Made by a program: the position numbers and the translations under genes. From contig DGUK01000046.1 of assembly GCA_002394635.1 (NCBI GenBank), forward strand, positions 1 to 32,201: a DNA stretch of 32,201 nucleotides. The letters are read 5' to 3'. This stretch comes from Faecalitalea sp. UBA4312 (GTDB lineage Bacteria; Bacillota_I; Bacilli_A; Erysipelotrichales; Erysipelotrichaceae). Positions 1-32,201 of the stretch are shown here, in pieces. The notes under the pieces are model-generated. The model did not search any database. It saw nothing but the letters and a program-made list of their open reading frames with translations, and had not been told where the DNA came from. Position 1 is the stretch's first letter. Each line of letters opens with the position of its first letter.

Positions 1-52
1 TGTCTACTTTAGTGGGATTGTATCATGGATCTCAAGGGGTTCGTTTCTTTTC

Positions 53-1129
53 TCAGAACAGAATATCTTTGAAACAGAGCCTTTGTTTTTCCTCTTCATA
101 ATCCCAGGTGTGGGCAGCCCCACCCCGGCAAAACTCCTTGGCTGAACAATGTCTGCATATTTTACTGCGTTGAGCCAAAGGGGACCGGTAGATATCAAAT
201 CGATCTTTCCAGACATCAGTAAATCGATCTTTATAAATATTTCCCTGAATCGTCTTCTTATTCCGTTCAATATCCAGACATGCCAGGATATCTCCGTTGT
301 TAGCTATACTGCCCACATAGAGCCCGGCGCTGCAGATAAAATAATGATCCCGGACTTCCCGTTCAACATCCAGCCCTAGGTAATGGGAGCACCCATAGGT
401 AACTGGTAAATTCTGTATTCTTTTATCCATGATAAAGCGAAAGAGCGTTTTCTGGTCTTCCGGTGTCAGTAACAGATCTTTTCGCAGCAATGCACGACCC
501 ATCGGTTCAATGCCGATCACTCGCCACGAATCTATGTCCATCGTGTTGAAGATCGTAAACAACGCATCCAATTCGTGAATATTTTGATGGGTCACTACTG
601 TAGTCACCTGCACGATATAGTTATGAGGAATCAACGCCTGTATGGCCTGCATGGATTTTTTATAGGCACCTTTGACTCCTCGAAACGTATCATGCGTGGC
701 TTCCAGTCCGTCTATACTGATGGATACAGATCGCATCCCGCTTTGTTCCAACTTTTTTGCCACATCATCATCGATCAAAGTCCCATTGGATGTCATACCC
801 CAGCGAAACCCAAGATCTTTGGCATACTGCATAATTTCAAAAAAGTCTTTTCGTAATAAAGGTTCTCCCCCGGTAATACATAAAAGCAGTTCGCGCAGAT
901 CAAAGTTTTCCTTGACTTCCTCCAGCACGGAAAAAATAACCTCTTTTGGTAAATCCTCCGAAATAACATCCCCGCAGCGACTGCCGCAATGTGCACAATA
1001 TTCATTACAGCGTTGGGTCATCTCAATAAAAAATTCTTTTAATCTTGGCTTTCGACATAATTCTTTATGATAATCCGCTAACTGCTGTAAGTGTTGTTTT
1101 TTTAACGCAATGATTTCATCGTAAGTCAT
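53..1129 (-). CDS. Radical SAM/SPASM domain enzyme, probable peptide maturase
   Basis: The protein has about 358 residues. Near the N-terminus it carries the radical SAM cluster motif CX3CX2C (C41, C45, C48), which binds the [4Fe-4S] cluster that cleaves S-adenosylmethionine. A GGEPLLRKD motif follows and then a TIM-barrel-like body. The C-terminus is a SPASM region: CX12GX4C, then CX2CX5C and a last Cys 17 residues on. The Cys often found just after CRGG is Ala here, so one auxiliary cluster may have an altered ligand. I chose ATG 1129 because GAGGA lies 6 bases upstream of it. ATG 1135 is also possible and would overlap the lipoprotein stop as ATGA. Coupling to a tiny lipoprotein gene suggests that the lipoprotein is the substrate. 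The domain class is secure; the substrate and chemistry are inferred. Confidence 0.88.
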   Translation of the reverse strand: MTYDEIIALKKQHLQQLADYHKELCRKPRLKEFFIEMTQRCNEYCAHCGSRCGDVISEDLPKEVIFSVLEEVKENFDLRELLLCITGGEPLLRKDFFEIMQYAKDLGFRWGMTSNGTLIDDDVAKKLEQSGMRSVSISIDGLEATHDTFRGVKGAYKKSMQAIQALIPHNYIVQVTTVVTHQNIHELDALFTIFNTMDIDSWRVIGIEPMGRALLRKDLLLTPEDQKTLFRFIMDKRIQNLPVTYGCSHYLGLDVEREVRDHYFICSAGLYVGSIANNGDILACLDIERNKKTIQGNIYKDRFTDVWKDRFDIYRSPLAQRSKICRHCSAKEFCRGGAAHTWDYEEEKQRLCFKDILF

Positions 1130-1131
1130 AG

Positions 1132-1341
1132 TCATTCCTCAGGAGGCCCATAAACAGCCGGCTCCATATTTTCCTCTGGTTCCAGATCAACAGGCGGTCC
1201 ATATACTTCCTCCACGTTTTCTTCCCGCGGATCGTACGGTTCAGGATACTCCACTTCTTTCTGAGACTGGAAACAACCACCCAATAAAAAGATTGAGGTC
1301 ACGGCTGTTCCGACAATAATTCTTTTTTTAGGTTTTTTCAT
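1132..1341 (-). CDS. Small lipoprotein with two VYGPP repeats, candidate radical SAM substrate
   Basis: This is a 69-residue protein. It has a lysine-rich N-terminus, a hydrophobic stretch (residues 8-22) and a lipobox L20-G21-G22-C23, so a mature peptide of 47 residues should be lipid-anchored outside the membrane. The mature part is acidic and proline-rich, and V-Y-G-P-P occurs at residues 46-50 and 63-67. A further YPEPYDP stretch lies at 32-38. I chose ATG 1341 because AGGAG sits about 7 bases upstream; a longer reading frame to 1524 runs antisense into hypA and has no signal peptide. The TGA stop touches the start of the radical SAM gene, so the two are co-translated. I recall a Bacteroidetes rSAM/lipoprotein system that pairs a lipoprotein with a radical SAM enzyme in the same way, but kinship was not tested. 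Confidence 0.8.
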   Translation of the reverse strand: MKKPKKRIIVGTAVTSIFLLGGCFQSQKEVEYPEPYDPREENVEEVYGPPVDLEPEENMEPAVYGPPEE

Positions 1342-1359
1342 ATTGTTTCTCCTACTTTC

Positions 1360-1389
1360 AGTATAAGTGAATTTTCCTGCTCGTTTCAA
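1360..1389 (-). promoter_or_regulatory. Sigma-A-type promoter of the lipoprotein-radical SAM operon
   Basis: Read on the minus strand, TTGAAA (1384-1389) is followed after 18 bases by TATACT (1360-1365). It lies 20 bases before the lipoprotein start and its ribosome site, in the short gap shared with divergent hypA. Confidence 0.65.
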
Positions 1390-1412
1390 GAAAAATGGTG
1401 TAGTATAACTAT

Positions 1413-1766
1413 ATGCATGAAATGAGCTATGTGATCCGTTTTGTGAATATGGCAATAGAAACTGCTCAGTCACAAAACGCAAAAAGCGTCGAATCTCTGG
1501 TTGTAGAAGTGGGTGAGATGACATCTGTCCTGCCTATGTATCTTCATAAATACTATCCCCAGGCTATTAAAAATACGATCCTGGAAGGATCGCAGTTAAA
1601 AACCATTGTTGTAAAATCAAAGGTCGAATGTTTATCGTGTCATGCACACTATCATCCAGAACGTTCCCATCAATATCTTTGCCCTGTGTGCCAGAGTGCC
1701 ATGGGTCGGATCCTGGAAGGACGGGATGTTCGTTTAAAAGAGGTACATATGACAATCGACGATTAA
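1413..1766 (+). CDS. hypA: Hydrogenase maturation nickel metallochaperone HypA
   Basis: The protein has 117 residues, the usual HypA size. It begins Met-His-Glu, the invariant N-terminus that binds nickel and fixes the start at 1413. A zinc site follows with two CX2C pairs (C73/C76 and C90/C93). HypA delivers nickel to the large subunit of [NiFe] hydrogenase, usually with HypB, which is absent here. The gene stands alone on the plus strand, while its partners hypC, hypD and hypE are on the minus strand. Its TAA overlaps the hypE stop in the palindrome TTAA. No convincing Shine-Dalgarno sequence precedes the ATG: upstream is only GGTG at a distance of 12 bases, with an AT-rich TAGTATAAC just before the start. 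Confidence 0.93.
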   Translation: MHEMSYVIRFVNMAIETAQSQNAKSVESLVVEVGEMTSVLPMYLHKYYPQAIKNTILEGSQLKTIVVKSKVECLSCHAHYHPERSHQYLCPVCQSAMGRILEGRDVRLKEVHMTIDD

Positions 1767-2743
1767 CAGATCCGAGGCAAGCCTTCAGTTTGCAATACCG
1801 AAAGACGACGGATCCCACCAATGTCAGTATGAAGCAACAATTGGCCTGGTCTGTCTGTTTCGACGGATCCAATAATAGATGCGTTTTGCCCATAGGGACT
1901 ATGACGAAGAATGCTCAAAGCTTTTTGAGCATCTTTTTTTGCGACAATACAGACACATTTCCCTTCGTTGCCCATATATAATGGATCTAATCCCAATAAG
2001 CCGCAAAAATCCTGGACAGCGCGGGAAACCGGAATATCTTTTTCATAAATATGGAAAGTTTTTTGGGAATTTTCTGCCAGTTCTTTTAAAACTGTAGCCA
2101 GTCCTCCTCTGGTTACATCACGCATACTGTGAAGCTCTACATCGGATTCCAGTAAACGCTCAACCATAGTATTCAAAGGAGCCACATCACTCTCGATCTC
2201 ACTGTGAATGGACAATCGATCCCCTAAGATGGCCGCATGATGGTCTCCTAAATTGCCAGACACAAGGATGATATCTCCATCCTGTGCTTTCTTTGCAGAA
2301 ATATCTACCTTTGGATCTACAAAGCCAATGCCCGCTGTATTAATATACATACCACCATTTCCTTCGATCACTTTAGTATCACCGGCAACAATGGATACAC
2401 CGGCTTCTTTGGCAGCCTGTGCCATGGAGCTCACTATTTTCTTTAACAGATCAATGGACAATCCTTCTTCCAGAATAAACCCGCAGGTCAGATATTTCGG
2501 AATAGCTCCTCGCATCAACAGGTCATTGACAGTACCGCAAACAGCAAGACGCCCGATATCCCCATTTTTAAAGACAAGAGGTGTAACCACAAAGCTGTCT
2601 GTGGATACGGCCAGCTTTTGATGGCCGGCTACCACTGCACTGTCTTCCATTTCATTGGAAAACGAACGGGTAAAGATTGTCTGGATCAAATCGTCCGTAG
2701 CTTGTCCACCACTGCCATGGATCATCAAAATACTATTGTTCAT
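1763..2743 (-). CDS. hypE: Hydrogenase maturation protein HypE, carbamoyl dehydratase
   Basis: HypE takes a carbamoyl group on its C-terminal cysteine and dehydrates it with ATP to a thiocyanate, the source of the cyanide ligands of the [NiFe] site. This protein has 326 residues and ends in the diagnostic P-R-I-C. The N-terminal HGSGG and the DVTRGGLATVLKE segment are typical of the PurM/AIR-synthase-like fold. I placed the start at ATG 2743 because AGGTG lies 5 bases upstream and the ATG follows the hypD stop. An upstream extension to 2848 would overlap hypD and has no counterpart in the family. The carbamoyl donor enzyme HypF is not in the window. HypE works in complex with HypC and HypD, the two genes before it. 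Confidence 0.95.
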   Translation of the reverse strand: MNNSILMIHGSGGQATDDLIQTIFTRSFSNEMEDSAVVAGHQKLAVSTDSFVVTPLVFKNGDIGRLAVCGTVNDLLMRGAIPKYLTCGFILEEGLSIDLLKKIVSSMAQAAKEAGVSIVAGDTKVIEGNGGMYINTAGIGFVDPKVDISAKKAQDGDIILVSGNLGDHHAAILGDRLSIHSEIESDVAPLNTMVERLLESDVELHSMRDVTRGGLATVLKELAENSQKTFHIYEKDIPVSRAVQDFCGLLGLDPLYMGNEGKCVCIVAKKDAQKALSILRHSPYGQNASIIGSVETDRPGQLLLHTDIGGIRRLSVLQTEGLPRIC

Positions 2744-2747
2744 TCTA

Positions 2748-3797
2748 TCACCTGTCATTTCTCTGATTGATAAAATAGGAATGACAATTACCTTCCTCGC
2801 TGACCATACAAGCCCCTTGCGGCTGTAAAGGCGTACATGCCTTTCCATACAACGGGCATTGGTAAGGCCGCATTTTTCCTGTTAAAACCTTATCGCAGCA
2901 ACACTTCTGATTCATCTTATGATCCTCGTTCAAATTAGCACTTCCGGCATCAAAAGCACTATATTGATTACGCAGCTGACGACCGGAACCACAGATTATC
3001 CCCATTCCACGCCATACAGCATCCACCGGTTCAAAGTAACGGTCAATCAATTCCTGTGCCTTTTCGTTGCCGGCTTCTGTAACCACTTCCGGATAAAAAT
3101 TCATCACCTTAGGCTGATGATAGGCATGCAGGATTCCATACAGGGCCACTAAGATCTGGCTAGCTTGAAATCCGGCAACTCCAAAAGGAATCTTATACGT
3201 TTGTGCCAGGGGATCAAATACTTTATATCCTGTTACGACCGCTACATGCCCGGGAGCAAGAAATCCATCGATCTTTGCCTGCTGGGCACATAATGTATCA
3301 ATGACCGGCGGCATGGTCTTCAAAGCTGTCAGCAATTTTACATTGGAAACAGATTCCTGCTCCAAGGTCTGCATCAATAACGCATATACCGGCATCGTCG
3401 TCTCAAAACCTACGGCCGCAAACACAAACGTCGTTTGTGGAGCCTTTGCAGCAAGCTTTAAAATATCAAAAGGGGAGTATACCATCTCTACATGCGCGCC
3501 TTGTCCTTTTGCCTGGGCCAAACTGACTGTGCTTCCGGGGATCCGGAGCATGTCTCCGAAGGTAACCACACACGTATCCTTTCTCATAGATAACTCAATC
3601 AGACGGTCAACGTAAGAAGACGGCGTCACACAAACCGGACATCCGGGGCCGGAAATCAAATGGATTTTATCCGACAATAAAGAGGGAATGCCACTTTTGG
3701 AAATAGCTCCTGTATGTGAGCCACATACTTCCATGATGGAAACCTCCGGGCCGTCATACGATTGCAGGTACCGGATGATATCGGTTCTGTCCATCAT
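2748..3797 (-). CDS. hypD: Hydrogenase maturation protein HypD
   Basis: HypD is the iron-sulfur scaffold on which, together with HypC, the Fe(CN)2CO group is assembled. All family motifs are visible: CGSHT at 25-29, GPGCPVC at 50-56, GFETT at 131-135, and a Cys-rich C-terminus (C300-302, C315, C322, C331, C339) that holds the [4Fe-4S] cluster and ends near GACMVSEEGNC. The length of 349 residues is normal. The start is ATG 3797, with GGAGG 7 bases upstream. It overlaps the hypC stop as ATGA, so the two partners should be made in step. A second ATG follows directly at 3794. Confidence 0.96.
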   Translation of the reverse strand: MMDRTDIIRYLQSYDGPEVSIMEVCGSHTGAISKSGIPSLLSDKIHLISGPGCPVCVTPSSYVDRLIELSMRKDTCVVTFGDMLRIPGSTVSLAQAKGQGAHVEMVYSPFDILKLAAKAPQTTFVFAAVGFETTMPVYALLMQTLEQESVSNVKLLTALKTMPPVIDTLCAQQAKIDGFLAPGHVAVVTGYKVFDPLAQTYKIPFGVAGFQASQILVALYGILHAYHQPKVMNFYPEVVTEAGNEKAQELIDRYFEPVDAVWRGMGIICGSGRQLRNQYSAFDAGSANLNEDHKMNQKCCCDKVLTGKMRPYQCPLYGKACTPLQPQGACMVSEEGNCHSYFINQRNDR

Positions 3798-4009
3798 CTA
3801 AAAGCCTCCAGTTGTGAAAACAGCTCCGTCATCTGTTCAGCTTCTATTTCGTTCATTTTTTGTAAGATACAGCCAGCATGTACCAATACATAGTCTCCTG
3901 TTTTTACATCAACCAGACCGGTTCTTGCTTCAACTTGATTTCCATTAAAATCCACAAGGGCCTTTTGACCGAACACCTTTTGTACCTTTCCAGGCAGGGC
4001 AACACACAT
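3794..4009 (-). CDS. hypC: Hydrogenase maturation chaperone HypC
   Basis: This is a 71-residue HypC/HupF-family protein. It begins Met-Cys-Val-Ala-Leu-Pro-Gly-Lys-Val. Cys2 becomes the N-terminal residue after Met removal and binds both the Fe(CN)2CO unit and the large-subunit precursor. The family requires the protein to start with this Met-Cys, which sets the start at 4009 rather than six codons upstream. GGAG lies 8 bases before this ATG. The gene follows echF after a 48-base gap containing a strong hairpin and is translationally coupled to hypD. Confidence 0.95.
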   Translation of the reverse strand: MCVALPGKVQKVFGQKALVDFNGNQVEARTGLVDVKTGDYVLVHAGCILQKMNEIEAEQMTELFSQLEAFR

Positions 4010-4037
4010 GACGATCACTCCTTTCACTTCATTTAGA

Positions 4038-4059
4038 AAGGTGGAGCTTTCTCCACCTT
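4038..4059 (-). terminator. Hairpin between echF and hypC, partial terminator or processing site
   Basis: This is a perfect 9-bp stem (AAGGTGGAG against CTCCACCTT) with a 4-base loop. It starts inside the echF stop codon, and on the minus strand it is followed only by a short TTTCT run. The weak U-tract suggests partial termination or 3'-end protection, which would lower hyp expression relative to ech. Confidence 0.55.
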
Positions 4060-4540
4060 ATTGAATTTCTTGTTTCTCTTCGGCTGCTTTTTTTGCTGCT
4101 TCCGCTTTCTTTTTCGCCAAAGCCTCTTCTCTTGCTTTTTTCGCTGCTGCTGCCTTCTTGGCGATTTCAGCTCGTTTGGCAGCTTCCGCTGCCATCACTT
4201 CCGGCGATTTCTTATAAACCGTTTCCTGTTTCGCAGGACCCGGCTTCTGATAACCGGGAACGATATGCAGGCATTTCTTTGGACAACGTTGTACACAATA
4301 GCCACAGGCAATACAGTCAAAGCGGTTGATGGTCCATGTGCCTTCAACCTTATTGACTTTCAGACAACGTGGCGGACAGCCACGTGTACAAAGCCCGCAG
4401 GAAATACATTCATCGATGTCGATCTCTATATGCCCTCGACTTCTTTCCGGATACACGGCAGGCTTTTCCGGATAACTTGTAGTAACTGGTTTAGAAACCA
4501 GATTTTTTAATACCTGGCCGGTAAATGTTAGAATTCCCAT
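4058..4540 (-). CDS. echF: Ech hydrogenase subunit EchF, 2x[4Fe-4S] ferredoxin-like
   Basis: The protein has 160 residues and two classic CX2CX2CX3CP clusters: C45, C48, C51, C55 and C76, C79, C82, C86. They carry electrons from ferredoxin toward the small subunit EchC; the family relates to NuoI of complex I. After the ferredoxin core a tail of about 45 residues (115-160) is made almost only of Ala, Lys and Glu and should form one long charged helix. I do not know this tail from standard EchF proteins. I chose ATG 4540, which has AGGTGA just upstream and follows the echE stop; the open frame to 4573 lies inside echE. It is the last ech gene, with hypC next. Confidence 0.92.
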   Translation of the reverse strand: MGILTFTGQVLKNLVSKPVTTSYPEKPAVYPERSRGHIEIDIDECISCGLCTRGCPPRCLKVNKVEGTWTINRFDCIACGYCVQRCPKKCLHIVPGYQKPGPAKQETVYKKSPEVMAAEAAKRAEIAKKAAAAKKAREEALAKKKAEAAKKAAEEKQEIQ

Positions 4541-4548
4541 GCTCTCAC

Positions 4549-5628
4549 CTATCTTTCCGTACAGCTGATACATGGATCAATTGTTAAAATTAAAATCGGA
4601 ACATCGGCATAATTGCAACCTTTCAGCATTTCCACCAAGGCCGGCAGATTCGCAAAGGTCGGTGTCCTGATACGTAGACGGTCCAGATAAAGTTTACCCG
4701 TTCCTTTTACGTAATATATCGCTTCCCCTCGCGGCTGTTCGATACGAACAAAGTGCTCTCCTTTTACGTTTCCTTTGACCGAAACGCTTAGTTCGCCTTC
4801 CGGGATCTTCGAAATTGCCTGACGAATGATATCGATGGATTGATAAATCTCATGGATACGCACTTCACAGCGGGCATAACTGTCTCCGTCCGAAGATACG
4901 ATTGGTTCAAAATCCAGGTCTCCGTAAGCTTCATAACCTAGAGAGCGCATATCGATATTAATACCACTGGCACGCGCAAACGGACCGACAGCACCTAACA
5001 TATGTACTTGTTTACGGCTCAATACGCCAACGCCCTTCAAACGGCTTTGTACAGAATAATCGAACAGGAAGGTATGCTCAATAACACGTACATCGGCTTC
5101 TACCTGATCCAGTTCCGTCAAGATGTGTTTCAACATATCCGGTGTAATATCCTTTAGTACACCGCCTACTTTATTGACAGAAAAGATCACACGGCCCCCG
5201 GTCGTCAATTCAATCAGATCCAGGATCCTTTCACGTATTCTCCAGCTTTGATAGAACAGGCTTTCAAATCCAAAGCCGTCAGCCAGTAATCCCAGCCACA
5301 GTAAATGACTATGCAGTCGGGAAAGCTCCATCCAGATGGTGCGTAGATATTTTGCACGATCCGGAATTTCCACATCCATAACTTCCTCTACTGCTTCACA
5401 ATAACCCATGCCATGACCAAAACTGCAGATACCGCAAGTTCTTTCAGCAACATACACCATTTCAAAATAATCTTTTTTCTCCGTCAGACTTTCCAGTCCC
5501 CGGTGAATAAACCCGATGGAAGGAATAACATTTGTAACAATTTCGTCTTCCAAAACAAGATCCAGATGGATTGGTTCTGGTAAGACCGGGTGTTGCGGGC
5601 CAAATGGTACAATACTCTTTTTCCCCAT
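4549..5628 (-). CDS. echE: Ech hydrogenase large subunit EchE ([NiFe] active site)
   Basis: This is the catalytic subunit of a group 4 membrane-bound [NiFe] hydrogenase, related to NuoD. The four nickel ligands are in place: C65 and C68 in RTCGIC, and C353 and C356 in DPCISC. The chain ends three residues after the last ligand. It therefore has no C-terminal extension for a maturation protease to cut, as reported for some EchE and CooH proteins, and no such protease gene is seen nearby. The length of 359 residues is normal. The start is ATG 5628, with AAGGAG upstream and one base after the echD stop. Confidence 0.95.
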   Translation of the reverse strand: MGKKSIVPFGPQHPVLPEPIHLDLVLEDEIVTNVIPSIGFIHRGLESLTEKKDYFEMVYVAERTCGICSFGHGMGYCEAVEEVMDVEIPDRAKYLRTIWMELSRLHSHLLWLGLLADGFGFESLFYQSWRIRERILDLIELTTGGRVIFSVNKVGGVLKDITPDMLKHILTELDQVEADVRVIEHTFLFDYSVQSRLKGVGVLSRKQVHMLGAVGPFARASGINIDMRSLGYEAYGDLDFEPIVSSDGDSYARCEVRIHEIYQSIDIIRQAISKIPEGELSVSVKGNVKGEHFVRIEQPRGEAIYYVKGTGKLYLDRLRIRTPTFANLPALVEMLKGCNYADVPILILTIDPCISCTER

Positions 5629-5629
5629 A

Positions 5630-5995
5630 TTATTTCTTCTCCTTCGGAAGGAATGGTGTCTCTTTTTCAATACGATACAGCTTATTGTTGTAGTCCAGTG
5701 AAATATACTTCACATTGACGCCATAAAGCTCCTTCATCTCATTTTCATAAAATACTGCCATCGGATAGATTTCCGTTATGCTCGGTACTTCCGTATCCAG
5801 ATCACAGATGACGCGTAGTGTCGTAAAACGATGCAGACCATCCTGAATAAATGAATAGCTTAATTCATATTTACCATCCACATAGGCTGCACAGATCTGA
5901 CTGATCCGTTCGCCCCTGTTTTTTCTGTCCAGCACATTCAGAAGCAGATCGCCTAAGTCAATTTCTTCAATCTTATATTCCCGGTTTGGTCTCAT
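5630..5995 (-). CDS. echD: Ech hydrogenase subunit EchD (NuoC-like)
   Basis: This 121-residue protein resembles the 30-kDa (NuoC) subunit family. The central segment with LHRFTTLRVICDLDTEVPSI and the following YPMAVFYENEMKELYGV match the family's conserved FYENEMxELYG region. It has no metal-binding cysteines. It is a structural subunit that joins the large and small subunits on the cytoplasmic side. I placed the start at ATG 5995, immediately after the echC stop at 5997. Upstream in-frame codons to 6013 lie within echC. The ABCDEF gene order supports the assignment. Confidence 0.88.
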   Translation of the reverse strand: MRPNREYKIEEIDLGDLLLNVLDRKNRGERISQICAAYVDGKYELSYSFIQDGLHRFTTLRVICDLDTEVPSITEIYPMAVFYENEMKELYGVNVKYISLDYNNKLYRIEKETPFLPKEKK

Positions 5996-5996
5996 T

Positions 5997-6446
5997 TTAC
6001 TGTCCCTCCGCATTTAGCTGGTATGCATAGTCATCACATCGTTTTTCAAACAAGTTGATGGCCTGTACCAGTCCATCGATGATCGATTGCGGTCTGGCAG
6101 CACAGCCAGGCACATAAATATCTACCGGTATGGTCGTATCCACACCGCCTTTGATATTGTAGCATTCTTTAAAAATACCTCCTGTACAAGCGCATGTTCC
6201 AACCGCTACAACCACCTTTGGGTTAGACATCTGTTCATACAGCTGTTTCACGACCGGCTGATTCTGTGAATTGATACCACCGGTAATCAAAAAGATATCA
6301 GCTTGTAAAGGGTCTCCGGTATTTATAATACCAAAGCGCTCTGCATCATAAACGGGTGTCAGGCAAGCCAGAACTTCAATATCACACCCATTACAGCTGG
6401 ATCCGTCATAATGAAGGACCCAGGGCGAACGTTTTACTTTTGCCAT
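5997..6446 (-). CDS. echC: Ech hydrogenase small subunit EchC
   Basis: This is the NuoB-like small subunit, 149 residues, which binds the [4Fe-4S] cluster closest to the [NiFe] site. The likely ligands are C18 and C21 in SSCNGCDIE, C85 in GTCACTGG, and C115 in YVPGC. The usual PGCPPRP reads PGCAARP here, a mild variation outside the ligand itself. It forms the electron path between EchF and EchE. It lies in the ech operon, 13 bases after echB and one base before echD. Confidence 0.95.
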   Translation of the reverse strand: MAKVKRSPWVLHYDGSSCNGCDIEVLACLTPVYDAERFGIINTGDPLQADIFLITGGINSQNQPVVKQLYEQMSNPKVVVAVGTCACTGGIFKECYNIKGGVDTTIPVDIYVPGCAARPQSIIDGLVQAINLFEKRCDDYAYQLNAEGQ

Positions 6447-6459
6447 ATTTCCACCTCCA

Positions 6460-7332
6460 TCAATGTACCAGCATCAGGACCAAAAGATTCAGTCCGGCTG
6501 CAAATAACGTGACAAGCCAGGTAATGCGAAGCATATTTTTCATTTTCATACGGGCACTGACATTGTCAATCAATACTTCCGTAAAGAATACCAACGCTAC
6601 AAGCACAACGGCCAGAGGAATGCTCCACAGATTCTTGTTCAATGCAAATAAGGCAACAAACCCCAACAAAAATACATTTTCATACCACTCTGCAATATGG
6701 AAGATAGCCAGATTTCTGGCTCCCATCTCCGTGGTGATCCCTTGTACCAGCTCCTGGTGTGCATGATGTCCGCCACTGATATCAAACGGCGATTTACGCA
6801 TCTTGATAGTCAATATGAACACAAAGGCAATAAAGAAACCAGGCAGCTGCCACAACAAAACAGAATCCGTCTGGCTGATTGCCCCCACATTAAATGTACC
6901 GGTTACCAGATAGAAGCCGACACAGGCTAGCAAAACGGCCGGTTCATATGTCATGATCTGTACCAGTTCCCGACTAGCTGCAATTGAGTTATACGGTGAA
7001 CTGGTAACAATTGCGGCAAAGTACAAAAAAGTAGAAGCCGTAGACAGAACAAAAACACTCATCAAAATATCACTACCACTAAAAAAGATAGCACCGGACA
7101 TGATCATCAAGATCATATAGGATAACAATAAACCGGACATCGAAGTATCCACTATATCGATCCTTTGTTTATTCAATAATTTCTTAATATCATAGAACGG
7201 CTGCAGAACAGAAGGCCCGATACGACCTTGCATGCGTGCTGAGAGCTTACGGTCAATACCGCTGAGAAGGCCTCCGATCAGAGGTCCGAATACAATGAAA
7301 CAAACTACGCTAAGCACATTTACAATCGTCAT
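6460..7332 (-). CDS. echB: Ech hydrogenase membrane subunit EchB (NuoH-like)
   Basis: This 290-residue integral membrane protein has about eight hydrophobic segments. It carries the NuoH-family signature RIGPSVLQPFYDIKKLL at about residues 36-52 and the acidic SPFDISGGHHAHQELVQG loop. NuoH-type subunits anchor the hydrophilic arm and link redox change to ion movement. The start is ATG 7332, which overlaps the echA stop as ATGA, so it is translationally coupled. The longer reading frame to 7455 runs within echA and is not supported. Confidence 0.94.
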   Translation of the reverse strand: MTIVNVLSVVCFIVFGPLIGGLLSGIDRKLSARMQGRIGPSVLQPFYDIKKLLNKQRIDIVDTSMSGLLLSYMILMIMSGAIFFSGSDILMSVFVLSTASTFLYFAAIVTSSPYNSIAASRELVQIMTYEPAVLLACVGFYLVTGTFNVGAISQTDSVLLWQLPGFFIAFVFILTIKMRKSPFDISGGHHAHQELVQGITTEMGARNLAIFHIAEWYENVFLLGFVALFALNKNLWSIPLAVVLVALVFFTEVLIDNVSARMKMKNMLRITWLVTLFAAGLNLLVLMLVH

Positions 7333-9248
7333 AAGATCGTACCTCCCAGAATCATACAGAACAGAATGAGGATCCAGCCACTGGCAATCAGCTGAGAAAG
7401 CTTCATCGTTCGTTCCGGCCGAATAAAGTCCGTAAAATACAGATTGGACAACCACAATTTATTGTTGTGGCCCAGAGAATTGACAAACTGGTTGTTGTTG
7501 CCCACATTCACACCGCTCATATAAGACAGCTTTACACTGGACTCCTGGTGTCTGGTATAGGTGAAAGCTACAACCGGCACCATAAAGATAAACAGGAAGA
7601 TCACAACCATGATGATCAGGATCGGTAAGGACAAAACATCTGTATATGTTCCGAACATCTCTATCAGTAACGGATCTACGAATACCTGTGAAATAATCGG
7701 AAGCAATACGCATAGCATGATCATCATACCAGCGTGAACGCGCAGCGAAAGCTTTTGGCTTTTCTGTGTTATTTCATCGGTCTTGGCACTTCCGCGATGA
7801 CTGCGGCTAATCAGTTTTCCCATCCATTTGGTCCAGTAAAGGCCGGTTGTCGCACTACCAAAAGCAATAAAGAGAACCAAAAGAATATTACCATCATCCA
7901 CAGCTGCTTTTAACGCCGACCATTTGGAAATCAACATACCAAAAGGAGCCAGGAACATACCGGCAATCCCGATAAACATAAAAGTAGCTAACGAGGGTAA
8001 ACGGTACAGCAGGCCGTGCATATTCTCAATATCTCTGCTTCCGATCCGGTTTTCCACGGCGCCTACTGTCTGGAACAGCAAAGACTTGGAAATCGAATGA
8101 AACATCATCAGGAAAACAGCCGCCCAGATGGTCTCCGGCATACCTACGCCACAGCAGGCAACCATCAATCCCAGATTGGAAATAGTTGAAAAAGCCAGTA
8201 CCCTTTTTCCGTCATTTTGTGAAATGGCCAGAATACTTGCTACAAAAAAGGTAAAACCTCCAACAAAGGACACCATATTGCCTGTTAATGTGCCACGCAT
8301 GGCCGGAGCCAGACGCAGGAGAATATAAATACCTGCTTTAACCATCGTTGCACTATGCAATAAAGCGCTCGATGGTGTCGGAGCTACCATGGCTCCCATC
8401 AGCCAGGTGGAAAAAGGCATCTGTGCCGCTTTTGTAAGAGCAGCAAACGCTATACATGCAATCGGAATGACTGCCGCTGCATTTTGCATATTTCCAAACA
8501 AGACTAGGTCATGGATCGAAACCGTTCCGACGGAACAGCCAAAATAAACAATACCAAATGCCAGTACCGTTCCTCCCAACAAGTTCATCCACAAAGCTCG
8601 GAATGAATTATTGACGGCCTCTTCCGTTTTTGTATAACCGATCAACAGGAACGAACAAACACTGGTAATTTCCCAGAACAAATCGATCCACAAAAGATTG
8701 GATGACAATACAAAACCGAACATAGCACCTATAAATATAAATAATAGTGCAAAGAAGTATTGCCGCCGATCGGCATATTCTTTATGGTGGTTATGATATC
8801 CATACATATATCCAACCGCATATATTATAATTAACCCTCCGATAAAGCCGATGATCAAACACATCAGAATGGATAGATGATCTACATAAATATGGTTCAT
8901 CGTCTCCATTTCCGGTCCCTTGAGTTCAAACCACGCTATCAGCAAGGTAGGTATGATCGAAAGCAGACTGACCCAGTACTTCCGATATTTAAAGCTGAGA
9001 AAAGTAATCAAGCACATCAGCCCGATTTCCACTACCAAAATAATATGATCTATCATATCTGTTTCCGGATAATAAGACATCACTTTGGTACCATTTGCAA
9101 GCCATTGACCAGCCAGCAGGAATACTGCTGCCATGATCAAAGCAACCCCTGCATACATGATATGATCCCTTATTTTCGGTTCTTTTATGCAATAGATAAA
9201 AGGAGCACATAAAAAAGGGAATACAATTAAAAATACGGTTATCGGCAT
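7329..9248 (-). CDS. echA: Ech hydrogenase ion-pumping subunit EchA (NuoL-like)
   Basis: This is a 639-residue, highly hydrophobic antiporter-like subunit that should pump protons or sodium ions. Family features are visible: Glu193 in FWEITSVCSFLLIG, Lys273 in LTKAAQMPFSTWL, the block APTPSSALLHSATMVKAG at 290-306, and FHSISKSLLFQ. The usual WLPDAM reads WLMGAM. GGAGGG precedes ATG 9248. It is the first gene of the operon that runs through echF into hypCDE. A TATGAT at 9279-9284 (minus strand) is a possible -10, but I see no good -35 before it. Whether this Ech pumps protons or sodium cannot be read from the sequence. Confidence 0.94.
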   Translation of the reverse strand: MPITVFLIVFPFLCAPFIYCIKEPKIRDHIMYAGVALIMAAVFLLAGQWLANGTKVMSYYPETDMIDHIILVVEIGLMCLITFLSFKYRKYWVSLLSIIPTLLIAWFELKGPEMETMNHIYVDHLSILMCLIIGFIGGLIIIYAVGYMYGYHNHHKEYADRRQYFFALLFIFIGAMFGFVLSSNLLWIDLFWEITSVCSFLLIGYTKTEEAVNNSFRALWMNLLGGTVLAFGIVYFGCSVGTVSIHDLVLFGNMQNAAAVIPIACIAFAALTKAAQMPFSTWLMGAMVAPTPSSALLHSATMVKAGIYILLRLAPAMRGTLTGNMVSFVGGFTFFVASILAISQNDGKRVLAFSTISNLGLMVACCGVGMPETIWAAVFLMMFHSISKSLLFQTVGAVENRIGSRDIENMHGLLYRLPSLATFMFIGIAGMFLAPFGMLISKWSALKAAVDDGNILLVLFIAFGSATTGLYWTKWMGKLISRSHRGSAKTDEITQKSQKLSLRVHAGMMIMLCVLLPIISQVFVDPLLIEMFGTYTDVLSLPILIIMVVIFLFIFMVPVVAFTYTRHQESSVKLSYMSGVNVGNNNQFVNSLGHNNKLWLSNLYFTDFIRPERTMKLSQLIASGWILILFCMILGGTIL

Positions 9249-9298
9249 ATTTTTCCCTCCGCCCTTTAAGACTTATTTATCATATTCCTATTTCAGAC

Positions 9299-9325
9299 AA
9301 AAAAAAAGGGATTGAATCCCTTTTT
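9299..9325 (-). terminator. Intrinsic terminator after the GGDEF-like gene
   Basis: The GGGAT/ATCCC stem, extended by five A:T pairs, has a 3-base loop and is followed on the minus strand by a run of nine Ts in total. It begins 8 bases after the stop of the gene at 9334 and separates it from the ech operon. Confidence 0.85.
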
Positions 9326-9333
9326 ATTAAATC

Positions 9334-9825
9334 TTATGAAATATCTGCTTGATGATCATGATATATACATACAGAATTTCCCTTGGCTCCAGCTTCATCT
9401 AACGCTTTGAATGCTAAGTTAGCTGCCCCACGATATCCTCTGTCCAATTCATTGTCACTAATGGCAGCTCCTATGCTAACAGTAATTTTCTCACCGAATA
9501 ATTCAGGTAGCTGAAGTGCCTGATGTAATTTTTCACATCGTTCCCTTAAAGTCTCCAGACTATCTAAATGATGAATCGCAATAATATAAGAGCCCCTGAA
9601 CATCGAAGCGATAATTGTATCTTTGTTTTCAAATTCAAGAAGCTTCTTTTCAATTTCATCGGTAACGGCTTCCATCTGTACCTTATTCAATACCACATTC
9701 AAATAAATATAATTGTCAATATCAAGCAGCACAACGGCATTGTTCGAACCGTTCAGATTCATTTCCCTAGCTTGTTTGCGGCATAATTCCTCAAAACTAC
9801 TTCTTGTCTTCATTTCAGTACACAT
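9334..9825 (-). CDS. Degenerate GGDEF-domain protein
   Basis: This 163-residue protein has the layout of one GGDEF domain: the LLDIDNY strand at 33-39, a SIGAA strand at 117-121, and the C-terminal RGAANLAFKALDEAGAKGNSV segment that matches the usual AD.ALY.AK..G.N. At the signature loop it reads F-R-G-S-Y (76-80) instead of GGDEF. The residues that bind metal and GTP are therefore lost, and cyclic-di-GMP synthesis is unlikely. It may bind a nucleotide or act by protein contact. There is no membrane segment or sensor domain. I chose ATG 9825 because an excellent AAAGGAGGTG precedes it; GTG 9834 lies inside that ribosome site. It is a single-gene unit with a leader of about 150 bases and its own terminator. 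Confidence 0.78.
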   Translation of the reverse strand: MCTEMKTRSSFEELCRKQAREMNLNGSNNAVVLLDIDNYIYLNVVLNKVQMEAVTDEIEKKLLEFENKDTIIASMFRGSYIIAIHHLDSLETLRERCEKLHQALQLPELFGEKITVSIGAAISDNELDRGYRGAANLAFKALDEAGAKGNSVCIYHDHQADIS

Positions 9826-9849
9826 CTTATACACCTCCTTTCAAATAAT

Positions 9850-9871
9850 AAAACCAATACAAAACCAATAC
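9850..9871 (-). repeat. Tandem 11-bp direct repeat in the leader
   Basis: Two exact, adjacent copies of AAAACCAATAC (GTATTGGTTTT on the transcribed strand) lie between the leader hairpin and the ribosome site of the GGDEF-like gene. This could be a protein or RNA binding site, or a simple duplication. Confidence 0.7.
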
Positions 9872-9873
9872 GT

Positions 9874-9893
9874 AAAAAGACTCCTTTGGAGCC
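9874..9893 (-). terminator. Terminator-like hairpin in the leader (possible attenuator)
   Basis: On the minus strand GGCTCC, a loop AAA and GGAGTC form a 6-bp stem (one G-T pair) followed by TTTTT. It stands between the probable promoter and the ribosome site of the GGDEF-like gene, where it could attenuate transcription or end a short RNA of about 100 bases. Confidence 0.5.
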
Positions 9894-9981
9894 AGCACGT
9901 TCATAGATGATCTGATGGAAAAATACTGTTAACGCTTGCTTTAATTCTGAAATATAAAAAATATTTCATCTGGTTTTTAAT

Positions 9982-9990
9982 ATTATAGCA
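9982..9990 (-). promoter_or_regulatory. Extended -10 promoter of the GGDEF-like gene
   Basis: On the minus strand the sequence reads TGCTATAAT, a perfect -10 with the extended TGn element. No good -35 is visible, which is usual for extended -10 promoters. The 9826-10124 gap thus holds this promoter, the leader described above and the lipoprotein terminator; I see no gene in it. Confidence 0.55.
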
Positions 9991-10054
9991 CCTATTTATT
10001 GATAATTGTATATAATTTATATACTTTTGTTCACAATATTGTACTACACTGGTT

Positions 10055-10082
10055 AAAAAATACCACAGATGTGGTATTTTTT
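10055..10082 (-). terminator. Intrinsic terminator after the small lipoprotein gene
   Basis: A perfect 12-bp stem (AAAAAATACCAC against GTGGTATTTTTT) has a 4-base loop and T-rich ends on both strands. It lies 42 bases after the lipoprotein stop. Confidence 0.8.
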
Positions 10083-10124
10083 CCATAAACACTTTTTCTT
10101 TTTTGTACGATTTTTGTTGATTTG

Positions 10125-10481
10125 TTACTTGGTTTTTTCAAATGTAAAAGTAACACCGTCCTGTTCAACCACAAGATTATCACCATCTGCCTTAAACGCA
10201 AAGGTATCCTGGCTGTCACTGACTTCTACACCGTTATCTGTTTCATCCCAGTTTCCGTTACCACTTTCGCCATTAAAAGTAACAACGGCTTTGCCGTTAT
10301 CTTTCAATTCCACAGTAAATTCACTATTTAGATCTTCCATGGATAGCTCTACACCGGAATACTCCCCTTTGGTCGCTTTCCATGTCCCTACATATTTACT
10401 TCCGGACATATCTTTTCCACAACCCATCAAAACACAAACACATACGATGAGACAACTGATGAATGATACGATTCTTTTCAT
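10125..10481 (-). CDS. Small secreted lipoprotein of unknown function
   Basis: This is a 118-residue protein. It has a signal peptide and lipobox (VLMGC, Cys21), so it should be anchored on the outer face of the membrane. The mature part is about 98 residues, rich in Gly, Asp, Val and Thr. It has alternating strands such as KYVGTWKATKGEYSG and EFTVELKDNGKAVVTFNGE, and ends in VVEQDGVTFTFEKTK. The GTWK start and repeated strands suggest a small beta-barrel or lipocalin-like fold, as in many Firmicutes lipoproteins; no enzyme motif is visible. GGAGG precedes ATG 10481. A 10-bp inverted repeat lies just upstream of the ribosome site. Confidence 0.8.
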   Translation of the reverse strand: MKRIVSFISCLIVCVCVLMGCGKDMSGSKYVGTWKATKGEYSGVELSMEDLNSEFTVELKDNGKAVVTFNGESGNGNWDETDNGVEVSDSQDTFAFKADGDNLVVEQDGVTFTFEKTK

Positions 10482-10491
10482 ATTTCCTCCT

Positions 10492-10529
10492 ATTGATAAA
10501 AGTATTATTTCTATATGTATTTTATCAAT
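10492..10529. repeat. 10-bp inverted repeat before the lipoprotein gene
   Basis: ATTGATAAAA (10492-10501) and its exact complement TTTTATCAAT (10520-10529) are separated by 18 bases. The inner arm touches the AGGAGG ribosome site of the lipoprotein gene. It could be an operator or an RNA stem that hides the ribosome site. A separate CCCCC/GGGGG hairpin lies close by at 10549-10562. Confidence 0.6.
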
Positions 10530-10565
10530 CTGGAAAGACGTTTGTTTACCCCCATCTGGGGGATG

Positions 10566-10594
10566 AAAAAAAGAGCTGTTTCTCAGAACAGCTC
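10566..10594 (-). terminator. Intrinsic terminator of hppA
   Basis: On the minus strand, GAGCTGTT and AACAGCTC form an 8-bp stem with a 6-base loop, followed by seven Ts. It begins 9 bases after the hppA stop. Confidence 0.9.
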
Positions 10595-10603
10595 CTTCAT
10601 TTT

Positions 10604-12736
10604 CTATCTGAATAATGTGATATGTGTGAAGACAACAGCCATCGAATTGGCAACCGTTGACATCGTTTTGATGAAGATATCCAGCGCAACTCCGACAACA
10701 TCCTTACGAGTATCGCCAACAGTATCACCGGTTACTGCCGCCTTGTGAGCCGGTGTACCCTTTTCACTGCCGGCAATGGCGCCACTTTCAATATATTTCT
10801 TGGCATTATCGAATGCACCACCGGAATTTCCCATAAAGATAGCCCGTGGGATCGCACAGATCGTAGCACCGATCAGCATACCACCAACAAATTCAACGCC
10901 GAACAAGAATCCACCGACAATCGGAATGACCAGAGCCAGCACCGATGGAAGCAGCATCTTACGCAAAGCAGTATTAGCAGCCATCGCAATCATCTTGTTG
11001 TAATCAGGTTTTACAGTTCCTTCCAGAACACCCGGAACGGACAATTGACGATCCCCTTCATCAGCCATTAACTTGGCTGCATCAATCGTATTATCTGTCA
11101 ACAGCGCACTGAAGTATTCAACCATGGCACCACCGATGATTCCACCGGCAATGACAACAAAGCTCGCCATATTCAATACCGGCTCTTTCCCAACAGTTGC
11201 ATAATTGGATACATAAGCAACGATCAAAGAAACAGTCGCAAAGGCAGCCGATCCAATGGCAAATCCTTTTCCAACGGCAGCCGTTGTATTTCCTACTGCA
11301 TCCAGCTTGTCTGTAATCACCCGGACCTTGGCATCCAGATGGCAGGACTCAGCGATACCACCGGCATTATCAGCAATCGGTCCAAATGCATCAATCGATA
11401 CGGTTGCGCCGACAAAAGCCAGCATTCCTAATGCAGATACGGCTATACCGTAAGTTCCGCACAATTTTCCCGATAAGAACAAAGCGATACCAATCACAAG
11501 GATCGGAAGCAGACAGGAGCGGGATCCTACCGCATCTCCCTTTGTGATTACAAAGGCTTCCCCTTCGTTGGCAATCTTGGCCAGTTCACGGGTCGGTTTA
11601 TAATCAGTACTTGTGTAGTATTCTGTGATACTTCCGATGGCAACACCACTGATAATACCCAGTACAGAAGATAACCATGGAGATACCCATCCCAATCGGA
11701 ATGTATCGTATAAAGGCACTCGAGCAAAGATGATCATGCTGGCAAAAAAGCCAAGACCAATTGTCAATCCGGCAGAGATCCAAGTAGCCAGATCCAGTTC
11801 ACGGGATGGATTATCCGACATCTTTTTAATTGAGGCATAGAACAATCCGATAAGACAAGACAATAATCCTAAACCGGCCAATACGATCGGATAACGGATC
11901 GTAGCGTTCAGTGTAGCTTCCGTAATACCCTTGGCACTGTTGGCAAGCGCACTATTATATACCGTAACCGCAATCATCAAAGAGGCGGCAATGGTTGCAA
12001 CAAAGCTTTCCAGCAAATCGGAGCAGTTACCAGCAATATCGTTGACATTGTCACCGATGAAATCGGCAATTGTGTTCGGAACACGACTATCATCTTCCGG
12101 CAGATCATGACGGATCTTGCCTAGAATATCCGCTGAAATGTCGGCAGCCTTTGTATAGTTACCACCAGCAACACGGTTGAACATAGCCACAATCGAGCAT
12201 CCTAGTGAATACGTTGTAATTCTTGTGATACTAGGATTACACGGTAAGTTCACCAACAAGCCATGGCTTTGCGCCGAAGCATCGATTCCTTTAAAGATGA
12301 GCATGACCAGCACCAATCCGAGCAGCCCCATCGCCTGTACGCTTAAGCCGCTGATGGATCCGCCACATAGCGCAACCTTGACAGTTTCACCGATCGAAAG
12401 GCTCTTGCGCGCTTTGTTAGCTGTACGCACGTTGGCATAGGTTGCACTCTGCATACCTAATACACATACGATGCTGCTCATCAATGCGCCGAGCATTAAA
12501 GTCAGACCACTTGTCTTTTCCACAAACAAGCTGAAGATAACAGCCAAAACGATCACTACAGCGATGATAGCTTTGAATTCTGTTTTGATGAACGTATCGG
12601 CTCCATCACGAATAATACCCGCTAGTTCTTTCATGTCTTCCGTGCCTTCGCTCATTTTTTTGATACGATTATAATTCATGAATACATAGAGCATAGCCAC
12701 GATACATAAAACGAGTATAATGCATAAATACAACAT
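10604..12736 (-). CDS. hppA: Membrane-bound, ion-pumping pyrophosphatase
   Basis: The protein has 710 residues and about 16 membrane segments. It hydrolyses pyrophosphate and pumps H+ or Na+. The signature GGNYTKAADISAD at 191-203 and DAFGPIADNAGGIAE at 449-463 are present. Residues 482-490 read GNTTAAVGK; Ala rather than Lys after GNTT marks the K+-dependent class. The segment usually written DNVGDNVGD-AG reads DFIGDNVNDIAG (226-236) and continues NCSDLLES. The core Asp residues are kept but several neighbours differ. DLLES has Glu at the position typical of Na+-pumping or K+-dependent H+-pumping forms, so the ion cannot be settled. GGAGG lies 8 bases before ATG 12736. It is a single-gene unit with its own terminator. 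Confidence 0.95.
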   Translation of the reverse strand: MLYLCIILVLCIVAMLYVFMNYNRIKKMSEGTEDMKELAGIIRDGADTFIKTEFKAIIAVVIVLAVIFSLFVEKTSGLTLMLGALMSSIVCVLGMQSATYANVRTANKARKSLSIGETVKVALCGGSISGLSVQAMGLLGLVLVMLIFKGIDASAQSHGLLVNLPCNPSITRITTYSLGCSIVAMFNRVAGGNYTKAADISADILGKIRHDLPEDDSRVPNTIADFIGDNVNDIAGNCSDLLESFVATIAASLMIAVTVYNSALANSAKGITEATLNATIRYPIVLAGLGLLSCLIGLFYASIKKMSDNPSRELDLATWISAGLTIGLGFFASMIIFARVPLYDTFRLGWVSPWLSSVLGIISGVAIGSITEYYTSTDYKPTRELAKIANEGEAFVITKGDAVGSRSCLLPILVIGIALFLSGKLCGTYGIAVSALGMLAFVGATVSIDAFGPIADNAGGIAESCHLDAKVRVITDKLDAVGNTTAAVGKGFAIGSAAFATVSLIVAYVSNYATVGKEPVLNMASFVVIAGGIIGGAMVEYFSALLTDNTIDAAKLMADEGDRQLSVPGVLEGTVKPDYNKMIAMAANTALRKMLLPSVLALVIPIVGGFLFGVEFVGGMLIGATICAIPRAIFMGNSGGAFDNAKKYIESGAIAGSEKGTPAHKAAVTGDTVGDTRKDVVGVALDIFIKTMSTVANSMAVVFTHITLFR

Positions 12737-12782
12737 CTCTATATCCTCCCTTTTTACATATCGATACAACAATTTCCAGTTT

Positions 12783-12812
12783 ATCGTAACACATTTTCTC
12801 TGTCTTTGTCAC
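12783..12812 (-). promoter_or_regulatory. Probable hppA promoter
   Basis: On the minus strand GTGACA (12807-12812) is followed after 18 bases by TACGAT (12783-12788), about 45 bases before the hppA start. The match is fair, not strong. The same 187-base gap holds a short TTTTGAA/TTCAAAA palindrome between hppA and the divergent glycosyltransferase. Confidence 0.45.
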
Positions 12813-12923
12813 ATATTTTTCACATTATTTTTGTTTTGAATTTTCAAAATTGACATTTTAAAAAAATGGAATTTCGATTATCATATAATTAAAGAACAAC
12901 AATTAAACGGAAAGGAGACGAAC

Positions 12924-13997
12924 ATGTCAAACAAACCAAAAATAATGTATGTCGTAAAACGACTAAGTGGTGGTATTTTCACATATCTGGTTCATTTAAC
13001 CGAAAGACTGATCGATAAATATGATATTGTGATTGCCTATTCCACCACACCAGAAACACCAAAAGGGTTCCGTGACTATTTCGATTCCCGGATTCCAATG
13101 TTTCGCATTAAAAACTTCTCGGAAAGCTCCAACATTCTTTCTTTTTCCGGAGCCAGAGCCGAATTGAAAGCGCTTGTGGAAGAACAGGATCCGGATATCA
13201 TACATTTCCATGGGCATGGTGCCGGAAAAATCGGACGTAGAGCTCTTGAAGGATGCGGAATACCAATGTTCTATACTCCTCATGGATACTTGTATCTGGC
13301 AGAAAATCATAATATTCTGACGCGAAGCATGGAACGTCGCAGTGAGGAACAAGGCGCCAAGATCGACTGTATGACCATTGCCTGTAGTAAGGGAGAATAT
13401 GCAGAAACCCTGGGTTTAACCGATAATGCCACTTATGTAAACAATGGGATCGATATGGCAGAGCTGGATGAAATTGTAAGAAATGTCAAAATCGAAGACC
13501 ACCCGTTGACTGTTTATACAACCGGTTTGATCAACACACAGAAAAATGCCGGGTTGTTTAATGAAATTGCACATGCTATGCCGGATGTGCATTTCAAATG
13601 GATCGGTGACGGGGATCGTAAATATAAACTGACAGCCCCAAATGTTCATGTTACCGGATGGTTGTCCAGAGAAGATGCAATCCGGGAAGCTTATTCCTCG
13701 GATGTATTTATCCTGACTTCATTATGGGAAGGCCTTCCGATTTCCCTGTTGGAAGCTATGTATATGCGTAAACTTTGTGTCGTTTCCAACGTAGTCGGTT
13801 CCCGGGATGTAATCACAAACGGATTTAACGGATTTGTTGTAGACAGTGCCGCTGCTTTTGTAAACGCCATCAACCAGATCAGTTATCCACATGTTGAGGA
13901 AATCAAGGAAAATGCTTATCTGGATATCGTAGAAAACTATGATGTCAACAAAATGGCTATCGCATACGACCGCATTTATCAGAAAGCTTTAAAATAA
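12924..13997 (+). CDS. Glycosyltransferase, GT4-like (GT-B fold)
   Basis: This is a 357-residue soluble protein with the two-domain layout of GT-B enzymes. The N-terminal domain starts with KIMYVVKRLSGGIFTYLVHL, the glycine loop that contacts the acceptor, and contains HFHGHGAGKIG. The C-terminal domain has WIGDGDRK, NVHVTGW and the EX7E motif (E269 to E277 in EGLPISLLE), which holds the sugar nucleotide. It probably adds a sugar to a wall polymer or capsule precursor, but it is not within a polysaccharide cluster, so the acceptor is unknown. AAAGGAG lies 7 bases before ATG 12924, and a strong terminator follows. TTGACA at 12850 and TATAAT at 12884 both occur upstream but are too far apart to be one promoter. 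Confidence 0.88.
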   Translation: MSNKPKIMYVVKRLSGGIFTYLVHLTERLIDKYDIVIAYSTTPETPKGFRDYFDSRIPMFRIKNFSESSNILSFSGARAELKALVEEQDPDIIHFHGHGAGKIGRRALEGCGIPMFYTPHGYLYLAENHNILTRSMERRSEEQGAKIDCMTIACSKGEYAETLGLTDNATYVNNGIDMAELDEIVRNVKIEDHPLTVYTTGLINTQKNAGLFNEIAHAMPDVHFKWIGDGDRKYKLTAPNVHVTGWLSREDAIREAYSSDVFILTSLWEGLPISLLEAMYMRKLCVVSNVVGSRDVITNGFNGFVVDSAAAFVNAINQISYPHVEEIKENAYLDIVENYDVNKMAIAYDRIYQKALK

Positions 13998-14003
13998 AAC
14001 GCG

Positions 14004-14031
14004 AAGGTCCCCGAAAAAGGGACCTTTTTTT
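14004..14031 (+). terminator. Intrinsic terminator of the glycosyltransferase gene
   Basis: AAGGTCCC and GGGACCTT form an 8-bp stem with a 7-base loop, followed by seven Ts. It starts 7 bases after the stop codon. Confidence 0.92.
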
Positions 14032-14038
14032 GATTCTT

Positions 14039-14047
14039 TGATAAAAT
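14039..14047 (+). promoter_or_regulatory. Extended -10 element placing the start of transcription on the GIY-YIG ATG
   Basis: TGATAAAAT is a TGn-extended -10. Its last base is 7 positions before the A of ATG 14054, which would put +1 on the start codon. No -35 of note is present. Confidence 0.45.
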
Positions 14048-14053
14048 ATAACC

Positions 14054-14308
14054 ATGAACCAATATGTATACATGATAGAATGCAGTGACGGATCGTATTA
14101 TACCGGATATACAAACGACCTGAAAAAACGGCTTGCAGCCCATAACGCAGGAAAAGGCGCAAAATACACTAAAAGTCGCCGGCCGGTACGATTGATCTAT
14201 CAAGAAAACTTTGATAATAAAAAAGACGCATTAAAACGTGAATATGCCATCAAACAGCTGGCAAGAAGCGAAAAAGAGACACTAATAAACGACAAAGCTC
14301 GTAAATGA
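14054..14308 (+). CDS. Small GIY-YIG domain protein (YhbQ/YazA-like, UPF0213)
   Basis: This is an 84-residue protein consisting of one GIY-YIG nuclease domain. The name motif reads YVYMIE...YYTGYT, followed by LKKRLAAHNAGKGAKYTKSR with the conserved Arg, His and the GKGAKYT loop. EYAIKQLARSEKE supplies the late Glu and helix. Stand-alone members are common in bacteria and are thought to act on DNA, but the role is poorly known. Family alignment fixes the start at 14054. There is no ribosome site before it; instead an extended -10 element ends 7 bases from the ATG, so the message may be leaderless. Confidence 0.88.
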   Translation: MNQYVYMIECSDGSYYTGYTNDLKKRLAAHNAGKGAKYTKSRRPVRLIYQENFDNKKDALKREYAIKQLARSEKETLINDKARK

Positions 14309-14395
14309 CGTAATCAAATGTAAGATTTCTTGATATATCCTTGTTGTTTATATTAATATGAAATAAATGAATGATATAACAAAACAGGAGGTTCC

Positions 14396-15226
14396 ATGAA
14401 GAGTTTTATTCGAAAATTTGGCATCTTTTTAACCAGTCTGGCAATTTTATGCTCCATTTTTGCGGTTTCATTCAGCCAGACCATATTTAAAGAAGATTTT
14501 ATGAAAACACAGCTTGCCAAAACCAACCTATATTCCGATATCACCATCGAAATCAAGCGTGACATGAAACAATCCATTATGGAGGACACGACATTCGGAG
14601 CATCCCTGGAATCCGTCATTGATGTATTCCTGGACACCATCATAACAGAAGAACCTATCACGAAAGAGGTCGATGCAGTCATCGACCAGATCTATGAGGG
14701 CAAAGATATTAAGATCAGCGGTGAGTATTTGACCCAGGATTATGTGTCCCATATGCAGGCTTTCCTAAAAGAATACAACGTTACGGCAGGTGAAAAGGAC
14801 CTTAAAGGCCTCATTGATCCGATTGTACAGGAATCCTTGAAAAATGTGGTGATCAGCGATCGTGTCAAAAATGCCGTAAACCTGTTCTATCAGGCTAAAC
14901 AGGTTACCGATATTGCCAAGTATGCTGCACCGGCTGTTTCCGTACTGCTGATCCTGGCTATGCTGATCTTTACACAGGATAAGCTAAAAAACGTCGGTTT
15001 CATATTCTTATGGGCCGGTATAATTTTGGCTGTGCTGATCTCGCTCGGATTTGCGGCAACCGTTTTGCTGAAGTTGTATCCATCTAGTGCAACTATAACC
15101 AGCTTCATTAACGCTCTGCGTGACAGCATGATGATATCTTATTACATTACGGCCGGAATCAGTGCCGCCTTGGGCCTGTTTTTATTATTGATACATTGGA
15201 TCATCAAAAAAATCAGAAACCGATAA
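14396..15226 (+). CDS. Membrane protein of unknown function, 4 TM segments and extracellular domain
   Basis: I do not recognise this 276-residue protein. One hydrophobic helix lies at the N-terminus (about 8-27). A region of about 145 residues (30-175), acidic and mostly helical in character with no cysteines, follows. Three more helices come at about 177-193, 200-226 and 245-270, and the chain ends in KKIRNR. If the basic C-terminus is inside, the long region between helices 1 and 2 would face outward. CAGGAGG precedes ATG 14396. It is a single-gene unit closed by a strong terminator, with no neighbour that suggests a role. Confidence 0.8.
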   Translation: MKSFIRKFGIFLTSLAILCSIFAVSFSQTIFKEDFMKTQLAKTNLYSDITIEIKRDMKQSIMEDTTFGASLESVIDVFLDTIITEEPITKEVDAVIDQIYEGKDIKISGEYLTQDYVSHMQAFLKEYNVTAGEKDLKGLIDPIVQESLKNVVISDRVKNAVNLFYQAKQVTDIAKYAAPAVSVLLILAMLIFTQDKLKNVGFIFLWAGIILAVLISLGFAATVLLKLYPSSATITSFINALRDSMMISYYITAGISAALGLFLLLIHWIIKKIRNR

Positions 15227-15227
15227 T

Positions 15228-15254
15228 CAGGAGAATAGCCTCTCCTGTTTTTTT
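15228..15254 (+). terminator. Intrinsic terminator of the membrane protein gene
   Basis: CAGGAGA and TCTCCTG form a 7-bp stem with a 6-base loop, followed by seven Ts. It lies directly after the stop codon. Confidence 0.92.
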
Positions 15255-15275
15255 ATACTATATGTACCTGTTCAT

Positions 15276-15304
15276 TTGTTTAATATATGTGAATATTTTA
15301 TATT
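15276..15304 (+). promoter_or_regulatory. Probable promoter of the glpPKF operon
   Basis: TTGTTT (15276-15281) is followed after 17 bases by TATATT (15299-15304). It would give a leader of about 245 bases before glpP that contains the palindrome and hairpin listed next. Both elements are imperfect and the region is AT-rich. Confidence 0.4.
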
Positions 15305-15369
15305 ATTAACCATTTTTATAAATTATTAGTTGAAAAACGCATCAAACAGGATTAATATGAAATTGTAAA

Positions 15370-15391
15370 GGATTGAAAGCCCTTTCAATCC
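15370..15391. promoter_or_regulatory. cre-like perfect palindrome, probable CcpA site
   Basis: GGATTGAAAG and CTTTCAATCC form an exact 10-bp inverted repeat around CC. Its core TGAAAGCCCTTTCA matches the catabolite-response consensus TGWAANCGNTNWCA except for C in place of the central G. It lies downstream of the probable promoter, where CcpA would act as a roadblock. Glycerol genes are usual CcpA targets. Confidence 0.5.
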
Positions 15392-15421
15392 AGAAAACTG
15401 AATAATACCTAAGGAGATTTT

Positions 15422-15477
15422 GAGAGCATTGGAGGTATATGATTGTGGTTAGATCATATTTTTCTGTGCTCTTTTTT
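15422..15477 (+). terminator. Leader terminator before glpP, candidate GlpP antitermination site
   Basis: The outer stem is AGAGCA (15423-15428) with TGCTCT (15467-15472), running straight into TTTTTT. The inner stem is ATATGAT (15437-15443) with ATCATAT (15453-15459) around a 9-base loop, with an 8 by 7 internal loop between the stems. GlpP of Bacillus prevents termination at leader hairpins of glycerol genes when glycerol 3-phosphate is bound. A terminator here, between promoter and glpP, fits such control, including self-control. Confidence 0.6.
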
Positions 15478-15556
15478 AATACAAGTATCATATTTTCATC
15501 CTGCAACAGGTATCTATCAGTTTATGAATATACGGCCAAAAGCCCGAGGTATCCCC

Positions 15557-16132
15557 ATGACACATAATGATTTTATTACTTTGTTGGAGAACACTCCCGT
15601 TGTAGCCGCAATTAAAGATGATGAAGGCCTGCACCGATGTATTGAATCGGACATAGATATTATTTTTATACTTTATGGTGACATTATTACCTTGCCATCC
15701 ATCATACGAACGTTGAAGGATGCCGGAAAGGTTGCGATCGTTCATATAGATTTGATCAACGGCCTTTCTGCTAAAGAGATTACACTGGATTATCTTCATA
15801 AGAATACAGACTTAGACGGAATCATAACTACGAAAGTACATTTGATATCCCATGCCAAACAAATCGGTATGATTACGATATTACGGTATTTTCTGCTGGA
15901 CAGCATAGCGATGGAAAATATCAAATTACAAGGAAAAAAATCCGTACAACCAGATATAGTAGAGATCTTGCCAGGTGTTGTTGTACCGAAAGTGATCACA
16001 AAAGTAAAGATGATCAGCAAGGTTCCGATCATGGCCAGCGGATTAATCACAGAGAAAGAAGATATTATCCATGCTCTGAACAGCGGCGCAATTGCGATTT
16101 CAACGACGAATCAAAAAATGTGGTTCTCGTGA
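15557..16132 (+). CDS. glpP: Glycerol uptake operon antiterminator GlpP
   Basis: This 191-residue protein matches the GlpP family in length and order: PVVAAIKD near the N-terminus, IVHIDLINGLSAKE, GIITTKVHLISHAKQ, LDSIAMENI, IVEILPGVVVPKVI, VPIMASGLITEKEDI and AIAISTTNQKMW. GlpP binds glycerol 3-phosphate and mRNA leaders and lets RNA polymerase pass a terminator. I chose ATG 15557 because GAGGT lies 6 bases upstream and because the family begins about here. An in-frame extension to TTG 15443 would be translated from the leader hairpin and resembles no GlpP. It is followed by glpK after 42 bases. Confidence 0.92.
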   Translation: MTHNDFITLLENTPVVAAIKDDEGLHRCIESDIDIIFILYGDIITLPSIIRTLKDAGKVAIVHIDLINGLSAKEITLDYLHKNTDLDGIITTKVHLISHAKQIGMITILRYFLLDSIAMENIKLQGKKSVQPDIVEILPGVVVPKVITKVKMISKVPIMASGLITEKEDIIHALNSGAIAISTTNQKMWFS

Positions 16133-16156
16133 AAGCATATTTACCAAATCTAATAA

Positions 16157-17671
<1,515 letters not shown>

Positions 17672-17716
17672 TTTAATTATCAATCATTAATATTAAAAAA
17701 GGGAGAAAAAATTTAA

Positions 17717-17743
17717 GGGTGTCTGGCTGCTTGCCAGCCATCC
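17717..17743 (+). other. Strong hairpin between glpK and glpF
   Basis: GGGTG, a T/C mismatch and CTGGC pair with GCCAG and CATCC around a TGCTT loop. The hairpin ends 6 bases before the GGAGG of glpF and has no U-run, so it is not a terminator. It may protect the 3' end of a processed glpK message or tune glpF translation. Confidence 0.5.
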
Positions 17744-17758
17744 TATATGGAGGAAAAT

Positions 17759-18484
17759 ATGCAAACAAAATTAATCGCTGAATTTTTAGGAACTATGTTC
17801 CTTATCATCCTTGGTGATGGTGTATGTTGTAACGTTAACTTGAATAAATCAGGTATGAAAGGGGCTGGATCTATCCAGATCACCTTTGCCTGGGGTCTTG
17901 CTGTATTGTTACCGGCTTATACATTCGGAGCTGCTTCTGGTGCTCATTTCAACCCGGCAGTAACAATTGGTCAATGTATTTTAGGAAACCAGCCTTGGGC
18001 TGAGTTCGTTCCATATACAATTGCTCAGATTGCCGGTGCTTTCGTAGGTGCATGTATTCTGTATATTCTGTTCAAAGATCACTTTGATGCAACAGAAGAT
18101 CCGGGAACAAAACTGGGTGTATTCTCTACCGGACCTAGCATTCCTAACGTATTCCGTAACTTCTTAAGTGAATTTGTTGGAACTTTTATTCTGGTATTCA
18201 TGTTAGATGCTATTTCTCAGTCTGGAGCAGCCGGTGGATTTAACTGGTTCTTAGTTTATAGCGTAATCGTATCGATCGGTATGTCTTTAGGTGGTTTGAC
18301 CGGATACGCTATTAACCCTGCCCGTGACTTAGGACCTCGTTTAGCTCACGCCGTATTACCAATCAAAGGAAAAGGCGATTCCAACTTTAGTTATGGATGG
18401 ATCCCTGTTGTAGGTCCGTTATGTGGTGGTATCGTGGCTTCGATCTGCTACATGGCTTTAACAAATATGGGTGTATTCTTCTAA
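17759..18484 (+). CDS. glpF: Glycerol uptake facilitator GlpF (aquaglyceroporin)
   Basis: This is a 241-residue channel of the MIP family with six membrane helices and the two pore motifs NPA at 65-67 (HFNPAVT) and 186-188 (AINPARD). The Asp after the second NPAR is the mark of glycerol-conducting members. It lets glycerol diffuse into the cell, where GlpK traps it. I chose ATG 17759 because GGAGG lies 4 bases upstream; ATG 17747 stands before that ribosome site. It is the third gene of glpPKF and is closed by a long hairpin. Confidence 0.96.
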   Translation: MQTKLIAEFLGTMFLIILGDGVCCNVNLNKSGMKGAGSIQITFAWGLAVLLPAYTFGAASGAHFNPAVTIGQCILGNQPWAEFVPYTIAQIAGAFVGACILYILFKDHFDATEDPGTKLGVFSTGPSIPNVFRNFLSEFVGTFILVFMLDAISQSGAAGGFNWFLVYSVIVSIGMSLGGLTGYAINPARDLGPRLAHAVLPIKGKGDSNFSYGWIPVVGPLCGGIVASICYMALTNMGVFF

Positions 18485-18522
18485 AAACTGACATACATCA
18501 CTGATTCATTCAACGAATTGAT

Positions 18523-18572
18523 ATAAGAGCCAGGCATATGCACACTTCACTGTGCCAATACCTGGCTCTTAT
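18523..18572 (+). terminator. Long hairpin after glpF
   Basis: The 12-bp outer stem ATAAGAGCCAGG/CCTGGCTCTTAT, a symmetric 5 by 5 internal loop and an inner stem GCACA/TGTGC form the structure. It lacks a real U-run, so termination may be incomplete. The rest of the gap to 18768 is about 195 very AT-rich bases with no gene. It must hold the promoter of the next operon, but many weak -10-like boxes make the choice impossible by eye. Confidence 0.65.
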
Positions 18573-18768
18573 TAAGAAGAAACATCATAATTAACTATAT
18601 AACTATATATATAAAGCGCACAATTTAGCCTATTATTTTTTATTAAGATAAAATAAATCCTATATTTATTTATAAATTTTATAAATTTATATCAGTGATA
18701 TTATCTTTATTAAAATAAATGTTAATATTTCTTTGTAACGAGTTTAGAAACGAAAGGAGAACAAAACA

Positions 18769-20214
18769 ATGATATATGATGTAATTATCATTGGAGCCGG
18801 TGTGACAGGTAGTGCTGTCGCAAGAGAATTGTCTAAATATAACACCAATGTATGTGTTATTGAAAAAGGAGAAGATGTTTGCTCCGGGACTTCAAAAGCG
18901 AATTCAGCCATTATCCACGCCGGATATGACTGCCAGCCCGGATCTGTAATGGCGAAGATGAATGTTCGCGGCAATGCGATGATGGGCGACCTTGCCAAAG
19001 ATCTGGACATTCCGTTTGAACGGAATGGCTCTTTGGTTATCTGTATTTATGAAGAAGAATTTGGTGGAATCAAGGAGCTGTATGAACGTGGGCTCAAAAA
19101 CGGCGTTCCGGATCTGAAGATCCTGAATCACGATGAATGTCTGGCAATCGAGCCGAATGTGACAGACAAAGTCGTTGGTGCTCTCTATGCCCCGACGGCC
19201 GGTATCATCTGTCCCTTTAAACTGAATATCGCATTAGCAGAAAATGCCAATGTCAACGGGGTAGACTTCCGCTTCAATACTGAAGCCGAAGACTTGAAAT
19301 GCGATGAAAACGGCATCTGGCATATCCGTACGAATAACGGAGAATACTTAACTAGATATGTAGTAAATGCGGCCGGTGTATATGCTGACAAGTTCCATAA
19401 CATGGTCAGCAATAACAAGATCCACATCCGTCCGCGTCGTGGTGACTATCTACTTCTTGATAAGACGACCGGCGGATTTGTTAAACATACGATCTTCCCG
19501 CAGCCTACAAAATTTGGTAAAGGGATCCTGGTGGCTCCTACGATTCACGGAAATACCCTGGCTGGTCCAACAGCCATTGATCTGGATGACAAGGAAGCTA
19601 TATCTACCACCCAGGATGGTTTGGATCAGGTAATCGAAAAAGCTACCATGAGCGTAAAGAACCTCCCTTTGCGCCAGGTAATTACTTCTTTTGCCGGCTT
19701 ACGTGCCCATGAAGACAATCATGAATTTATTTTAGGTGAAGTGGAAGATGCACCGCATTTCATCGATTGTGCGGGCATTGAATCTCCTGGATTATCCTCC
19801 TGCCCGGCTATCGGTGAATACATCGGTAACTTGTTAAGAGATAAGATGGGGTTGGAAGAAAAAGAGCATTGGATCTCTACACGCAAGGATGTTGTAGCGA
19901 CTGCCGATCTTTCTATTGAAGAAAGAAATGAACTGATCAAAAAGAACCCGGCTTACGGTACGATCATCTGTCGTTGTGAATCCATCACAGAGGGAGAGAT
20001 CCTGGATGCGATCCATCGTCCGCTGGGCGCTCGCAGTCTGGATGGTGTAAAACGTCGTACACGTGCAGGTATGGGACGTTGTCAGGCTGGTTTCTGCAGT
20101 CCACGGGTTATGGAGATCCTGCATCGTGAATTAGGTATTCCGATGGAACAAATCAAAAAGAACGACATTGGTTCTGAAATTGTGCTTGAACGTACGAAAG
20201 GAGAATCAAAATGA
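18769..20214 (+). CDS. FAD-dependent glycerol-3-phosphate dehydrogenase-like oxidoreductase with BFD-like [2Fe-2S] domain
   Basis: The protein has 481 residues. It has an N-terminal FAD loop DVIIIGAGVTGSAVARELSKY and a DAO-fold body (1-360) as in GlpA and GlpD, with AAGVYADKFHN, RPRRGDYLLLD and FAGLRAHEDNHEFILG. A C-terminal BFD-like domain carries CXC and CX4C (C401, C403, C438, C443) for a [2Fe-2S] centre. It should oxidise glycerol 3-phosphate to dihydroxyacetone phosphate and pass electrons to the next two proteins. It overlaps the next gene by 4 bases (ATGA). The place after glpPKF and before dhaKLM supports the substrate, but related DAO proteins use other hydroxy acids. AAAGGAG precedes ATG 18769. 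Confidence 0.85.
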   Translation: MIYDVIIIGAGVTGSAVARELSKYNTNVCVIEKGEDVCSGTSKANSAIIHAGYDCQPGSVMAKMNVRGNAMMGDLAKDLDIPFERNGSLVICIYEEEFGGIKELYERGLKNGVPDLKILNHDECLAIEPNVTDKVVGALYAPTAGIICPFKLNIALAENANVNGVDFRFNTEAEDLKCDENGIWHIRTNNGEYLTRYVVNAAGVYADKFHNMVSNNKIHIRPRRGDYLLLDKTTGGFVKHTIFPQPTKFGKGILVAPTIHGNTLAGPTAIDLDDKEAISTTQDGLDQVIEKATMSVKNLPLRQVITSFAGLRAHEDNHEFILGEVEDAPHFIDCAGIESPGLSSCPAIGEYIGNLLRDKMGLEEKEHWISTRKDVVATADLSIEERNELIKKNPAYGTIICRCESITEGEILDAIHRPLGARSLDGVKRRTRAGMGRCQAGFCSPRVMEILHRELGIPMEQIKKNDIGSEIVLERTKGESK

Positions 20215-21479
20215 AACAATATGATATCGTAATCATCGGTGGTGGGCCAGCTGGTTTAGCTGCTGCTGTCGCTGCAAAAAAAGCAGGAAATGATAATATT
20301 CTGATTCTCGAACGTGATCATGAATTAGGTGGGATCTTAAATCAGTGTATTCATAATGGGTTCGGTTTACATACATTCAAAGAAGAGCTGACCGGACCGG
20401 AATATGCATATCGTTTTATTGAACAAGTCTATGAATTAGGAATTGAATATAAGCTGAATACCATGGTTATGGATATATCGGCTGATAAAGTTGTAACAGC
20501 GATGAACCGTGAAGATGGTATGTTCCAAATTCCAGCCAAAGCTGTCATTCTAGCTATGGGATGTCGTGAACGCCCTCGTGGTGCCCTCAATATTCCGGGA
20601 TACCGTCCAGCTGGTATCTTCTCTGCCGGAACGGCGCAGCGCCTTGTCAATATTGAAGGATATATGCCTGGTCGTGAAGTTGTTATTTTAGGATCTGGTG
20701 ATATCGGGTTGATCATGGCACGTCGTATGACGTTGGAAGGAGCAAAGGTGAAAGTCGTTGCCGAACTGATGCCTTACTCCGGTGGTCTGAAACGAAATAT
20801 CGTTCAATGTCTGGATGATTATGGCATACCTTTAAAATTAAGCCATACTGTTGTGGATATTGAAGGAAGAAACCATGTATCCGCTGTTACAATTGCCGAA
20901 GTAGGTCCGGATCGTCGTCCGATTCCGGGAACAGAAGAAAGATATACATGCGATACTCTGCTTTTGAGCTGTGGATTGATTCCAGAAAATGAATTATCCC
21001 GTTCTGCTGGCATCGATATGAGCAATATTACCAGTGGTCCGATCGTCAATGAATCGCTGGAAACTTCCATCCCTGGTATTTTCGCTTGTGGTAACGTATT
21101 GCACGTACATGACCTGGTAGATTATGTTTCCGAAGAAGCATCCAGAGCTGGCGAAAACGCCGTGAAGTATATTAATGCCGGATGCAAGGCTCACGAAGGA
21201 AGCAATGATATCCAGCTGGTGGCCACCTCGGGTGCACGATATACTGTCCCTTCTACAATTGATCCGGAAAATATGGATAAGTTATTGACTGTACGTTTCC
21301 GTGTAGGTGATGTATATAAAAATTGTTATGTAAATGTTTACTTCAATGATGAGCGCATCATGCATAATAAGAAACGCATTATGGCGCCAGGAGAAATGGA
21401 ACAGATCATTCTTCAGAAGAAAAAGATTGAAGAATATCCGGATCTGAAGACCATTACGATTAAGATTGAAAAGGATTAA
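20211..21479 (+). CDS. FAD/NAD(P)-dependent pyridine nucleotide-disulfide-type oxidoreductase, partner of the GlpA-like protein
   Basis: This is a 422-residue flavoprotein with two Rossmann loops: IVIIGGGPAGLAAAVAAKKAG at the N-terminus for FAD and VVILGSGDIGLIMARRM in the middle for NAD(P). GIFACGNVLHVHDLVDYVSEE is the typical late FAD contact. No redox-active CX4C or CX2C pair follows the FAD loop, although LNQCIHNGFG is seen as in HcnB-type subunits. It probably moves electrons between the GlpA-like subunit and NAD(H) or another carrier. It is coupled to the preceding gene by ATGA and followed after 15 bases by the DUF1667 gene, a grouping seen in other anaerobes. Confidence 0.85.
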   Translation: MKQYDIVIIGGGPAGLAAAVAAKKAGNDNILILERDHELGGILNQCIHNGFGLHTFKEELTGPEYAYRFIEQVYELGIEYKLNTMVMDISADKVVTAMNREDGMFQIPAKAVILAMGCRERPRGALNIPGYRPAGIFSAGTAQRLVNIEGYMPGREVVILGSGDIGLIMARRMTLEGAKVKVVAELMPYSGGLKRNIVQCLDDYGIPLKLSHTVVDIEGRNHVSAVTIAEVGPDRRPIPGTEERYTCDTLLLSCGLIPENELSRSAGIDMSNITSGPIVNESLETSIPGIFACGNVLHVHDLVDYVSEEASRAGENAVKYINAGCKAHEGSNDIQLVATSGARYTVPSTIDPENMDKLLTVRFRVGDVYKNCYVNVYFNDERIMHNKKRIMAPGEMEQIILQKKKIEEYPDLKTITIKIEKD

Positions 21480-21494
21480 CCTGGAGGACTCAAT

Positions 21495-21860
21495 ATGGAA
21501 AAAAGAGAACTTACATGTATCAACTGCCCTATGGGATGTCAGCTAACTGTGGAAATGGAAGGAAACGAAGTATTAAGCGTTTCTGGAAATACATGTCCAC
21601 GTGGTGATATTTATGCTCGTAAGGAAGTTGTCAATCCGACCCGCATCGTTACATCCACTGTACGTATTATCGGGGGTGACAAAGAACGTTGTTCTGTAAA
21701 AACCGCCAATGACATTCCTAAAGGAAAAATCTTTGAGATCATGAAAGATATTGATGCGGCCGTTGCTCATGCTCCTGTTAAGATCGGAGATGTGCTGGTA
21801 AAGAACGCAGCGGGAACCGGTGTGGATGTCATTGCGACAAGAAACATTCATCAAATTTAA
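21495..21860 (+). CDS. DUF1667 protein, probable metal-binding third subunit
   Basis: This 121-residue protein has four N-terminal cysteines: C8, C11, C15 in CINCPMGC and C34 in NTCPRGDIYA. They recall the [4Fe-4S] site of molybdopterin oxidoreductases and could bind a cluster. The rest, including KTANDIPKGKIFEIMKDI and VLVKNAAGTGVDVIATR, is typical of DUF1667. Members occur next to the same pair of flavoproteins, so it is likely a small electron-transfer subunit of the glycerol-3-phosphate dehydrogenase complex, comparable in role to GlpC. The function is inferred from context. TGGAGG precedes the ATG, and dhaK follows after 16 bases. Confidence 0.85.
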   Translation: MEKRELTCINCPMGCQLTVEMEGNEVLSVSGNTCPRGDIYARKEVVNPTRIVTSTVRIIGGDKERCSVKTANDIPKGKIFEIMKDIDAAVAHAPVKIGDVLVKNAAGTGVDVIATRNIHQI

Positions 21861-21876
21861 ATAATGGAGGCACAAG

Positions 21877-22869
21877 ATGAAAAAAATAATCAATGCTGTG
21901 GATCAGGTTGAAAACCAAATGATCGAAGGCTTAGTAAAAGCGTATCCTGAATATGTTTACAGAGTAGAAGGTTCTGATGTTTTAGCACGTGCTCATAAAA
22001 AAGAAGGAAAAGTTGCATTGGTCAGCGGTGGTGGATCCGGACATGAACCTGCACATGCGGGTTATGTCGGAACCGGTATGCTGGATGCAGCTGTTCCAGG
22101 TGCGGTCTTTACTTCACCTACACCGGATCAAGTGTATGAAGCCATCCAGGCTGTAGCCACAGAGGAAGGTGTTCTACTGGTTATCAAAAACTATACAGGT
22201 GATGTTATGAACTTTGAAATGGCTGCGGATATGGCCAGAGACGAAGGCATCAAGGTAGATCAGGTTATTGTCGGCGATGATGTGGCCGTGGACGGTTCTT
22301 TATATACAGTCGGACGTCGTGGTATTGCCGGAACTGTATTTGTACACAAAATTGCCGGTGCTAAAGCAGAAGCCGGGGCTTCTTTAGAGGAAGTAAAAGC
22401 TGTCGCTGAAAAGGTTATCGCAAATGTCCGTTCCATGAGCATGGCAATTAAGCCTTGTACAGTGCCGGCAGCCGGTACACCGGGATTCGAACTGGCTGAC
22501 GATGAAATGGAAATCGGTATCGGTATCCATGGTGAACCAGGAACACACAAAGAAAAATTACAGGAAGCTGATCAGATCGTCGATCAGTTACTAGATAAGA
22601 TCCTTGCAGATCTTGACTATACTGGCAGTGATGTTGCGGTTATGATCAATGGTTGCGGTGGTACTCCATTAATGGAGCTGTTTATTGTAAACAACCATGT
22701 ATCTGATGTATTAAAAGAAAAGAATATCAACGTATATCGTACTTTTGTCGGTGAATACATGACAAGTATTGAAATGGAAGGATTCTCGATCTCGTTATTG
22801 AAGCTGGATGATGAAATGAAAGCATTGCTGGATGCTACAGCGGATACACCAGCATTCAAGGTGTTATAA
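21877..22869 (+). CDS. dhaK: Dihydroxyacetone kinase subunit DhaK
   Basis: This 330-residue subunit binds dihydroxyacetone as a covalent hemiaminal on a histidine. That residue is His218 in GIGIHGEPG, the same number as in E. coli DhaK. The phosphate-binding loop LVSGGGSGHEPAHAGYVG lies at 49-66, and the glycine-rich MINGCGGTPLMELF segment is near the C-terminus. With DhaL and DhaM it makes dihydroxyacetone phosphate using phosphoenolpyruvate through the sugar phosphotransferase chain. No glycerol dehydrogenase gene lies in the window, so the source of dihydroxyacetone is not shown. It is probably one operon with the upstream dehydrogenase genes, given gaps of about 15 bases. Confidence 0.96.
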   Translation: MKKIINAVDQVENQMIEGLVKAYPEYVYRVEGSDVLARAHKKEGKVALVSGGGSGHEPAHAGYVGTGMLDAAVPGAVFTSPTPDQVYEAIQAVATEEGVLLVIKNYTGDVMNFEMAADMARDEGIKVDQVIVGDDVAVDGSLYTVGRRGIAGTVFVHKIAGAKAEAGASLEEVKAVAEKVIANVRSMSMAIKPCTVPAAGTPGFELADDEMEIGIGIHGEPGTHKEKLQEADQIVDQLLDKILADLDYTGSDVAVMINGCGGTPLMELFIVNNHVSDVLKEKNINVYRTFVGEYMTSIEMEGFSISLLKLDDEMKALLDATADTPAFKVL

Positions 22870-22884
22870 AACTGGGATAATTCT

Positions 22885-23508
22885 ATGACAGATACTAAAA
22901 AATTAATTCAGCTACTTTATTCTATCTCCGATACTATTGTTGAAAACGCACAGTTTTTAACCGATCTGGATGCAGCTATCGGTGATAGTGACCACGGGAT
23001 TAACTTAGCGAGAGGATTTAAAAAAGTTGAGACAGAATTACCGGCCTTGGAAGATAAGACCATTGATGCCGTATTGAAAAAAACCGGAATGGTTCTTGTT
23101 TCTACCGTTGGCGGGGCTTCCGGTCCATTATACGGAACCGCCTTTATGAAAGCCGGAGCTGTTGTTAAAGGAAAATCAGAAATTGATATCAATGACTTTC
23201 TTGCCATCATGGATGCCGCTATCGGTGGTGTCCAGCTGCGCGGAAAAGCAGTCGAAGGCGAAAAGACAATGCTGGATGCGATGATTCCGGCAAATAATGC
23301 TATGAAGAAAGCTTTCGATGACGGCAAAGATGTTCATAGTGTTTTACAAGCTGGTGTCGAAGCCGCGGATAAAGGTGTGGAATATACAAAATCGATTATT
23401 GCCACCAAAGGACGAGCCAGTTATTTAGGTGAACGTTCCATCGGACATCAGGATCCAGGTGCCACTTCCTTTACCATTCTTTTGAAGACAATTGCCAATG
23501 CTTACTAA
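22885..23508 (+). CDS. dhaL: Dihydroxyacetone kinase subunit DhaL (ADP-binding)
   Basis: This 207-residue subunit holds a tightly bound ADP that is re-phosphorylated by DhaM and then phosphorylates the substrate on DhaK. The Mg-binding Asp cluster AAIGDSDHGINLARGF (about 30-45), the TVGGASGPLYGTAF loop and the late ASYLGERSIGHQDPGA lid are all typical. The size is normal for the PTS-dependent form. The gene begins 15 bases after dhaK with a weak ribosome site (CTGGGATAATTCT before the ATG), which suggests translation coupled to dhaK. DhaM follows after 12 bases. Confidence 0.95.
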   Translation: MTDTKKLIQLLYSISDTIVENAQFLTDLDAAIGDSDHGINLARGFKKVETELPALEDKTIDAVLKKTGMVLVSTVGGASGPLYGTAFMKAGAVVKGKSEIDINDFLAIMDAAIGGVQLRGKAVEGEKTMLDAMIPANNAMKKAFDDGKDVHSVLQAGVEAADKGVEYTKSIIATKGRASYLGERSIGHQDPGATSFTILLKTIANAY

Positions 23509-23520
23509 AAGGAGACTCTA

Positions 23521-23919
23521 ATGATTGGAATCGTTGCGGTTAGCCACAGTCAGCAATTAGCGGAAGGTGTTATTCATTTAGCAAGCCAAATGGCTCATGG
23601 TGTGCCAATGGAACCAGCCGGCGGTCTGGATGATGGTTCGTTTGGAACCAGTTATGAAAAAATTATGGAGGCTATCGAGAAAGTCAGAGAACAAGCCGAA
23701 GATGGTGTTTTAGTCACCGTAGATCTAGGCAGTGGCGTAATGACGACGGAAATGGTCATTGAAGACCTGGATGACGATCTCGTGCAAATGGCAGATTGTC
23801 CGATGGTGGAAGGTACTTTTGCGGCAGCTGTCAACGCTTCTAGCGAAACTGACATTTTAAAGCTGAAAGAAATAGCACAGAACACCTGGAATTTTCGAAA
23901 AATACAATCGGAAGAATAA
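23521..23919 (+). CDS. dhaM: Dihydroxyacetone kinase phosphotransfer subunit DhaM (EIIA-Man-like)
   Basis: This 132-residue protein has only the EIIA-mannose-like domain, the usual form in Gram-positive bacteria; E. coli DhaM carries extra HPr and EI-like domains. The phosphorylated histidine is His9 in VAVSHS. GSFGTSYEKIMEAI and VTVDLGSGVMTTEMVIE are family features. It takes phosphate from HPr and passes it to ADP on DhaL. AAAGGAG precedes ATG 23521. It is the last gene of the operon, with a terminator 5 bases after its stop. Confidence 0.94.
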   Translation: MIGIVAVSHSQQLAEGVIHLASQMAHGVPMEPAGGLDDGSFGTSYEKIMEAIEKVREQAEDGVLVTVDLGSGVMTTEMVIEDLDDDLVQMADCPMVEGTFAAAVNASSETDILKLKEIAQNTWNFRKIQSEE

Positions 23920-23924
23920 AAATT

Positions 23925-23955
23925 GAGCAGGTATGCAAAAGCATCCTGCTCTTTT
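23925..23955. terminator. Bidirectional terminator between dhaM and nhaC
   Basis: GAGCAGG, a bulged T and ATGC pair with GCAT and CCTGCTC around AAAA; TTTT follows on the plus strand. It lies between two converging genes and can serve both, although the minus-strand U-run is weaker. Confidence 0.8.
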
Positions 23956-23968
23956 CTATTTTCTGAAC

Positions 23969-25378
23969 TTATCCGGCGACGAAACCAACAATCAGATACA
24001 GGATTGCCGCGATGATCCCACATGTCAATGCATATGGCAGCTGCGTCTGCACATGATCAATATGATCACTGGCCGCTCCGGTGGAAGACAACACCGTTGT
24101 ATCCGAAACCGGTGAACAATGGTCGCCAAACACACCGCCTCCGGCTACAGCTGCAAAACAGGCACATACCAATGTTGTCAATGCACCGTCAGAATATGCA
24201 AAAGCCAATGGCAAAGCGATCGGCATACAGATTGCGAAGGTTCCCCAGCTCGATCCTGTAGCAAAAGCCATAACAGCAGATATCAAGAATATAATGACAG
24301 GCAGCAATTGCGCAGACAAGAATCCTTCACAAAGCGATACAATATAGTTGGCAGTTCCCATGTCTCTGCTCAGCGCATTGATAGAATACGCCAAAGCCAA
24401 GAGCATGATTGCCGGCACAGCTCCTTTGATCCCTTGTGTCATCGTATCTATGACTTCTTTAAATGGAATGCCCTGGATCAGCATACTGATGGTCATAAAA
24501 AGAATCACAAACAAGAAAGCTTCCATCGTTTTTGCCGAACCCATTGTAATATAGGTTCCAAGGGCGATAGCGATAATCAATAATACCGGCAATATGAAAT
24601 TAAGGAATACTCGAGGTTGAAATCCATCATATGCCTCCATTTCGGTAAGCTCCTTACCAATCAAAGGGACAGCTCCATCACGCAATACCTTGCCTTCTTC
24701 CTCTGCCCTTTTTTCTGCTTTTTTCATCGGACCAAAATCTTTGATAATTCCTGAGCCGATCAATCCGACAAAGATAACCGCGATGATCGCATAGAAATTG
24801 AATGGAACAGCCCGTAAAAATAGTTTGGCTCCATCCTCTTCAGTTACGATTGTTCCGATGCCTACCGCTAATCCGCTCAAATAAGCTGCCCAGCCGGTAA
24901 TCGGTACCAGTACGCTGACAGGAGCTGAAGTAGAATCAGCAATATAGGCCAGCTTTTCTCTTGATATTTTCACCTTATCCGTAATGCTTCGCATCGTTGT
25001 CCCCACGAACAAAGGACTGAATGAATCACTGAAGTATACAAACATCCCTAATACCCAGGCCATCAGCTGTGCCCCTTTCCGACTCAGATTCCGGTCATGG
25101 ATCTTCATGGAAAAACTTTGAATAGCTCCGGTTTTCTGAAAATAAGCAACGATGATTGCAATAAAGGTATTCAGCAGCATCACCCATGAGAAACTAGTGG
25201 TTCCTAAGCTTTCTTTTAATAAGGTCGGCAATCCTAACAAACCCTGCCCTGCCATCAATGTACCAATCAAACACGCAATGGTTAGAGAAATAACCGTATT
25301 CTTTGTCCAAAAGGACAATATGATCGCAACAAGGGGTGGGATTATTGAGATAAATCCCATCGTTGTAGATGCATCCAT
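23969..25378 (-). CDS. nhaC: NhaC-family Na+/H+ antiporter or related transporter
   Basis: This 469-residue membrane protein has 11 to 12 hydrophobic segments. Features of the NhaC family include FVYFSDSFSPLFVGTTMR, YIADSTSAPVSVLVPITGWAAYL, FATGSSWGTFAICMPIALPLAF and GGGVFGDHCSPVSDTTVLSS near the C-terminus. Such proteins exchange Na+ for H+ or, in some branches, a carboxylate or amine pair. The location next to the divergent alanine dehydrogenase gene allows an amino-acid-related role, but this cannot be read from the sequence. AGGAGGAG precedes ATG 25378. It is a single-gene unit ending at the shared terminator. Confidence 0.85.
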   Translation of the reverse strand: MDASTTMGFISIIPPLVAIILSFWTKNTVISLTIACLIGTLMAGQGLLGLPTLLKESLGTTSFSWVMLLNTFIAIIVAYFQKTGAIQSFSMKIHDRNLSRKGAQLMAWVLGMFVYFSDSFSPLFVGTTMRSITDKVKISREKLAYIADSTSAPVSVLVPITGWAAYLSGLAVGIGTIVTEEDGAKLFLRAVPFNFYAIIAVIFVGLIGSGIIKDFGPMKKAEKRAEEEGKVLRDGAVPLIGKELTEMEAYDGFQPRVFLNFILPVLLIIAIALGTYITMGSAKTMEAFLFVILFMTISMLIQGIPFKEVIDTMTQGIKGAVPAIMLLALAYSINALSRDMGTANYIVSLCEGFLSAQLLPVIIFLISAVMAFATGSSWGTFAICMPIALPLAFAYSDGALTTLVCACFAAVAGGGVFGDHCSPVSDTTVLSSTGAASDHIDHVQTQLPYALTCGIIAAILYLIVGFVAG

Positions 25379-25453
25379 AAATCTCCTCCTTTATATTTTA
25401 GTTATGCTTAAATATAATATCGGAATATGCTTTCTTCGTCAACAGCCGGTTCA

Positions 25454-25482
25454 TTGATGGTAATCCAGTTTCATGATATTAT
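25454..25482 (+). promoter_or_regulatory. Promoter of ald
   Basis: TTGATG (25454-25459) is followed after exactly 17 bases by TATTAT (25477-25482). It lies about 30 bases before the ribosome site AGGAGG of ald, in the 141-base gap shared with nhaC. Confidence 0.65.
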
Positions 25483-25519
25483 ACTTAAGTAATAATTAAT
25501 TAAAAAACAGGAGGTTTTT

Positions 25520-26695
25520 ATGCGATTTGGAATATTGAAAGATATAAAACCAGGAGAATACCGTGTCATTTGTACACCTGTAGAAGTAGAAAGCATTGTG
25601 GCGGCGGGTCATGAAGTATGGGCCCAGAAAGATTGTGGAAAAGCGGCCGGTTTTACCAATGAGGCATATAAGCAGGCCGGCGCAAAAATTATTGATACGG
25701 CCGAAGAAATCTATGCTCATTGTGATATGGTCGCTAAAGTCAAAGAATTTATGGAGGCTGAATACCCTATGATCCGGGAAAACCAGATTGTTCTTGGATG
25801 TATTCATCCAGCCGGACATCCAGATGAAGTGCAAGCCTTATTGGACAGCCGATGCATTGCGTTTACGGCAGAAGACGCGCATCGCTATGGTTCTCCGAAC
25901 TGCGAGGCTGCTGGAAAACAAGGTGCTTTATTCGGGTTGGAATCCATGCTGACCATAAACGGCGGAAAAGGAAAATATGTAGGTGGTTTTGCCGGTGCCC
26001 CTGGAATGAATGTTGTCATTATGGGTGCAGGTACAGTCGGTCAAGGTGCTCTGCAGGTTTTACATGCTCTAGGTGCCAAATGTACCGTTATGGATATCAA
26101 CGTAGGCATCCTTCGCACCTTGTCAAATCAGTACAAAGGCAGTATCGATACCATGTTCTGTAACCAGCAGACCATTGCGTCCATTCTTCCGGAAACAGAT
26201 ATGATCCTAAATTGTGTGAAGTGGCCAAAAGAAAGAAAAGACTTCTTGATCACCAAGGAAATGTTGAAGTTGATGGAACCTGGTTCCGTACTTGTCGATA
26301 TTTCCAATGATGATCCGGGAGCCATTGAAAGCAGCCATGAAACGCATCACAATGATCCAAGATATGTAGTCAATGGTGTCGTTCACTACTGTGTCAGCAA
26401 TATCCCTGGAGCTGTAGCCAATTCAACTTCTGTTGCCTATGCAGCTGAAATGCTTCCGATGATACTGTCCATTTTGAATGAAGGTGTCAAAACAACCTGT
26501 ATCAAAGACGGTTTCTACCGACGAGCATTAACCTGCTATAAAGGATATTTGACCCATGAGGAAACCAGTGCGTTGCAACAAAGACCTTGGGTACGTCCTG
26601 AAACCCTTCTTGATATCGAAAATGTAAATCTCGATCCGGCACCATCGGCAACAGTCACTCGTTCCAACCTATTCTATCCTGAATTTGTTAAATAG
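25520..26695 (+). CDS. ald: Alanine dehydrogenase family protein
   Basis: This 391-residue NAD-dependent enzyme should convert alanine, NAD and water to pyruvate, ammonia and NADH, or the reverse. The N-terminal domain has YRVICTPVEVESIVAAGHEV, the substrate Lys in MVAKVKEF, and the catalytic His in GCIHPAGHP. The NAD loop is VVIMGAGTVGQGALQVLHALG, and the family signature YVVNGVVHYCVSNIPGAV follows. The catalytic segment usually written DVAIDQGG reads DISNDDPG; the Asp is kept but neighbours differ. The chain is about 20 residues longer than the usual 370. This may be a divergent branch, and a related amino-acid dehydrogenase activity cannot be excluded. AGGAGG precedes the ATG, and a strong terminator follows. 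Confidence 0.82.
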   Translation: MRFGILKDIKPGEYRVICTPVEVESIVAAGHEVWAQKDCGKAAGFTNEAYKQAGAKIIDTAEEIYAHCDMVAKVKEFMEAEYPMIRENQIVLGCIHPAGHPDEVQALLDSRCIAFTAEDAHRYGSPNCEAAGKQGALFGLESMLTINGGKGKYVGGFAGAPGMNVVIMGAGTVGQGALQVLHALGAKCTVMDINVGILRTLSNQYKGSIDTMFCNQQTIASILPETDMILNCVKWPKERKDFLITKEMLKLMEPGSVLVDISNDDPGAIESSHETHHNDPRYVVNGVVHYCVSNIPGAVANSTSVAYAAEMLPMILSILNEGVKTTCIKDGFYRRALTCYKGYLTHEETSALQQRPWVRPETLLDIENVNLDPAPSATVTRSNLFYPEFVK

Positions 26696-26696
26696 C

Positions 26697-26726
26697 AAAA
26701 ACACAGGCAGCGCAGCCTGTGTTTTT
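26697..26726. terminator. Bidirectional terminator after ald
   Basis: A perfect 12-bp stem (AAAAACACAGGC against GCCTGTGTTTTT) has a 6-base loop AGCGCA. It starts one base after the ald stop and can also stop transcripts of the converging flavodoxin-family gene. Confidence 0.9.
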
Positions 26727-26792
26727 AATCGTTTTTGCATCGATTGCAACTATAAAATCATGAGCGCAAGCTCTCCTATTGATCCTATCGGA

Positions 26793-27434
26793 TTATTTGC
26801 ATGATTCTGCCAGTGCTTTCCCTAATTCAAATACCTTTTTACATTCCTGAGGGAATATTGTTTCATGACGTTCTTGTTTATGCTTTGCATCAAAATACCA
26901 TGGCCAATCTGTTTTACTATAATCTTTTAATTGCAGCGTATCTCCGCTGATAAAGATTTCCGTAGGCCCCACAAATCCATTAAACACCTTCTGATACTCG
27001 TTCATCAGGCTCCGATACACTGTATCCGGTGCATTGCTGGTCATGATCAACAGTACAGGAATCGGATTCGTATTACAAGAAGGTGTTTGGGCGTTATATG
27101 TAAGATTTTGGAAGATTAGCCGTTCATATAAAGCACGGAAAGAAGCTGTTAATCCGGACAAGTAGTTCGGAGAACCGATAATCAGTCCGTCCGCCTGGCG
27201 AATGGCATCCAATACTGGTGTTAATCCATCTCGACAGATACAATGCCCTTTGTATCTTTCCTTTTTACACCCAAAGCACGATATACAGCCAGTATATTTA
27301 TCCAACCAGAATAAATCAAACGCTTCTGTTCCGGCACCTGTGCTCCCAGCTCCATTTGCGGCCTCCATCAAAAGAGTATCCGTATTCCATCCCTTTCTTG
27401 GTCCTGCATTGACAACCACAATGTTCTTAGGCAT
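26793..27434 (-). CDS. Flavodoxin-fold NADPH-dependent FMN reductase family protein
   Basis: This 213-residue protein has a flavodoxin-like fold. NIVVVNAGPRKGWNTDTLL at the N-terminus is the FMN phosphate loop with the usual SPRK-GNT pattern slightly changed, and GLIIGSPNYLSGLTASFRAL is the second FMN contact. Between them is a Cys-rich insert, CX2CX2C (C50, C53, C56) and CXC (C65, C67), seen in iron-sulfur flavoprotein relatives. It probably reduces quinones, flavins or similar acceptors. It overlaps the broken flavin reductase gene by 8 bases and has GGAG 8 bases before ATG 27434, so the two formed one operon. Confidence 0.87.
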   Translation of the reverse strand: MPKNIVVVNAGPRKGWNTDTLLMEAANGAGSTGAGTEAFDLFWLDKYTGCISCFGCKKERYKGHCICRDGLTPVLDAIRQADGLIIGSPNYLSGLTASFRALYERLIFQNLTYNAQTPSCNTNPIPVLLIMTSNAPDTVYRSLMNEYQKVFNGFVGPTEIFISGDTLQLKDYSKTDWPWYFDAKHKQERHETIFPQECKKVFELGKALAESCK

Positions 27435-28035
27435 CCGAATATCTCCTGTCTATCTTTTTTTTGAGTTCTATCCCATTTTGAAACGCAAGACCTGCAGTAT
27501 TTCCCAAGCAGAGATAACGGAGCTGCTCTTCATCATAGATCAATGGTTTCAGTTTTTCCAAAACGACCTTTCCTCTTTCATCTAGTATCGAAGTATCTGC
27601 CACGATGCGTTTTACTTCACCGGTAATCTGCATATGGCTTCCAATCGTCACAGTATGGATGACCTCGCATTCTAAGCTAAGAAGAAGCTGGTCGATGACC
27701 GGAGCATCCACACATTTGGCCGGCTTCGATGTAAAGCCGATGTTGGCAAGCTTATCTGTTTTTTATCCCGTTTCTACACCTAGATAATCTGCTTCCTTTA
27801 ATTGGTCTGTGGAAGGAAAGCCAAGGACAAATGCCTTTTTTGACAATAAGTTCTGCAATGTTTTTCTTCGTTGTGAAGCATTGATCGCGATTGTGATACA
27901 AGGTGGCTGATGACTGCTGACCATATAAAAAGCCAGAGTACAAGCATCGGCTCGACCTTCCTTGTCATAAGCAGAAACAACCACGGTTTCTGACGGTGCT
28001 ACCAAGGCATGCAGTCTCACTTCTTTCTTTATCAT
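27427..28035 (-). pseudogene. Flavin reductase-like gene interrupted by one in-frame TAA
   Basis: Read in one frame on the minus strand the gene gives about 200 codons of a flavin reductase-like (FMN-binding split-barrel) protein: VVVSAYDKEGRADACTLAFY, then STDQLKEADYLGVETG, a TAA at 27763-27765, then KTDKLANIGFTSKPAKCVDAP and LECEVIHTVTIGSHMQITGEV to the end. Both halves align with one family member without gap or overlap, so one base change (probably AAA Lys to TAA) explains the break. The ribosome site AAGGAGG and ATG 28035 are intact. The N-terminal piece of 90 residues would lack half of the fold. A sequencing error is the other explanation. Confidence 0.85.
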
Positions 28036-28112
28036 ATGTATTCCTCCTTATTCGCTACATTAAGAATATCAAAAGAAAGGGCATACGTATTCTTTCCTGC
28101 CCAACCTCATCC

Positions 28113-28144
28113 TTAAAAAAGAAAGTGCTATGTATGCACTTTCT
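28113..28144 (-). terminator. Intrinsic terminator after the old yellow enzyme gene
   Basis: On the minus strand AGAAAGTGC and GCACTTTCT form a 9-bp stem with a 7-base loop, followed by about six Ts. It starts 9 bases after the stop at 28153. The remaining bases to 28036 hold the leader of the flavin reductase gene, with a 7-bp inverted repeat AAGAATA/TATTCTT. Confidence 0.88.
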
Positions 28145-28152
28145 GAAAACGT

Positions 28153-30075
28153 CTAAAGTGTATATGCCAGCTGCAGCGCTTCCCGTGTCGCATTTTGGAA
28201 ATTGCTGATCCCGTTTTCTCCGATTCGATATACGTCAAAGCCCTTCTGGATCAGGCGTTCATACAATGGACTGCTGACTTTTTTCTGGCCTGCACAATTG
28301 ATAACCATATCGATTTCAATACATGCGTCTTGCCCATCGGCATTCCTATAAAAAACTTTATCTCTTTCGATTTGGTTCACTTTTACAGATGTGAGAATCG
28401 TTGCCATCGATCCGACCTGTGCTTTTAACATTTCCGAATGGATCACACCGCCATTACTGCATACTGTCGGCAACATTTCCAAAATGGTTGGTTCAGACCC
28501 TTCCAGAGCAATGCGATGTGCTAATTCACAACCGGAAACACCTCCTCCGATTATTGCTACTTTTTTTCCTTGACCGACTTCGACCTTTCGACCAATGACC
28601 AGGTCACCTTTGACTGCATTCTCAATGCCTTCAATCGGTGGGTCGGCAAATTCACAACCCATAGCCAGAACAACATGATCCGGGTCCAATGAGCTAATCA
28701 GTTCTACATCGGCTTTCGTCTGCAGGCGAACATCTATCTTCTGTCTTTCCACTTCACTTTTAAACCAGTTCAGGGCCTGTCGAACCTCTTTTTTAAACGG
28801 TGTCATCCCGGCCAGGATCATCTGTCCGCCGAGTTGTTCGGTTTTTTCCAGCAATATAACGTTGTGGCCTTGTTTCTTGGCAATGATTGAATACTGCATA
28901 CCAGCAATACCGCCCCCTACGACCACAATTGTTTTTGGCTGTCCGGCCGCTGCTACTACGTTTTCATTGTAAAAGTCTTCTACGCCAACGTACGGATTGA
29001 TGACGCAACGAATACCACTGTCCGCAAAGGACATTCTTTCCATACATCCTTCCAGGCAGTTCAAACAAGTTCGAATGGTTTCTTCTTTTCCCATCAAGAT
29101 CTTATTCAGCCATTCCGGATCACAGATCATCTGACGTCCGATTGCGACCAGATCGGCTTGCTTTGTATCAATGATGCGTGCACATATTTCCGGTGTCCTT
29201 AATTTACCGACAATTGCCACAGGAATATTGACCGCTTTTTTAATAGCTTCACTGATATAGGTATATGGAGCTTCTTCCGAATACTGTGTCGGCACAACTT
29301 CGGCAAACTCATAAAAGCCAACAGAAATATTAAGCATATCAATACCACAGTCTTCAGCCATCTTACAAATTTCAATAGCTGATCCAACTGTATTTCCTTG
29401 TGGAAAATCCACGGCACCCAGTCGTAATCCGACAATGAATGGCCTTCCACATTTTTCCCGAATACCTTCTGCAATTTCCCGGATGATCCGAAACCGGTTT
29501 TCTATAGACCCTCCATATTCGTCGGTCCGCTTATTCCAGGCTGGATTGATAAACTGATTCAGAAGATACATGTGGGCAGCATGAATTTCGATTCCATCGT
29601 ATCTTGCGTTTTTGGCGTTCACCGCCGATGTAATAAAATCATCCACTACCTTCTTGATTTCTTCCTTTGTCATGGCCCGAGCTCCGTTCCCATCGCTGCT
29701 CGAAACATTTTCAGCTCCGTATGTATACTCAGGATGAGCCAAAAAACCGCCATGATGCAGCTGTACGATGATCTTTGTTCCGAACGCATGAACAGAATCG
29801 GTAATATCAAACAAGTCGGCAACAGTTACCGGATCGTTGATTCGAATCTGTCGATTGGAAATCTTTCCTTCCGGCCAAGATACAGACGCTGCTTCCTGAA
29901 TGATCAGACCCACGCCTCCTTTGGCCCGATTTCGAAGATACTGCACCATTTTTCGTTCAGGCGTTCCATCAATAGATGAAAAATTCGTTACCATTGGAGG
30001 CATCACCATTCGGTTTATCAGTGGGATCCCTCCTATTGTAATCGGTTGAAATAACGCTTTTACATTCTCCTTCAT
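28153..30075 (-). CDS. Old yellow enzyme family NAD(P)H:flavin oxidoreductase/enoate reductase (FMN, [4Fe-4S], FAD)
   Basis: The protein has 640 residues in the three-part layout of 2,4-dienoyl-CoA reductase and BaiCD-type enzymes. The FMN barrel spans 1-330, with VQLHHGGFL and HAAHMYLLNQF holding the substrate and YGGSIENRFR. A [4Fe-4S] cluster is bound by C337, C340, C344 and C357. An FAD/NAD domain starts at VVVGGGIAGMQYS (384) with a second loop VAIIGGGVSGCELAH near 500. It should reduce a C=C bond next to a carbonyl; candidates include bile-acid, cinnamate or other enoate compounds, which cannot be told apart here. AAAGGAG precedes ATG 30075. It is divergent from a TetR gene across an operator, so its substrate or a related compound probably induces it. 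Confidence 0.9.
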   Translation of the reverse strand: MKENVKALFQPITIGGIPLINRMVMPPMVTNFSSIDGTPERKMVQYLRNRAKGGVGLIIQEAASVSWPEGKISNRQIRINDPVTVADLFDITDSVHAFGTKIIVQLHHGGFLAHPEYTYGAENVSSSDGNGARAMTKEEIKKVVDDFITSAVNAKNARYDGIEIHAAHMYLLNQFINPAWNKRTDEYGGSIENRFRIIREIAEGIREKCGRPFIVGLRLGAVDFPQGNTVGSAIEICKMAEDCGIDMLNISVGFYEFAEVVPTQYSEEAPYTYISEAIKKAVNIPVAIVGKLRTPEICARIIDTKQADLVAIGRQMICDPEWLNKILMGKEETIRTCLNCLEGCMERMSFADSGIRCVINPYVGVEDFYNENVVAAAGQPKTIVVVGGGIAGMQYSIIAKKQGHNVILLEKTEQLGGQMILAGMTPFKKEVRQALNWFKSEVERQKIDVRLQTKADVELISSLDPDHVVLAMGCEFADPPIEGIENAVKGDLVIGRKVEVGQGKKVAIIGGGVSGCELAHRIALEGSEPTILEMLPTVCSNGGVIHSEMLKAQVGSMATILTSVKVNQIERDKVFYRNADGQDACIEIDMVINCAGQKKVSSPLYERLIQKGFDVYRIGENGISNFQNATREALQLAYTL

Positions 30076-30104
30076 GATATTCTCCTTTTTGTTTCTTTAA
30101 TTTC

Positions 30105-30110
30105 ATTATA
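30105..30110 (-). promoter_or_regulatory. -10 box of the old yellow enzyme gene
   Basis: On the minus strand this is a perfect TATAAT about 30 bases before ATG 30075. The -35 region is only AT-rich, so an activator or other element may help. Confidence 0.4.
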
Positions 30111-30141
30111 ATTTCTTAATATTTTATTAATTAATTAACAA

Positions 30142-30170
30142 TTGTGAAGTATTGTATACAAGTATACAAT
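30142..30170 (+). promoter_or_regulatory. Promoter of the tetR-family gene
   Basis: TTGTGA (30142-30147), 17 bases, then TACAAT (30165-30170). The operator palindrome covers the spacer and the -10 box, so the regulator would repress its own gene. Confidence 0.5.
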
Positions 30171-30171
30171 A
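30150..30171. promoter_or_regulatory. Palindromic operator, probable TetR-family binding site
   Basis: TATTGTATAC and GTATACAATA form a perfect 10-bp inverted repeat around AA. It lies in the gap between the TetR-family gene and the divergent oxidoreductase, the usual place for such an operator. Confidence 0.75.
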
Positions 30172-30202
30172 TAGGTAACTTATATACTTGGAGAACAGAA
30201 AC

Positions 30203-30736
30203 ATGAATACAAAAAAAATGTTGTTTCAAGCCATTGAAAAACTCGTTGGTCAAAAACAATTTTCAAAGATTACCGTCCAAGATATTCTTGATGAAGCTGA
30301 GTTATCCAGACGTACCTTCTATAAGTATTTTAATGATAAATACGACTTGGCCAATTCCTTCTATGAGAACTATGTAACCAATCAGATCCTGATCCACTAT
30401 GATGGTTCTAACTGGAGAGAACTTCTGATCCAGATTTGTGTCTTTATTTTAAAGAACCAAAATTATTTTCAGGAAATCAATAAGTTTCAAGGCCAAGGTT
30501 CTTTTTTGTCTTTTCTGATTGATTACTCCTATCATTTTTATTCGGGTGTCTATAAACATAACATGAAAATTGAAACACTGTCGGATCAGGATTCTTACCG
30601 GATCTGGTACGTTGTTGGTGGTAATATCTTTCTATTGAACCAATGGATGAACAAGGGATATGTGCATAAGCCGGATCAAATGGCTGATTTATTACTGGAA
30701 TCGATGCCGGATATCTTCTACCGGTACCTTGACTGA
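30203..30736 (+). CDS. TetR/AcrR-family transcriptional regulator
   Basis: This 177-residue protein has an N-terminal helix-turn-helix of TetR type: LFQAIEKLVGQKQFSKITVQ, then ILDEAELSRRTFYKYFNDKYDL (about 25-46), with the conserved S-R-x-T-F-Y-x-Y-F recognition helix. The C-terminal 110 residues are helical and rich in aromatic side chains (NQNYFQEINKFQ, YSYHFYSGVYKHN), as in the TetR_C_7/DUF-type sensor domains of Firmicutes. It should bind the palindrome at 30150-30171 and control the divergent oxidoreductase and itself. I chose ATG 30203 because GGAGA lies 8 bases upstream; TTG 30188 is part of that region. Confidence 0.88.
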   Translation: MNTKKMLFQAIEKLVGQKQFSKITVQDILDEAELSRRTFYKYFNDKYDLANSFYENYVTNQILIHYDGSNWRELLIQICVFILKNQNYFQEINKFQGQGSFLSFLIDYSYHFYSGVYKHNMKIETLSDQDSYRIWYVVGGNIFLLNQWMNKGYVHKPDQMADLLLESMPDIFYRYLD

Positions 30737-30760
30737 TCAAACTGTGCCTACCGTTTTTTT
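30722..30760 (+). terminator. Intrinsic terminator overlapping the 3' end of the tetR-family gene
   Basis: CGGTA (30722-30726) pairs with TACCG (30749-30753), and TTGA/TCAA forms an inner stem that spans the stop codon. Seven Ts follow. The stems are short and AT-containing, so efficiency may be modest. Confidence 0.5.
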
Positions 30761-30771
30761 CCGGAATATCC

Positions 30772-30801
30772 TTGCAATCCTGTATGCATCATCGGTAAAA
30801 T
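30772..30801 (+). promoter_or_regulatory. Promoter of the LCP-family gene
   Basis: TTGCAA (30772-30777), 18 bases, then TAAAAT (30796-30801), about 27 bases before ATG 30828, with AAAGGA in between. Confidence 0.55.
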
Positions 30802-30827
30802 AGAGAAAGAGAAAGGATGGATTCGTT

Positions 30828-32189
30828 ATGAATGATAAATGGAAAACAATACTGTCTTTATTTCTTCTGGTCCCATGTATGTTCCTTTGGAATTTAGCCC
30901 CTGTGCATGCAGAAGATAGTCAGGAGGATGAAGATCCGATTGTTGGGTTTACAGCTGGAAACTATGATAATCTTGCAGATAACCAGATCGATGCCAGCAT
31001 ATCCAACTTGAAGAATAAACGAACCATGATCGTTTCCGTTGTTACGACCAATGCTTCACCGATCCAGAGCATCGAAGAAGCATCTGGCAAAAGAATGGGA
31101 ATCATTCCGGAAGCCAATAAAAAAGGAACAGATTTTGGGCTGGAACAATTAAACGGAGTAGTTGATGTTGAAACAGTAGAATACGGGTCCTATGCTGATG
31201 CGGTAACCGCTCTGTATAATGGAGAAGTCGATATGTTACTGGTTAGCGAAACCGATCGTGGCGTAATCCACGATGAGGGTTCAAGCACATTTAATTCGGA
31301 CACCCGTATCTTGTTTCAAGCTTCTTACGAAACCGACCGCGATACCACTGTTTCTCCATCGGACGATACAGTGGATATGACCAGTGAACCATTCGTTATC
31401 TTTATTAGCGGAAATGATAATTATGGAGGGCTGGATACTACCGCAAAATCCGATTCTAACACTGTAGTAGCTGTCAATCCGATTACCAAGAAAATCGTAT
31501 TGGTCAGCATTCCACGTGACTATTATGAGCCTGTATCCTGTGCTTCAGATGCAGGGAGCGGATGTCCGGCTGGTCAGAATGATAAACTGACACACTCCGG
31601 TATGTATGGTATCCATACAACAGCGCAGACCATTGAAGACTTCTTAGGAGTCAATATCAATTACACAATTCGTGTGAACTTCTCCAGTCTGGCAAATTTG
31701 GTTGACGTGCTGGATGGCATCAATGTCAATGTACCGGAAGGCATGGAAGTCGATACATTCTATTCGAACGATCACGTAGAAGGCGTGCAAGCCGGTGTCA
31801 ACCATCTGGATGGAGAACGTGCTTTAGCCTTTGCACGTGAGCGGCATGCTTATGAGGAAGGCGATCTACAAAGGATCAAGAACCAGCAGATGGTATTAGA
31901 AGCTTTGATCAAGAGACTTTGCGAACCAGCTACAGTATTCAAATATGGTGAAGTCGTCGACGCGATCAATGATACTTTTGAAACCGATATGTCTTATGAG
32001 GAAATGCTGTCCTTCGTACAGTTCGAATTAGCCGAACATCCAGACTGGCAGTTCGAAAGTTATGCCTTGACAGGTAGCAGCACAATGGCTAACTGTGCCA
32101 GCGTCTCACAGGAAGCCTCTGTTGTTATGCCGGATGAAGCATCCATACAACAAGCCAAAGATAAACTATTGGCAAATCTGGAAGGCTAA
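30828..32189 (+). CDS. LytR-CpsA-Psr (LCP) family protein with N-terminal binding-protein-like domain
   Basis: The protein has 453 residues. An N-terminal hydrophobic segment (8-28) ending in VHA is either a cleaved signal peptide or an uncleaved anchor. Residues 62-150 (GKRMGIIPEANKKG, VEYGSYADAVTALYNGEVDMLLV) resemble half of a solute-binding domain. The LCP catalytic domain starts near 188, with VSIPRDYY at 226-233, KLTHS at 253-257, IRVNF at 281-285, and DGERALAFARERH with GDLQRIKNQQ at 328-354. The Arg and Asp residues that bind the polyprenyl pyrophosphate are present. LCP enzymes attach teichoic acid or capsule polymers to peptidoglycan outside the membrane. C238 and C246 are close enough for a disulfide. 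The gene ends 12 bases before the window does. Confidence 0.9.
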   Translation: MNDKWKTILSLFLLVPCMFLWNLAPVHAEDSQEDEDPIVGFTAGNYDNLADNQIDASISNLKNKRTMIVSVVTTNASPIQSIEEASGKRMGIIPEANKKGTDFGLEQLNGVVDVETVEYGSYADAVTALYNGEVDMLLVSETDRGVIHDEGSSTFNSDTRILFQASYETDRDTTVSPSDDTVDMTSEPFVIFISGNDNYGGLDTTAKSDSNTVVAVNPITKKIVLVSIPRDYYEPVSCASDAGSGCPAGQNDKLTHSGMYGIHTTAQTIEDFLGVNINYTIRVNFSSLANLVDVLDGINVNVPEGMEVDTFYSNDHVEGVQAGVNHLDGERALAFARERHAYEEGDLQRIKNQQMVLEALIKRLCEPATVFKYGEVVDAINDTFETDMSYEEMLSFVQFELAEHPDWQFESYALTGSSTMANCASVSQEASVVMPDEASIQQAKDKLLANLEG

Positions 32190-32201
32190 ACAAAACCCGG
32201 A

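Follow-up and report, generated by a model that had tools for sequence, protein, structure and literature searches.

A radical SAM/SPASM enzyme conserved beside YGPP-tagged lipoproteins and its possible role as a leader-free splicease

At one end of the window (the entire contig C2, 32,201 bases, from a 1.78 Mb genome of 109 contigs and 81.7% completeness), the gene of a radical SAM/SPASM enzyme is preceded by that of a very small lipoprotein (Table 1). This arrangement raises the question whether the lipoprotein is the substrate of the enzyme and, if so, which reaction takes place at its repeated VYGPP motif. The starting observation, a 69-residue lipoprotein with VYGPP repeats 17 residues apart that is coupled to a radical SAM/SPASM enzyme, is borne out by the sequence, by Pfam and by the ATGA overlap between lipoprotein stop and enzyme start (..GAATGACT..), which makes translational coupling of the two genes plausible. 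Both genes are apparently intact; the contig stops 52 bases past the enzyme gene, so that the sequence shows nothing beyond it on that side. The sequence-only reading had also placed the pair under one good promoter. A site matching 10 of 12 consensus positions is indeed present upstream and accounts for the boundary of the finding at 1389, but a promoter scan returned 7 sites against 4.0 +/- 2.0 expected, which reduces the promoter at 1389-1360 to a plausible one. An upstream ATG gives a longer lipoprotein frame in the list of open reading frames. A functional link to the hydrogenase genes near the pair was considered and dropped: by inspection, no hydrogenase gene was recognised beside the relatives inspected, and the proximity in the window is therefore taken as chance.

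Table 1. Features of the enzyme/lipoprotein locus in the window.
Feature	Position	Strand	Basis
Radical SAM/SPASM enzyme, 360 aa	53..1135	-	Pfam, NCBIfam, conservation, AlphaFold2 model
Lipoprotein precursor, 69 aa, probable substrate	1132..1341	-	Sequence and frame
Lipobox LLGGC with lipidation Cys23	1273..1287	-	Sequence; Cys invariant among 12 aligned sequences
VYGPP motif no. 1	1192..1206	-	DNA pattern match 1193-1206 and translation
VYGPP motif no. 2	1141..1155	-	DNA pattern match 1142-1155 and translation
Promoter-like site TTGAAA-18-TATACT	1360..1389	-	10/12, consensus match only
Shine-Dalgarno-like TAGGAG ahead of lipoprotein start	1348..1353	-	Read from sequence

The lipoprotein precursor consists of KKRIIVGTAVTSIFLLGG-C, followed by an acidic linker with the two VYGPP motifs. 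Signal peptide (KKRIIVGTAVTSIFLLGGC) and lipobox cysteine were judged by eye, and the 12 sequences in which Cys23 is invariant are the window lipoprotein and 11 partner lipoproteins. Two VYGPP motifs within 69 residues are little proof by themselves; it is their conservation that carries weight. Further VYGPP matches in the same genome were rejected as partners, the frame on contig C18 being short and unconvincing and the match on C69 lying outside any frame.

The enzyme matches Radical_SAM (PF04055) with 79.0 bits (cut-off 29.5) and SPASM (PF13186) with 26.6 bits (cut-off 21.5). Its cluster motif reads C43xxxC47xxC50-G-S, with all three cysteines conserved. Among 143 family sequences, the SPASM cysteines C268, C286, C327, C330, C336 and C354 as well as H342 reach a rounded conservation of 1.00, and C249 is an additional near-invariant cysteine (0.99). 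The classical SPASM domain contains seven cysteines, of which the enzyme retains six; the sixth position, four residues after C336, where SPASM domains usually carry a cysteine, is occupied by Ala, Ser or Gly in the alignment rows inspected. In the AlphaFold2 model (pLDDT 92.8) just one helix precedes the barrel, so that a fused N-terminal RRE is predicted to be absent.

Among NCBIfam models, TIGR04133 scores highest for the window enzyme, although its 268.7 bits stay below the cut-off of 425; the relatives P0002, P0060 and P0094 score 268-295 bits. NCBI pairs TIGR04133 (rSAM_w_lipo) with the lipoprotein family TIGR04134 (lipo_with_rSAM), found in Bacteroidota and Treponema, as hypothetical equivalogs without a function. 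The sequence-only reading had mentioned such a system from Bacteroidetes, and this system is real. Window enzyme, relatives and TIGR04133 members above the cut-off form one clade with support of 100/99 in three trees (32, 35 and 33 rows). Judged from these sequence comparisons, the window system is a branch of the TIGR04133 clade that lies below the cut-off of the model. In the NCBIfam search the window lipoprotein gave no match to TIGR04134 at E <= 1.

One search returned 5072 enzyme relatives, 120 of them listed. In genome searches, relatives defined by E <= 1e-60 occur in 16 of 391 genomes from the class of the Lachnospiraceae genome G557, among them the entry genomes G556, G557 and G558. 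With the window's genome counted each time, they are found in 4 of 395 genomes of the window's class and, at the level of the phylum, in 3 of 392. Fetched loci comprise the 16 from the class of G557 together with G124, G040 and G055, giving 20 loci with the window. The Pedobacter locus L004 (34% over 104 residues) was left out as a relative, and its genome has no TIGR04133 match at 1e-60; L036 (genome G202, window's class) was grouped with the TIGR04133-type loci.

The pairing of the enzyme with a tag-bearing protein is conserved. An adjacent partner with a Tyr-Gly or Tyr-Ala motif is present in 18 of the 20 loci, one of these being weak and another represented by a fragment where the contig ends; of the other two, one has its partner in trans and one is cut off. 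In 13 loci (window, L057, L058, L060-L067, L071 and L072) a YGPP protein is encoded upstream of the enzyme. On the contig of L058 only the C-terminal piece of the partner, with two VYGPP, is found (seen in L121). Five loci have the partner downstream: a lipoprotein with LYGVP in L069, LYGPP in L073, a zinc ribbon with IYGPAP in L074, two paralogues with EYAPP and MYGSP in L070, and the weak case L068 with AYGID, which is without proline. L075 is cut off before the enzyme and has no partner after it. L059 lacks an adjacent partner, and adjacency is thus not universal; its genome, G557, encodes on another contig a 130-residue lipoprotein with five VYGPP, and CVYGPP is present in a large leucine-rich-repeat protein of BspA type from the same genome. 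Among the immediate neighbours inspected, no third gene common to the loci was recognised outside the near relatives L061-L063, in agreement with the earlier remark that no export or leader protease gene accompanies the pair.

Distribution and conservation of the motif bear on the question whether it is the site of action. Within the 19 fetched loci, YGPP occurs 21 times in called same-strand genes up to 450 bp from the enzyme (10 loci, 14,325 residues) and not once in the called genes of that strand at greater distance (31,946 residues). Two lipoproteins, those of L063 and of L064, were missed by the gene caller used for these counts and came to light in other scans. Looser patterns have a background, with two Y-G-x-P matches beyond 450 bp, and the loose Tyr-Gly/Ala pattern also matches three large near neighbours (L060, L070 and L071). 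At the DNA level, the pattern GTNTAYGGNCCNCC (VYGPP) was matched 37 times across 20 enzyme-positive genomes. Of these matches, 31 lie in frame in candidate proteins: 24 in adjacent lipoproteins, 5 in the trans lipoprotein of G557, 1 in its leucine-rich-repeat protein and 1 in a zinc ribbon of G870, the remaining 6 lying elsewhere. Twenty genomes without an enzyme relative at E <= 1e-60 yielded 11 matches, none in a frame that looked lipoprotein-like by eye. Since a backwards-pattern control gave 17 and 29 matches, raw counts follow base make-up and the in-frame placement is the informative part.

It could be argued that YGPP is a mere structural or binding repeat and that the neighbouring enzyme has another target, as low-complexity linkers commonly hold short Pro-rich repeats. 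However, the motif recurs beside the enzyme on unrelated proteins, it is missing from the called genes further out, and in pairs of orthologs it is better kept than the linker around it. Motif and linker identities are 20/20 (7 residues with different codons) versus 23/50 for L061/L062, 18/20 versus 20/50 for L061/L063, 19/20 versus 24/56 for L062/L063, 9/10 versus 25/60 for L065/L067 and 5/5 versus 8/34 for L066/L067. The exception, L065/L066 with 4/10 versus 10/60, is due to the second motif missing in L066. A purely structural role is thus considered very improbable.

Searching with 12 aligned partner lipoproteins returned 661 relatives, of which 120 were listed. A lipobox-like stretch is present in 116 of these 120, and in 101 the first Tyr follows exactly two residues after the lipid cysteine. 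Their 482 motifs carry Val before the Tyr in 467 cases, Pro at +2 in 480 and Pro or Ala at +3 in 478, and none of the 120 was seen to have Phe, Trp or His instead of Tyr ahead of GPP. This conservation arises partly by construction, because the search words include the motif; partners taken from the loci by neighbourhood are free of motif-driven selection. In P0238, one of the listed relatives, five YGPP motifs are combined with a dockerin domain. The partner kinds are mutually unrelated and include small lipoproteins, a beta-sandwich lipoprotein, zinc ribbons and small membrane proteins. A double zinc-ribbon family adjoins the enzyme gene in G040, whereas in G870 it is unlinked; in 14 aligned members the Tyr and the Pro two residues behind it are invariant, with Gly (11) or Ala (3) in between. 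The element that the partners have in common is X-Y-(G/A), nearly always with Pro close behind, X-Y-G being seen in most partners and Y-A in a minority.

A short motif on unrelated scaffolds indicates that the tag, rather than the scaffold, is the likely substrate. The enzyme-substrate link is considered very likely, and with good confidence the YGPP-type motif is what the enzyme acts on. In this respect the proposal that Tyr in a fixed Gly/Pro frame is the target gains support from the motif shared across unrelated partners. Lipoprotein anchoring, stressed in the same reading, is usual among the partners but not essential, given that some are zinc ribbons or have no lipobox. Crosslinking between repeats was rejected as a general mechanism because partners with a single motif exist (L060, L066, L069, L073, L074 and the TIGR04134-type lipoproteins), so that this part of the sequence-only reading finds no support.

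A clade of PlpX (TIGR04103) and TIGR03913 enzymes appears as sister group of the window-TIGR04133 clade with support of 96/96 in the 35-row tree and 85/78 in the 33-row tree, from which the long-branch rows L008, L009, L011, L012, L013 and L020 had been dropped and to which four rows including NirJ had been added (L150 and L151 are also long). AU tests retained the alternative sisters, namely the heme-type rows (p 0.107), MftC (0.155) and both together (0.166), and a search for NirJ2 in 118 genomes of Clostridia provided no outgroup. On these trees, the PlpX/TIGR03913 clade is the best-supported, albeit unproven, sister. Residues shared with one group and rare elsewhere number four for this splicease clade (G51, W204, E258xxxR262), two each for MftC and the heme types and none for PqqE. 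A tblastn search of plasmids with the enzyme of L071 ranked TIGR04133-type enzymes first, followed by an Aureibacter enzyme with DUF1843 neighbours and a Nostoc enzyme, and then by MftC and PqqE. The Nostoc enzyme is annotated as 'nif11-class peptide radical SAM maturase 3', the name of TIGR04103. In BLASTP, the window enzyme matched Agathobacter with 160 bits, Aureibacter with 134, MftC of Thermomicrobium with 121 and Nostoc TIGR04103 with 120. On the TIGR04103 model itself it scores 117.8 bits, short of the cut-off of 725 and below its scores on the AhbD, NirJ, MftC and TIGR04053 models.

Sister clade, XYG-bearing candidates and shared residues together make tyramine excision the best single guess, with a Tyr crosslink as main rival. 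According to this proposal, the enzyme would act in the cytoplasm, prior to export, where it would recognise short X-Tyr-Gly-(Pro)-Pro tags and modify the Tyr of each independently, as a leader-free splicease that excises tyramine (-135.08 Da). The Sec and lipoprotein pathways would then anchor the product at the cell surface via Cys23. By analogy with the characterised spliceases, such chemistry on surface lipoproteins is given a probability of about one half.

The main rival is crosslinking within the individual tag through a C-C or C-O bond, such as formation of a cyclophane of three residues between the Tyr ring and position +2, with no tyramine excised. Peptide crosslinking is an activity of many SPASM enzymes, and SkfB, SuiB and 5why/5wgg are among the top Foldseek matches of the enzyme model in the PDB. 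Moreover, the family partners inspected have at +2 residues with a beta carbon (P, A, S, C, T, V, M, I, H), as a cyclophane needs, and Pro is nearly fixed at this position in the listed lipoprotein relatives. The best-supported sister, however, has Tyr-Gly/Ala substrate candidates, one of which carries Gly at +2 (LYGG), and a crosslink within the tag is regarded as possible but rather unlikely. Alternatively, Tyr or Val-Tyr could undergo a different reaction (MftC-like oxidation, beta-hydroxylation, epimerisation or loss of p-cresol, for instance), since MftC and heme-type SPASM models outscore TIGR04103 on the window enzyme, MftC ties the Nostoc enzyme in BLASTP, and the AU tests reject neither group as sister. 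MftC acts on a C-terminal Val-Tyr, whereas the Tyr of the window motif is internal, and the exclusively shared residues are fewer than with the splicease clade, which renders a reaction of this kind improbable.

Several observations run against splicing. Pro at +2 and +3 of the lipoproteins is far more fixed than XYG requires, yet YGLP and YGLPP occur in the sister family. The Gly position holds Ala in three of the 14 zinc ribbons and in one of the partners of L070, MYMA is found in two of eight DUF1843 peptides, and the AYGID of L068 is without Pro. The low TIGR04103 score, the MftC tie and the alternative sisters retained in the AU tests also belong here, as do, from the comparison with PlpX below, the mostly unmodified FtsZ tags and the fact that no PlpY-like gene was recognised among the neighbours inspected.

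The first tag of the listed lipoproteins is usually located at the mature N-terminus beside the lipid, while the tags of the window lipoprotein repeat along the linker. Motif residues that are kept while linkers drift fit several independent reactive sites at the surface, where the modified lipoprotein presumably has its role. Spliceotide products are cited as protease inhibitors (PMC11117315, PMC10373908), and anchored protease inhibition is accordingly the boldest reading compatible with the evidence. It would imply widespread tag-directed protein splicing in Bacillota and Bacteroidota, in which one leader-free splicease would create alpha-keto-beta-amino acid electrophiles (mostly beta-Val) at XYGPP tags of many unrelated proteins, chiefly surface lipoproteins, so that these proteins would display, at their anchoring site, arrays of warheads for protease inhibition or covalent capture. 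A Val preceding the excised Tyr, as in the 467 motifs above, would suit elastase-like gut proteases. This far-reaching version is held to be unlikely.

Splicing of the tag would make backbone beta-amino acids ordinary parts of bacterial surface proteins, beyond exported peptide natural products; it would also give TIGR04133/TIGR04134, so far hypothetical by name, a function and provide a short leader-free tag usable for protein labelling. Even a crosslink would mean radical modification directed by a short tag, with several unrelated candidate substrates and more than one per genome in G557 and G870. The splicing of proteins is reportedly an idea already known from earlier publications, one of them from 2022. 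A literature search, which lacked key splicease papers, found no published account of an enzyme/YGPP-lipoprotein system and no match for TIGR04133/TIGR04134 or for radical SAM enzymes with YGPP-type motifs. New to us are the branch with repeated VYGPP, the unrelatedness of the tagged scaffolds, which may also be encoded in trans, and the connection with the splicease clade. Calling the system undescribed, as was done from sequence, is nevertheless too strong, since NCBI had already paired enzyme and lipoprotein of Bacteroidota, and the probable relatives of PlpX type are characterised spliceases.

The solved folds closest to the enzyme model are the SPASM crosslinkers SkfB, SuiB and 5why/5wgg (CteB) together with anSME, at 19-22% identity. 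We know of no substrate motif that SuiB, SkfB or CteB have in common with the window system. TIGR04133/TIGR04134 loci share with the window the order of lipoprotein and then enzyme (annotated Treponema and Parabacteroides plasmids), and TIGR04134 proteins resemble the window lipoprotein in having Y-G-x-P near the lipidated Cys; the window lipoprotein differs in being shorter, in its repeated VYGPP and in failing to match TIGR04134. A Y-G-x-P neighbour is present in all six TIGR04133-type loci examined, which is not independent evidence because TIGR04134 was defined on such proteins. The motifs are EYGTP in L036 (window's class), MYGCP in L126 and QYGAP, CYGTP and LYGPP on three different proteins in L127 (both from the class of the Pedobacter genome), CYGMP in L130 (Treponema), EYGSP in L131 and EYGTP in L143 (both Bacteroidota). 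The two types are joined by L071 of Clostridia, whose lipoprotein, with GMYGPPP, passes TIGR04134 (52.3 bits over 39.8) and whose enzyme scores 385.9 on TIGR04133.

Part of the sister clade are the TIGR03913 GDL-motif maturases with DUF1843 peptides. In contrast to the window system, their substrate candidates are small and not lipoproteins, and the enzymes are longer, with a Cys-rich C-terminal extension. Of eight DUF1843 peptides beside TIGR03913-type enzymes, four carry Tyr-Gly (PYGA, PYGP, LYGG, PYGV), two Tyr-Ala (LYAA, MYAA) and two MYMA. We infer that these peptides may be splicease substrates; PMC10994174 treats a DUF1843 protein as one of unknown function.

PlpX-type spliceases belong to spliceotide pathways. 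In the Nostoc locus, a Nif11 precursor ending in ALYGLPPELF directly precedes the TIGR04103 enzyme, and TIGR04103 is, as we assume, identical to IPR026482. PMC11002830 assigns the PlpX subclass to IPR026482 and, like PMC10533398, describes excision of tyramine by PlpXY at XYG, with tags that include PIRP(L/G)YGLPI and a leader reported as dispensable. Of YGLPI tags inserted in FtsZ, most stayed unmodified and two variants were modified, according to PMC10533398, so that for PlpXY a short XYG tag is not always enough. The partners of PlpX are the RRE protein PlpY and Nif11 or nitrile-hydratase-like leaders, whereas no such leader is seen in the window; a PlpY-like RRE partner was not recognised among the neighbours inspected by eye, the window ending shortly past the enzyme. 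The Nostoc enzyme keeps the sixth SPASM cysteine that is replaced in the window enzyme. Substrates of PlpX type resemble the window lipoprotein in their X-Tyr-Gly element, including YGLP and YGLPP; the window lipoprotein offers two VYG sites. Unlike PlpX substrates, however, the window candidate would stay anchored as a lipoprotein.

Two proteins carry the proposed substrate tag within a wider domain context. One of them, the listed relative P0238, combines five YGPP motifs with a type I dockerin domain in a single polypeptide, and tagged proteins may therefore dock to cellulosome-like scaffolds. The other, a BspA-type leucine-rich-repeat frame of 1337 residues (L118), contains a single internal CVYGPP; it originates from the Lachnospiraceae genome G557, in which the radical SAM/SPASM enzyme has no adjoining partner.

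In the window, the enzyme/lipoprotein pair is adjoined by hydrogenase-related genes, among which Pfam domains identify subunits of a membrane-bound, Ech-like hydrogenase. Further along lie a pyrophosphatase gene and a gene group for glycerol/dihydroxyacetone (see table).

Genes near the pair in the window
Feature	Position	Strand	Domains or basis
hypA (presumed from sequence)	within 1413-9248	+	
hypE-like and hypD-like (presumed from sequence)	within 1413-9248	-	
Ech-like hydrogenase subunits	within 1413-9248	-	Fer4, Complex1_49kDa with NiFeSe_Hases stretch, Complex1_30kDa, Oxidored_q6, NADHdh, Proton_antipo_M
H+-translocating pyrophosphatase	10604-12772		PF03030, 646.7 bits
Glycerol/dihydroxyacetone genes	15443-22869		G3P antiterminator, FGGY kinase, MIP channel, Pyr_redox_2 protein, Dak1
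FAD oxidoreductase of the glycerol/dihydroxyacetone group	within 15443-22869		BFD-like domain

At three loci of near relatives (L061, L062 and L063), the pair is preceded on its 5' side by a gene for a very long low-complexity protein, presumably of secreted type, and followed by what we take to be a short-chain dehydrogenase gene.

One in-frame TGA is present in each enzyme frame of L074 (genome G040) and L009 (genome G031), which may point to a disrupted gene or to recoding. In the alignment, the TGA of L074 falls immediately after the conserved E258, a residue common to the window enzyme family and the splicease clade.

Within the splicease clade, the radical SAM enzyme of an Agathobacter rectalis plasmid (L136) forms the first branch in the trees (support 100/99). 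An MFS transporter gene is located 3' of this enzyme, for which no substrate was found. On a plasmid of Tropicibacter oceani (L137), a PlpX-like enzyme is directly followed by genes for a trypsin-like peptidase and an M23 peptidase; a phosphotransferase gene ahead of the enzyme contains FYGLPPG.
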